Shown here: positions 1 through 64,000 of the stretch, piece by piece
How positions within the stretch are numbered: the first letter of the stretch is position 1
Layout: each line of letters opens with the position of its first letter
DNA from: Diphasiastrum complanatum
Taxonomy: Eukaryota > Streptophyta > Lycopodiopsida > Lycopodiales > Lycopodiaceae
Assembly: GCA_029204225.1 (NCBI GenBank)
Contig: CM055106.1
Span: 42,116,368-42,180,367, forward strand
Direction: 5' to 3'
Length of the DNA: 64,000 bases
Position numbers and translations under genes: made by a program
The notes under the pieces: generated by a model
The model's database searches: none
What the model saw: the letters and a program-made list of their open reading frames with translations, nothing else
What the model was told of the DNA's origin: nothing

Positions 1-612
1 CAGGCCAGATCATCCGTAAATCGGGATGGAGACTATCTTGATAGGTTCGATCTTTTGGATTGAACTGCGATCCTTTGATGCGATTCATTTTGCTGAGGGA
101 CTCCCTCGTTGTTGGAGTTAGTGTCAATGTCAGTGTCGATCTTCTGATCAGTCCTAAGTTGTTCGAAGTTGTTGGTGTCGATTCTAGGATCTGAATTCAA
201 AGTAGCTTTCCCCTTGTGGTCGATTAACTGATCTTCTATAAAAATGACATTTCTGCTCATGAAGGTCTTCTGAGAGTCCAGATTGAAGAGCTTGTATGTT
301 TGATGGTCTGAGGAATAGCTGATGAAGATCGACTTTTTGCTGGTGTTGTCTAGCTTTCTACTTAGATCAGCAGGGATCTATGAGTAGGCTATGCATCCAA
401 ACACTCGAATATTTGTGAGTGATGGCTTCGATCCTGTCCACACCTCATAAGGTGTCTTGCCATTCAAGGCCTCTGAGATGGATCAATTTTGAAGGTAGGC
501 TGCTGTAGTAACAACTTTTGCCCAGAATTTCTTTGGAAGAGAGGCATGGGCTAGCATGCTCTTTGCACTTGCGATGAGTATGGAGGATGATAATCTCATG
601 GTGGCAGTGAGG
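1..612 (-). pseudogene. Ty1/copia integrase C-terminal fragment
   Basis: Read on the minus strand, this stretch translates into the end of a copia-type integrase. It has the block with AHASLPKKFW at about 580-540, then the 'GKTPYEVWTGSKP' and 'IRVFGCIAY' blocks at about 470-385, then a phosphorylation-rich linker with NVIFIEDQ near 250. In-frame stops (for example near 487 and 380) show that it is decayed. It runs off the left edge of the window. It is probably the downstream part of the copia element whose gag/protease lies at 15554-16213 and whose integrase N terminus lies at 2106-2544. Motif order and shared orientation support this, but the joins are inferred. Confidence 0.8.
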
Positions 613-960
613 TTTCCTCGGTGTGAGTCTTGTGTCTCATGTGGTCCGCTTGTGTTTCAAGTTGGATGGTGAACAAGTCAAGTTCAAAGTGTGGCAGACT
701 CTTGTTGAGAGCATGGTGTTTGGTTGATTCCTTGTGAAGTCAAGTGCTTTGACTGTGTACTTGAGTGTGAGTCGAGTACAGGTAGCAGGAAAATTGCATA
801 TGATCTATACGGACACTCCAAGACATGGCTGCACATTTTTATTCTGATACTCTTATCACATTTGAGCTTAGATTTGATTTGGTTTATTTATAAAAACTTC
901 AACTGTGATACTGTAATAAGTGTACAATTAGGTTGATATTTAAACCACACTTGAGCTTAA
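613..960. other. Unassigned interval between transposon fragments
   Basis: No domain was recognised. A 70-codon open frame at 724-936 (+) has no recognisable motif and ends in an AT-rich stretch. The interval lies between copia integrase on the left and an LTR-like sequence on the right. It may be non-coding internal sequence of the element that owns that LTR. Confidence 0.4.
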
Positions 961-1300
961 GAGAGAGAGTTAGAAATAGTAAGCTCAACTGTGATTGTGG
1001 TTTACAGTTATGTACTGTTTTAGTTTGGTAGGCTTTAGTTAAAATGTCAGCCCAGGGGCTTGTTCCAGGCCGATAACAGATTTTACCTGTATATAGCCTA
1101 AAATGCCACGTAGAGGCCAATAGTGAATTTCATGCATTTATTAGGTCTATGCCACGTGGCGTCCCCATGCAAAGGGGACCTTTACTTGTATATGTATCAG
1201 TCTCTTTGTAATAAAGATGCTTTTGCTTTATGAGCTCTTTGCTTTATGTGAGCTCCTCCATCACTCTGTTACTTGTGGATGTTGTTTATGATTTCGATGG
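961..1300 (+). repeat. LTR-like sequence, probable solo or truncated copia LTR
   Basis: A purine run (AAGAGAGAGAG, 959-969) is followed by GTTAGAAATAG, a CCAGGGGCTTGTTCCAGG block, a G-box-bearing CCACGTGGC and a polyadenylation-like AATAAAG near 1210. This order matches plant copia LTRs. It resembles the LTR at 37597-38330, which has CCAAGGGCTTGTCATGGG at the equivalent place. No partner copy or clean TSD was found, so exact ends are uncertain. Confidence 0.45.
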
Positions 1301-1329
1301 TTGGCAATCAGTCAGTGATTGCATCTCTA

Positions 1330-2105
1330 ATCTGCACTCTCCACTGCATCGGGTACTAAAGGTATGGTATGTAAACTGACGTAAGAAAACCCTTTAGATC
1401 TTGATAAGTCCATGCAAACCAATCTTGATACTTAATAAGTAACGTTCGGAGTGCTTGATACTGTTCAGGATTAAGTTGTGATCCAACTTGGACTGGACAA
1501 CCTTTTCTGGTTCTCTTGGTTCAGCAAGATTCATTGGTTGTGTCCTAGCTAGGCCATCGTAAACATCTTTCGATTCTGGCACTTGGTCTTCGGGTTCACG
1601 ATGTGCTTTAGGTAACATGATAATCACATCATCCAGTGTATAACATTTAAAATGTTCGGGCATATCATGTTGGACGACATCTGTTTGTTCTTTGTCAAAA
1701 GGACTTGTCTTGGATCTTTGCTTAGCCTTCTTAGCAGGGATTGATTGTGGAGGTGATGACTTTCGAGACGATGATGTCTTGCTAAAATTTTGACTTGTAG
1801 AATCATCCTTGACTTTCCCTTTGCCTTTATCCAGTAAGGGTGGCACATTCTCTAAATCAATGTTTTGAGGAGGATTTTCCCATTTCAGGACCGTATTATA
1901 ATGTTGCTTGGCTTGTTTTTTCATCATTGACCATGTGATCATGTCTTCTTTCAATATAACTGTTTTGGCCAGTTTTATTGTTGGTTCATCAGGAACATTA
2001 TGCACTCCAAATCTGGTCAGATCCATATGATTTAGAATCTGCTCATCAATAAGTTCTACATTGTCATCATAAGTCAAGGCATGACTCACAAGAATGACGT
2101 CATGT
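1330..2105 (-). pseudogene. Second Ty3/gypsy fragment: protease-RT linker and start of RT
   Basis: The minus-strand translation parallels the 10130-10900 region of the larger gypsy element. Shared blocks are HALTYDDNVELIDEQ versus HALTYNKEIELTDEQ, the YTLDDVIIMLP versus YTLDDVVIMMP block, QPMNLAEP versus QPMNLVEP, and HTIPLV close to the left end. It is therefore a separate, diverged copy of the same gypsy lineage, reduced to the linker between protease and reverse transcriptase. It sits inside the copia integrase: 2106-2544 carries the integrase core and 1-612 its C terminus. Confidence 0.75.
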
Positions 2106-2544
2106 TTGATTCTCAGCATGCTCTTTGAATTGTCTGAATTTGATGAAAGCCTCTGATTTCTATTTAATGAAATAAACAATTGTTCTTTTGGAGAATTTGT
2201 CAATAAAAGTACTGAAATACCTTGCATCTAGTAATGAAGGAGTTTGCATAGGTCCACATATATATGTATGAATAAGATCTAACAGACCTTTTGATGCATG
2301 CCTATGGTTTGATCTAAAAGGAATCCTAGCCTGCTTTCCAAAGATCTATGACGGACAGGGAGATCAACCTTACCAGAAGGATAGTCGAGATCAAGAACCA
2401 TGGATTGTCTAGACATGTTCAAAACAGATGCATAATTCAAGTGCCCTAAGCGATGATGTCATATTAATACTTTATTGACTAGAATAGAGGTTTTCAAGGC
2501 TTGACTAGACTCAAAATAACAATGTGCCAATCTATATAAGTAAC
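2106..2544 (-). pseudogene. Ty1/copia GAG-pre-integrase and integrase core fragment
   Basis: Read from 2544 to 2106 the translation gives a GAG-pre-integrase block (LYRLAHC, HHRLGHLNYASV), then the integrase start (LLDLIHTY, near 2270) and the core strand FSTFIDKFSKRTIVYFIK near 2200. In-frame stops are present, including TAG just after IVYFIK. The fragment starts exactly at the left TSD of the gypsy element. Its reading continues from the protease portion at 15554-16213, which is the internal evidence that gypsy inserted into this copia element. Confidence 0.8.
2540..2544. repeat. Target site duplication (left), GTAAC
   Basis: GTAAC immediately precedes the left gypsy LTR (TGTGGGG...). The same five bases follow the right LTR at 15549-15553. 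Confidence 0.85.
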
Positions 2545-3323
2545 TGTGGGGTCGAATTCTCTCGTAGTATAGCCCTTCCGCCTGTCAACAAAGGTTAGAT
2601 CACTAGATAGGTGCCTAACTATGCATAGATGCTACTTTTAGTTAATTTTCTACTTCCCACCTTAACTCTACTCACCACTATACTACTCCTCTTTAACTCT
2701 ATTCCTCTACACTAACACTCATCATAGTTTTGGTTGAAGAGAAGGAATGGAGAAGAAGAGATTGAGAAGAGAAGAGAAAGAGAGAGATGGAGAGTGAGGG
2801 TGGAGGTTAGTTCAAATGCTCCTTATGCTTGCTAATGAAAAAACATTCACTATGGCAAACAATCAAGAGCAATAGCAAGTAGTGAATAGCAAATGAGGAT
2901 GCTTCTCTTCCAAAAATTATAGAGTTTTCTCCTTCTCTTTAATCATGGAATTAGTGTACAAATGGTGCCTTTTTATAAAATGGGGAAGGCCCTTGCCCCT
3001 CAATCTTATTGGCTAATACTCACAATGATTCTATCCATTCATCTTGGATCCAACTTGATCCAAGGGTCCACAAAAAGTACATCAGGAATCATAAGATTCA
3101 TGTGAGTCCCAATTTGGACCCAACTCTAAGAAGTGATCTCTAAGTTTAAAAATGACATTGGGCCTCTAGTTTTATTTTAATTACAAGGCCCAAGTCAAGT
3201 TTATTTTATTTACAACTTCAATTGTGTGCTCATTGGGCCATGGGCTTATACATGCAAGATGCCATGCCCTCGTTTTATTGGAGGATTTTATTTATTTACA
3301 CTTTGTTGGGAATACCCCCAACA
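2545..3323 (-). repeat. 3' LTR of the gypsy element
   Basis: This 779-bp LTR begins TGTGGGGTC and ends CCCCCAACA (plus-strand reading). It is collinear with 14775-15548. It lacks about 35 bp present in the other LTR near 15085-15120 and has about 40 extra bases between GGGCC repeats near 3150-3195. Confidence 0.9.
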
Positions 3324-3510
3324 AGACCCATGGCCTAAAGCATTGCCGGTCCCTTGGCACTCTGCCGGTTTAGTAGAGCGTTCTCTTGGACCGCCTCTGG
3401 TGGATGAGATAGCCCGTAACGTCTTCCATGAAGTTGAGACGGTCCAGTTTCTTCGAGTCCTTTGGCGTGTGGAAGGACTTGTGGACTCCTGTTAGCCATT
3501 CCTGATCCAT

Positions 3511-6484
3511 TCATGCTTGGAATCGTTTCGTCCAGGGATCTCCAAGGAATGTAGCTCGGTAATATATGTGAGCGACTGGCAGCTGGTCTTCAACTTTGTC
3601 GAAAGCGAGCGCCTTATTTGGATCAAAAAATATGGAGGGAAGGAAATCATCCCATTTTATTTCAATGCCCATTAAATATTCTAAGTCCCGGGCATAAGTG
3701 GCTGTCTTGCGGACTGTGGGATCGGGACAATTGATGTAGTGACTGGTGAATGCGGAAAGAGCTCTTCTGGCGTCTACATCCGTTGTCCACCCATATTTGG
3801 ATTTGATGATTGGCCAGTTGAAATTGTTGAGTGTGATCTGGTCCAGAGGAGTGCCGCATTCCACTCATTTGGATCTTTTTGGACACGGTAGAAAATGCGC
3901 GTTCACCCGTATCTGTTGCGGACTCATCACGTAAGCCCTGATGACCGCAGGGTCTCTCTCAAATAATTGTTGTCGCCACTCCAGTTGTGGTTGGAGGGCA
4001 GGTAAGGCTTGTAGTTCTTTTCCCTTGATGGTCTAGGATGAGAATGATATCTGCTAACTGCCGCTTGATGACTCATGGGGATATTTGGATAAAAATTCAT
4101 TGATGTTCTCCTCCACGGACTTCGGTCTTCGGAAGGCCCGGCTGGTAGATATCGTTCGCGACCCTCTGGATGATGTTGCTTGGCCCTAGCTGGTGGTTGC
4201 GCCTTGGCTCTGGTCTCGCGTCTCAATGGCTGCATCTGTCTGCCCTTGGTCTTGGCCTTTGGACCCTTGATCTGGTTGAAATCCCCCTGCTTCTTGTTGG
4301 CTCTGATCTTGGTTGGTACTAGCCTGTGCAGCGTCAAAATTAGGTGGTGGTGGGATTACCACGGGGGTGGGCTGGGCCTTTGTTTCCATGTATTTTTGGC
4401 ATGCCTTGAGGGCTTGCTTGTCTTGGACGAGTCTTGTGTTGCGCTTTTCCAATACTTATTGAACTCCGCTTGGTAGTTGTTGAGGGTTTGGCTATAAATC
4501 TGCACCTAACGTCGTAGAAGATTCATCTCTGATTGGGAAAGCGGCCTTGTGTCCAGTGCAGATTGAGCTAACCCGGCAAGCTTCTCGTCTTGTAAGCCTT
4601 TGACCTCTATCCCTAGGCGCGTGTTCTCTGCTTCCAAAAGTGTAAGTTGCGCCTGGATGGGGGCAAGCCGTTGGGATGCTTCAGCTTGAAGCTCCCGCAC
4701 CTTTGTGGAGGCCTCAGTCAGCACTTTGGAGAGGCTTTGAATATATTTGTTTAGGCCCTCCTCCTTCTGCTGTAGCTTGGCAATCTCCTGGTGCCCTGCT
4801 TGTTCGTGTTGCTGAGCCAGAATCAGCTCTTGCTACAACTTGATGAGGTCTACTCGCAGTTGTGTAATACTCGTTGCCAACTGTAGTACCCTGCTTTCTA
4901 GAATAGCTTTGGCCACTACCACATCCAGGATGTATTTTCCTAGAGTTTGGTACGTCGTCGTTAGATTCGTGGGAGCAGCTGGTACACTGGCACTGGCAGG
5001 GGCTTGTGTTGTATCGGCTCTGACGACATGTGGAATTCCATCGCCATTGTCTTCGATCAGGTTTTCATTTGTCCTGATGCCATCTGGGGCGGTAGAGTCA
5101 GCCCAATCTGGTGATGCTACAAAAACTGTTTGTACAAATGCGTCATCAGGCAGTGGTTGGCTGCCCTCGGCAAACTTTGGCGAAGCGAGTGGGGTGTGAG
5201 AAACAACTATGGAAATAGAGGTGAGGATGGTCTTTCCGAACGAGAGAAATAATGGGGAACTGAAGAGTGGTGTGGAGTATGGAAGAAGGTGAGGATGGAG
5301 CAGAAAGTGTCTGGCGTGGGGGTGAAGAATTGATAACTTGCATCCATGCTAGAGTGTCGGGGGACAGTTGCGAATCAGAAGGATTGAATGTGAGGGGAGC
5401 AACGGTGGTGGCAGGAGTGATGGAGGATGTGATGGTGATGGATGGAGCTGTGGACACTGGAAGAGAAGTAGGAGTGGTATCAACAGAAGAAACGGGGATG
5501 GAGACAAAAACAGATGTGGATGGAACACGAAGAGAGGTAGCGGCAACAGAAATTGGAGTGGGGGGTTGCACAGAAGAAGAAGTGGCGGTGGTTGATGGAG
5601 TGGTTAGTGCAGTAGTGGAGACACGTCTTCGGGTAAAAGGTGGAGATATGGATGTAGAGGCAGCGCCACGCATTCGTTTGCTGGCCGTTGTGTTAATGAC
5701 TGCAGGTTGGGAGGAGGTGGATGCTTGAGATGGTGGATAAAGGTTAGTATGTGGCACAAGGGTAGACAGGAGGGATGAGCGTTGGAAACTGTGCACTTTC
5801 GCCTCGAGAAGTGTGCAAGCAAAGTTACACAACAGGGGGCCTGCTGTGATTTTCTCACGATTGTTGGGTTTGATGGAGTTTGTTAATTCTCGAATAAGGA
5901 AGCTATGCCAGTCATATGGCACAACGAAGGGGTTAGGGAATTCTAGAAAGGATTCCACTATCTGACTCAGCATCATAGACTGGATTCTGTCATTGCGAAA
6001 TGTTGAAATAACTAGAAACTTATTCAACAGATGCGCAGTCGCCTAAATGACGGGTTCCGTGATAGCTTCTATCAAGTAACCATTGTTAGTCTGGATGGAC
6101 ATTTTTGGTGTGGTTTGGGTGACGAATGGTTTGATCAGAGCCTTGGCGTGGCGATGGGAGATGGGTTGACGATCACCGGACATAATGCCAACAGTGATCA
6201 TCGAGTCGACGTTAATCCTGACTTTGTATGTGGTACCTTGGTACAAAAGTGGAAACGAGCCTTGTCCTCGTCCCAGGTGGCGTAAGTGTGAAGGGAGAGG
6301 CCCACGTTAATCTTAGAATGGAAGAGCGTCGAATAAAAATCCATTGCTTCAAGGAGGGGCCGGCTATTTGCAGCCATGGTTGGATCAGAGTGTCAGAGGG
6401 TAGAGGCCAAATCTGCGTGGCTTCGAGGATGTCACTCTGGATCACTTGTTTGGCGCCAGAGTCTTCAGAGGATGAGGAGGCCAT
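3511..6484 (-). pseudogene. Accessory ORF region downstream of gypsy integrase (broken)
   Basis: Several minus-strand frames form one apparent broken gene reading from 6484 down to 3511. It starts MASSSSEDSG (6484). A globular part follows (6246-5700, including FPNPFVVPYDWHSFLI near 5920). Next is a Ser/Thr/Pro-rich linker (5700-5300), then a heptad-like Leu/Ala/Glu stretch at 4724-4506 (EASTKVRELQAEASQRLAPI) that looks like a coiled coil. After that come a Gln/Asp/Gly-rich segment (4452-4186), a basic segment (4337-3927) and a C-terminal globular part (3864-3511, with TTDVDARRALSAFTSHYI). At least four frame changes separate the parts. No known domain was recognised. An extra ORF 3' of pol is known for Tat/Ogre/Athila elements. 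Whether this one is homologous to those cannot be judged here. Confidence 0.6.
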
Positions 6485-7633
6485 GTTGGCAATGATAATT
6501 AGTGGTCGAAAAAGTCGGAAAAGTAGAAAAAGCGGTGGAAAATGGAAAAAGATGTGGAAACAGTAGAAAACTGAGAATAATGAGTGTTGGAGGACAATGA
6601 TTGTAGTTCAGAGCGCAGATCGGTATTTAATATGAGCAGATGACAACTAGTAAGAAGTTTGGTTGAAAACAGAGAACTTGGTATTTTCAATGGAAATTTC
6701 AGCAGAGCTTCGCTAGCAAAGGTGACAAATGACTCGAATTCAGCCCTTATATAGCGGAATTTAGAGTGCGTATTAGGTGAAATTCACTTTCCCTTGTTCA
6801 GTTCTACCCAAATTTTGACAAGCACCTTCTTCACAAAATTCTAAGACCTCAGGGAAGTCTACGAGAGTTCAGAAGGTGATTTGACTGCTATGCGAAGGTT
6901 CTGCGGGGGTTCAGGCTGTCTGCGAGAGCTCAACTCTCACAGGAAGTGATCTCTCGTACAACTTGTTCCTGTGATTGGATTTTCAAGATCAAACCATGTA
7001 GGCAAGCTAATTTCACTGCTCTGATTTCATTTAGGCACTGGTTGATAAGATGATCTTGATGCTCTGCGAGGGTTCTGAAAATTCTGCTTCTGGGAACTCT
7101 CGCATACACTAAAAAATGATGATTCATCCATCAGGAACTCTCACAGAGATTTTCGTGGATGCATCTAGGTCAAATCTGGTGACTCCCATTTTCAAGAGCT
7201 ATCTCCCCGGGGATTTCAAAAAATCATGAAAAAAGTGCTCTTTCAGAGTGTTTTTTGACGAGATCTCGAGATTTTTTAATTTTTAACTTTTGTAAACTGG
7301 TAATCAGCTTCATCCAGGTTTGATCTGACTATTGGTAGTGCTCTGGAAGTTCTGATGGACTCTTGGTAGTAGATCCATCAGTAAATCTGATGATCTGCTT
7401 CCTTTTTGACCCTATCAGGATCTTCTGATGGATTTCTCCGATCTTGCCCGATTTGGCTGAATCTTGATGAATTTACTTTGATTTGGCTTGATCTCCTTAG
7501 ATCTAGCAGTAATGGCTGAGCAGATTAGCTTTTTGTAATGTGTCACCCCCAATCTGAATCTGTCTTACTGTGGTGGCCAGTACTTGTGCAACCGGCTCCC
7601 ATTGATGGGTGTGTCGAATGGTTTCCCATCAAG
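6485..7633 (-). other. Non-coding spacer with repeated GCGAGAGTT-type words
   Basis: No long ORF. It lies between integrase and the accessory ORF region. It contains repeated variants of TGCGAGAGTTC and its complement, for example near 6859, 6920, 6948, 7077, 7097 and 7136. The same word family fills the leader at 13670-14400. It may hold signals for expression of the downstream ORF, which is inference. Confidence 0.5.
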
Positions 7634-8698
7634 CTATTCTAAGTTCATGGCCCCATGATTAAGAATTTCCTTGATCCCATAAGGACCTTCGCCCGTGAAT
7701 TTTAACTTCCCCTTGATCGCCTTGGTTTTATACATTAGGAACAAATTTCCTAAACGAAGATCCTTCTTTTGTAATCTGCGATCATGCCAAGCTTTGTGTC
7801 TTTCCTTTTCAGCTGCCAGTGCATGCACAACTAGTAAGCGTGTTTCACAGAGTTTTTGTAGAGCTTCGTGACGTAGTTTTAGAGATTTGGACTCATTAAG
7901 ACGTTGCGTGGTGGCAATCCTTAATGAAGGAACTAAAAACTCTATTGGCATCACAACATCTTAACCATATACCAATTGGAAGGGTGTTTGATCAGTGCTC
8001 CCTTTATATGTTGTCCTGAATGCCCATAGTGCAGCATGCAACTTGTGTTCCCAATCTGACCTGCTAGCTTCAACTGTTTTCGTGAGCACGCTACACAGGA
8101 TCTTATTGCATGATTCTGCTTGCCCATTACCACGAGGATAATAAGGCATTTGGGTTTTGTGGATCACGAAGAATTCCTCTAACAGGACCTTGATGGTCTC
8201 GTTGATGAATTGGCTTCCATTATCACTGACTAGTTCCACTGGACATCCAAACCGCACAATGATATTTTCATAAAGGAACTTGGCAGTGGTCCTAGCATCA
8301 GCTACTCTTACTGCCTTGGCTTCGACCCATTTGGTGAGGTAGTCTATGGCTATGATTATGTATCCAGCCTAGGAACTCCTTGCTGCAGGGTGAATTGGAC
8401 CAATATAATCCAATCCCCATTTTTCGAACGATGCTTGGACTAAGACTGGGTGCAGCAGATCATAGTTCAATCTCGTTGGTCTCCTCGCCCTTTGGCACAC
8501 ATCGCACTTTTTCAAGTATTCCTCCGTGTCTTTATGAATCGTTGGCCACCAACATCCTGATTGTAGGATCTTGTGAACTGTAATGTCAGATGCAAACCAT
8601 GTCTTCATGTGAAAGCGAAATGATCTGGGTGGTCTCATGAGGAAGAATACATCACCGAAGAATTCTGTCTGGACCTCTTCGGTACAACTGGCTGGCAA
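7634..8698 (-). pseudogene. Ty3/gypsy integrase
   Basis: The zinc-binding N-terminal part is at 8698-8369 (HKILQSGCWWPTIHKD, then CDVCQRA) and ends in WGLDYIGP, the first catalytic strand with its Asp. The core continues at 8257-7961 with ELVSDNGSQFI (second catalytic Asp) and YYPRGNGQAE (near the catalytic Glu). The C-terminal domain is at 7954-7634, containing IEFLVPSLRI and RLNESKSLK. The enzyme inserts element DNA into the host genome. Frame changes near 8360 and 7955 break it. No chromodomain is evident. Confidence 0.85.
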
Positions 8699-9229
8699 TC
8701 AGCTAATAAGATCTAGCCTTCAAGATCATTTTGCACTGTTCCGCCTTTGGTAGTGATTTGTCTGGTTGGCCCCGCATTAGATATTCAACAATGTCGGCAG
8801 CCCATTCTAGTACACGTAAAATAAGACAGGATCTGCCAGCTCATCGTCGGGTTGGGTTGCAATCTCCTTTCCCTTGATTCGTGACACGTGATCTGCCATG
8901 TAGTGTTGTTTTCCCTTGCGAACTACTATCCAAAAATCAAATTCCAACAACAAAAGGAGCCATCTAGTGATTCTCCCGGTGTTGCAAGTTTTATTAACGA
9001 GATATAGCAAGGGTTGATGGTCCGTATAAAAAGCAAAATGTGTGGCCATCAAATAGTGTCGAAACTTCTTAACCACATAGATCATTGCCAGTGCTTCCCG
9101 CTCTGTGGTTGAATAATTCATTTCGGTATCACTGAGCTGTCAGCTTGCAAATCGGATTGGACAATCCTTTTTGTGTTCACCTGGACTGCTCCAACTGCAT
9201 ACTTCGATGCGTCCGTATGCACGTGGAAC
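8699..9229 (-). pseudogene. Ty3/gypsy RNase H
   Basis: The main frame, 9121-8807, reads NYSTTEREALAMIYVVKKFRHYL, then FYTDHQPLLYLVNK, GRITRWLLLLLEFDF and KGKQHYMADHVSRI. These are the standard landmarks of the gypsy RNase H, which removes RNA from the RNA/DNA hybrid. It lies directly between RT and integrase on the minus strand, as expected. Flanking pieces at 9229-9122 and 8806-8699 are in other frames. Confidence 0.85.
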
Positions 9230-10330
9230 TCAATGGACCAATTGGGTGGTCGTAAGTGCTGAGACCAATGCATCCTTAATCTTCTGGAAAGCCTTTAGAG
9301 CTTTCTCATTCCAATGTGGATCCGTTGTGAGCTTGTAAATTGGTCTGGCTAACTCCGCAAAATCAAGAATGAAGATCCTATAATAGTTAGCATGACCCAT
9401 GAAAATGTAGACCTCGCAGATTGTCCCCGGTGGTGGTAGATCAATAATGATTCTGATCTTTGATAGATCTGTGGCGATCCCGTGTCTTGACACTATATGG
9501 CCGAGTATCAAGCCATGTGTCACCCAGAATTGACATTTTTCTGGATTCAGGGAGATCTGGTATTCGTGGCATTTTTGTAGCACCTTCTCTAAATTGGATA
9601 AGTGTTCTGAATCTGGTCCATGCATGCACAGATCATCCAAAAAAATTTCCAGAAATTTTTGCAAATAATCTTTGAATGCCGCCTGCATGACTTGCTGGAA
9701 AGTTCTTGGGGCATTGCAAAGTCCGAATGGCATCACTTTATAAGCATAAGTTTCCCATTCCGTGGCGATATTGTCTTGTGCTGGTCCTAGGGGGCCATTT
9801 TCACCCAGTTGTAGTCGCTGAAGCCGTCCAAAAAACTGTAGGCTTCGTTGCCGGCAACTCTATCGAGGACACTTTCCGTAAATGGTAAAGAAAAATGGTC
9901 CTTTTTGGTGACTACATTAAGCACTTTCAGATTCACACAGATCCGCATTTTGCCATTCTTCTTGGGTACTATAACTATCGGCGATACCCATTCCGTGTGT
10001 TCGATTTTGTAAACGAAGTCTGCATCCATAAGCTTCTGCAACTCTTGCTTGATCAGTTCTGTATAATTCGGGTTGCAATGGTAGTAACGGCTTATCTTGG
10101 GGACTGCTCCGTCCACCAAAGGTATGGTGTGTTGGACTACTGTTGGCGGAATGCCCTTTAGATCACTATAGCTCTAGGCAAAATAGTCTTTATATTTCAC
10201 CAACAATAATCGTAGTCTCTTGAATTGCGTGGGTGTTAACTGCTCTCCCACATGCACTATCCTTTCTTCTTCTCCTGGTTCCACAAGATTCATCGGTTGT
10301 GTTTGCGCAGGTCCCTCAAAGACTTGTTCC
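9230..10330 (-). pseudogene. Ty3/gypsy reverse transcriptase
   Basis: The fingers and palm start at 10119 (IKQELQKLMDADFVYKI, WVSPIVIVPKKNGKMRICV, YSFLDGFSDYNWVKMAP to 9787). A frameshift near 9790-9740 follows. The rest is at 9736-9230 with MMPFGLCNAPRTFQQVM, the catalytic box IFLDD (9633-9625 area; the usual form is Y/F-x-DD), and the connection region (MGHANYYRIFILDFAELARPIY). The protein copies element RNA into DNA. The catalytic aspartates are kept even though the frame is broken. Confidence 0.88.
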
Positions 10331-11146
10331 GCTAGTGCCTGACTTTGATTAGGTTCTCATTGGGCTTGCGGCATCATGATGACCACATCGTCCAATGTAT
10401 AATTCTTGAAAGTATCAGGCATCTTGTGAACTGGCGCTCGTCAAGATTTCTCTTTCAGCATATTGATCTTGGCCCGACTGGTCATTTTTTTATTTTATGT
10501 CACCTGTGTAGAAGATGACGTTGTATCCGAGTCCAACTTGATTGACTTCAAGGAATCCAACACCTTCTTTTTGCTCTTTTTTTTTTGTCATTTTGGTGGG
10601 TTCATCCTTGTTGTCTTTCTTCGAGACTGCTGTGACATTCGCCTCATGGTTGTGAATATCAACGTCTATTGTAGCTATTGCCTCTTCGGGTAGGTCACTC
10701 CATCGGATCACCTGGTTGTAGCATTGCTTCAACTGATTCTTCTTATTTGCAGGTGCCTTGGGTGGTTCGATCCTTGAGACTTTCACCATAGTAGACCTTT
10801 GTGGTGGTTGAGCTGGTACCTTCTTGGTCCCGTAACGATCTGGGTCCATGTTGTGTAGGACTTGTTCATCAGTCAGCTCAATCTCCTTATTATAAGTTAG
10901 AGCATGTTGCCAAGGGACTAGATCATCGTCCACTGGGTTCTCAATTGGCTCCGCTGACAACCATGTGACGTTTATCATATTCACCCCAAATGTGATTGGT
11001 GTGTCCATAGTGTAACATTTGGGTGAAGATGTACTCGGTTCTGGATCTGATTCATATTGACATGTCTGGCAGTCAATAGTTGCTAATGCATCTGACATCC
11101 ATCTCTGAATGATAGTGACCTCCCTTGGCTGGCCTTGGGCGATCAA
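10331..11146 (-). pseudogene. Gypsy protease-RT linker
   Basis: This is a low-complexity, charged linker between protease and RT. Recognisable blocks are WQHALTYNKEIELTDEQVL (about 10920-10860), YNQVIRWSDLPEEA, and YTLDDVVIMMP near 10400. The same blocks occur in the fragment at 1330-2105, which confirms that this is a real coding linker of the family and not random open frame. A stop separates the part at 11146-10490 from the RT start. Confidence 0.65.
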
Positions 11147-12000
11147 TCGTATGATCTGTCATGGATGATCCATCATCAGCTTTGGGTGCAATAGGTTTTA
11201 CCGCCCATGTGGTTGGATCTACCTTTACAGCCCGTTTTCTGTTCTCAAAGGTGAGTTTCCCTCTACCCCAGTTGTGTACTACTTGCGCAGTCCTCAACCA
11301 TGGTCTTCCTAGTAATACACGGTATGTAGATGGAGATTCAGGTATATCCATGACCACAAAAGTAATCACATATTGCATGCCTACTATCTTTACAGGAATA
11401 TCAGCAACTACACCTTTGGGTTTCACACAAGATTGATCTGCAGCTTGATGGCGAATCTGGTTGGCTTCAATCCTTGTAAACCCCATTTTTTATACAAAGT
11501 AGTGGAGATCAGATTGACACCCGATCCTCCATCTACCACTGCCGCCTTGTCCTCGTATCTCTTGTGTTTGATTGGCAAAGTGATGTTGTGTTTCTCACTT
11601 TTCCATGCTGCTCCAATGTGGAGGACGTTACTTGTCTCATCATAGCCCGCACAATATGTGGGTTCAGGTGCTACTGGCTCCTCATCCACTATGGCCCATT
11701 TAGCTAAAAGGCTTTTCGCTTGTGGTGCAATCCGCAGTAGTTCTCCGAGTGGTAAACTAACATGGCTTGACAGCAAAAGTGTGAGCCTTTCAGTGCGTGG
11801 TTCCTCAGGCTCCACCATGTGAAAAGGTGGTTCATGTTGGTGCAACCAATCATTTTGATCAGTGCGTATTGGTGAGCCCGTTTGCGGTTCCTGTTCGACG
11901 TCGACTGGAGGTTCTGTGGGATTGTTTCGTTCTTGCTCTTTTTCCTCCTCTTGTGCTTTTTGTACCCAGTGTCTTATTTTCTGGTACTGTCTTCTCTCTT
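11147..12000 (-). pseudogene. Gypsy aspartic protease region
   Basis: The minus-strand frame 12289-11423 carries a retropepsin-like site with DGGSGVNLIS (about 11535-11505; the usual core is D-S/T-G). A second half of the domain is in frame 11486-11073 (YVITFVVMDIPESPSTYRVLLGRPWL, near 11370-11290), where LLGRPWL is the classic plant gypsy protease C-terminal block. The protease cuts the Gag-Pol polyprotein. One frame change near 11450 splits it. The upstream part of the frame (12289-11700) is a charged Gag-protease linker. Confidence 0.8.
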
Positions 12001-13471
12001 CCCTCACATTTGGATTTGGCGTTGAAGTTGTGGGTTGGTCGTCAGTGACCGATGGTGGTGGTGAGGAAGCCACTTCCTTCCTCTTCTGTGCTCGCGTAAC
12101 AGCTAACACAGGAGCGTGGTCTTGTCGACCTTTCGATGACATCCCCATTGAAACTATTGGTTGCTGTATGACAATGATGTTAAGAGGTGAACTGGTTCCA
12201 GGTTTAAATGGACAATTCTTGAATCCCGGCAGGAGGTTGTATATTGTCCCTTGTAGGGACATTTTGCAATTCTGTGTCCCTCGTTGCATCTGTAGCAGCC
12301 GTAATTTCTTCCACCTTGACGTTGAGTTTGAGCTGCATAGGCCGAAACATATTCATTTATGACAGGATCCATAAATGGTTCATCTGGTCCGTACCACTGC
12401 TGCTGCTCAGGTTGAAGTGGCATTTGCATTTCTTGTTCCGTTGCTATTAGGTTTACATGGGCCACTTGTTGATTGGCTGGCCTTGGTGGAGTAGGTAAGG
12501 CCATCCGTTGTGGTTGATTGGGTGCATCATACCTTGGGGCCGCGTTAGGTGCCCCTTGATGATAAGGATAAGAAGTTTGATAAGGACTTCTCTTCTGTTG
12601 AACAACCCTGGGGTTAAATGGGCAAAATGTCGTATCGTGCAATGTTGCATTGCATAGATGGCAGAATCTATGTGTCAGTCTCAGGTTTTGCTTTAGAACT
12701 GGACACTCGTTTTTTTTTTTTCATTTGCTCCAACAGCAGTTCTGTGGATAGAGCGGATGTGTTTGATGATGATGATGCGATCGAGGGAGTACGAGTGTGG
12801 GTGGAAGGATATTCGTCGTCAGATCCCTCATCCTCTTCTCTGATGGCATCTTCCATAGCTTCTTGTAGAGTAGCGTACTGCTCCCGTCGTTTCAGTTCTC
12901 TTCTAATGCTTCGTGGTAATCCGGCTAGGCACCACATGATCACCGCATGATCGGGAGTCAGGGATGCACTGCACTCGGATCGTAGATGTTTGACCCATTC
13001 AATATAGTCCCGGACCCTTTCTCGTTTTCCCATCTTGACTTTGCTCAACAGGAGAAACGGGTCTTCCAAGAACTTTCTTGGCTTAAAGCGTGTAATGAGA
13101 GCCGCTTTAACCGCTTCTCAGGTGGATTTCTCTTCCTCTGATAGGTTGAAAAACCAATCCTAAGCCACTGCAAATAAGGACATAGGAAATAGCATCAGCT
13201 TCTCCGCAGAAGTCCGTTCGTCATAGATTTCACAAGCTTGCTCGTAGATCTGGAGGAATCGGATGGGATCTGATGATCCGTCATATTTTGGTATCTCCAT
13301 CTGTGGTGCTCTCCGAACTGCATGCAAGGGTACGACAGGTACGGGTTGGCCCATTGGATCCATTGGTGCTGGTTCCGGTTCTACCTCTTGTTGCACAGTT
13401 GCTAATATGGGAAGGTGTAGTGCCTGATTTGCTATCCTTCGTGCTATTGATCGTCCCGATCTCAGATTCAT
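12000..13471 (-). pseudogene. Gypsy Gag
   Basis: Gag is read from about 13471 to 12154. The N-terminal part (13471-13160) has MEIPKYDGSSDPIRFLQIYE, the usual start of a retrotransposon gag domain. The central part (13069-12668) reads MEDPFLLLSKVKMGKRERVR, DYIEWVKHLRSEC and CLAGLPRSIRREL. The nucleocapsid (12642-12154) contains a CCHC knuckle, CYRCNEGHRIAKCP, near 12300-12260. Gag packages the RNA and forms the particle. Frame breaks near 13100 and 12660 make it non-functional. Confidence 0.85.
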
Positions 13472-13479
13472 CTGATGGT

Positions 13480-14755
13480 GGGCTCCAAAGTGATTGGATC
13501 TTGCTTATAAAGTAGGCAGTCTGGATCTTCAAGGATCTGATCGATCTGATCGGCCGGAATGAATTTTAGGCCTTTTACGGTGGTTTTTCCTTGATAACGT
13601 TTTACTCCTTGCACTAATTGACCTGATGTTTTGACAGTAGCTGGATCTGATACAGATCTTTCCACTGATCTGGTCTGCGAGAATTGGCTGTGCGAGGGTT
13701 CTTTAGCTGTTTTTGCAGGTAAAAAACTTGATTTCTTTCAGATCTCTGGGAAGTAACTCTCACAAGCTTCATAGTAGCTGGATCTGGGTCAGATCTCACT
13801 ATAGAATTCTCTACGAGAGTTAACTCTCGCAAGTAGCTGAAAATTTCACTGTCTGTGAGGGTTCAAAATCACTTTTTGTGCTTGATCTTCACCAGATCTT
13901 CATACTACCTCTCGTAGGCTTCATCACTAATGTAATTTGACATTCTGAATCGATTGCGAGGGTCTGCGAGAATTCTTATTGGAAGGATTTGTTGGATCTT
14001 CACTTTTTAGTGATTTTTTAACACTTAGATCCAATTTTCTGCTCACTGGACTCAAACTAACTCTCGCAAGCTCTTCTGTGTCCTGGTCTCACTGAGATGG
14101 AACTTCAGAATCCTCTACGAGAGTTCTTGATCACTGAAATTGAAAATTTCACTGTCTGCGAGAGTTCACTGGTACTTTCCCGTCTTTTTTCACTGGGAAC
14201 TCTCGCACAGGCACTTATACATCAAACTAACTCTCGCAAGCTTCTCTGTGTTCTGGTCTCACTGAGATGGAACTTCAGAGGGCTCTGCGAGAGTTTTTAT
14301 GAAGATTTGATTTTTTTTTATTTTTTCAAGGGTTTTTTTGAATTTTTTATGATTTTTCTCTGATTTTTCAAATCTGCTTGGAACTAACTCTTGCAGGCTT
14401 CTATGCAGGTCTAGGACAGTACCCTGGAGCTGCTACCAGTCATGCAAGGGTTAATTCCCACTGATTCTGGAGATATAAAAATCTGATGAGTTTTTTGGCT
14501 CTTTTTCTCTCCAAAATGCAGATTGGTGTGTTTTTTTTTGAGTTTTTTTGGATGATTGGTTTGGGTTTCAAGCCCTTAGAGGTTGTTCAGGGCCTCCTCT
14601 ACCTTCTCACACCTCCTTCGCTAGCTGTGAATAGTCCAAATACAAAAAAAAAAAAAATACAGAAAACTAACTCTAAACTCCCAAAAATCTACCTAAACTA
14701 CTCTAAAAAGCAAGAAAATAGCTAAAATGCAACTAAACTAGTTAGTGGAAACCTA
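13480..14755 (-). promoter_or_regulatory. Gypsy leader / 5' untranslated region with dispersed short motif
   Basis: This 1.3-kb region between PBS and gag lacks long ORFs. It is packed with variants of TGCGAGAGTTC and the complement (AACTCTCGCAAGC), about fifteen by eye between 13675 and 14400. It includes a perfect 16-bp palindrome at 13814-13829 and a duplicated segment (14052-14129 and 14222-14299, offset 170). It may carry packaging or promoter signals; that is inference. Confidence 0.6.
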
Positions 14756-14773
14756 TCCCTGGCAACGGCGCCA
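14756..14773 (-). other. Primer binding site
   Basis: On the minus strand the sequence TGGCGCCGTTGCCAGGGA starts one base after the 5' LTR end. It matches, from memory, the plant tRNA-Asp type PBS used by many Athila/Tat elements, with a mismatch at the GGGGA end. Confidence 0.8.
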
Positions 14774-14774
14774 C

Positions 14775-15548
14775 TGTGGGGTCAAAGTTCTCTCGTAGTA
14801 TAGCCCTTCCGCCTGTCAACAAAGGTTAGATCACTGGATAGGTGCCTAACTATGCATAGATGCTACTTTTAGTTACTTTTTCCCTTAACTCTACTCACCA
14901 CTATACTACTCCTCTTTAACTCTATTCCTCTACACTAACATTCATCATAGTTTTGGTTGAAGAGAAGGAATGGAGAAGAAGAGATTGAGAAGAGAAGAGA
15001 AAGAGAGAGAGATAGAGAGTGAGGGTGGAGGTTAGCTCAAATGCTCCTTATGCTTGCTAATGGAAAAACATTCACTATGGCAAACAAATAACATGGAAAT
15101 AGAAAGCAATGGAAAACGCAATCAAGAGCAATAGCAAGTAGTGAATAGCAAATGAGGATGCTTCTCTTCCAAAAATTGTAGAGTTTCCTCCTTCTCATTA
15201 AGCATGGAATTAGTGTACAAATGGTGCCTTTTTATAAAATATGGAAGGCCCTTGCCCCTCAATCTTATTGGCTAATATTCACAATGATCCTATCCATTCA
15301 TCTTGGACCCAACTTGATCCAAGGGTCCACAAAAAGTACATTAGAAATCACAAGATTCATGTGAGTCCCAATTTGGACCCAACTCTAAAAAGTGATCTCT
15401 AAGTTTAAAAATGACATTGGGCCTTATTTACAACTTCAATTGCATGCTCATTGGGCCATGGGCTTATACACGCAGAATGCCATGCCCTTGCAACACATTT
15501 TATTGGAGGATTTTGTTTATTTACACTTTTTTGGGAATACCTCCAATA
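14775..15548 (-). repeat. 5' LTR of the gypsy element
   Basis: This 774-bp LTR is collinear with 2545-3323. The outer end is CCTCCAATA where the other LTR has CCCCCAACA, so the terminal CA dinucleotide has mutated. It is followed by the GTAAC TSD. Confidence 0.9.
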
Positions 15549-15553
15549 GTAAC
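15549..15553. repeat. Target site duplication (right), GTAAC
   Basis: GTAAC directly after the right LTR equals the five bases before the left LTR (2540-2544). Confidence 0.85.
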
Positions 15554-16213
15554 CATGCCTCTTGCCGAGTGCAAGGATCTTATTAATAATTTTGCATTGA
15601 TCAGATTTGAATTCTACCTTATGACCTAAATCTGTAATTCTACTTACCAATAACAATTTGTAGAGAGTTTAGGAACATATAAGACCTTTGATAGTAGTTT
15701 GAATTGATCATGCTGGATTGCAATCTTACAGTACCTTCACCTTCAATAGTGTGAGTACTATTGTCACCAAGATAAACAAATTTCTTCATGCTATAAGACG
15801 TGTAGGAGTTGAAAGTATCACGTTGATTGGTCATGTGTTGAGTTGCTCCAGAATCAAAAAACCATAAATCATCCAAAATTGTGTTTTGGTCTTTGATCAT
15901 GAATGCGCCTTTGTCCACTTCGACCTGGGGAGATGATGAAACTATGTTTGCTTGTTGATCAGGTTGTTTGGTTGTATTCTTCTCTTGGAAAAATTGGCAA
16001 TCCTTGATCTCATAGTTATTGCGCTTGCAATACCTGCAAAACAACTTCTTCTTCGATTGTGGATTTGATGATTGTACTTGACTTTGAGTTAGCTTCTGAT
16101 TCATTGCAGCCTTCTTGGAGCTTTTCTAATTATGTCGCTTAGAGCCTTTGTTGACATATAGAGCCTGAGAGGAGGAAGTAGACAAAGTGTCTTGACTTCT
16201 TCTATGCATGGAG
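15554..16213 (-). pseudogene. Ty1/copia gag C terminus and protease
   Basis: The minus-strand frame 16104-15640 has a zinc-knuckle-like CRYCKRNNYEIKDCQFF (16035-15985; the expected His is Tyr/Asn here) and the copia protease site WFFDSGATQHMT (15868-15833). A second block, FVYLGDNSTHTIEGEGTV, follows. Upstream, a gag tail with ALYVNKGSK sits near 16170. Frames break near 16130 and 15640. The reading runs to the gypsy insertion and resumes at 2544. Confidence 0.82.
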
Positions 16214-16330
16214 ATTGAATTGATCGTATAGAGTATATAATATAATCAAAGATGAGTATTTTATTTTGCTTCAAGGGATCCTGTTCATAGTACTTTGATA
16301 CATCTGATTGCTCAATTGTTTTTTTTGATG

Positions 16331-18925
16331 ACGACATTGTATCATCTACATGTGGATATCCCTATTGATTTGGCACCTTTGCAGAGAAGAGGGGGCAAAG
16401 GAATTCAATTATCTGTTGAGGATCGTTCTCGTTATAGGGCAGAAGGAAAGAAGAACTTGAATTTATGGACAAATGGAACATTATATCCACAAGATCCAAG
16501 CACTTTGACACATCCCACATTCGTAACTCATTTAGTTACTTGGATATGCAATGGGCATGTTGGATTACTAAGATATTGTGAGAGATTGCAGATATGAATG
16601 AGTTTCACTTTTTAGAAGATGAGTTAATAGGGATATTCTATTGTCAGAATAAAAATTGTCTTCTCCAAAAGAAATTAGAAAAAAATGAACAACTTAAAAC
16701 AAATAATGAATCATTATAGAAGATAACATTCAATATCAAATCAGAACTAAAGCAAATGCAATCAATCTTACAATCTATTGGAATTGAAAACTTACAATTA
16801 CTGAAGGATGTGGAATTGGCTAAAAAGAAGGCTGGCAGTAAGAGGCAAAAGCGACAAAGTTGCAAGGATATTCAAACGCTTTCAAAAGGAGGTTATCGAA
16901 ATAGAAGGATTCGTGCATTCAAGTAAGCATATTCTAATTTTTGTAAGTTGATCAATGACATTTGGATTTAATTTTAGCTATGGTGATATTCTGCTAACTA
17001 TCTGTTTTTCTGCAGATCTGCATTAGTAGCTCCTCGAAATATTAAGGACAATGCTTCAGTAGGAATGTCGTTGGGCTCAATATTGACAAGAAAATCCATT
17101 GAGCATATCATGATGAACAATAGGAGTTAAAATGTAAAGTGTAAAATAACAGAGTCTTTGATGGTGGACATTCATAGTTTAAGGTGCTTGTGATTTTGTA
17201 AGTCTTAGCAAGAAATCATATGCAACAATATTTAAACTAATTAGAGAAGCTTTTAAGCAAGTTCGAATTAGAAAAGTCCCAATCCCTAGGACATATCACT
17301 TGAAGAAAGAGAGGGATACATTAAACAAAGGTATGCATAAGATCATTGAAACTCCATTTCATATTGAGCAGGTGTATGAAACTGATGGAAGATCAATATC
17401 CTATAATTCATCAAACAACTTATTTGTTGATCTAAATTACTTGCTGAGATACATTGTCACATTCTATGATATAACCTTTGAAAAGGTGAACGACAAAATA
17501 ATCATAGTACTTAAGTTAGATGAGTTAGAAAGTGTGAAAGGGCAAAAGATGGAGAGGGTTAGTATAACTCTCATGAATGGTGCACTATCACAAACAAAGG
17601 ACCAAGAAGATTTCAGATTCAGTGTCCAATCGAAAAATGATGTATGGTGGTTGGCAGCGTTTCAGGTAACTAGCCTCATTATCACATTACATTCATTGAA
17701 TAGTATTAATTCTTTGTAAACTAAGTTTTATTAATTCTTTGGATAGGTGCTGAAGGAGAATTATGATATATTATCATGGATATTCTCAAGGACATCTTAT
17801 CCTAGGATCATCAAGGACCATATGGATGGAGGACTTCTCAATGTTCCAAGAGTTGGAGACTTCAATGTTGAATGGCACTTAGCAGGTGATTTGAAAACAT
17901 TGAAATGCATGTATTGTCTCTCACAGTGCTACATCTAAACACCCTTGTTTGTACTGCATGAAAATGACAAAAGATGTTACTAGGAGTACAAGAATTACTA
18001 GAGAATATGCAGATCCAAACTGAAAGCTTGTGCTACCTATCTCCTTGAAAAATGTGCATGTTTGCACTCTTCATGCAGAAATAGATTAATAGAAAAGATC
18101 ATTTATTTTCATATAGTTTTTGCTTGGAATAGTAAGCCAGCATCATCCGCAAAGGAAGTTATCTCTCAATTAGAAAGAAGTGTTATCAAAAGCAAGACTT
18201 CATAAGGGACATGTCAAAATTCAAAAAGATGAAAAGCTTTTAGGAGAGATTGGAAATATGCCAACTAAGCCAAGCATAGGAGGAGCAAAAGCACATCGAT
18301 TTCTATCAAATCATGCTGGTAAGGCTTCTTATATTCAACACTCAATCTGGACAGATATTATTGCTGCCACTCATGACTTCAAGAAAGACGACAAAACTAG
18401 AGTACTAAAAGTTGATGTATGGAAGAAGCTTGATGATATGATTGTTATTCTTAGTAGATAAATACTTTGATATTGATAAGAAAGTTGTACAAAGGACTTG
18501 TGTCGAGTTTGTTGATGCAGTATCAAAAGCATGGGGAGAAGATCACATCACTCATTACATGGTTGGTATAAATTCTTCAAGATTCTTTTAAATTTTTCAT
18601 ATATATTTAGATCCAAACATAAGACTGACATTATGGTTTTGACATCTGCAGCACATACTGATAGATCATACAACATTTTTGCAAACACATATAGAAGCCT
18701 GAGAGTCTGGTCATCACAAGGGATGGAGAAGTCACATTGGCAAGCACGGGCAGCATTTCATCGAAATACACAACATGGAGGAACCAATGAAAAACGAAAC
18801 TACATTTATTAATTGTTTCAATGGTTCTACCGTAGAGTTCAAATTCGACATATAGCAAAGTCCACACAATACAACAAGTTTAGAAAGGCATGCAAGTTCA
18901 TACATGAAGAGAAAATTAGATGATT
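16331..18925 (+). pseudogene. Gene A: decayed intron-bearing gene of the A-D block
   Basis: I do not recognise this gene with certainty. It starts near ATG 16331 (MTTLYHLHVDIPIDLAPLQ). A coiled-coil-like Lys/Leu/Gln segment (16600-16900) follows. A phase-matched intron is at 16923-17015 (GTAAGC...TGCAG). The next exons include the 17150-17665 frame with YETDGRSISYNSS and VLKLDELESVKGQKME. A second phase-0 intron is at 17666-17746. Then comes FNVEWHLAGDLKTLKCMY with a HPCLYC cysteine motif (17860-17960). A later block is NVHVCTLHAE (18045), and near the end there is SQGMEKSHWQARAAFHRNTQ (18714-18775). Disruptions include TAG 16717, TAA near 17125 and frame changes near 17190 and 17925. From memory, the combination of G-D-L-K, paired Cys and SQGMEKSH resembles uncharacterised repeat-encoded proteins of invertebrates and protists. 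It converges on gene B, 150 bp away. Confidence 0.5.
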
Positions 18926-19074
18926 GTTGAGTAGAAGATAACAAAGACATTCAGTCATCATTGTCATTAAATTATGACATGTTCAGAACTGCTTGCAAAT
19001 TCATGGAACAAGAGAGAGGATAAATACTCAATGTAAATGTATTGATTGTATTATAACAAAATACAAAGTGTTCA
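18926..19074. other. Intergenic gap between convergent genes A and B
   Basis: This AT-rich gap of about 150 bp has no motif seen beyond poly(A)-signal-like AT runs (TATAACAAAATACAAAG). It fits shared 3' ends of two convergent genes. Confidence 0.4.
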
Positions 19075-20547
19075 CTATTCATCATCAGCTTTTGTATCAA
19101 CTTCTATAGTTGTATTGTCATGAAGAAATTCTTTACTAGAGTATGCATCTAATAGATGTGCATTATCCTTACTTCCACTAAACTCAATATAAGTAGAGTA
19201 ATATGAATAATGAGAGCTTCTTAAAGGAACATTCCCATCAATAAAACCTAAAATGTTCAAAACATACGATCTTTTGACGAAAGTGATCATATTCGTCTTA
19301 ACAAATTTATGTCCTCCTAAATAAAATGATAAGGCTTTAACTACCATTATCAGAGTCTCCCCAACTGGGCTCAGCTTGGAATGAGCAATACAGATCTCAT
19401 TCTTTAGAAAATGCCTAAGATAGTGGCCAAGTCCGCTATCCCTCTGGAACGAGAATGCATGTTGTCTGTAACCACCTCGTCTCGCAGCAAAGTCATCAAT
19501 TATGAGAGCATCCTACAATAAAAAAAAATAAGTTAAAAAAAAATACATTCAGCAATTAAAAACAATCTAATGCAAGGAAGTTTAAATAGTTACACATTCA
19601 TCATCATCAACAGCAACCAGATCAGGATGATCAATATTATGACCACCAACCGAAGAAGAATCATATGTGAAATGCATTAATGATGGATGAGAGAAGCCCA
19701 TCTGGGATTGAAATGTCGTGAAATCTTCATCAGATGGTATGTCTCGTTTATGGTCAACAATATTTGATAAAGCCCTCGTCAAGAATTCTTCACCGTTCAT
19801 AAGTCCATTCTCATCATCATAATCAATTCCAGCAACAAGGTCATCTGTTTCAAAATCTACAAAGTTAGAAAATTCAAAAATTGTGCTAGATAATAAACAT
19901 AGCACCTCGTCCTCATCACGATAGTCAAAAAATTGACACAAATCAACTATAGTAATATAAACATTGTCATTTCTACAATACACTAGCAAATTAAAGAGAC
20001 ATTTAGATTTATCTATAGGGATTGATTTATCAGCAATAATATTTAGGCCAATGAAAGAATCCCAAAGCACATCAGTATTTACATCAAGAAAATCACTATC
20101 CTTATCAAGGGTGTCAATTAGAAAGTGACTAATATCCATAAAGGATGATTGAATTGAGGATGATGCAATATGAGAATCAGCAGCAAAAACTTCCTCATCA
20201 TCCGGGATCTGAACTAATAAGAAAAGTATGAAACCAGTCTGTTCAAAAAATTGACATTTTTTATTGCCATAAGGATACATTGAAGTGCTTTTAAACAGAT
20301 GAAACAATTTAGTGAATGGACAATATCAGTATAATGCATGTAGGAGAGTGAACCTATGGAGATAACAGACATACTAAATATATCCCTGAATCTAACATAA
20401 TGTTCATAAAATACTTCAAAATTGGGTTGTGCAGTCTTGAAAACATGTAAATATGGTCGAAATAGGCTATGGAAGTCGTCTAGGTTGTCAATAATCCCAA
20501 ATTCAGTAAGAAATGCACTTATGCCAGAATCTCGGGTAGATTTTGAG
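19075..20547 (-). pseudogene. Gene B main part: three-exon gene, start separated by an insertion
   Basis: Exons on the minus strand are exon 1 (25809-25799 joined to 20547-20375), exon 2 (20213-19594) and exon 3 (19512-19075). Introns are GTATGT...TTAG (20374-20214) and GTAACT...TTGTAG (19593-19513). Phases match at both joins, giving about 413 codons without a stop once the inserted copia element is disregarded. The start is ACCATGG at 25812-25806, a good plant context. No known domain was found. Visible features are a Ser-rich N terminus, FLTEFGIIDNLDDFHSLF, a very acidic middle (19600-20200) and a conserved-looking C-terminal part with QHAFSFQRDSGLGHYLRHFL (19460-19400). The clean frame suggests that it decayed little before the insertion. 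Confidence 0.62.
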
Positions 20548-20552
20548 GACGA
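20548..20552. repeat. Target site duplication GACGA (left)
   Basis: GACGA precedes the LTR start at 20553 and recurs at 25799-25803 after the other LTR. Confidence 0.9.
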
Positions 20553-21239
20553 TGTGAAAGTACTATACTTTAGGACCATTAATGGATCTACAAAAGATCC
20601 ACAACAATGATTGGATGCTTGCTTAACAATCTATCAAAAAACTAGACACAAAAAAGTTGACCTAGATTGGAATTTGACAAACAACAGGCATTAACAATCA
20701 AAAGCATTGATCAACATTGAAATCCGAGGCCACACGTGTGTAATACAGGCTTTAGTACGGCCTTCAAGCTGAGAAACAAGTAGAAATTGATTTGGTTTCA
20801 TTTGGATCACAAAAACTCAATGTACATAGTGAACTAGCTTGAGATTGCTAATGAGCTCCAAAAATGTTCTATCTTCTCACTATGGGATCTTGGAATACAT
20901 AGCAAATTCAACTTCCTTCTTGAATTTAGGTGGATTTCCAGCATGTAATAAGGAAGTTCACTCACTCTTCTTGTCCTAAAATGAAACCCTAGTCTAGATC
21001 CTAGAGTTATGCTTGGTAGGTAGCTAGTTGGTCAAATTTTCACCTTAAACTTAGGTGTAGGTCCTATAAAGTAGGGATGACCACCAAATAGACATGACCA
21101 ATTGTCTTGACTTGACCTAACCTACATTAAGAGTGGTTTGACACGTGGCATCTTGGCATTCCATGTGTGTAACCCAATTATACACAATATTTACAAAGTT
21201 CTACATGGCTAGATTTGCCAAAATAGGCTATTTTTCACA
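20553..21239 (-). repeat. 3' LTR of the non-autonomous copia
   Basis: This LTR runs TGTGAAAG...TTTTTCACA, 687 bp. It is collinear with 25109-25798 with scattered substitutions. It contains the palindrome CACACGTGTG near 20733, which is CACACATGTG in the other LTR. Confidence 0.92.
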
Positions 21240-21248
21240 CTCCTCCTC
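21240..21248 (-). other. Polypurine tract
   Basis: On the minus strand GAGGAGGAG directly abuts the 3' LTR start TGTGAAAAATAG. This is the expected plus-strand primer site. Confidence 0.8.
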
Positions 21249-21249
21249 A

Positions 21250-22870
21250 AATCTAGCCTTGGAAACAATAATGTATATATATACAATTCTAAGACCTAAT
21301 CTTAACATCAGAAATAAATCATATTCAGGTTTAGAAGATGACTAATGAGCCTCTAAAGATGATGACATGATCCATCACCATATCCAAGATAGAGCTTCTT
21401 TGATCTTGATCTCCTCCTAGATGAATTGAAGAGTCTTGATTCTTCCTTGCACCTTTGCACTTGATTTCTTCCATGTTGAGTGAAGATGCATGAAATTGAA
21501 ACTTCCTCTTTGATCTTGATGCTTCCGTTTGAAGGAAATCTGATGTCTCCATGTCTTGTGAAAATCACATTGATCAAGATCACAAAACATGTATTTGCTA
21601 CTATTACCAAGATCTATCATACTAAAATGACTAGTCCACAAACCATCAAAAGTAAGCATGATTTTACTAATCTTATAATTACAAGTGATCTTGAACTTCT
21701 ACATACTTGCTTATGTATTTAAGTGTCCTTCAAGGATGTTTCACTTATTCTCATAAGAAGCTTACAATTCGCCTCTCCAAAAGAAAAAACACATTTTTTA
21801 AAACATGAGCGATTAACTCACTCTTGCTCTTCCAAAATCCAAGAGCACTCATCTGATCAAACACCCAATTTACTCTTAATTGGTTCATAACAATTTTCAG
21901 ATCACTAAGACATAAAAACATGTTCTCAAATAAGTCATTACACATCTTATCTTCAACTTCCTTCTTGATGAAGCCCTCAAGTTGCCACATGTAGTTCTCA
22001 TAGCATACCTCGGTTTGCCTCATGTAGATCTCATAGCAAAATAGTTCATCAAGCATTGAAGTAAGAAAAAGTGTTGAAATTGAATGGTTGAGAATCCTCC
22101 CCTTGATTACCTTTGCCAAGATAAGTGAGCCTTGAAGGCTCAGCCCTTGCCTTTGTGGATCTTCTTGGAGCACTTGATCTTTGAGGTGGATCCTCAAGAT
22201 CTCCATCACTTTGTTGCTCCTCCTCAATCCTTGCAAGATCATTGACACCAAGGTTGTTGATATCACTTTCGTTCACACAAGATACTAGATGGATCCAAGC
22301 ATCTCTTTTATAAACATCTAGGAATGTTTCATGCATCTTATCATCACTACTTGGTACATGAGAAAAAGAGTGTACATTTGAATGAATGATTTTCTCTTTT
22401 GCCATAGCAATTTTAGCATCCAACTTAAACAAAATACCTTGTTTAACACCATTTTCTATGCAAATATCATTCTTCATGATGGAACAAACCTAATGCTTGA
22501 AGTGAACATCTAAACCATCATCCATTAGTTGTCCAACACTAAGCAAGCTCTTGGTAATTGATGGTACAAAAAGGACATTGTCTAGATCCATCCTTTTGCT
22601 AGATCCTAGACTCAATGAGATGGTACCAATACCATCTACCTTACATTATTGATCATTTTCTAAGGAAACAAATTTATTAGCACCACTGAAAGAGTGTAAT
22701 ATTGAGAATGTGTCCTTTTGGAAAATCATGTGGGAGCTAGCCCCACTATCAATCCACCACATGTCCTTTGAGTTGCTTTTGCTTGCTGGAGTGGATGTAG
22801 ATGCCATCAAAGATGAGATCTCCTCATCTCCATCCTCTTCATATGCAAGGTTCCCTTGTTTGTCCTCCTC
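21250..22870 (-). pseudogene. Protease and residual 3' coding/non-coding part of the non-autonomous copia
   Basis: From right to left, the protease site WWIDSGASSHM lies at about 22765-22730. Next comes the conserved FVPSITKSLLSVGQLMDDG (22580-22520). The frame 22477-22049 then contains SFSHVPSSDDKM and the short linker SSAPRRSTKARAEP (about 22180-22140). No integrase or RT motif occurs between protease and this linker. This shows an internal deletion that left the ends required for replication. 21250-21750 is AT-rich and non-coding. Confidence 0.75.
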
Positions 22871-22875
22871 CTCTT
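22871..22875. repeat. TSD CTCTT (left) of solo LTR
   Basis: CTCTT precedes TGTGAGAATTTGC and recurs at 23700-23704. Confidence 0.8.
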
Positions 22876-23699
22876 TGTGAGAATTTGCAAAAATCTAGCT
22901 TGGTATTTTTTATGATAGAAGTTTGTAAGTGAATCTCACATGTGTGGAGGATGTTCCCACGTGTGGAGAATTGTAAAGTAAATAAAAATGTTTGATGTAG
23001 GGGTCTCATAGAATTTCATAGTCAAGTATTTAGGTGTAGGATGTTGATAGGGTCAAATTTGGCATAGATGGCAAATTATCCATTTCCACTTGTAATGCCA
23101 CTATTGAGCCAAAATAGAGTAGGAGGCCAAACTTGTGCCAATTAGAGTGTAGACAAGTGTAATGCTTTTGTTCAATGAAGTTTAAGAGGTCCAATAGGAT
23201 TTAGAGGTGGAACCATTTGTGGTCCAATAGGAATTTGAGGTGTGCTTGAATATAGTCCAATAGAATTAAGAGGTGCATGGATCAATGGTCCAATAGGATT
23301 AAGAGGTGGCAAAGTGTGATCCAATCATAGTTGAGCATAGTGATAGCTCGTGGATCTACTAGTATCATTGTACTCCTCATTTGGATCTAATTGATTTTGA
23401 GATTGAGTGGATTTTGAGTGTCATTGAATTTCTAGCTTTCTCTCTCTACCCGAGAGCTCATGATGGTTTTTCTCTCTCTACCAGAGGAGAGCAGCTTGTT
23501 TTTACTTAGAATACTTTTGGAACACTTTTCACACGTGTGAGTGAGAGTTGGAAGTGATTGAATGCATGTAGTAGTGTGTTTTTGCCATAGAATCAAAGAT
23601 AGATCTTGAATCTCAATCTAGTCTTGATCTTGGTGCATCTACACACCTTAGGAGATCACAAGTACATGTAGTGGACAATCCACACGTGTGAATTCAACA
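22876..23699. mobile_element. Solo LTR nested in the non-autonomous copia
   Basis: This 824-bp sequence starts TGTGAGAATTTGC and ends GTGTGAATTCAACA. It is flanked by CTCTT on both sides and lies between the gag zinc knuckle and the protease, where no spacer is expected. It contains several CACGTGTG-type words and a run of near-identical phrases of the 'CAATAGGATTTAGAGGTGG' type at about 23190-23310. It has no partner LTR or internal coding, so it is best read as a product of LTR-LTR recombination. Confidence 0.8.
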
Positions 23700-24489
23700 C
23701 TCTTTTGCTCTTAGCCTTCGGATGCATAATGCCCCTTCTTTCCACAAAAGAAGCATTTTTGCTTTGACTTGTCCTTTGAGCTTGATGCATCATCCTCTTC
23801 TTTGGCCTCCTTGGGATGCTTGTTCTTTTCATTGGTCTTATTTTTGCCCTTGAATGAGAAATTGGCTTTCTCATCTCCATCCTGCAAAGACAATGAACTC
23901 ATTCTTGCCTTGGTGTGGAGCATCGTACACTCTTCAGCCACTAATACATTGTGAAGTTTTTCTATAGTTGGCAAAGTGTCTTGGATGGCAAAACTTTGGA
24001 CCAAATTTGCAGAGTCATCTCCTAGACCATTAAGGACAATTGTACAAGCTCTCCATCATGAATCTTCTCTCCAATGGAAGCCAACTCCCTATTTAGAGAC
24101 TTGATTTTGAGTACATAATCTTGTGCACTCTCCTCACTTCTCCTCATGCTTTGCAAAATCTGATTTCTAAGCATGAGTACTCTTGAAGTGTTACTAGATT
24201 CATAGATTGATTTTAAAGACTCCCAAGCCTCTTTAGCACTAGTACATGCTGATACTTCTCTCAACAAATCATTGCCCACATTCATCTTCACACAATGAAG
24301 TGCAAGCCTAGATCTCTTCTTGTATCTAGCTAACTCCTATGCACCTAGAGGTTTATCTTCATCTTCAATCAGAAACTCATAAAGGTCTTGGAGCACCATG
24401 AGTGACTCCATCCTCACTTTCCAAATAGCATAATTGGTAGAATTTAACCTCTCACTAGTTTCTAGAAGGTATGCTCCAGCAGATCCCAT
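23656..24489 (-). pseudogene. Gag of the non-autonomous copia
   Basis: The start is ATG at 24489 (MGSAGAYLLETSERLNSTNY, IWKVRMESL), typical of the N terminus of copia gag. One TAG lies near 24337. Next come ALHCVKMNVGNDLLREVSAC, EAWESLKSIYESS and LRNQILQSMRRSEESAQDYV (24290-24080). A frame change follows, then frame 24004-23711, which ends in the knuckle CFFCGKKGHYASEG, where the last Cys has become Gly. The product would coat element RNA. It is decayed but close to intact. Confidence 0.82.
23700..23704. repeat. TSD CTCTT (right) of solo LTR
   Basis: CTCTT immediately follows the terminal CAACA of the solo LTR. Confidence 0.8.
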
Positions 24490-25096
24490 CTTACTAGTAA
24501 AATTCTACACACAAGATATACATTTGGTTGAACTTGAAAATCACAAAGGTTTCTAGCTTGCAGTGTTTCACTCAAATATTGACTTCTAATCCAACAGATT
24601 GACTTGTAATCACAGTTCTATCACTCCCTGACAAAGCTGGAATGAAGATAAGATGAAGTGAAAACTACTCTCAAGCAAATCTTGCCAATCTTGGCTATTT
24701 GTGGATAATAGAATGACTCTATCTCTCTCTCTCTCTCTCTATCACTTTGATGTACTTTCAAGACCTGTTTTCAGCTTAGATTAATTAGATCTCATGACCT
24801 TAAGTCAAATCTAATCAATGGCACTCAATCTTGGTAGCTTATCCTATTTCCGCCAAAAATTACATCAAAAGCTCACAAATTGAATTTTTTTGGATTAAAT
24901 GAATACCATGCATTAAATGCAAGTTCAGAGGTGCCCACACATGTGGAAAGTACGGATTTGGACCCCTACCAAGTTTGGGATCAAATCTCCTCACCAAAAT
25001 CAAGATCCTAGCTTGCCCTCTCAATACTAGTTTTTAGCACCAAAACTTGCTAAAAATGGATCTGCATTAGATCAATGGCTTATGCTCTTGTAATTG

Positions 25097-25108
25097 GCTC
25101 TGATACCA
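25097..25108 (-). other. Primer binding site, initiator tRNA-Met type
   Basis: The minus strand reads TGGTATCAGAGC immediately after the 5' LTR. This is the standard plant copia PBS. Confidence 0.9.
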
Positions 25109-25798
25109 TGTGAAAGTATTGTACTTTAGGACCATAAATGGACCTACAAAAGATCCACAAGAGTGATTGGAGGCTGACTTAACAATCTATCAAAAAACTA
25201 GACACAAAAATGTTAATCTAGATTGGCAATTTGACAAACAACAAGTATTAACAATCAAAAGCATTGATCCACATTGAAATCCAATCCCACACATGTGTAC
25301 TACAGGCTTTAGTATGGCCTTCAATCTGAGAAACAAGTAGAAATTGATTTCGTTTCATTTGGATCACAAAAACTCAATGTACATAGTGAACTAGCTTGAG
25401 ATTGCCAATGAGCTCCAAAAATATTCTATCTTCTCACTATGGGGAGCTTGGAATACATAGCAAATTCGACTTTCTTCTTGAAGTTAGGTGGATTGCCAGC
25501 ATGTAATAAGGAAGCTAACTCACTCTTCTTGCCCTAAAATGAAACCCTAGCCTAGATCCTAGAGTTATGCTTGGTAGGTAGCTAGTTGGTCAAATTTTCA
25601 CCTTAAACGTAGGTGTAGGTCCTGTAAAGTAGGGATGACCACCAAATAGACATGATAAACTCTCTTTGACTTGACCTAACCTACATTAGGAGTGGGTTGC
25701 CACATGGCATCTTGGCCTTCCATGTGTGTAATCCAATTATACACAATATTTACAAAGTTCTACATGGCTAGATTTGCCAAAATAGGCTATTTTTCACA
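25109..25798 (-). repeat. 5' LTR of the non-autonomous copia
   Basis: This 690-bp LTR is paired with 20553-21239 and is flanked by the PBS on the inner side and the GACGA TSD on the outer side (25799-25803). Confidence 0.92.
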
Positions 25799-25809
25799 GA
25801 CGAGGCCAT
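25799..25809 (-). pseudogene. Gene B: start codon and first codons, cut off by the insertion
   Basis: The minus strand reads ATG at 25809-25807 within ACCATGG, then GCC TCG TC up to the TSD. The rest of the codon and the following frame lie at 20547 and beyond, on the other side of the 5.2-kb copia element. Removing the element and one TSD copy gives an uninterrupted reading frame. Confidence 0.75.
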
Positions 25810-26671
25810 GGTACTATGGTAGATATCGCACCTGTGCATGAGGGAGACAATACAAAAAAAAAAAAAAAATTGTAAAGAGCATGCACAAGAGGGATATGTA
25901 CGGCAGATAGAACCGGGATATCGCACTTGTGCACAGGTAAAGATCAAGAAATAACAGACAACACAAAGCGCGCACACAAGAGCGATATGCCATGAAATTC
26001 GAGAAAAAAAACAAAAAATTAATCAGGTTGTGTATCTTTTATAGGGAATTTTTTCACGCATGTGGTCAATGGTCAATGGACACATGTTGGCTTCCGATTT
26101 GTTCGCACGCTTTGGCACGTGTGATGTGACAGCTGGACACATGTGAAATGACATCAGGACACATGTCTGGTGTTCATTGGTTGGATGGACAACAAGTGTC
26201 ATTTTTCTATTCATACGTATGATCGCACAAGTGAGTGATGACACCCTGACATGTGTCGCCAGATCATTGGTTGGACAGTCGCCACGTGTCAATTTTATAC
26301 GATGAGAGTTCGCAAGTGTGACAAGACGTTCTTTTGCACATGCGGCTGCGATATATAACTGACAAACTACGAGGCATTTATTTCACTTTTTTTTTTCCTC
26401 CGCATATTGCACTTGTGCGCCACCTTCTTATTTGCTATTCTACATACTGCCTCACTCGCGCACAGGTCCGATATCCCCACATACATGTCTCCACATATCG
26501 CACTTGTGTGCCTCTATTCTATATTGACTGATCTCACTTACACTTCCCTTGCATAGGTCCAATATACCGTACAAAATTTTCGTACATATCGCTCCTCAGC
26601 AAACGCTTTGGATCCCTCCCCTTCCTATCTTGATGATCACGCACAAGTGCGATATCCCTTGGAATACCTCT
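25810..26671. promoter_or_regulatory. Divergent intergenic region with an array of GATATCGCACTTGTGC motifs
   Basis: This region separates the start of gene B (minus) from the start of gene C (plus). It holds about ten copies of GATATCGCACTTGTGC or its complement with variation. Examples are 25822-25838, 25883-25897, 25917-25933, 25969-25987, 26334-26353, 26403-26420, 26457-26475, 26494-26511, 26551-26567, 26585-26600 and 26641-26657. Its centre (26085-26295) has several ACACATGT / CACGTG words. It has no ORF of note. A shared promoter or a transposase-binding region is the simplest reading, but this is inference. Confidence 0.6.
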
Positions 26672-28340
26672 ATGGAGAGGAGAAAAAAGACGAAGAGAAA
26701 ATTCTTCTCTGTTGGTGCATCTTCAGCCCCTACCATTGTCATTACCCCTCCCATTTGAACTAGAAGGCACAAACGCATCAGGTGGTTCTCTGATATTCGT
26801 AAGTATCAGAGATCAACCAATCTGCTGATTTAGAGAGCTCCATTCTATCGTGCTGTCTGCCACATTACTAGGAATGATCTCGGTCATTTTGTCAGATTCA
26901 CTCCCTCGGCTCTTCAGCGCCTTCAGGAGGCTATTGTGGACTATATGAGCCTTTTTTTTTAAGATTCATTTCTGCTAGCTATACATGCTAAGAGAGTAAC
27001 CATTATGCCTAAGGATTTTCAACTATTGATGAGGATGTGGAAAAGATATTTCAAGTTACACTTGTCTCAGCCGGCTGCTCCTAGACCTAATCCATTAGAT
27101 AGCACAGACCTCCCTACCAAGTGGCCTAAGAAGCAGCCGGCCCCCAAGAGAGCCCCAAAAATAGTTAGGAGGGCCAATACCACAGATTCTCCTCAACCTA
27201 ATCTCGTTGGTAATGTAGATACTGCTACACTAGATAAGATTGTAAATATAGCTACATCCATTTTGGATAATCTTGTTATTCTTGTAGATACTGCTCATCC
27301 ACCTCCTCCTCCTCCTTCAAATTTTTTTACATATATAGATTTAGATGATTGTCTTAAATTTGAGAGTGACATAGCTGATGTTGTAGATAGAATGGGAGTT
27401 CCATTTTGTTTTAGGTTAGAGAAACTTGACTTCAGTATAAACTATAGAGTTATTGATTGTTTGGATATAAAAAATAGACGGGCTTCTATCAGTGATCCTT
27501 TGATAGAGTCTGGGATTACACTCTTGAAACATGACATTGCAAGAGATTCATCCAATGAATTGTTCATGCTCAGTAACTTTTTGCTTCAGGCCTTCAAGGA
27601 GAATAACAACACTTTGTCATAGTGTTTGACTAGTGGATTCACACCAGCAACAAATTACATGCTCATGTCTTATCATACCAAGTAAGATATGTTAAATGCT
27701 TATTACAGTTTAAAGCTTTATCAATGGAAATAGTTTTTAGAATTGTAGCTAATGGACTCTCTATCTTATTTTGTAGCGAGCACTAGAGTTTAAACCTGAT
27801 CTCTATTAAGAGATCTGTAGAGTGTACTGTTAAAGTATTTTGTGTCAAGATGAACTCGACTAGCAATACACATAAGGATGTAGATATGTACTTGTCATAT
27901 TTAAGTAAATATATTCCAGCAGATGTTCCCTAGTCAATTGACTGGTAGATCGTCAGTTTGGAGATACATTCTATCTTTTTTGATAGCATTTTGAAATAAA
28001 TATTCTAATGTATTTGTTTCATTCTAATTCATTCTGTTTCTTAATTGATTTTTTGTGTGCTAAATTTTTTTGCAGTCACTCCAACAAAATGATTTATTCA
28101 ACTGTGGGTGGTACACTTATATAATGCAAAGTTATTTTTTGAGTGGTTCAACCTTCAGGAGGATGTTGATATTTCAAAGGTAATTTATTCTGTTTATTCT
28201 TGGTTTTGGAATCGTGATTAGTTTTTCTATTCTGTTGATTTTTTTGGCCATTACTAATACATGAATGTTCTGTCTTGCAGTTTACACTTAACATACTGGC
28301 AAGGGCAAGGCTTCAGCCTCCTATTGTTGATGAAGGATGA
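26672..28340 (+). pseudogene. Gene C: histone H3-like fold plus Ulp1/C48-like protease core, decayed
   Basis: The frame opens at ATG 26672 with a basic start (MERRKKTKRK). A histone H3 core follows: IRKYQRSTNLLI (near 26795-26830), PFYRAV, RFTPSALQRLQEA and, after a T-run (26952-26960) that shifts the frame, AIHAKRVTIMPKD (26980-27018). The last block is almost identical to the end of canonical H3. A Pro/Lys-rich linker (27060-27180) and an acidic domain follow to 27622. After an intron (GTAAGA near 27683 to TTGTAG near 27777) come DW and FFDSI (27940-27990). After another intron, ending TGCAG at 28075, comes SLQQNDLFNCGWYTYIMQSY with Cys at 28103-28105. Gln, Asn-Cys-Gly and Phe-Asp-Ser match Ulp1 proteases, but the catalytic His position is Asp. 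Stops at 26756 and 26831 show decay. Confidence 0.68.
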
Positions 28341-28818
28341 TGTTATTATTTTAAATAAAGATTAGAAAAATATGGATAGCATAGAACAGATATAGATTGC
28401 ATATGTATAGAATTGATAGGAAAATATACATTGGTATATCAAATGCTACTCCATTTTATGAATTTGGAAGCACAAAATACATGTACTAATGCCCAACTTG
28501 GGCTTTCATTTATTGAATGAAAGAGTCTATACACAAATTTTTACTAAACTTTATTTGAAGCTATTGTTCTTCCACAATGGTAATTGTTGTGAGTAGATCT
28601 TTGCAGCACGTTATCAGCTCCTGTCTTTTTCACATCTGTGACATGACAAATATTAGTGAATGTGCAATTATAAATTATGTCATTTTCAATTATTTTGTAC
28701 TATTTTGAAATGGCAATAAACATAGAGTACTTACGAGTCTTTCGTTGATGATAAATTTGAAATATGTTGGTAGATTGGTTTGTAATAGCATGAGCTTTGT
28801 TATGAGAAAATCAAGCTT
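28341..28818. other. Gap between convergent genes C and D
   Basis: AT-rich sequence without a credible ORF. It contains possible 3' ends of both neighbours (AATAAA-like words near 28355 and 28515). No repeat or RNA gene was recognised. Confidence 0.35.
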
Positions 28819-29932
28819 TCAATGCTCTTCCACCTCAACCATAGTCAAATATTCTTCATCGTGGATAATGCTTATCTCCATTCGGTTTGAGTGACCATTT
28901 AGTTCAAAGTCTTGATCCAGTGGTAGCCATGTACCTTCAATTTTCTTATATCTCTGATAGCTAAATGTGAGACAGAGCATTTGTTTTTCGATATGATAAT
29001 GGAAGATCATTGACGATTTTTTAATCCTGCATTCTATGTCATTATTTGTTTAAATAACCCAGCCTTGATCCATGAGATCTGACAAAGTCTCAATTGATAA
29101 ATCCTTGCAAACAAATAAAGTTGGTGTCCTTCGAACACTAGCACTTGAGAAAAAATCAACAAATATATGTAATGAGATAAACTAACTTAGGTGAACAATT
29201 TTCGAGCCTGTACTTATCTTCATAGCATTTCTAACATCAATGAGTAGCTTGTATATGAAGGATTTAGAAACGATATTGTCAGGAGTAGGCCACTCATCAC
29301 TCTGAAAATTAGACAATGGAATTGCTTCGAGCTTGCCAAAACCTCCATTTGTTTGTGGCATACATAAAGATTTATAAAAATATATACCACAATATGCAAG
29401 TTCCTTTGGACTTCTTCCTCTGTATTGTAACTTTCCAACATCAGAGTGAATCACGTCCAATATTCCTGCAAGTGATTGTGCTGACTCCCATTCACTTATG
29501 CATGATGGATATAAATTTGAAAGAAAAAAAAATGTTGAAGCATTTAAATCGTAATCTGGAGAGCATCAATAAAAAAAAAACACCTATGATTGCAATAGAG
29601 TGCATACATTTTGATATACTTACAGTTACATTTCAGATGATCATGAGAGATGATATCTTGTACTTTTATTTCTGAATGCATATATACATGTTGTACTAAA
29701 ACTTCTGATATTGAGTGACCTCCCGAAGTAGTCTTAAACTCCAGAATTTTTGCTTTCCAATAAGATTTGTATGTCATTTTGGCCCTTTTCTTCTATAAAA
29801 AATTGCCCTTTGATGATGGATGCAACAACACCCACGAATTCTTCATATATTTTGTTGGCTTCCAGTTATCACCTTCATCTTTCTCATTGAAAGAATCACA
29901 GACTCAACTATAGATCTTGGTCTCCTTGCCAT
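28819..29932 (-). pseudogene. Gene D: unrecognised multi-exon gene
   Basis: I do not recognise this gene. On the minus strand a possible start is at 29932 (MARRPRSIVESVI). An exon at 29777-29610 reads MTYKSYWKAKILEFKTTSGG and ends at a canonical GTAAGT donor. The next exon (acceptor near 29470) reads GILDVIHSDVGKLQYRGRSP, YCGIYFYKSLCMPQTNGGFG and DNIVSKSFIYKLLIDV down to about 29185. A third stretch reads TPTLFVCKDLSIETLSDLM (29125-29065). The last exon is at 29010-28819 (GTWLPLDQDFELNGHSNRME) and ends in EVEEH. Stops and frame changes lie between parts, so it is probably decayed. It converges on gene C. Position and style suggest that it belongs to the same unit as genes A to C. Confidence 0.42.
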
Positions 29933-30318
29933 GCTATTTTGAAAGCTTGGGCGCCAAAAATCTCTCTGATATAATACTTAATTTCAATTTTTCGTATCAC
30001 ATTTAATCTAATGTGAATGCCACCGTAATTATAGTTATTGTGCATACTATAATTTAAGTAACTGTGCATATTATTTCTATAACTGTAACTAGTATGGTTA
30101 GCAAATTTCATTATACTAACCAGCATAGTTAAGTAAATTTAACTTGAGGCATTGACGTCGGGCAAATTAGCACGTGTCAGGCAAGAAAAGCAAACCAGAT
30201 ATCGTCCAAGCTGCCCAGACACAAATTTCAAAGTTTTCTATAATGTATTTTTATTTCTCAATTTATTTGAGCTACGTTACGTAGATTTCAAATTTGTGCA
30301 TTTTGATTGGGCAAGGTG
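29933..30318. other. Right flank of the A-D block
   Basis: AT-rich sequence with local imperfect repeats of TTATTGTGCATA / AACTGTGCATATTA (30035-30080). It ends where minus-strand copia coding begins (about 30319). No terminal inverted repeat matching the left side (16213-16330) could be found by eye. Confidence 0.35.
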
Positions 30319-30328
30319 ACGGTCGAAA

Positions 30329-31587
30329 CTAGAGAAAAAAAATAAAAGTATCTTTACAAAGGGTCTTTTTTTTATTTTGGAATTCCTGTAATGCAATCAA
30401 TTCGTCTTCTTTCTTGATCAAACAAACATCACCAACAAACTCCACCTTGATTCCCTTATCAAGTGATTGACTCACACTAAGAAGGTTCTTAGTAATGAAA
30501 GGAATGAACAAAATATCTCTCAAATTCACATTCCTATTAGTAGAGAGAGAAATAAAAATTGTGCCAATCTCTTTGATTGCACACTCACCATCATTGGCCG
30601 TGTAGACCACCTTCTTGTCACCTTCAAATGTCATCAAAGATGAGTAATACTTCTCATGATATGTCATATGTGATGTAGCTCCACTATCAATCCACCAAGG
30701 ATCAATCTCTCCATGATTAGCCAAAAAACAAGATGACATAACAAAAGCATCATTTGAAAGTTGTTCATCAACACCATCTTCATCAATAGTTAGGTTGGTT
30801 TGCTTCTCACCTTGATCTCTCTTCTTCTTGAAGAAATCACAAGCAAAATGCCCTTTGATTCCACAATAGAAGCGTTTTAACTTTGACCTATCTTTCTTTT
30901 TACCAACAAAAGTAGAAGGCTCACCTTGATCTTGACCCTTTGACCACTTGCCTTTGCCTTTGCCCTTGAATTTTCCTTTGATGAACATGGCCTCTTCACC
31001 TTCTTGAGATGTTGTTGTAGAACCACCTCTTGTTTGAAGCCTAAACTCCTCATTCACAAAAATATCTTGCAAATCCACCATACTTGGCAAAGTCTTTTGA
31101 ATAGCAAAACTTTGAACATGATTAGCATGATCATCCAACAAGCCATTAAGTACAACTTGAACAAGTTCGATCTCCTTAATGCTTTCATCAATACATGCTA
31201 ACTCATCATTGAATGCTTTAACTTCAAAACGAAAGCATGAACACTTTCATCCTTCTTTTGAATACTTGAAAAGATTTGTCTTCTTAGGGTTAGAACCCTA
31301 GATGTAGACTTGGACTCATAAAGCTTCTTCAAAGCCTCCCAAGCCTCACTTGATGAAGTACACTTACCAACTTCCTTGAGAAGTTCATTAGTCACATTCA
31401 TCTTGATAATGTGTAGAGCTTTCTTAGCTCTCTTGTCATACCTCAATTGATCTTAAAGTGCCAAAGGTCTCTCCTCCACACCTGCAACAATATCAACTCA
31501 TTCATCTCGAATAAGGACTCCATCCTCACCTTCCAAGTAGAATAGTTGATTCAAGTAAGCCTATCATTGCCTTCCAACATGAAGCCA
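30329..31587 (-). pseudogene. Copia Gag and protease (truncated)
   Basis: Gag begins near 31587 (MLEGNDRLT, then STWKVRMESLF). It has LHIIKMNVTNELLKEVGKC and EALKKLYESKSTSRVLTLRR (31410-31290), and continues after a frame change in 31141-30329. That frame holds a Lys/Gly-rich linker, a knuckle FYCGIKGHFACDFF (first Cys lost), the protease WWIDSGATSHMT (30698-30663) and ILFIPFITKNLLSVSQSLD. It stops abruptly at a poly(T)-rich junction near 30350. Confidence 0.82.
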
Positions 31588-31620
31588 CTTGAGGTTGCCG
31601 TGTTGCAATGATTTGATATT

Positions 31621-32190
31621 CTTTTTGAACCTTTTCCAATGCACTTAGCACTATCTTTAAAATCAACAAATGAAACTCAAGAAGAAATCACAAAGATTTG
31701 GAAACACTCTAGCCTCTCATTTTCTCTCTCTAGCAAATCCTAGCACATAGAATGTAGATTTCTTGATCACAATAGATCAAATCTCAATATAGTGAACTTT
31801 TGCTAGCATCTAAGATTGAAATACACTCTTGAAAAAGTCCAACAACTTAAAATCAAGAGATCCTATCAATTTTAGGGTTTCTTAAAAAATGCAAAATATT
31901 GAATCAAGCAAAATCTATATGCAAAAGCTAAAATCTTGATATATCATCTAATAGAATGTATCATCCTCTACCATGAGAAATTTTTTTCTCCACATTTCAG
32001 TAAGTGGTTTCAAAAATCGGCCATCTACAAGTGATTTGACCTAAAATGACTTTAGGATCACAAAGATCCAATCTCTATAGCTGAAAATGCTTGATTTGAG
32101 TTAGTAACACTTCCAAATCCTCATAGAATTTATGGCGCCCTCAAATCCACCACTAGATTTGGTAAAAACACAAACTTTGTCTTGCAACCT
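31621..32190 (-). other. Leader of the truncated copia element
   Basis: Non-coding, AT-rich sequence between gag and the PBS. No motif beyond ordinary AT-rich composition was seen. Confidence 0.4.
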
Positions 32191-32202
32191 GCTCCGATAC
32201 CA
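32191..32202 (-). other. Primer binding site (one mismatch)
   Basis: The plus strand reads GCTCCGATACCA next to the LTR. This is the complement of the initiator Met-type PBS with one change. Confidence 0.75.
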
Positions 32203-32760
32203 TGTGAAAATATCATATCCAAAATATATTTAGCTCATAAAGAATCTTTAGCCAAGTTTGATCACACATCTAGTTTCATCAATAACATAGAAATCACTAC
32301 TTTATGCATGCTAGAATTTAGAAATGCATCAAGATTTGATCATAACCATTTATATTTGACTTAGTACTGTTCCTGTCCATACAAAAATGGTACAGTACAG
32401 TACTTCACACGTGTGAAAGCTAGATCAACAAGAAAATCAACATTCTAGAAACTCAAGATATCATGAGAAATTCACAAGAGATGGACATAGAATCAACAAA
32501 AATGAATTTTCCACATCATAAGAGAAAAAAATGGCAACTTCTAAATACTTAACCAAAAACCTAGAAATTCTAGTCTAAATGCAATGTACCAAAATTAGCC
32601 AATTACAATGGGTCCAAACTCGACCTCATCCACTTATCTACTTGCCAAAATAGTAAAAACACGCCTTTATTGACAAATATAAAACTATCTCTAAGTTGAG
32701 ATTTCAAGCTGGCCTCAAAATTGCCAAATAAAATATCAAAACTAGTTGACAATTTTAACA
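32203..32760 (-). repeat. 5' LTR of the truncated copia element
   Basis: The inner end is TGTGAAAATATC beside the PBS. The outer end is probably AATTTTAACA at 32760. It contains CACACGTGTG near 32407. No second copy is in the window, so the outer end is an estimate. Confidence 0.6.
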
Positions 32761-34017
32761 ACGAGTATAAGTCTACAAGGTTTGACGTTTTTTTGCAAGA
32801 GTAATGTCATTAAGAACCAATTCTTGTAATTATACATAGTTATCACCTAGTAAGAAGACAATTGGAAGTAAGTGGGTATAGTGAACTGAATATCATGCTA
32901 ATAGTACTTTGCCAAGCATAATACTAGATTGGTCATAAAGGGCTTTGCACAATAGGAAGACATAGACTATGAAGAAACGTTTTCAATTGTAGCAAAATGT
33001 TTAACATCTTATGTTTTATTTGGCAACGTGCTTTGGATGGAAAATTCATCAGATGGATGTTAAATATGCATTTTTGAATGTTGCACCTAAACAATAGATT
33101 TATATTAGCCAACTTGAAGGATTCGAGATAAAAGGCATGGAACACAAGAATATCTCTTACATAAAGCTCCTAATGACTTGAAGTAGGCACCACGTATGTG
33201 GTATACACACACAATAGATATTTTCTTGATCATGGCTTGTTAAACTTTTGATGATTCCAATCTATATGCGATGAAATGAAAAGAGTCAATCGTCTTGGTG
33301 GTGCAATGATATGATGATCATAGAAAATGATATAGGGATGGTAGAATACATAAAGTCCGATTAATGTCAACAATTTGGTATGACAGATCTCAAACTCATG
33401 CACTTCTACTTAGGAGTTGAAATATGGTAGAGAAATGATGGATTTGGCAGTATGTTATAATTAAAGTATGCCAAACAAATATTAAAGAGGTTCAATCTGG
33501 AGGTTCGTAAGCCAAATTCAACACCCATAGAATTTGGTTAGAAACTATTTAGGCTAGAAAAGTTTGACTCTTTTGATGTGATGCTTTATTCAAAATCAGT
33601 TGGTGGCCTTATTTACTTGACTCAATTAGGCTAGGTATGTGTTTTTTGGTTAGCTTGATAAGTCAATTTATGACATGCTACAAAAAATCATTGGAGAGCA
33701 ACAAAAAGACTGTTGGATTTTGTCAAGGAAACTTTTGATTATGGTTTATTCTGCAGTCATCTTGATAGCTTGCCAATATTTGAAGGTTTTGTTGATGCGG
33801 ATTTGGGATTGGGGTGAATCAGGTGATTGCAAATCTACCACATGTTGTACATTTTAGTTGGGAAATGGTTACTTCTCTTGGTCTAGCAAAAAGCAAGAAA
33901 TTGTGGTCCTATTGTCAATGGAAGTAGAATATAAAATCCTAAGTTGCGCTATATAAGAGTCTATGTGGTTGATACAAGTGCTCCCAGAAATTGGCATTCA
34001 ACAAGTAAGTAGTACAA
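32761..34017 (+). pseudogene. Ty1/copia RT and RNase H remnant
   Basis: The plus-strand reading shows HQMDVKYAFLN near 33045, then ISQLEGFEIKGMEHK near 33105. Further landmarks are DLKLMHFYLGVE near 33390, GGLIYLTQ near 33605, RLLDFVK near 33710 and STTCCTF near 33835. These are conserved copia RT/RNase H landmarks in the correct order, with many stops and frame changes. Its last part resumes at 37371 beyond a gypsy insertion. 32761-33000 is AT-rich flank with no clear coding. Confidence 0.75.
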
Positions 34018-34029
34018 TGTAAGGGAAAG

Positions 34030-34458
34030 TTATTCAAGATCCTGCTTATAAGACAAACACAAAGAAAATTCACAACTATTTGAATATACATAAGAAACAT
34101 CCATAATAGAATAACCATTCATATCCAAAATTAAATCTATATGGGCTAGGTCTAAAACACGAAAATCTTGAATCTGCACTAGAAGATTCGGCACTTTCAC
34201 ATTCCAAATCTCCAACTCTACTCCTGAAGCTAGATAAACTCTTTCTCTATAGTTGCTGGCTTTAGTGGTCAAGCTGAGTTTTTGCACAAGATGACAATTG
34301 ATGAAATTATGAGTAGAACCATTGTCTAATAAAATACTAACTTCTTGATCTTTAATTGTGCCTGTTAACAGAAATAGTTCATTAGAAAGAAACAGTACTA
34401 AAAGAACATTCACACTCACAATCAAATAGGTTAATTTCCAAAGTTTCACCTTTATCAC
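34030..34458 (-). pseudogene. Gypsy aspartic protease
   Basis: The frame contains ILLDNGSTHNFI (34355-34315), matching the retropepsin core with DNGS for D-S/T-G. HLVQKLSL and LDLAHIDLILDMNGYS follow, where the LG-x-DW-L block normally lies. The end runs into the LTR remnant. Confidence 0.8.
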
Positions 34459-34944
34459 TAGGGATTTCGATCATCTGTGCCGTAGGTTTCTTCCTTTCAG
34501 AACAAGGCAAAATTTCATCATATGCCAATGCTTGTTGCAAATAAAACACATATTTGTCTTTTTAGCCTTGATCCTAGACATAGACTTCTTCATCTTCTTG
34601 GTGGTTCTGATGCCATTTGATCCAATTCGTCAAAATACTTTGGAGCTCAGTTTGGACCTTGCTTCTTCCTCTTTTTGGTTCTCAAAGTGGTCGAAATTTG
34701 TTGAAATTGCTTCATGGATGCCACCACTATAGAGTCATATGCTTTTGCTACTCGAAAAGCATCCTCGAGGTTCTAAAGAACATCGGTAGGCAACTCTAGG
34801 ACAAAAACTATTGCGATTTCAATTTAGGATCGAATGATGGAACTCGATTTCAGAGATCCATAAATTCATGGATATAAGAATCTAAGCTCTTACTACCCAT
34901 CTTGTAGTTCACGAACTTATGGTAATAATTGACATCATCCACAA

Positions 34945-35337
34945 TCATAAAAGCTTTTTTAAAGACATCTGCAAATGCTTCCCAGGTCGTGGGCTTGACG
35001 TCGGATCATGCCACCACCAAGATGCCTTGCTGCGTAGAAACGACACAATGCTCTCGATATTTGTCTCATCAGGAACTCCATGTAGATTAAAATAATTGCT
35101 CCACTTGACGAGCCAATCCTCTACAGCTTTCGGATTTTTCTCCTTCTTTTCCCTCGAGTAAGTCTCAAGTTGGAATCCGAGATTCAGAGAAGACAAAGGT
35201 TTCACTTTATTCAACAAAACCTCCATCTGCTGATCTCGTAAATTATTTCGATAATTTATATCATTGAGCATAGTACTCAATTGTTGGTAAATTTGCATGT
35301 ACGAAGGTGCAACAAGATTTGCAACTTCTTCAACCAT
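34945..35337 (-). pseudogene. Gypsy Gag, N-terminal part
   Basis: The frame starts MVEEVANLVAPSYMQIYQQL and includes DNLRDQQM-like helices. It also has AVEDWLVKWSNYFNLHGVPD and the SFLRSKASWWWHD block, all typical of plant gypsy gag. A frame change follows, and traces of the rest run to about 34460. Confidence 0.8.
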
Positions 35338-36851
35338 CTTGAATTATCTAAAACAAGAAATAACTAATCATACAGATACGTCTATTGTTAATCATTAATA
35401 ATTCAAAAAATTGGGAAAATTTGAAAATTTTGAATTTTTGGATTTGAATTTTCTAATTTTTTTTTACGTAACTTCAAAATTTGACAAAAAAATGCAATCA
35501 ATGCAAAAGGAATAGAAAATGAAGAAAATGACATATAGTTGCTAGAAAAACTTTTAGAATCACCATGCAACACATCTCCACAAACACAGTACATCAAATT
35601 AGAAAAAAAAAAACATACATGCATCAAAACATTTTACGATTTTGCCAATTTTACTCACAAAACTGCCAAATTTCAAACTACTATAACTTGAGCTACACTA
35701 CACCAAATTGGTCATTGTAAAGCACAATACAGAGAGAGGACAAGTGTCCAAGATGACTGCCACATCACCTTTCCACCTCATCTTCACACAGGAGATATTG
35801 TGCAAAATCAGTAAAACACCAATGTAACACCCAAAGAGACTTTACCAACAGTCTTAAACAGTCCACTAGACCTCTGTGAACCTTCAATCAGGTCTAGAGA
35901 TGTAGTATGGGCTGAGAGCAATGATCTTTCTACTTGTGGGAGGGCGCTCTAGCAACAAACTTCATGGAGACGAAGTACAAGCCCCAGACAACCAATTTAC
36001 AGGTTTGATAGCTTGTTGGGAAAGCCAAGAGAAAAATAAAACAGTCTAGATTGACTCCATGCATGATTTTCTTGTGGATTTGTAGCAATAAATCCCCCAA
36101 AAAGCATGAAAAAGAAGACAATTTTTAGTCCTTTTTGGGCCTCCTACACCCTCTAATCTTTGAAACCTTTGCTCTAACCTCTAGGAAAACTTCAAAAGAA
36201 ATTAATAAATCCTCATGAAAGGTCTACAAGGTGATTTACAACAATATGTAAACAAATCTATGAAAAACTTACAAAAATCATGAATTTTAGCAATATATCG
36301 GGTTTTTTCCATTACATAAAGCCGATTTCTACCTCATGCATCCACATACTACTCACATGCAACTCAAATTACTTAGTTACAACCATCAAATGATCCGATC
36401 TTGCTGGATTATGATTCCTACTACCCTTTTCTAGCCAAAACCCCTAGAAAACAGGCAAATTTTGACCAAAATCATAGCTTAGAACCATAAATCTTGTAAA
36501 TTACCAATATGTACCATTAATTTAGCAATTAATGAACCCTGAAATGAAAGTACACTTGCTAAGAATTCATATCTACAATCACTTTTGTGCTACACAAGCA
36601 AAACCCTGAGAAACTATAACCCTGGAGAAAGTTGACAAAGACGAACCTTAACGACATGCAAGTAAAACCACTGAGAAATCACCCACTAGAAAGTCGACAA
36701 AGACGGATCTTAACGATGTACAAGTGAAACCATTGAGAAATCACCCACTTGGAAGCTTGTTCTCCACCTGGAAGAGAAATCAGATTGATCCACTACCTAA
36801 TATCTGATGAAAAGCTTTACAACTCCAAGTTCTCTAATCTTTGTAAGCCTT
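35338..36851 (-). other. Leader of the nested gypsy element
   Basis: About 1.5 kb of AT-rich, non-coding sequence between gag and PBS. It holds an exact-length tandem duplication of 62 bp (36631-36692 and 36693-36754) close to the PBS. Confidence 0.5.
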
Positions 36852-36863
36852 GCTCTGATACCA
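36852..36863 (-). other. Primer binding site, initiator tRNA-Met type
   Basis: The plus strand reads GCTCTGATACCA two bases from the LTR. Confidence 0.85.
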
Positions 36864-36865
36864 CT

Positions 36866-37003
36866 ATAAGGGAAAGCTGCTCAAGATCCTGCTTACAAGA
36901 CAAACACAAAGAGAACACGGTGGAGCAAGACCACCCAACCAATGAGAAGCCACCAATGAATCTCCAATAGCCTCGCCCCCAAGCCATGAGATAGGAGACA
37001 AGT

Positions 37004-37052
<49 letters not shown>

Positions 37053-37370
37053 TGGAAATGAGACAAGCAACTAGAATAGTAGGAGGGCGAGTTCCTACTA
37101 TATGGACCCAAGCTTCACCTGTGCATGTGCCCATGCAAGCCAGGAATATCCCAAAAGTGCTTTTCATTACTATTGATACTCTACACATGCATATAGTCGT
37201 CTAACCCACACACTAGCTCCGCTAATGTGTTTGGGCCCTCACAAGGTTATTAATTACATTTTTGGCCTAGTCTGGAATAACGAGGCGTAAGTAACAATTT
37301 TGCGTATTGGAGTACCGTGCATCCAAGTCTAGGATTATGCCGAATCCTATATGCAAGACGTGGATGTAAC
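36866..37370 (-). repeat. 5' LTR of the nested gypsy element
   Basis: On the plus strand it runs TATAAGGGAAAG to GATGTAACA. Its last 130 bp (37245-37370) match 46380-46508 closely (both contain CGAGGCGTAAGTAA and TTGGAGTACCG), so the two LTRs belong to one family. It contains a (GA)n tract at about 37006-37049, which creates spurious Leu/Ser-rich ORFs. Confidence 0.8.
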
Positions 37371-37596
37371 ATATAGTATTCCTTTATGATCATAGCCAAA
37401 GTGGAATCCAGTAGACCAAGCGTTCTACATTTTATGCATGCATGAATCATATTGAAGTGAAAAATCATTCAAAAGACAAAAATTTATGGATAATTCCATT
37501 TGTTTAGGTTGACATGTTTACTGAATCTTTATCAAAAGTTTGAGTTTTTAGATAAAAACTTGACATTAGTAAAGTAGATTTCAATTTAAGGGAGAG
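37371..37596 (+). pseudogene. End of copia RNase H and polypurine tract
   Basis: A degenerate continuation of the copia C terminus, with a recognisable VDMFTESLSKV near 37510-37545 (compare DIFTKALSKEK). It ends with the purine run TTAAGGGAGAG (37586-37596) just before an LTR start. Confidence 0.65.
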
Positions 37597-38330
37597 TGTT
37601 GAAATATAAAATTCAACTTATTATTATATACATAGTTAGTCCAAGGGCTTGTCATGGGTTGATAAGATACCCGTCATGGATACCTTGTGACTATTATGCC
37701 CATTTTTTGAACAGATTAAACAACATAATATGTATGTACATTTTTGCAAACTGAGGTATTGCACTTTCCGCCCTGTGCATCCATACGGTTGCCACGTGGC
37801 AGGTCCAAAGTGGTTCGTGCTGCGCTTTCCAAATTGTGCATCCATACACACGTCCGTACGACTGCCATGTGGCATGTCCAGAGTGGTCCATTAGAGTCAA
37901 ACTACTTATTATGCTTTGTAATGTACATGTGAAAAAAAAGTCAAGGTACCCATTACACAATTGAATGCACCGGGCACAGACCATTATGCCTAGTTGGCTT
38001 TCCAAAAAATTTTAGGCTCGGCCCATCCGAGCCTCGCCAATTTTTCTTTGGAAATCCTTACCAGGTAGAATGGCCTGTGCCCCGACCCATTTCATAGTAC
38101 ATTCAATGCTTGTCAGGAGCTATTTACCATGTACAGGCCTGTGTCTCATCATGTGTTACTAGTTAGTCGACACATGCCCATGCATGTCGGACGTCCTTAT
38201 TTACATACTTTAGTTAATACAATGACTTTTTTTGTTTTGGAGTGTTTGCATGCATGTTTGTGTTCTCCATAGTTAGCATTGTGAGTCTTATTCTATCTAT
38301 ATATACAAGATTCTAGATTTGTTATCATCA
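37597..38330 (+). repeat. 3' LTR of the disrupted copia element
   Basis: It starts TGTTGAAATATA directly after the polypurine tract and probably ends TTATCATCA near 38330. It contains repeated CCACGTGGCA / CCATGTGGCATG blocks (37790-37880) and a TATATATAC box near 38300. No second copy is present in the window. Confidence 0.6.
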
Positions 38331-39025
38331 TTCCTGCTTTTTAGATTGAGCTCTAGTTGCCATGATGTGGCAAAGACCCTTTGCTACATGTGGGACAATG
38401 TAACCTTGTTGTTGTACATTGCCTCATTGCACAACAAATACCAGCTCCACTCAACTTCAATGGGCCAATCAAAAGAGAGATTCTCAACTTCAATCAATCC
38501 AATGGAGGAGAGATTAAAAGCAAAGATAATCTTGCATGGATGGAGGAGAGGAGAAGGAGACTTTGTTTGAAAATGTGGAAGTCACTATTGCATGGTAAGT
38601 CTCCTTATTTAATGACAAGTGCTATTGATGTTGCACATGACAACCTTAGAGTTTGAAACGACCCTAAAAGTTTCCAAGTGAAAAACGAGTTGATCTAAAG
38701 AAAGATTATGACAAGCTTCGTCATACATGTGTACTAAGTTAAAATAGTGAAATCTTTGAAAAAAGGGAATAAAGGAAACTGCAATTAAAAAGGAAATAGA
38801 AAATGAAAGACATTTTTCACTCAAACTCAACATGCGAATATGAGCAACTCGACACAATAGCTTAATGCCTTCCAACAAAGCTAACAAAGATTTGTAAGGT
38901 TATAAGTTTTTTTAGATGCAAAGTTTGGGTCAAGTCTATTAGTTATGGCTTGTTTTTCGTGGGTTCTCAATGGACTTTGGGGTTTTAGTGTTGTAGGCCA
39001 CATTTCACTTCCTAGGGTTTAAGGT

Positions 39026-39032
<7 letters not shown>
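38331..39032 (+). promoter_or_regulatory. Upstream region of the POP gene
   Basis: About 700 bp between the last LTR and the CT-repeat leader. Short open frames (38381-38656, for example NGGEIKSKDNLAWMEERRRR) have no recognised domain. The proximal promoter is expected here, but no convincing TATA box could be singled out. Confidence 0.35.

Positions 39033-39072
<40 letters not shown>
39033..39072 (+). repeat. (CT)n microsatellite in the likely 5' leader
   Basis: About 20 uninterrupted CT units. Pyrimidine repeats of this kind are common in plant 5' untranslated regions. Confidence 0.75.
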
Positions 39073-39075
<3 letters not shown>

Positions 39076-39080
39076 CATTC

Positions 39081-39299
39081 ATGCGGTTCTCCTATCTCGC
39101 CAGGGCGCCATTCGCTTGCCAGCAGCCCCATCGCTTTCTATTGCATCAGCAATGCTCGGTGGTTGAATCATCGGCAAGCAGCGAGCTTTCTCTCCATCTG
39201 CCTCTTTCTCTCATCCACGCCTTATTAAGCTTCATCTCACCTTTCTCGAAATCAACACTGGCAAAAATCTCAAATGCTCAATTGTGGTTTCCTGACTAG
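39081..39299 (+). CDS. Short ORF in the 5' leader, uORF or alternative first exon
   Basis: An ATG right after the CT repeat opens a 72-codon frame (MRFSYLARAPFACQQPHRF...). It is rich in Arg, Ser and Leu and almost free of acidic residues, like an organelle-targeting peptide. It ends in a stop at about 39297 and is not in frame with the POP exon at 39590. It could be an upstream ORF, or an alternative first exon if a donor inside it is used. Neither is shown by the sequence. Confidence 0.35.
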   Translation: MRFSYLARAPFACQQPHRFLLHQQCSVVESSASSELSLHLPLSLIHALLSFISPFSKSTLAKISNAQLWFPD

Positions 39300-39589
39300 T
39301 TTATAACTAGGTCGCCTGCAACCCATCTCTTCCTTAATTGCGATTTTGACACATTCTCTATGCGGGTTTTTAAAATTGGGAATTTCAGAGCTGTAAAGAG
39401 GGTGATTCCAAATCTGGATGGAATTCCATGAAATGAATAAAGGGCATTCTGCTCAATGGGCCCAGTTTCATGTGAATTGGTGTGCTATTTCGAATCCCAA
39501 GTAAGTGCGGGCACCTTCTGTTTTGCTGTTATACTCACAAGAGAGGAATAAAAGTAACAGACAGCAGGCGAGCGTGGTGTGGGCCGCGC

Positions 39590-39762
39590 ATGCTGTTTGG
39601 GAGAGTGAGAGTAATGATGATGGGTGCCAAAGTTGCTGTGCCGCCAATAGGGCCGATGGGAAGGCCATGTGCGCCTCGTTGTTGCTCTGCTTCCCTCAGC
39701 ACAGCTGCTGTGCCTTCCAGCCTTCCACTCTTCGATGGGGAATCAGTATCTAATGAAACAAG
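39590..39762 (+). CDS. POP: POP exon 1: transit-peptide-like N terminus
   Basis: The first in-frame ATG is at 39590 (MLFGRVRVMMMG). A second start at 39614 would give MMMGAKVAVPPIG. Both are followed by a stretch rich in Arg, Ser, Ala and Pro (CAPRCCSASLSTAAVPSS), as expected for plastid or mitochondrial import. The donor is AAG|GTATAA after 39762. The two leftover bases AG combine with the first base of exon 2 into an Arg codon. The frame is also open upstream to 39482 but without another ATG. Confidence 0.75.
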
Positions 39763-42700
39763 GTATAATTCTTTCTGCTATAAAATTGTAATTTCACCTC
39801 TATTATTCTAGCTTGTTCAATGAAGCATTCCAACATTCGCTCCTATTTCTCTAGACACGACTCTTTCACGAATTGTTTTTCATTCTTTATTTTTTAGTAT
39901 CATGATACTGAGCAATTTTCTTGAAGTTTTCAGTGGTAGACTCTTGCCTTCGTCTATTACCTGTCATCTCTTACTCTTACTTTCCTGATAACGAGCAATT
40001 ATCTTTGAGTTTTTGTTTGTTGATAGTAGCACCGTTTGTAATGGCAACTTTTTATGCACAGATATGCAATGCACTGAACATTTAGTCGTAGGTCAAGCCT
40101 AAGTAGAGAGCACATGGCTCCAACTAGTCCTTGGCACAGCGGGTGGGGTTTGAGCCTGCATCAGTGTGGCAGGAGTTTTTCCTTATACCCAACTCAATCT
40201 GCAAACATTCTATTTGAAGTTAATGTGGACGTATGTTTATGTATGTACGTACACCATCTCTTGGGTACTAGCATATATAGTCCCGTCCTATGGGTGATGA
40301 GTTGATGGTCCAAGGCTCTGTGGGTGGAGTCCATAAATTAAAGATTGCACTTCTTTTTTGTTAATTTGCATAGTATCCTATGCTTAACATTGGTATAGGT
40401 AATATCTCTAGTCCTGTTGGTTGATCCTGAATTGGATGATAAGGAGCTGCTATCTCTAATTTTCAATGATTTTGGCTACTCCCTTGGAAGAAAGAACTTG
40501 TCTAATTTGATAATTTAGATCAGTTTTGCTGTTGAAGGATACACATGGGATATCTATTCCATTTGTTTTTGGGTTTTCCCTTTGACGTACTTTATTTATG
40601 CCTGTGCAGATTCTCATCAGCAGAAGACTCGGGAAATATGGAAACGTTGAACCCCATCAAGGATCAGGACTGGGAAACTACCAGGCTAGCCTCTGCAAAT
40701 TCTGCAGAGGCCAAGCTACTTTACGACTATAGAACATGGTCAGATGTGTTTGGGGGTCAAGAGGTACGCAGACCAAGTGTATTGGTAGAAAAAATAAACC
40801 ATATCCGAAGGAGAATAGTCAATGGCAAAAAGAGCTTTGTAATTCAGAAATCCTTCAAGTCTGAAAGAAATAATCCAGTTTTAAGGTCCTCTTTTACCCC
40901 TCTTTGGAAAACTTTTGGGTTTCAAAGTGTATCTGGCCAAGGTGTGCAAAATATACATGATAGTGCACTTGCAGAGTCAGTTGACGATTACGAAGAAGCT
41001 TATTTGCCACATTCTAATAGGCTCTTATATTCTGTAGAAACATTCGAGCAGCCTGCCAAGTCAGTAAAACATATCTCTGAAAGGCGATTACAAGGTGAAG
41101 TCAGTCGATATAGCAGTTATGATGGTGTAATGTACTCACATCCAGGGTCACGGTGGAGAGATCCCCATGATGTACTGTCACCACGATCAAGAATCCCACA
41201 TATGCAAGGAATGTCTTCAGCAAGATCAAATTCTTCACAGAATCTAGAAGAATCTCAGTGTAAAGATGTCGATTGGGACTTCTGGACAAAAAGTCCATCT
41301 ATTCAAAACACGCACAATGTTTTCAGTCTTATAGATGGGCAGAAAGAGTTGCAACTCTCACATCTTCCTCAATATGCACCCAGGTTGAAGTCAACACGGT
41401 CTAGCTTATATCTACGAAACCGGCAAATACAACTACAGAGAAAGACGGAGGCATATGCTAGACAAAGATTGTTGCAGAATGAAAGAAATTATTTTAAGGT
41501 TCCAAAACAACTGTCAAGCTTTCCAAATAATGTACAGGTGCATCTGCAACCAGAAGTAAGTTGGCAACATCAATCTGGAGAACCTGTTGAGGAAGGTGAA
41601 CGCGTTCAGCCCAGAGTTGAAAACCCAGCTTTCACAAATCAGCCTAGCTTTGACAATCTAAAATCATCTTCACGTTCAGGTCTTGATGCCTGGACGGAGG
41701 AAGGTGAAATGTACAAAGCTATGCATAAAACAGTGCAGAATGTTTTAGCCACATCTCCTGAGGCACTCACTTTTTTTTCTCCTCCAGCTCACAGTCAAAA
41801 TCAGGGTACTGAAAAGCTTCCAGGAGAACACAGAAGAGCGAGAAATGATAATTCCATGTCAATGTTTAATTGCCCATCAAAAGATGATAAACATGCAAGT
41901 AAATCAAAGTTGTCCCACAAGCCTTCATACCCAAAAGTTGGAAGTGCAAAACAGTTAAAAATTCTGGCTACCAGTGGTGCTAAGTTTGATCAAGACATCC
42001 GATCAACAAAAATGGAGTGGGAAGCTTGCACAGATTCTGTGGACTCTCAAACAAAGGGCAAGACAGTTTTGAAAATTGACTTTCAGCAAAAACTGAAAGG
42101 GGAAATAGTAAGAACTTCTGCAGACAGAAACGGAAGTGAGGAACTTGCAGCTACACGAGAAAATTTGCAAAGTAATCACTTCACTAGTGCAGTTGTTGAG
42201 GCTGAAGAATGTCAGCAACCTGGCACTTTTCAAGAGGTTGATACAGGTTTGGTGTGTCTTTCTGGTGAAGTGCAAGTGGTGGATTCAATCGTTGATGAAG
42301 TTGGCCATTCAACCAACCTAAATCATTTTGAAATTAGAAAAGCAACAACCACAGTTGATGATGTGCTAGTGATTGATGACTTAGATACAGCCAAGGCTGC
42401 TGCTGTGCTACTTATGGGAGAATATCGACATTTAGTGCATGCGTGTGACACAGAGGCATGTGAAATAGATTAAACTCTTGCAGTGTCTTTTAGTATTGTT
42501 TTGGAAGCCTTTACCACTAGAGTTATTAATCTCACTTTTTTGTTTTGCTCTTAGAGTTCACGTAAATAGAAACTTGTCTTCTGCAGTTAAGAATGAGTTA
42601 CTCTACTTGAAAAATTCTCACATTATTTCAATTGGCATGTCTCTGTTTTGGACATCAGAGAATGCTATTTGAATCGTACTATAAGGAAATAAGCTTGCTG

Positions 42701-45700
42701 GTTGAGTTGGAATTTTTTTTCATAGCTCTGACATTCACAGAAATTGCAGCTGTATCCTCATAACCGGCAGTCCAGTCTAGATTTAGTTTGAACACCAAAG
42801 AGCTCAATCTCCCAGGTAACCACACTTTCATCCTACAACAGCTAGCCATGGACAATAGGTTACATTTTGTTTGAAAGTGTGAAAAATTTATGATTTAACC
42901 TTGATTGCAGATGTCATGAAAAACATGACCCCTTGTCTAGGAAGGCTGGATCTTACAGTGCCTCCCCTATTTGATGAAAACGATTGTGACTTATAATATA
43001 TTAAGTTTTTTAGGTTTATTTGAACTTAACATGGTTATTTGATGTAACGCCTTCAAGTAAAGCTCACACTTATCTATAATTTTTTGTTTAGATTTAATTA
43101 GTTTCGGAGCATTTCTTACAACTTTCTTTAAAAGCACCAGTTGGGTGAGCTTTACTTCCTATTTCAGCTCTGAGTTTTATTGCATAGTCTTTGTGCTTTT
43201 CAGCTTTCGGTTATCAAAATCATCATCTGTCACAGGTTGCTGGTATTGATGTAAAGGAAGAGAGTCCGGTGGATCATGGCTATATGACATGTTTTTCAAT
43301 CTACTGTGGCCCAGATGCAGACTTCGGAGATGGTAAGTCCCGTCTTTGGGTGGATGTCCTAGACAGCAACAAAGACGTTTTGGAGTCATTCAAAGCTTAC
43401 TTTGAGGATCCTAGCATAAAAAAGGTTTGTTACTGAAGTCACTCCAGTACAATCACATGTCCTTTTTAGAATATAACGCTACAAAGTATGGTTTAAAGCT
43501 TGTGGCTCCGAGGGAAATCAATTTTTCATGTTATTGCTTAATAATGCTGTTTGAAGTGATCATCTGATTTAGAGTTTTTATAAACAGTCACGTCATATCT
43601 TTATGCATGTCAAACTTATTTTTGGGTGTTGACAACATCGGCATGTGGTAATTACTAGTGAGCTACCTTTGGTATGCACTGCGTGTGCTAGACTCAAGGT
43701 ACACATAATATATGCAAGTGTGAGCTTTCCATAGTTGACCGTTTTGGAACGGAACGAGCCCAAGAAAAGAAAAATACGTATTGCATTATATATCAAAAAG
43801 ATTCTAAAGTATGAAATTTTTTTTGGGGGCTGCCTTTAGGGGCCTTTAAGAATACAAAAAAACTAATAATGAGCCACAAAAAGATCAATCAACAATTTTT
43901 ATTTATGATGAATGAATTTTGTTGAATTAACAAAAACTATGAAAATATTAAAAAACCATGTAAAAATTAATTACAAATACATCTTATCGTTCAAGCTACT
44001 AGAACCTAATATAAAAAACATAATCTTAAAAACCACATAATGAAAATAGGTCTGATCAGATAGTACGGGTGAGAGGTTGTGGTCTAAGTTAACATCTGGC
44101 GAGGGGAGCACTAGCTGCCCAGGCCGGCCTCTACCTCTACCTCTAGCAGACTGACTGCTGCCCTGGCTAGATCCAACACATGATCCTCTAGGTCTGCCTA
44201 TAGGTCTAGCTGGTGTGGTTTGATGTGCTAGGGGCATGTGCTATTGGCTCCTGATCAGCCCTCACATGCAAATCAGCTAGGCTCGGCCTGCTATTGGATC
44301 TACTAGTAGTCCTAGCTCACAATGCGAGTGGTCCTGCCATCAAAAAACCCCTTCGTGCTCAACATGGTGTCTAGCATTACATCTAACTCTGCATCATCTA
44401 GCTTGTCTTGGGTCTTTGCATCTGGACCAACGAGCCGTACACCAAGAGGTGTAGGGTAAATGTGTGTGAAATTAACCCACTGACGACTCCTCTTGCCCAT
44501 GGTCCACGTCCTCTAATGGGCCTGCAAACTGATCCTCTTACAGATTGAGGACACAAGGTCAGTATATGCAAAAGGCAAGCACAATAAAGCCAGTAAGCAA
44601 TACAATCATAGAATCCAGTATCTGATAACTTGAAAGCACTGGATTTTAGTACTTGAATAGGTGTAGCGGATTGTGATAAGGGTGCTGCATCAGGAATACC
44701 CCGGTCAGGTGCAGGTCTAGCAGTGGGGGTCCTGGTGTATTGTCTAGTGACTCATCTCTGGTGAAGTGCATCTTGGTGAATGTCCTCGTAAATCTCTGCC
44801 ATGACATCCTCCTTTGGCATAGCCGGCTCTGTCTTATCCGTAGGATCCATGACACAATCGTTGGGTTCACCTCCAAGATGGACAAGAGACCCCCCCTGTC
44901 ATGCCCACATTTGGACTGATCTAGGATTATTATCCCGTAAGGAGGTCAGAAGGCCTACTTCGACCCGTGAATTAATTATGATTATGAGGGGTTGGCGCTC
45001 TCATGGAATTAATGTCATAATTAATGGTTGCAGGCCTAAAAGGTGGATTTGTATGGATCTAATTGTGACTCACGGGAGAAGTGGATGAGGTGGCCCAGTT
45101 ATCCTGCTGATGTGTCTAGTGAGGTGTCATAGTTCACTACTAGTGGTGCATGGGCCTTGGAGGGTATAAGTATATGCTTGATTTTGGTGATTGTAGCTAC
45201 ATGCTACTGGTGTGATTCCTTTCTCCTATTGAGTGTGATTGATCCATAGCTTGGGGGGCTAGGTTTGATCAATGTAGGTTTGGTTGGGTTGGTTTATCCA
45301 CCTTCCAATTCCCTTTTGTTTCCTAGTTTCAGTTGGTGGATCCTTGGTGGAGGACTTGAAAGTAACTAGATGCTCGGTAACTATACGATTTCGCAATTGT
45401 ATAGTCCCGATATCCAAGATCTTTTCAGGTTCAAGTCGAGTCAAACTTGATGATTCTTCTGACAGGGCCAATTGATCTGTAGAACCAAGATGACCCCCTT
45501 CATGTAGACTTTTCTTAAGTCAACTTACGTGAAATACTGGGTGTACTTGAGTTCCTTCCGGGAGGTCTAATTGGTAAGCTGGGAATGTCTCCATGATTTC
45601 AGAGCATGGATCACCTCAAAAAGCTCGTCCTTAAGTAGTATATTTGATTTGCGCATTGGACAACTTTTTGCTCTCAAAAGCAACAGGCTGACCCTCTTGT

Positions 45701-48700
45701 AAGAAAATAGCTCTAATTGCCGTATCACTCGCATAAGGGATATTTGGATTTGCTATTCTCAACACTGGTGTTGAGAAAATTAGACTCTCGGAAGGAACTC
45801 AAGTACACCCAGTATTTCATGTAAGTCGACTTAAGAAAAGTCTATGTGGAGGGGATCATCTTGGTGACTCGACTTGAACCTGAAAAGATATTGGATACTA
45901 GGACTAAACGATTGCAAATTGTATAGTTACCGAGCATATAGACGATGATGACTCCTAGGAATCGGAAGGTAGCCTGAAAAGGAACTTCCCTAATTTTAAG
46001 TTTTGAGGACAGAACTTGAATGAGGGGGGAAATTGTCATTGTAAGGATTGCCAAGTGTAGGTTTTGTAGATACTGTTGCATGCACCAAAAGGATTATTGT
46101 GGAGCCAAACCACCCATCCATCTAGAAGCCGAGACCCCCAATAAGTTTTTCCCCCGAGCCACAGTGATTGAATATACTAGAGGAGACGATCCTAGCAAAT
46201 GGAACTGGAAACAGGTGAGGTAGATGACGTACAGGGGTATATAAGCCCCAATGGCCTAGGAATATTCTTCATAGGATGCCAATTCTCAACCAATTGCTTT
46301 TGATCTCCTTTACATGTATAAAAAGCAGTCAGACACCATGCATTAGCCCCACATGTCCTAATGGGTTCTTGGTCCTCAGAAGATTATTAATTACATTACT
46401 GGCCTAGTTTGGAATGGCGAGGCGTAAGTAATAAAGTCGTACATTGGAGTACCGAATATCCATGTCAAGGATTATTCCAAATTCTCTGTATTGGATATGG
46501 ACGTAACATTCTTCCCTCAAACAAGTTCTGTCCTCAGAATAGGAAAAAATGAAAAAGCAATCCTTTAACTTTCAACACTTACTCAGAAAATCGTTATACT
46601 TAGTCTAACTTCAAATACCTTGTACGGTTGCATAACATTTAGTTTCTGCTTCTTCCATCATGGAGAATCTTTGCAGAGGTGCATGTTCGAAAATCAACTT
46701 GCTCATACAAGTTACCCAAGACAAGATTCCTATTGTTATGAAGCATTAGCCAAACACATGAGAGAAAGTACAAGTGATGAAAAACTCCAACTATGTCCCA
46801 TTGCAAACTTCCCAACTTGTGTACGTCCATCTTCCTTGAAGAAACTTGCTTCACTTAAGAAGACGTCATATTGATTTTCTAAGGTTGATCAATAACCTAT
46901 CAATTCATAGAAATAAATCCTATTGTTTTTCTTGAGGCTAAACAACAGCCTGTACTATTGATTTTTAACAGCTAATCAACAACCTTAGCTTCCAAATCTT
47001 ATTGGAAACAACAGAATCTACCACGTGACAAAACATGAACTTGGATAGATTCAAGAACTTGAAGAATCAACTTTTCTTCAAGTCAAAACAGATCTTTCTA
47101 GAAGAATTGATCTCACTTGGTACCACCACATGAACACTTGGATGGTATCCAGGAATTACTTGACAACCACAACAACCAATCACTTCGATTAATCATAAAT
47201 CTCAAGTGATACTAGTTCAGACAGACAAGAAAGTTTCCACCACAGAAACAAGCTATTATGGTTGGATAGAAACCAAACCGATACAACATAGAATGAAAAC
47301 CCCACAGCTTGCCACACCTGTCACTTGTAACAATGAACTTATCATTTGCCACCATGATAAGAAACTGTGAATCAAATCCTCTTGAATATCGATTTACTTA
47401 TATGGACCCATAGTCCTTAGAATCTGCACCTTTGTCGATTCCAACCTCGACAAAACCTTGTCCAGTCTTAGAACCTCTGAATTTGACCTTCCTTTAGTAT
47501 GCTGGTTGGTAGCCACTTTTGCAGCTTCAGCGACACCATGATCGCTGATTGTCTCCTCCTGCCATCTCCCTTGCCGTCTCTGGTTTCATGTAGTTTTCCT
47601 TTTTCTGTCAGTTAACACTTCCACTTTGCCTTGCAGCTGCATGAACCAACTTACATGTAGCTTAGCGATCAAGTTCCAACGATCAGTCTCAGCTGAACCA
47701 GCAAACAGTCTCCAGTTCACTCCACGAATTTTTCCTTGTCGTAACCAATGAATAATCCTGGCAATAACCAGTGATCTGATCTTACAGATCTGTAGCAAGA
47801 ACCAATGATCTCTTAGTAACCTGAACCTACAATCTGCAAGAAAACGACTTCTCTCAAATCTTGGTCCTTAAATTTGAGGCCGATTTTGTAATCTCATCAC
47901 AAAGCTGCCACCGTTGTGAATGAAGATCGAAACTAAGAGCTGGCTAGAGACACCACTTGCACCTGCTTTTCTCCTTTGAAGATGATGGCCAAATCAATCC
48001 CTTATGAATTGATTCCGTTCATTGGAGTACCTCAATGTTCCCTCGAATCTTGAACCAGGCTCTGATACCATGTTAGAAAATCGACTTGCTCATACAAGTT
48101 ACCCAAGACAAGATTCCTATTGTGATGAAACAATAGCCAAACACATGAGAGAAAATAACAAGTGATGAGAAACTCCAATTATGTCCCATTGCAAACTTCC
48201 CGAAACTTGCTTCACTTAAGAAGACTTCATTTTCTAAGGTTGATCAATAACCTGTCAATTCATAGAAATGTATCCTATTGTTTTTCTTGGGGATAAACAA
48301 CAACCTGTACTATTGATTTTCAACGGCTAATCAACAACCTTAGCTTCCAAAACTTATTGGAAACAACAGAATCTACCACATGACAGAACATGAACTTGGA
48401 TGGATTCAAGAACTTGAAGAATCAACTTTTCTCCAACTCAAAACAGATCTTCCTAGAAGAATTGATCTGATACTATGCTAGAAAACCAACTTGCTCATAC
48501 AAGTAACCCAAGACAAGATTCCTATTGTGATGAAACAATAGCCAAACACATGAGAGAGAACCTGACTGATGGAAACTCCAACTATGTCCCATTGCATATG
48601 ACAAAGTGTCAGGACAAAAGATGTCATGATGAGATGCTTTCTAAATGCTCTATTACGTGCATATTTGTTTGGGTTCATGGATGACATCCTATTTGTATCA

Positions 48701-51700
48701 TTGTTGGAGAGTAGTTGAAAACAGGAATGCAAACATGAAGTGTATATCCAGGGGGAGTAGTTCAACAAAGTTCATCAAGTCCATCATAGGTGGTAACTTA
48801 TGAGAGTACTAGGACAATTGAAGTGGATTCAATTCAAGGAATCGACACAAAAGGAGCCAACTACTTATGAAGTATAGGTTTCTAATGTGGGTGTTGATGC
48901 ATGAGATTTGATGTTGACATTTATAGATCTATTTCCTACTTATGGTAATCAAAGAGGATTACATTTTCTCTATGAATGTTGGTGAGATCCTTTCTGGTAG
49001 CTTGAAAGATGTTCAAAGAGACCAAAGGAGTTAATCTTTAAGCAAAAATTCTCAAGGATATGGCAAAAGGTTATCTTGTCTACATTATTCGATTGGGGGG
49101 GGGGATCAAATTTCTTTGATTCAAAGAAAGTCAAGGAATCAGGTGATATAAAGTAATGTTGATTCTACATCAGAGTTGAGGATCTTCATTACATGGGGTC
49201 ATGGAGGATACACATGCATACTTGTGTTATGCATAGTTTTTGACAATGTAAACATTAAGGGGGAGTGTTAGAGTTACTGTCACATTAGTACCCCTAATGC
49301 TGTCACTTAGGATTATTTGGCCATGCTTGCGTGCTAATTCTAGGGGCTCTTACCTATATGTAGTATAGTCAAGTCAAAATTTAGCTAGACTCAAGTTCGA
49401 GATTCTAGTGCTTGATTTGGAGCACAAGTTATTGCTATAGATAGGTGTTAGTACTTTTACCATATGTAGAGACATTAATTAGGCAATTGCTTTTAGATTG
49501 CTTTTGCTTTTGGTGTAGACCAATGTCTATAAGAAAATTGCTGAAAATAGCCTACGAAAATACGAAGCGCCGGAAAATTGGTCCTGCAAACACGATATGT
49601 GATCTACTGTAGTAGGTCTTCTCTATAGAAGTTTTACAATGCCTTTTCCCAAAATCTAATCTTTTCTGATTATAATATCTGTCAAAACGGGCAAGAAACC
49701 AATAAATTATGAGGCTACAACTCCAAAAGGTAAAAAATTGGTCCAATACCTGATTTTTGACCCAAATTATCAAATTGCTACGAATTTTTCGTTGCTGAAA
49801 CCTTGCAAGAGAGCGATCTAATACTAGCAGTGGGTTGTAAACATTTCGTAGGGATTCGCTATATCTTTCAAAAGGTGTGAGCATTTTTGCTTTTCCCCCT
49901 TCTAGGCAAAGCTGAATCTGATTATGCGAAATCAGAATTTTCTACTCTCAAATTCAGGATTATCAAATTTGTGATGCTGCCTCTCACCCCACAAATGGAT
50001 CTACGTTTGTCAGCTGCTGCTGACGGTTGGGTTTGTTAGCTGCCGATGATGTGAAAGGTATGTCAGGTGTAACGGGTGTGGAAGATTTGTTACGAGGGTC
50101 GGATGTGGTGGGAGGTTGGTAGATGTGGATGGTCGGCTCGAGGAACTAAACTTGCTTGTCTGATCCTCTCAAGAATGCTCGGGGTGGAAGCAATTGGTGG
50201 CTGATTTTTGAAGGAGGGGCCCTGACCAACTATTGATAGCTTAGTAGGTGTGGGTGCTATGGAAGCTGTTGTGCCCGCTTGTGAGCATGCGTCAATTATG
50301 TGCTGCCGCTCCGCCTCTAGAATCCTGGGACAACCATGTATGCCAACTGCCACCCTGTCGGATGCATTGACTAGATGAGTGTGCTGAAGTAATCAATATA
50401 GCAAAAGGGGCATCTCCAACGCTGAGCACTAATCCTGTTATATTTACCATCCTCATCCTGTAGCAAGTCTACCTCATCCCAATATGATGGCCTAGGCATG
50501 ATGAATCTTAAACCCTAAACTAGATCCCTAACTATAAACCCTAAAAAACTGAAAATCACTAAACTTAAACACTAAACACCAAGCTCTAAACCCTAAAAAG
50601 TTTTCCCAAAACCCTAACTCTAGCCTACGTATGGAAATTCTCAGAAACTAATCAAAACTTACGAAAAGAAAAAAGAAATAGGAGAATACAGATAGATTAA
50701 AGTGGAAAGAAGCTAATTGCAAAAAAAATTTGACCTAAATCTGATGCTTACAACATGTGCCATGCTCAACGTAGAAAAAAACTTTAAAGAAATTAATATG
50801 AAAAAACTTGCCAAATGACAACCATGTAACATGAATAAACTCATGGAACAATCAAACAACTCAATAGAATGACAAACCACAAAATGCTAATCGAAAATCT
50901 GGGCAGCAGATTCATCCCTCAATAACTCACCCTCTTTCAGCTAGGCGCACTTCGCAAAACCTTAGAAAACATTCTGCTGAAAATTTGATATGGTTGCCTG
51001 GTCACGCAGACATGAGGGTCCGGGCCGGACGCGGGCAATCCGCCTCGGCGTCCGGCGTCCGGACCCGGACGCGTCCGACCCCTGGACGCGGGGTCGGACG
51101 CGTCCATTTTTTATTTTTTAAAGCCTAAATAACACTAAAAAAATTTAAAAGAAAAAAAAAAGCGGACGCGTCCGGACCCCGGATGCACCCATGGCGCGTC
51201 CGGGTCCGGACACGCGTTCGGACGCACCATCCGCCTACTTAGGTCTGGTGTATGTTGGATATTAAAAATGTATATTGTTTTTGCAAAGTGAATAGCCACT
51301 TTTGATGACGGGTTTTAAGCTTTGATGAATGATATTGGCGCATTTATCTGACCTTTCACCTGACTTGACTGGCTTACTCTGACGTGGGGTAAGATATAAA
51401 TCTAACTTTCACAGAACTTTAAATTTGCAAAGGCTTGACTATATGTGATACAGAAATTTTTGTGAATCACAGGTCTGGCATAATTTCAGTTTTGACAGGC
51501 ATATCTTATCAAACCATGGAATTAGAGCAGGTGGATTTCATGCTGACACAATGCATCTTGCACGACTATGGGATTCTGCTCGAAAAGGAGCTCAAGGGGG
51601 TTATTCTTTGGAAGCTTTGACTTCTGACCCAAGAGTTGTAGACATTGAAAGAGAAGCTGATGGAAAGGGACATGGAATTAAGAAAACTTCGATGAAAGAA

Positions 51701-54554
51701 CTCTTTGGCAGATCAACGATCAAAAGAGATGGCACCAATGGTAAGCTAAAGACTCTTCGTCCTGTTGAGGAACTTCAAAGATCGGCGGAGGATCGCCCAA
51801 AATGGATTGATTACTCAGCTAGTGATGCAGTTTCCACATGGCATCTTTGGAAAAGTCTTCAGACGAAGTTAAAAGATACTGAGTGGAAAATTGAAGGAGT
51901 TTCAAAGGGTAACATGTATGATTTTTATCAGGAATACTGGCAGCCTTTTGGAGAGCTCTTGGTCCAAATGGAATCTGATGGAATGCTAGTTGATTGTGGC
52001 CACCTTGCCGATATTGAGAAAATCGCTCGCACGCAGCAACAGGTTGCAGTTAGACGCTTTCAGAAATGGGCGTGTAAGTACTGTCCGGATGCACTTCATA
52101 TGAATGTTGGCAGTGATACCCAAATTCGGCAGCTTCTATTTGGAGGCACAAGTAACAGGTACTGCCCTTGAATCTCTTGATGTGTCATCAAGCCTCTTAC
52201 GAAGTTGAAAACTCCTGCAACAAGTTTACGACATCAAGGTTCTGTACCCAGCATTTGTAACCTCATGAACATTCATCACCTAGCTGGTGATGTTTTGTAT
52301 TTCCCAATCTATGCTATCATTTCTTCCATACAAACCTAGTGATCTGTTGAGCAAAGATGCAAGACTGTTTGTACAACTTTTATTGTGCTATGAGCATCCG
52401 CAAACTTGCTATGTGCCAGTAGTTTTTCTTCATGTGTCATTATCAGCATCTTCATGTGCAAATATTGAAATCATCGTTGATTGCCTTTTCAAAGTGCAGT
52501 ACAAATAACCCATATCTGAACATTCCTAGTAATTTTATAACAAGAATGTGGCTGTTCTGGCACTCCACTAGCATCATTTTGATGGTCACCAGACACCGAT
52601 ATAAGTTTGGAGCAGCAATGAGTTTTTCCCATGACAAGATGGCAAAATCAAAATGAGCATGTACAGATTATTGGAGCTGCAAGAAAGAACCCCTTGGAAC
52701 TCTTAAGAAGGAATGGTAACTGAAAGTATATGACGTTGCTCTTATTGTGGGGTATTGTGAATGTGGCTTCCAAAACACCATGCGAAGAAACTTTTATACT
52801 GGAAAATATCTTTATTATTAAATCTTTGAGCGTGAAATTTTGGAAATTTCTTGCTAGCATTGCCTGAACACGAATCCTCTGGAAAAACACGAAAGACGAC
52901 ATCTTAGCATGCGGCGCTTCTAATTAGAGGCAAGGAACTGTTGTAGCTGCACAAGTATCCTAGGGACATCAAAACATGTTGTGCAGGCTACGGTATGGTA
53001 CAAAGCTTTGAGGAATTAGGTAAATTGAGATTCACGAAATGCTTGAACTTTGAAGCCCAGCTATAAAAAGGATAAACTGATATAAATGACAGCATCCTAA
53101 GGAGTTCATTTAAAACAATCTTAGTAGCTAAGCGTCAAGACTAATATTCATGGGTTTGTGGCTTAGTATATGACTGTGTTACTGCAGACTATCTATTTTT
53201 ATCAACAGAAAATCATGTGATATAATTAAGGAAATAAAGTTGGGTGATTTGAAGAGTCACTAGTAAAGGTCAGAGGAATTCTCCCAGGTCGAAACTGAAC
53301 TGGTCCATGGGTTTTGAAACCCTTGCAGTGAACAAAGATGATCAGTAATTGCAATTTCAGCCTTTATTCATTTTGTGACAGCAAAATAAAGAAAAGCAGT
53401 AGAAATTTTAGTCGAGTTGCTCGTTTCTTATAATGATTGGGAAAACCTTTATGTGATATTGTGAAACCAGATCTTAATGATATTGTCCTCTTTTGTAAGG
53501 CTTGTGCATCTGCATCTTTTGACAGCAGCTGATCAGCATTTGAATATTGATACATATTATAAACGTTATACAATCAATGGAATGTGTAAAAGTGGGGAAT
53601 ACATGTGTTCGTTGCAGGAATGACACTTCGATTTCTATGCCAACAGAGCGCATTTTTCAGGTTCCAAACACTGAAAACTATCTGGAAGACGGTGAAAAGG
53701 TTCCAAAGAAATGTAGACCTATTGTTTTACGTGGCATAGGTGTTAAATTACCGGTCGATTCATACACAAGTTCTGGGTGGCCAGCAGTTAGTGGGGCATC
53801 TCTGAAGTCATTGGCTGGAAAAATTGCTTTTAATTATACAATTCTGGAAGATGAAAACGATGGAGTTCTTTCTTTCGACTTGCCAGAAGAGGCTGCTGTG
53901 TCATTGACAGAATCTGATGACAGTAAAAAAGTAGCCAATCATAAGGAAGATTCTTCATTTTATGGGAAGGCTTATGAAGCTTTTGGTAGGGGCGAGAACG
54001 GTAAAGAGGCATGTGCTGCTCTGGCTGCTCTTTGTGAAGTGGCTTCCATCAACACTCTCATCTCAAACTTTATCCGGCCTCTTCAGGTAACTGTTGAATC
54101 TTAAGCTTCTCAAAGGTCGAGTCATTTATACACAGCGGCTTCGAAGCATATAGTTATTGACTATTGACATGTGTTCTGTAGAACAGTTTTCTGTCCTGCA
54201 CCAGTCCTTTCATTGGATTTCTAGATAGTAGATTTTGAGCATTGACAAACTATGCTTAGATGTTACAGTCTTTGCTTTCTTTATAGCACTCTTTGGATGG
54301 ATGTCCTGCTGAAAGTGATCACATTCACTTATGGCTTCCTTTCGCTGAAGTCATTTTTGAGTGCCTATATCTTTGTTGACATAAACATGTTAGATTAATC
54401 ATTTCTCTTCATATCAACTTTCCTTGCAAGTCTGAACAGTTCTTTTGTTTCTATTCAGGGGGGTCAAATCATGGGCTCGGATAAACGTGTCCATTGTTCT
54501 TTGAACATTAACACAGAGACTGGCCGTTTATCTGCCAGAAGGCCTAGTCTTCAG
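39590..54554 (+). CDS. POP: Plant organellar DNA polymerase (DNA polymerase I family), 5' six exons
   Basis: This gene encodes the A-family DNA polymerase that replicates and repairs plastid and mitochondrial DNA. Exons are 39590-39762, 40610-42455, 43236-43424, 51473-52158, 53618-54086 and 54459-54554. They join in phase into 1153 codons without a stop. Domains are a transit-peptide-like start (codons 1-45), a long variable region (to about codon 650) and the 3'-5' exonuclease. The exonuclease carries Exo I CDTE (codons 670-673), Exo II HNFSFD in exon 4 and Exo III YSASDAVST. The last exon ends in SLNINTETGRLSARRP, the first conserved block of the polymerase domain. The palm motifs lie beyond 64000. 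The variable region is far longer than I recall for the Arabidopsis enzymes. Intron 2 has a GC donor, and introns 3 and 6 are very long. The open frame and conserved motifs argue for a live gene. Confidence 0.93.
39763..40609 (+). other. POP intron 1
   Basis: 847 bp, GTATAA...GTGCAG. No repeat or ORF of interest was seen. Confidence 0.8.
40610..42455 (+). CDS. POP: POP exon 2: long variable region to Exo I motif
   Basis: The exon is 1846 bp. It is mostly low-conservation, polar sequence rich in Ser, Gln, Lys and Arg. Only the last 35 residues are recognisable (VIDDLDTAKAAAVLL, then HLVHACDTE). The acceptor is CTGTGCAG|A. The exon ends exactly at GAG of CDTE, followed by GCATGT in place of a GT donor. 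The ATG at 40545 is in the intron and is not the start. Confidence 0.88.
42456..43235 (+). other. POP intron 2 with GC donor
   Basis: Starts GCATGT and ends CACAG (780 bp). GC-AG is the only joint that keeps the CDTE-VAGID reading. The first GT downstream (42460) would shift the frame. Confidence 0.82.
43236..43424 (+). CDS. POP: POP exon 3: exonuclease core strand
   Basis: 63 codons in phase 0: VAGIDVKEESPVDHGYMTCF, IYCGPDADFGDGKSRLWVDV and FEDPSIKK. These match the plant POP exonuclease closely. Acceptor CACAG|GTT, donor AAG|GTTTGT. Confidence 0.92.
43971..44515 (-). pseudogene. Possible hAT-type transposase C-terminal remnant
   Basis: Minus-strand frames read RQWVNFTHIYPTPLGVRLVGP, DDAELDVMLDTM, then a Gly/Arg-rich tail with GRPRG and RGRGRGRP (AT-hook-like). 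The acidic tail after a short aromatic block resembles ends of plant hAT transposases. Only the genuine-looking BED region at 50090-50510 supports this, and it is the same orientation, as the N terminus should be. Low certainty. Confidence 0.3.
44516..45255. other. Intron 3 interval without recognised features
   Basis: Only short open frames are present (44646-44885 minus, 44801-45088 plus), none with a recognisable motif. Confidence 0.4.
45259..45600 (-). pseudogene. Gypsy integrase C-terminal tail, minus copy
   Basis: The minus-strand reading GTQVHPVFHVS, then KKSLHEGGHLG and LEPEKILDIGTIQLRN, is the end of a Ty3/gypsy integrase of the chromovirus type (HPVFHVS-LK block). It is inverted relative to the copy at 45770-46028. 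Confidence 0.7.
45770..46030 (+). pseudogene. Gypsy integrase C-terminal tail and polypurine tract, plus copy
   Basis: The plus-strand reading GTQVHPVFHVSRLKKSLCGG lies near 45795-45855. Degenerate sequence follows, then GAGGACAGAACTTGAATGAG and a GGGGGGA polypurine tract ending at 46030. Confidence 0.7.
46040..46508 (-). repeat. Gypsy LTR related to 36866-37370
   Basis: It has the same plus-strand termini (TGTAAGG...GTAACA) and the same last 130 bp as the LTR at 36866-37370. To its right, 46509-46545 is the reverse complement of a polypurine-flank (GAGGACAGAACTTG...), placing it as a minus-oriented 3' LTR. On its left it abuts the plus-oriented tail at 45770-46030. Confidence 0.65.
46684..47115 (-). 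repeat. Direct-repeat copy 1 of an LTR-like unit
   Basis: Starts TGTTCGAAAATCAACTTGCT. About 430 bp are similar to copy 2 at 48071-48467. The separation of about 1 kb and the PBS beside copy 2 suggest the left (3') LTR of a small minus-strand LTR element. Confidence 0.65.
47116..48058 (-). other. Interior of a small LTR element
   Basis: About 940 bp between the two LTR-like copies without convincing coding. A 70-codon frame at 47586-47798 has no known motif. Size and lack of pol suggest a TRIM/LARD-like non-autonomous element. Confidence 0.5.
48059..48070 (-). other. Primer binding site of the small LTR element
   Basis: GCTCTGATACCA on the plus strand sits directly before TGTTAGAAAATCG. Confidence 0.8.
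48071..48467 (-). repeat. Direct-repeat copy 2, 5' LTR
   Basis: Starts TGTTAGAAAATCGACTTGCT next to the PBS. It is collinear with 46684-47115 with small indels. Confidence 0.7.
48478..48598 (-). repeat. Direct-repeat copy 3 (partial)
   Basis: It follows copy 2 after a degenerate PBS-like GATCTGATACTA and starts TGCTAGAAAACCAACTTGCT. About 120 bp match. This tandem LTR-PBS-LTR order suggests recombination or a second truncated insertion. Confidence 0.65.
48599..49265 (+). other. Degenerate sequence upstream of an LTR-like start
   Basis: No clear coding. It ends with AACATTAAGGGGGAG, a polypurine-tract-like run at about 49252-49266. It may be the 3' end of a decayed plus-strand copia element. 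Confidence 0.35.
49267..49540 (+). repeat. LTR-like sequence
   Basis: TGTTAGAGTTACTGTCACATTAG directly follows the AAGGGGGAG purine run, as at a copia 3' LTR. The end is uncertain. Confidence 0.45.
50090..50510 (-). pseudogene. hAT-like transposase N terminus with BED-type zinc finger
   Basis: On the minus strand MPRPSYWDEVDLLQDEDGKY is followed by RWRCPFC (paired Cys). After a frame change comes HLVNASDRVAVGIHGCPRIL with a His and GCP. Aromatic, C-x2-C, H and a GCP end are the layout of BED fingers at the start of plant hAT transposases. The following part (ILEAERQHIIDACSQ) also fits. One frameshift near 50390. Confidence 0.5.
50511..50625. repeat. Cluster of telomere-like ACCCTAAA words
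   Basis: AACCCTAAA-type words occur at about 50511, 50535 and 50591, with looser ones nearby. Interstitial telomere-like words of this sort also occur in plant promoters (telo-box). No perfect array is present. Confidence 0.35.
51008..51235. repeat. GC-rich island made of GGACGCGTCC words
   Basis: Two blocks (51008-51103 and 51173-51235) dense in GGACGCGTCC, CCGGACCCGGAC and variants flank an A/T-rich 70-bp stretch. It has no ORF and contrasts sharply with the AT-rich intron. Confidence 0.7.
51473..52158 (+). CDS. POP: POP exon 4: Exo II and Exo III motifs
   Basis: It begins directly with VWHNFSFDRHILSNHG (Exo II) after TCACAG. It continues through FHADTMHLARLWDSARKGAQ, GGYSLEALTSDP and WIDYSASDAVSTWHLWKSL (Exo III). 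It then runs through FYQEYWQPFGELLVQMESDG and NVGSDTQIRQLLFGG. The donor AG|GTACTG leaves two bases. No micro-exon is needed between exons 3 and 4. Confidence 0.93.
52159..53617 (+). other. POP intron 4
   Basis: 1459 bp, GTACTG...TTGCAG. AT-rich, no recognised repeat or RNA gene. Confidence 0.8.
53618..54086 (+). CDS. POP: POP exon 5: linker between exonuclease and polymerase domains
   Basis: Contains IFQVPNTENYLEDG, SSGWPAVSGASLKSLAGKIA and FYGKAYEAFGRGENGKEACA. It ends in EVASINTLISNFIRPLQ. All of these are conserved in plant POPs, with an acidic stretch between them. Acceptor TTGCAG|G, donor CAG|GTAACT, phase 0 at the end. Confidence 0.92.
54087..54458 (+). other. POP intron 5
   Basis: 372 bp, GTAACT...ATTCAG. 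Nothing else seen. Confidence 0.85.
54459..54554 (+). CDS. POP: POP exon 6: first polymerase-domain block
   Basis: 32 codons, GGQIMGSDKRVHCSLNINTE then TGRLSARRPSLQ. T-GRLS-RRP-LQ is the family A block that precedes polymerase motif A. The next exon, expected to start NQP-like, is not found before 64000. Donor CAG|GTGAGA. Confidence 0.92.
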
Positions 54555-54635
54555 GTGAGAACAAACTTGCAGTGAATAATTTTCCTCTCAATTGATGTTG
54601 GAGCTTGTTTTTTGGTTACATAACCGACAACCGTC

Positions 54636-54640
54636 CTTGT
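54636..54640. repeat. TSD CTTGT (left)
   Basis: CTTGT precedes the LTR at 54641 and recurs at 60066-60070. Confidence 0.92.
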
Positions 54641-55026
54641 TGTTGAAATAAATGCCTATTTTGCCCCTTAAGGCTTGTATACTTGTAACTTGTAAGTTGT
54701 TCATAAGACATGGGGGTAAAACATTTATGTACATAGTACACCCCACTTGTGCTAATTAGGCAAGTAAATCAAGTAGGTTAAGGACCCATGTGGGTTCTAG
54801 AGCTAGAATTAGCAAGACACCACCTCTATACATAACATGCTATATGTAGCCCAAACTTTGGAGGGGTTTCCACGCTCTACTACACTTTGAATATTCATGT
54901 TGTGTGAGCTTTGAAGTCCTCTCTCTCTTGCTTTTGTGTTCTACTCCATAGCTGGTTTTCTGAAGCTTTCATAGTGTGCTTACTATGCTGTTATGATACT
55001 CCATAGCTAGGCCTTAGAATTTGACA
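54641..55026 (+). repeat. 5' LTR of the young copia
   Basis: TGTTGAAATAAATG...GAATTTGACA. Ends in the canonical TG/CA and abuts the PBS. Confidence 0.95.
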
Positions 55027-55038
55027 TGGTATCAGAGC
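55027..55038 (+). other. Primer binding site, initiator tRNA-Met type
   Basis: TGGTATCAGAGC starts at the base after the 5' LTR. Confidence 0.93.
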
Positions 55039-55550
55039 AGGTTATGTTGCCTGTGGTGTGGTGAAAACTTGGACACTGTTTTTGATCAGATTCGTGCCAT
55101 TCCTGGAGAGCACCCAACAGGGTTGGCTCAACTGGTTAGCTTGGCATCCAAAGTTTCTTTGGTCCCAGGTTCGAACCTCCCCTTGGAAACCAAGAAGCAT
55201 TCCTGGAGAGCAACTTACCTTTGAGGAGGGAGCACTTTTTGTAGGGGCATCTGATCTCTGTGCTATCTGCATGGTTGGAGTATTGTTGGCAAGGGGAGTA
55301 CAGGGAGCCAAAAAGTTTCTAATTTGAGACAAAATTTTTTGAGTCTTTTTGGACAGGCAGGACTGTAGGAGGGCGCTTTTTACAGTGGGGACTTCAGTGA
55401 AAGTTCTGAGTGGATCTTGGACAAGGGCTAGGACAGCCATACAGGGGGATAGTTTCAAATCCAGAAGCTGAGGGTTATTGAGCAAGTGGCTGCATACCCT
55501 AGTTGGGTGAAAACCCCAGTTTGCCTTTTGTGTTTTATTTCTATCCAGCT
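55039..55550 (+). other. Leader of the young copia
   Basis: About 510 bp between PBS and the gag ATG. No confident ORF. It contains a duplicated CATTCCTGGAGAGCA phrase (55095 and 55198). Confidence 0.6.
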
Positions 55551-57878
55551 ATGTCTAGTCTTGCAGAGAGCATGCTGAGTGAAGCCAGCCGGCTTGATGG
55601 CACTAACTTTAGCATATGGAAATTCAAGATCAAGAACATTCTTGAAGACAAAGAATGTTGGAAGCTTGTGACAGGTGAGGAGCCTGTTCCAACATCTGAA
55701 CTTGAACTTAAGGACTATATCAAGAGAGGGGAAAAGGCACACAAAATCATCAACATGTCAGTGAGGGATAATGTGATTCCTCTAATCAGGTCAGCCAAAG
55801 GGCCTGTGGATGCATGGCACATTCTTTGTGCATTGTATGAGACAACAAGTACAACCAGGTTTCTCTACTTGAAGAACAAGTTGTATACTCTCAGAATGGA
55901 GACAGGGGAGACAGTTACTGATCATCTTACTAAGATTCAGGATATTAGATATCAGCTTTCTGTACTTGGAGAGTCTATTGCTGACAAAGACTTGGTGCCA
56001 ATAGTTCTGAATAGCTTGTCATATGCTTATCAGAACTTTGTGATGATGATATCAGTGAGAGAGAAGATCCCTACCTATGAAGAAGTCTATGGTCTCTTGT
56101 TACAGGAGGAGATGAGGAGAGTTAATCTCTCGAAGGGGGAAGATTTCCAGGAGCATGCCTTTGCTTCTAAGAAGAAGCAAAATCCAGCTAAGGATAAGAA
56201 GAAAGGTATAGGCAAGAACAAAGGAACACCACAAACACTTGAGCAAGGAATGGAGAACTTGCAGATGTCAGAAGCACAACCCTCCTCGAATACTTCTTCC
56301 ACACCTCGAAGGAAGGGGAATTGCAATTACTGTGGTGAATATGGACACTTTGCTTTTGAGTGCAGGAAGAAGCTTGCAGACCAAAAGAAGGGCACAAAGA
56401 AGCAAGGAGGAAATGTTGTTGAGAGTGTTGCAAGAGAGGAGCAGAGTGACATAAGGCAAGCTGAGTTATTCTCTGTTGCATTGGCTTCACAAGCTACAAC
56501 AGGTGGTTGGTACATTGACTCAGGTGCTTCAAAGCACATGACCCCTCATAGGGATTGGTTTGATACCCTTGTGGGGATTAGTGATGGACAAGAGGTGTGC
56601 CTAGGTGACAACTCAACACACAAGGTCAAGGGAAAGGGCACAGTACCTGTAAAGCTTCCATCAGGAGAAGTCAAAGTCATTAAGAATGTCTTATATGTAC
56701 CAGGACTTGCTAAAAATCTTCTTTCAGTAGGAGCTATCACTCAACAAAATATGAAAGTAGAATTTGATGCTACTTCTTTCCTTGTGTTGGACTTGAGTGA
56801 TAATATGAAGGTTGTGGCCAAAGGATTGCAGGAAGATAATCTATACAGGTTATACACTTCTATCCCTAGTCAGCATGCTTATACAACAAAAGGAGGGGAT
56901 GTGGATAGGTTGTGGCATGAGAGGTATGGACATCTTGGCTACCAAAGCATGCAGGTGTTGAACCAACATCATATGGTGGAGGGGCTTCCAGTTGTTAAGC
57001 CAAGCTCTTCAGTTTGCGAGGCTTGCGCTATGGGAAAACAGCAAAGACATAAGTTTCCCAAGGAAAGCACCACCAGGGCAGCAGGCATACTTGACTTGAT
57101 ACATTCAGATTTGTGGGGGCCAACCCAAACAAAATCTGCAGGGGGGGCATATTACTTTATGACCTTTATTGATGACTTCTCACGCAAGATTTGGATTTAT
57201 TTCTTGAAGTTAAAATCTGAAGCATTCAAGTACTTCCTGCATTTCAAAGCTTTGGTAGAGGAACATTCAGGAAAGAAGATAAAGATGCTCAGGTCAGACG
57301 GTGGTGGAGAGTTCATTAAGACAAAATTTGTGGAATTCTGCAAAGCCAATGGGATCAAAAGGCAGCTTACAGCTCCTCATACCCCTCAGCAAAACGGCGT
57401 AGCAGAGAGAAAGAACCGAACTATTGTGGAGTGTGCAAGGTGCATGCTCAAGGCAAAGGGGTTGCCCAACTCTTTTTGGGGCAAGGCAATGCACACAGCA
57501 GTGTTTTTGTTGAATAGAAGTCCAACAAAAGCTGTGGAAGGCAAGACTCCAGAAGAGGCATTTAGCGGCATTAAGCCCAAGGTAGGTGCTTTGCGAGTGT
57601 TTGGTTGTACGGCCTATGCCCATATTCCCAAGGATAACAGGAAGAAGCTGGATGCAAAATCAGCAAAGAGTATTTTCTTGGGATACAGTGAAGAAAGCAA
57701 AGCTTACAGACTTTACGATCTTACTAGCAAGAAAAGGATCATAAGTCGAGATGTGATCTTTGAAGAAGATCAAACGCCTCCTATAGAGGACTTAAGATGG
57801 AGGATGGTACAAGTGAATTTGTGCCAATACTTGATGACCCACATCCATATATTGGGGAGCCTCAGGATGATCATATGA
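55551..57878 (+). CDS. Copia Gag-protease-integrase ORF
   Basis: The start is ATG 55551 (MSSLAESMLSEASRLDG, then FSIWKFKIKNIL), the usual copia gag N terminus. The knuckle CNYCGEYGHFAFEC is at about residues 257-270. The protease WYIDSGASKHMT is near 320. The GAG-pre-integrase LWHERYGHLGY is near 453. Integrase has DLIHSDLWGPT near 516, FIDDFSRKIW, LRSDGGGEF near 582 and NGVAERKNRT near 619, so all three catalytic residues are present. The native frame changes near 57790. Downstream the ORF runs about 30 residues of out-of-frame sequence to 57878. Confidence 0.93.
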   Translation: MSSLAESMLSEASRLDGTNFSIWKFKIKNILEDKECWKLVTGEEPVPTSELELKDYIKRGEKAHKIINMSVRDNVIPLIRSAKGPVDAWHILCALYETTSTTRFLYLKNKLYTLRMETGETVTDHLTKIQDIRYQLSVLGESIADKDLVPIVLNSLSYAYQNFVMMISVREKIPTYEEVYGLLLQEEMRRVNLSKGEDFQEHAFASKKKQNPAKDKKKGIGKNKGTPQTLEQGMENLQMSEAQPSSNTSSTPRRKGNCNYCGEYGHFAFECRKKLADQKKGTKKQGGNVVESVAREEQSDIRQAELFSVALASQATTGGWYIDSGASKHMTPHRDWFDTLVGISDGQEVCLGDNSTHKVKGKGTVPVKLPSGEVKVIKNVLYVPGLAKNLLSVGAITQQNMKVEFDATSFLVLDLSDNMKVVAKGLQEDNLYRLYTSIPSQHAYTTKGGDVDRLWHERYGHLGYQSMQVLNQHHMVEGLPVVKPSSSVCEACAMGKQQRHKFPKESTTRAAGILDLIHSDLWGPTQTKSAGGAYYFMTFIDDFSRKIWIYFLKLKSEAFKYFLHFKALVEEHSGKKIKMLRSDGGGEFIKTKFVEFCKANGIKRQLTAPHTPQQNGVAERKNRTIVECARCMLKAKGLPNSFWGKAMHTAVFLLNRSPTKAVEGKTPEEAFSGIKPKVGALRVFGCTAYAHIPKDNRKKLDAKSAKSIFLGYSEESKAYRLYDLTSKKRIISRDVIFEEDQTPPIEDLRWRMVQVNLCQYLMTHIHILGSLRMII

Positions 57879-58018
57879 GTGATCAAGAGGAAGAATCCGA
57901 GGAGGCTAGGAAGCGGAAGGAAAGGGGCAAATCTGTTGAGTCCTATTCACCGTCTTCATCATCAACGCAAGGAAGAAGTTTCCCAAGTGGTATTGGCAAA
58001 CTGTGTAGGATGGTTTGA
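57797..58018 (+). pseudogene. Integrase-RT linker in a shifted frame
   Basis: The frame MEDGTSEFVPILDDPHPYIG, then DQEEESEEARKRKERGKSVE, is the acidic linker seen between integrase and RT in copia polyproteins. It is in a different frame from both neighbours, which marks two separate one-step frame changes. Confidence 0.8.
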
Positions 58019-59685
58019 TATTGGATGAGGGAGAGAGCAGCAATCCAGGGGCTAGGAGGTCTCAAAGGCAAGCCCAACAGCATGAACACCAGGAGACAAA
58101 CTATGCACTTATGACTACTATTTTGGATTCTCAAGATCCACATACATTCGTTGAGGAAGCAGATGAGAAGGTATGGCAACATGCTATGCAAGAGGAGTAC
58201 GACTCCATTCTCAAGAATGATACATGGGAGTTGGTGAAGTTACCAAAAGGGAAGCGTCCTATTGGCTGTAAGTGGGTCTACAGGACCAAATACAAATCTG
58301 ATGGGAGCATCGAAAAGCATAAGGCAAGGCTGGTTGCTAAAGGCTATGCACAGAAGGAGGGCTTGGACTATGATGAGACGTTTGCACGGGTAGCTAAGAT
58401 GACGTCTATCAGGTTGGTTTTAGCATTGGCTGCATTTTTTAGTTGGGAGGTCCATCAAATGGACGTGAAGAGTGCTTTTCTTAATGGACAGTTGGCTGAA
58501 GAAGTCTACATGGAACAGCCACAAGGTTTTGAGGCTAAGGGCAAGGAAAGTATGGTCTGCAGGCTTAAGAAGGCCTTATATGGTTTGAAGCAGACACCCA
58601 GGGCCTGGTATAGTCGTATTGACGACTATTTTGCCAAGGAGCAATTCATAAAGAGTCAGTCCGACTGCAACCTGTTCGTGAAGGAGGAAGATGGGAACAT
58701 TGTTTTGATAGTTCTCTATGTGGATGACTTGGTCATCACGGGTAACAATGGGCAGCTTATTGAAAAGGTGAAGGCTCATTTATCAAATGAGTTCGAGATG
58801 AAGGATTTGGGCTTAATCCACTATTGTCTTGGTTTGGAGGTTTGGAAAAAGGAAAACCGTGTGTTTATTTCCCAAGGCAACTATGCATGTGAAGTTTTGA
58901 ACAGGTTCAACATGCAGGATTGCAAACCCGTTTTCACGCCCATTGATACCAGTAGTAAGCCATCTAGAGATGATGGCACTCCTTTTGTGGACGAGACTCT
59001 TAATAGGCAGCTTGTGGGTAGCCTGATTTATCTCACCACTACGAGACCAGACATTTCCTATGCGGTTGGTGTAGCAAGCCAGTTCATGAGTTCTCCAACT
59101 GAAGCACATTGGAAAACAGCCAAGAGAGTTTTGAGGTATGTCAAAGGGACAACCTGCTATGGGATTGAGTACACAGATGACGGAAAGCTTCAGCTTGGAG
59201 GCTTTACTGATTCGGATTGGGCAGGTGATAGGGATGATCGAAAGTTGACCACAGGTTACACTTTTAACCTTGGTTCAGGGGCCATTTCTTGGTGTAGCAG
59301 GAAACAGCCCACAGTTATCTTATCATCGACAGAGGCCGAGTACAGGGCAGCGGCAAAAGCTACCTACGAGGCAATATGGCTCAGGAGACTTCTTGGGGAG
59401 GTGCAGATTCCACAGGATGGTCCTACTATTCTTCAGTGTGACAGCCAGAGTTGCATCCAGCTTGCCAAAAATCCTGTGTACCATGCTCGTACGAAGCATA
59501 TTGAGGTGGATCAACACTTCTTACGAGAGAAGATACAAAGCGGAGAAATTCAGCTCGAGTATTGTGATACCAACGAACAAGCAGCAGATATCTTTACTAA
59601 GGCACTTAGTAGAGAAAAATTTGAAAAGTTTCGTAGCATGCTAGGTGTTGGTATGAACAAAATAGCCATTGAGGGGGGGTGTTGA
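58015..59685 (+). CDS. Copia reverse transcriptase-RNase H ORF
   Basis: No ATG is needed because it is part of the polyprotein. Landmarks are TWELVKLPKGKRPIGCKWVY (58225), HQMDVKSAFLNGQL (58455), VCRLKKALYGLKQTPRAWY (58555), the catalytic LYVDDLVITGNN (58713) and GSLIYLTTTRPDISYAV (59020). RNase H follows with TDSDWAGDRDDRKLTTGY (59208), SSTEAEYRAAAKA (59325) and KHIEVDQHFLREKI (59497). All catalytic Asp residues are kept. The ORF ends just before the polypurine tract. Confidence 0.94.
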   Translation: MILDEGESSNPGARRSQRQAQQHEHQETNYALMTTILDSQDPHTFVEEADEKVWQHAMQEEYDSILKNDTWELVKLPKGKRPIGCKWVYRTKYKSDGSIEKHKARLVAKGYAQKEGLDYDETFARVAKMTSIRLVLALAAFFSWEVHQMDVKSAFLNGQLAEEVYMEQPQGFEAKGKESMVCRLKKALYGLKQTPRAWYSRIDDYFAKEQFIKSQSDCNLFVKEEDGNIVLIVLYVDDLVITGNNGQLIEKVKAHLSNEFEMKDLGLIHYCLGLEVWKKENRVFISQGNYACEVLNRFNMQDCKPVFTPIDTSSKPSRDDGTPFVDETLNRQLVGSLIYLTTTRPDISYAVGVASQFMSSPTEAHWKTAKRVLRYVKGTTCYGIEYTDDGKLQLGGFTDSDWAGDRDDRKLTTGYTFNLGSGAISWCSRKQPTVILSSTEAEYRAAAKATYEAIWLRRLLGEVQIPQDGPTILQCDSQSCIQLAKNPVYHARTKHIEVDQHFLREKIQSGEIQLEYCDTNEQAADIFTKALSREKFEKFRSMLGVGMNKIAIEGGC

Positions 59686-60065
59686 AATAAATGCCTATTT
59701 TGCCCCTTAAGGCTTGTATACTTGTAACTTGTAAGTTGTGCATAAGACATGGGGGTAAAACATTTATGTACATAGTACACCCCACTTGTGCTAATTAGGC
59801 AAGTAAATCAAGTAGGTTAAGGACCCATGTGGGTTCTAGAGCTAGAATTAGCAAGACACCACCTCTGTACATAACATGCTATATGTAGCCCAAACTTTGG
59901 AGGGGTTTCCACGCCTTACTACACTTTGAATATTCATGTTGTGTGAGCTTTGAAGTCCTCTCTCTCTTGCTTTTGTGTTCTACTCCATAGCTGGTTTTCT
60001 GAAGCTTTCATAGTGTGCTTACTATGCTGTTATGATACTCCATAGCTAGGCCTTGGAATTTGACA
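59680..60065 (+). repeat. 3' LTR of the young copia
   Basis: 386 bp, the same length as the 5' LTR. The mismatches seen are T/G at the GTTGTNCATAAG site, A/G in CCTCTNTAC, two in CACGCYYTAC and A/G in CCTTNGAATT. Confidence 0.95.
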
Positions 60066-60070
60066 CTTGT
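60066..60070. repeat. TSD CTTGT (right)
   Basis: Immediately follows TTTGACA of the 3' LTR. Confidence 0.92.
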
Positions 60071-60454
60071 TGAGTTACATCATTCTTGTGCATAAGTCTT
60101 TTTCCTAGGAAAGTTTTAATGTAGGAAGTTTTCAGACTTTGTGAAGATACATTATCAATGTTGCAGCTTAATAAGATAGAGAACATGTCCTATACGAAGG
60201 TGAATTTGTTTGATAGTTCTGTCCTTGCTCCTTTTCTGCAATTTATTTGCCAAATGATTAAGGTATCATGGTTCCCAAATGTTTCATTTCAGGAATATTT
60301 GGATTATGATTTGAATCGATCAAAAATTTGTTTCAGAGATTTGAATTGGGCTACTTTTGAAGGTTCATAAAAAGAGGGGGAAAAATAAGGCTTCAGGATA
60401 TCTTATCCTGTGATTTTCTCTTAGGCAGTCTAATCTATATGCTAACCTTAGTTG

Positions 60455-61135
60455 CCCGTTCCGGAACGAATGCGTTCTGGAACGCGTTCCAGAACGTGTT
60501 CCGTTGAAAAGAAAAACATATTTTTCTACAAAGGATTTTTATCCGTTAATTATCGCTTCCGGATATTGAGGATGGCAAATTGGTAAGATGGCGGAGTTTA
60601 CAACACTTCAAGAAGGGTAGAACGCATTTACAACAAACCAGCCCCAGAGATATGCAGCATCACAAGGAATCATTTTCTATAATCCAGCTGTAAAGAAGAT
60701 TGTAAGGTGGAATAGTGTAGCTGAAGAACACACAATTCTAGATGTTATCTTATAAAGAATGGTAAATTGCAAATGCAAGATCCTATGTAAATCATGCAAA
60801 TAGAGATCAATCTGTCACTTCAATATGTTAACAAGTATCGAGTTTCAGGACTGTAAATACTTGTCCAGATAGGACAATTATGTTTTGAGATACAAGAGCT
60901 CCAGCTGCAACCATGGCGCCTTCTTCCACAACCACCCCATCTAGAAGAGTTGCTCCCATCCCCACAAACGACTGGTCTTATATGTTTACAATGCAACGAG
61001 CGTCTAAACGAGCGGCCCAGCAGGGTCTTTAATCTTTTTTTTTTTAACCTACACTAAATCGTTCTGACCCAGTACGTTCCGGAACAGACGGAACGGAACG
61101 TTCCAACCCATTTTGGTTGGAATGGGCTTCTAAGA
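60455..61135. repeat. Pair of GTTCCGGAACG-type islands about 600 bp apart
   Basis: 60466-60510 and 61071-61130 contain GTTCCGGAACG, GGAACGCGTTCC, CGTTCCGGAACAG and GGAACGTTCC. GCTAAC words lie outside both islands (60441 and 61138). The sequence between has no credible ORF. This could be a small element with palindromic ends. Confidence 0.5.
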
Positions 61136-61232
61136 TGCTAACATAGAACCATAGTAGCCTGTTCCAGAAGGGAACCTGAATTTTTTTTTGTTTTTTTCGT
61201 CTTTAATAAAACTGCAGATTGAGTAGCAGTCA

Positions 61233-61445
61233 ATGAACAAAATTAATTTGTGCATAAAATACAATCATTTGTGCATACATTACAAACATGATCCTTTGGT
61301 TACGCTTCATCATACATGTGAAAAATCTAATATCTATGGGAGTGATGCTGATCTTACAGAAAAGGTAGTGTGTTTGATTATGAAGGTGAGGCTGGTACAA
61401 ATTTGTGTCAAAATGATGAGAACGAAAATGGCAATGGTTGCATGA
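61233..61445 (+). other. Short open frame without recognised domain
   Basis: 70 codons, Lys/Met-rich, in AT-rich intron sequence. Probably chance. Confidence 0.15.
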
Positions 61446-61505
61446 ATAGTAATATGAATAAGTTCTTCATAACAACGTTTGAATCTCTCAATGTAACATG
61501 CATAG

Positions 61506-61690
61506 GTCCCGCGGTACCGGGTACCGCGGATCCCGGTACAGCGGAACCATACCGGTCCAATTTTTTTTTTTTTTTTACGAAAATAACATGGAAAAAAACT
61601 TTAAATTTTTTTTTATTATGGTGCCGCCCTGGTACCGCGGATCTGAGGGCGGCACCATAATGGCGGCACCAGGGGATTCTATGGTAACAT
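61506..61690. repeat. GGTACCGCGG island, copy 1, with hairpin
   Basis: CCGCGGTACC-G-GGTACCGCGG (61510-61530) is nearly a perfect palindrome. After a T-run comes an exact 15-bp inverted repeat, TTATGGTGCCGCCCT at 61616-61630 and its complement at 61646-61660, with a 15-base loop. Confidence 0.75.
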
Positions 61691-61759
61691 GTTTCCCTAA
61701 AAAGCGGCACAACGATCGAAGAGGGGAGGTAGAAAAGCAAAAAAAGGAAGCTTTTTAGC

Positions 61760-62395
61760 TATTTTTTTGTTAATTTTTTGAAGATGTTTTGGGGTAATTC
61801 ATTTCGGAAAGTACTTATGGAAAGTACGATATGTTTTGACCCCAAGACCTTAGAATGGGTTTCCGAGCATAAGACATACATGGTACTAGGAGTGACAATA
61901 GGCACATGAAGTTGAATTGTTAGATGATTCAAATCCCATAATAGAACCAATTGGATATAAATAGATATAAGTTGGACTTTCAAAAGATTTGAGAAGATTA
62001 TGACTTACATATGTAAGTTATATTGCCAATTGATATGAATCAATTGTTAGGGCTTACAATATACATATTTAAGTTGTAAGTTAGACAAGCAGAAGATTTG
62101 AATCCAATAAGATTCAAAGTGAGTATGGCTGAAAATATCTTACGTCAATTGTACCAATCATCGCAAGAAGATCCAAACCCAAAAAATTCAAATCCATTGA
62201 AGCTTTGTGTAGACTAGGTAAACATTTAGACAATCAAAATGATTAGGATTGACAACTTATGTACGTAACTCAGCTTGCCAAATTTGAATCTTAAAAGATT
62301 TGAATCAACCAAGGTTATGATTATATATGTTTGTACATGTGATGTAGACCTGCTCTTGGGTGTTGATGAAGTGAGGTAGGAGCAGCGACACACGC
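61760..62395. other. Spacer between the two GGTACCGCGG islands
   Basis: AT-rich with repeated AAGATTTGAATC / GATTCAAATC words (61925-62300), no credible ORF. Confidence 0.4.
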
Positions 62396-62404
62396 AGACA
62401 TAGA

Positions 62405-62640
62405 GCCGTGGTATCGGGTACCGCGGATCCCGGATCCTGGTACCGCGGTACCATACCGGTCCCGCGGTACCAAAACAAATTTTTATTTATTTATTTATTT
62501 ATTATGGTGCCACCCTGGTACCGCAGATCTGAGGGCGGCACCTAATGGTGGTACCAAGGGATTCTATAATGGTGGTACCGCGGTTATGGTGCCGCCCAAA
62601 AATCTGCGGTACCAGGGCGGTACCATTTTTTTATATTTTT
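62405..62640. repeat. GGTACCGCGG island, copy 2
   Basis: The order of words is the same as in copy 1: GGTACCGCGGATCCCGG, then GGTACCGCGGTACC, an ATTT repeat, the GTGCC(G/A)CCCTGGTACCGC block and AAGGGATTCTAT. It continues with further GGTACC words. The hairpin arms are imperfect here. Confidence 0.7.
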
Positions 62641-62794
62641 TTCATATTTTTTTTTTAAAATTTAAAATTTTGTTTTTCTTAAAAAATTTAGTGGGCAATA
62701 TGGGTATCAGCTTGAAGTTCTTGACGAGAGTAGTGCATTTATGCAGGTTGCCAGTGCTTTCAGCTAGGGAAAAGACATTAATAAAGCTTCTTCT

Positions 62795-62821
62795 TCTTCT
62801 TCTCTCTCTCTCTCTCTCTCA
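62795..62821. repeat. (CTT)n(CT)n microsatellite
   Basis: CTTCTTCTTCTT followed by about nine CT units. Confidence 0.8.
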
Positions 62822-63117
62822 TCTTGCATAGAGCAAACCATTTCTAACTAACCATTCATCTTGCACAGAGCAAACCATTACTAACTAACCATTCAAATTG
62901 CACAGAGGAAAGCATTTGTAACCAACCATGATAAATTAGCCAGGACACCAAAAAACTGTAAAAATTATATACATATCAACTGCTGCCAATGTACATGATG
63001 TTGTATGTGTATCATTATCTACATGTCCAAACTAAACAAATCATCCCTTTGCGTGCCAGATGCATCTGCAGGGGTGTCAAATACAAACTCAGGCTCAGAG
63101 TCAATGCTTGGAGGCAT

Positions 63118-63486
63118 CTAAGACTCCTCCAAGTCTGGGCCAACGCCCGCCAATAGAGTCCTGGAAAAGGCATCAGTGCGTGCCCTCTTCAGAGGTCTGC
63201 CTCTGGGTCTGCCGGAAGGAACCCTCTGTGGTACACTCCTGCCTGGGGGTCTCCCTCTGCCACAAGGGGCACTCTGGGAACCGCCTACCTGTGATGCCCC
63301 GAGCTGTCGAACCCGTTGCGAGCCATCATAGGTCAAGGTGTGTCTCTGAGCAGTAGCCTCTGCCTCCCTCGCAGCCTCTGCCCAGCCATCATCATCAAGG
63401 GTCTCTGTGTTGCCGGCAGGACCGTGCTTAGTGGGACCCACTGTGCTATGCCTATATAGTGGTGGGGCTTCCCTCTTTCCATTCAC
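63118..63486 (-). other. Open frame with Gly/Arg/Pro-rich AT-hook-like tail
   Basis: 122 codons on the minus strand, including CGRGRPPGRSVPQRVPSGRP and RGRPLKRARTDAF. The composition matches the tail at 43971-44237 (GRPRG repeats), so both may be ends of the same transposon protein type. No catalytic motif is visible. Its GC content is well above the surrounding intron. Confidence 0.3.
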
Positions 63487-63489
63487 TCA

Positions 63490-64000
63490 GTCTACTCGGG
63501 AGTTGGTGGATGGAGAGCATGTGCATGAGCCAGGACGTATCTCCAGGCCAGGAGATGTGTGCTAGGGAGAGCCGAGTGCGATGGCTGGTGGTATGGGACG
63601 CCAATTATGTAGGAGGCTCAACTAGGCATGACTATGTCGATAGCTCCAGTGCATGGGGGTGGGTCGGTTGTGACCCTATGGATGGGCGGATACGGTGCGT
63701 CGTCCCTGGTATGGGATGTGCGGAACCTTCAAGGCAATCGGCCACCAGTCTTGCGCGGGTGCAGTCTGGCTTGGATACAGGGCAGCCGGAGGCAAAGGCG
63801 TAGGTGTCATGCTTCACTGCACAAACGACTCCACAGTGTCATGCGTTCATTTTTGTTTTTAAGGAGCGTACATCTTCATACGATGACGATGCGACAGGAA
63901 GGAAAAGTATTATGATCATCTATTAAAAGCCGATTTGGGTTTTCCCAAAGTGAGGTTCCTATAGCCCATCATGATTGAACTTTTGAAAATTATATACAAG
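63490..64000. other. Right end of window, unassigned
   Basis: GC-richer sequence to about 63830, then AT-rich. Short open frames on both strands have no recognised domain. No POP exon was found here. Confidence 0.35.

Follow-up and report, generated by a model that had tools for sequence, protein, structure and literature searches.

The 64,000-nucleotide stretch of Diphasiastrum complanatum DNA analysed (hereafter the window) contains, in decayed form, one of the many copies of a DNA transposon with several genes, here called TE1, and this transposon carries a gene in which a histone H3 domain is fused to a C48 domain, i.e. a SUMO- or ubiquitin-like-protease domain of the Ulp1 type. The occurrence of the two domains in one gene within a transposon, proposed earlier in a sequence-only reading of the window, was confirmed; the interpretation offered there, that a mobile element carrying its own histone-like protein could affect chromatin at its own DNA, is supported by the results below, although the action of the H3-C48 protein on chromatin is itself an inference. 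According to the reading that we prefer, to which we assign a probability of about 0.42, the H3 domain brings the protease to chromatin, where the removal of SUMO from silencing factors would keep the transposon expressible. Few host proteins are as conserved as histones, and the silencing of transposons works through histone marks. An H3 domain kept under apparent purifying selection together with a deSUMOylase-type domain would therefore be a direct counter-move against histone-mark silencing, and TE1 may be a mobile element that uses its own histone against the chromatin defences of the host. No histone-encoding transposon was described in the titles and abstract openings of the open-licence PMC papers listed by the searches, several of whose lists were capped.

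The TE1 copy in the window comprises positions 16206-20552 and 25799-30393, which are separated by a nested copia-like LTR retrotransposon (20553-25798, minus strand), whose gag-like minus-strand ORFs were recognized by reading. Its LTRs (approximately 20553-21239 and 25105-25798) correspond to direct repeats aligned over approximately 20549-21239 and 25105-25798 with 88-95% identity, a 5-bp duplication (GACGA; 20548-20552 and 25799-25803) flanks the insertion, and the TE1 alignment resumes across it with a 5-base overlap. The left part of the copy (plus strand) is 85% identical to positions 453-4847 of E36, a TE1 copy on contig C3, and its left terminus is missing: the left terminal inverted repeat (TIR) was looked for in the window copy and not found, and a copia-like gag ORF (15640-16125) lies beside this part. 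The left part contains a decayed transposase gene in pieces (16256-18809, plus strand), detected by BLASTP of the window ORFs to the transposase of a second family, TE2 (see below), and a decayed gene 2 (19075-20552, minus strand) cut by the copia insertion, whose ORFs (19075-19512, 19582-20325, and 20214-20630) have similar counterparts in E36. The right part (plus strand) contains the H3-C48 gene and a decayed gene 4 (28819-29792, minus strand), which resembles gene 4 of TE2 and is represented by a longer ORF in copy L058. Neither gene 2 nor gene 4 matched a Pfam family above the cut-off. The match of the ORF at 29544-29792 to MOZ_SAS (histone acetyltransferase; E = 0.0023) was below the cut-off and absent in the better-kept L058, and was rejected. 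The sequence-only reading gave the coordinates 26672-28340; the end of the gene at 28340 was placed correctly, and the transposon is far larger.

TE1 is a TIR DNA transposon, with inverted repeats on many dispersed copies and a linked transposase, and the transposon setting first proposed for the gene is thus borne out. Alignments of the window with E36, L031, L032, and L035 end at 30393 or within 3 bases of it, and a sharp right boundary, ...CTCCTCTAATG or nearly so, is common to six copies. The TIR at the right end, GGAATTCCTGTAATG, was located at 30379-30393 (plus strand) as a pattern with 2 mismatches. In E36, matching ends (CATTAGAGGAGTTCTCAATATC... and its inverse) lie 8,009 bp apart, and the TIR is approximately 35 bp long. 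When a 27-mer of the TIR was searched with up to two mismatches, 1042 forward and 1079 reverse occurrences were obtained, against 0 and 0 for the reversed-pattern control. The ends of the element read CATTAG.., and their flanks are AC/AC in E36 and TCA/TCA in one pair of ends on contig C1; three further pairs of ends on C1 showed no target-site duplication, nor did the copy of TE2. An LTR retrotransposon, considered on account of direct repeats in L035, was rejected because this copy is rearranged or nested and the TIRs of E36 settle against that reading, and a Helitron, considered on account of the CTAA-like end, was ruled out by the conserved following G and the TIRs. A seeming insertion hotspot at 65-66.7 Mb of C1, found among the first 100 TIR places, was also rejected: the five sites fetched there have the same 300-base flank (91-97% identical in alignments), so that the region is a segmental array and not a case of targeting, and the flank of the sixth C1 site fetched, at 97.6 Mb, differs. 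The region itself (G000:C1, approximately 64.97-66.68 Mb; L075-L079), with its dense TE1 right ends and shared flank, is a case of megabase-scale segmental amplification.

The gene order in E36 is transposase (plus), gene 2 (minus), and H3-C48 gene (plus), and a fourth gene (minus) is present in the window copy and in copy F58. Among the 150 transposase and 150 H3 loci listed, 12 pairs lie within 12 kb of each other (approximately 0.3 expected by chance, in any orientation), and 11 of them are co-oriented with the H3 gene downstream. The spacing is 3.93-3.99 kb in eight of these 11 pairs, two of which, on C84 and C465, have exactly the spacing of another pair, so that their contigs are possibly duplicates. 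When 10 loci that were in the transposase list and outside the H3 list were chosen, the TE1 H3-C48 gene was found downstream, whole or partial, at seven: the H3 fold and C48 exons at L082, L083, and L086; the H3 fold and the tail that follows it at L058; the fold and the start of the tail at L087; the fold alone at L084; and the part from residue 96 on at L057. No TE1 sequence was found within the stretches fetched at L081 and L085. At L088 (C15:3058157-3061157), a TE2-type H3 gene belonging to a TE2 element lies downstream of the TE1-type transposase, so that at this place one family is nested in, or lies next to, the other.

A RAG1/Transib-like fold is predicted for the transposase family from one of its members, at about 13% identity to RAG1/Transib. 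The transposases gave no Pfam match above the cut-off, and none is present on the 120 relatives listed; the list used for the fold comparison contains no CACTA or MULE chains and excludes neither class. The family differs from RAG1, RAG-like, and Transib transposases in this low identity, in having no Pfam family, and in the ends read, which show no 5-bp target-site duplication; a RAG2-like gene was not noticed. With regard to strict CACTA (CMC) elements, which have CACTA ends, a 3-bp duplication, and a TNP2-type transposase, the ends observed are CATTAG.. and no Pfam transposase match exceeded the cut-off; with regard to KIU/VANC MULEs, which have a MULE transposase and a VANC gene, the transposase, gene 2, and gene 4 all gave no Pfam match above the cut-off. 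As a family from a plant, for which no Pfam entry was found and a RAG1/Transib-like fold is predicted, it widens the known range of that clan.

In the window, the H3-C48 gene consists of four exons on the plus strand. Exon 1 (26672-27681), whose donor context is conserved among the copies, encodes, in order, an H3-like N-terminus, the H3 fold (26780-27046; Pfam Histone; residues 37-125 of E36), a basic linker, and the N-terminal part of C48; it has in-frame stops at 26756, 26831, 26960, and 27620, and the reading frame from 26672 stays in register to 27622. Exon 2 (27777-27999) encodes a C48 segment in which the His block reads GAG CAC TAG (27778-27786), and it contains the FFDSI motif at 27976-27990. 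Exon 3 (28076-28179) contains the Cys block, LQQND..NCGW, with the Cys codon at 28103-28105, and exon 4 (28281-28340) encodes the C-terminal end in the frame FTLNILARARLQPPIVDEG-stop, which resembles exon 4 of E36 and terminates at the stop codon 28338-28340. The introns that had seemed plausible from the window are supported by splice-site contexts that are similar in the majority of the 23 copies in the alignment, the second donor of the window being AT, not GT. The H3 and C48 exons are predicted to be spliced into one mRNA.

The H3 frame of the window, with X at three internal stops, matched Pfam Histone (PF00125) with an E-value of 5.8e-20 (72.2 bits; cut-off, 26.4) and H3 chains in PDB at 6.8e-19, and the Histone match of E36 was 2.1e-24. 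The H3 core had thus been assigned to 26672 with the right strand and place, and the PDB alignment also shows loop 1 to be one residue longer than in canonical H3, as had been noted. The E36 ORF starts with MDRRKQTRR, similar to MARTKQTAR of H3, and continues after the H3 fold with a basic proline-rich linker and then the apparent start of C48. The transposon H3 domain is approximately half identical to canonical H3 and 54% identical over 85 residues to the H3 of P0006, another H3-C48 protein (see below). Six positions were inspected that we take to be H3-H3' and DNA-contact positions: H113, D123, L126, and R129 are each kept in 16 of 16 copies, and R116 (gap in one copy) and R83 of loop 1 (K in one copy) in 15. 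These interface residues are thus kept in 15-16 of the 16 copies; incorporation of the domain into nucleosomes with H4 is a prediction. At the N-terminus, R2 and K4 are present in all 16 copies and T6 and R8 in 14 each, position 9 is K in four, including that of the window, and S10 is found in none (F in 15 and a gap in one). The suggested affinity to CenH3-type variants was not supported: the domain scored slightly better in alignments to canonical H3 than in those to two CenH3 sequences from plants, trees did not group the transposon H3 with these two, and a CenH3 origin, for which the motif LLIP.APF was attractive, obtained no support from either. The TE1 domain resembles canonical H3 and CenH3 in its whole H3 fold, H113/R116/D123, R83, and MARTKQTAR-like N-terminus, and differs from them in its approximately 50% identity, its longer loop 1, the loss of K9 and S10 in most copies, its fusion to C48, and its location on a transposon. 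An AlphaFold model of the H3 ORF (four sequences) had a pLDDT of 31 and was not used. TE1 H3 constitutes a natural test of how much change the H3 fold tolerates, and new histone variants of the host could arise from it.

C48 enzymes remove SUMO. The spliced E36 exons matched Pfam Peptidase_C48 (PF02902) with an E-value of 1.3e-7 (32.2 bits; curated cut-off, 20.7), or with 27.4 bits when exon 4 was left out, and all four spliced copies matched it at E ≤ 1. The C48/Ulp1 identity first assigned to the window thus stands, although the window's own exons gave no C48 match in Pfam, being too decayed. The match in spliced E36 starts near the end of the exon 1 tail, and the C48 domain appears to begin within the tail of the H3 ORF, the second half of which would be its N-terminal part. 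Concerning the catalytic blocks, LQQND/NCGW had been read correctly as the Cys block (exon 3 of E36 is SPQQNDSFSCGWYT), whereas FFDSI is unlikely to be the block with the catalytic Asp; the alignment places the His block at the start of exon 2 (DHWSLNLISI in E36), with DHW or EHW in most copies. The His of exon 2 is kept in 21 of 22 copies and the Cys of exon 3 in 16 of 18, and QQ precedes the Cys in most. The residue directly before the Cys is D in Ulp1-type proteases and N or S in the TE1 copies, and at the possible third catalytic position the copies read MN[SL] where Ulp1 has Asp-Ser. Because of the N or S before the Cys and the uncertain third catalytic residue, the protease may have changed or lost its activity. 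The C48 profile matched no PDB chain even at E ≤ 10, and the tail together with the C48 part matched none of 5.8 billion proteins at E ≤ 10.

The genome (1.74 Gb in 5,176 contigs) was searched for further copies using a 219-residue ORF that covers the end of the H3 fold and the tail, so that the presence of the tail follows from the choice of query. In total, 152 matches were obtained from the best 150 of 7,080 first-look candidates scored in this genome. Apart from the window itself, the matches listed are 67-85% identical to the window and are distributed over 23 of the contigs C1-C24 (C21 has none) and small contigs. Of 34 loci taken, 11 were dropped as 98.9-100% identical to another, and the remaining 23 distinct copies were aligned. 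The whole H3 fold region is present upstream in 19 copies (allowing for stops, frameshifts, and small deletions), while three start inside the fold and one (L017) has only its end. C48 exon 2 is present downstream in 22 copies (partly in two), always in the same order, and a recognizable exon 3 Cys block in 18; the combination of H3 and Ulp1 parts claimed for the window accordingly recurs in other genomic copies. Exon 1 is undamaged in four copies (E36, L034, E35, and L003) and damaged in the other 19.

Selection was estimated from 16 copies with a readable exon 1 by the Nei-Gojobori method with codon bootstrap, stop codons being left out and copy pairs not being independent. The dN/dS ratios are well below 1 in both domains: 0.18 (0.12-0.28) in the H3 fold, the lowest among the parts of exon 1, and 0.36 (0.25-0.55) in the N-terminal part of C48, whose bootstrap range slightly overlaps that of the H3 fold. 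The linker and the N-terminal tail gave 0.45 (0.33-0.60) and 0.55 (0.33-0.97), respectively, and a pairwise version gave 0.16, 0.37, 0.45, 0.44, and 0.43 for the H3 fold, the C48 N-terminal part, the linker, the N-terminal tail, and exon 2, respectively. The low ratio of the H3 fold is partly due to its high dS (0.53 vs 0.23-0.34 elsewhere in exon 1), as its dN (0.096) is not below that of the C48 N-terminal part (0.082). Since most copies are decaying, these ratios should overstate the dN/dS of the active lineage. The codon comparison suggests that selection has kept both the H3 and C48 parts. Among the TE1 copies, dS in the H3 fold exceeds that in the rest of exon 1 by a factor of 1.5 to 2.3, for which gene conversion, recombination between lineages, and composition are candidate causes.

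When the genome was searched with a fern canonical H3 (matches being from the best candidates only), 13 near-canonical copies (95-97% identity), approximately 10 partial copies (79-97%), and more than 100 dispersed loci at about 44-55% identity were listed. The 13 near-canonical host copies are at loci separate from the transposon H3. Five divergent H3 loci were fetched (L059-L063), and outside the H3 region their alignment with the DNA of E36 was limited to one 53-base match. These loci encode long proteins (rich in proline in L059-L061) that carry the H3 fold C-terminally, the frame of L059 extending approximately 30 residues past the fold; L062 and L063 form a further subgroup. Loci of this second group (TE2/TE3) are L059-L063 and the assembly L064+L060+L065 (C10:2466804-2480503). 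The TE2 element B60 is 8,957 bp long with 38-bp inverted repeats, its transposase is 39-44% identical to the TE1 transposases, its fourth gene is homologous to that of F58 (E = 1e-39), and its H3 gene, which matches Pfam Histone at 3.1e-28, lies in the opposite orientation. No C48 was detected in B60, either in the seven ORF proteins given to Pfam or by reading downstream of H3. The transposon H3s thus occur in at least two architectures, the TE1 fusion and the C-terminal H3 of TE2.

In trees, long branches separate the H3s of TE1 and TE2/TE3 from H3 and from the two plant CenH3 sequences; their union is weakly supported (76/87) and may be due to long-branch attraction, and omitting either group does not move the other to H3 or CenH3. 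An H3 fold followed by a C48 match (4e-15) was also found in P0006, a 391-aa protein from a 4.8-kb contig. P0006 shares with TE1 the combination of the two domains in one protein and differs in an H3 that is, by eye, nearer to canonical H3; in BLASTP against TE1 exon 1 (exons 2-4 lying outside the comparison), the H3 part alone aligns. P0006 appears to be a separate H3-C48 fusion, which suggests that the pairing is useful. A viral origin was considered and rejected, as neither P0006 nor the transposase had a relative in viral contigs. Related long-tailed H3-like fern proteins that have diverged from canonical H3 (P0046 and P0049, Adiantum nelumboides) could be transposon-borne, and five other proteins from public data (P0024, P0030, P0042, P0043, and P0025) combine an H3 fold with long unrelated-looking regions, including a reverse transcriptase domain in P0025.

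In the preferred reading, the spliced H3-C48 mRNA would yield a protein whose H3 domain forms a pair with H4 of the host and becomes part of nucleosomes, binds to them, or engages the pathway of their assembly. The C48 domain would thereby be brought to chromatin, and, if active as a protease on SUMO, it would strip SUMO off silencing factors, so that the transposon stays expressible. Because no C48 was seen beside TE2 H3, transposon H3s in general cannot have the role of tethering a protease. A wider proposal, possible at somewhat less than even odds, is that a transposon lineage of this plant with a RAG1/Transib-type fold encodes its own H3 variants, in at least two architectures, and builds or edits chromatin on transposon DNA as a counter-defence to histone-based silencing; that transposon H3 gene copies outnumber the H3 genes of the host, as this proposal has it, is a comparably tentative claim. 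Alternatively, H3 itself may be the active part, a decoy that retains the first eight H3-like residues with K4, enters nucleosomes over the element, is mostly unmethylatable at position 9, and blocks H3K9-based silencing, with C48 as an accessory. The retained R2, K4, T6, and R8 with K9 and S10 mostly lost, the lowest dN/dS in the H3 fold, and the TE2 H3 without an adjacent C48 favour such a decoy, but K remains at position 9 in four copies, including that of the window, the N-terminal tail is weakly constrained overall (0.55, ranging to 0.97), the N-terminus of TE2 H3 is long and unrelated, a protein of almost 500 residues would make a large nucleosome subunit, and the dN/dS of C48 is likewise well below 1; we regard a decoy as unlikely.

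It is unlikely that the protein works with the transposase, with H3 as an adaptor, in steering integration, opening chromatin, or assembling the ends. Transposase linkage in two families with homologous transposases is what such a factor would show, whereas the listed copies are spread over 23 of the contigs C1-C24 with no obvious restriction, the dense TIR cluster is a segmental array and not the product of repeated insertion, and the opposite orientation of the H3 gene in TE2 indicates that it is not an exon of the transposase. That the gene is a passenger, i.e. captured host sequence amplified with the element and functionless for it, is improbable: plant transposons do capture gene pieces, according to a review (PMC13317346), and exon 1 is damaged in most copies, but the dN/dS ratios of the H3 fold and C48 N-terminal part disfavour this explanation, as do the conserved splice contexts and the occurrence of H3 in two diverged element families. 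A host histone retrocopy that came to lie by chance beside an unrelated Ulp1 gene, the objection raised in the sequence-only reading itself, can practically be dismissed, because both parts recur in order elsewhere (in 19 and 22 of 23 copies) and because an H3 only about half identical to canonical H3, with the host copies at separate loci, is not a recent retrocopy.

Several known systems are comparable in part with TE1. KIU genes of Arabidopsis are Ulp1-carrying VANC relatives of VANDAL/MULE elements, Ulp1-carrying MULEs are also present in melon, rice, and grapevine, and Ulp1-carrying KIU/VANDAL elements induce hypomethylation of related elements, as stated in the same review (PMC13317346). 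These elements resemble TE1 in having C48/Ulp1 on a plant DNA transposon, with KIU tied to anti-silencing (PMC13317346), and differ in being MULEs, whereas the TE1 transposase has a RAG1/Transib-like predicted fold and its C48 is fused to H3; the word 'histone' is absent from the main text of the review. In fungi, several lineages of DNA transposons, members of the CACTA-Mirage-Chapaev-Transib clan among them, encode a TET/JBP dioxygenase, which is read as a means of escape from silencing by Kojima 2025 (PMC12730594). They too are DNA transposons with a DNA-modification gene as cargo (PMC12730594), and they differ from TE1 in that the cargo is a fungal dioxygenase and not a plant histone H3.

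Two further features of the window lie outside TE1. An ORF at 51449-52171 (plus strand) has a DNA polymerase A 3'-5' exonuclease domain (E = 2.4e-5) and perhaps belongs to a host organellar DNA polymerase gene, and copia-like ORFs of 791 and 558 aa at 55503-59685 (plus strand) represent, by reading, a comparatively intact LTR retrotransposon.
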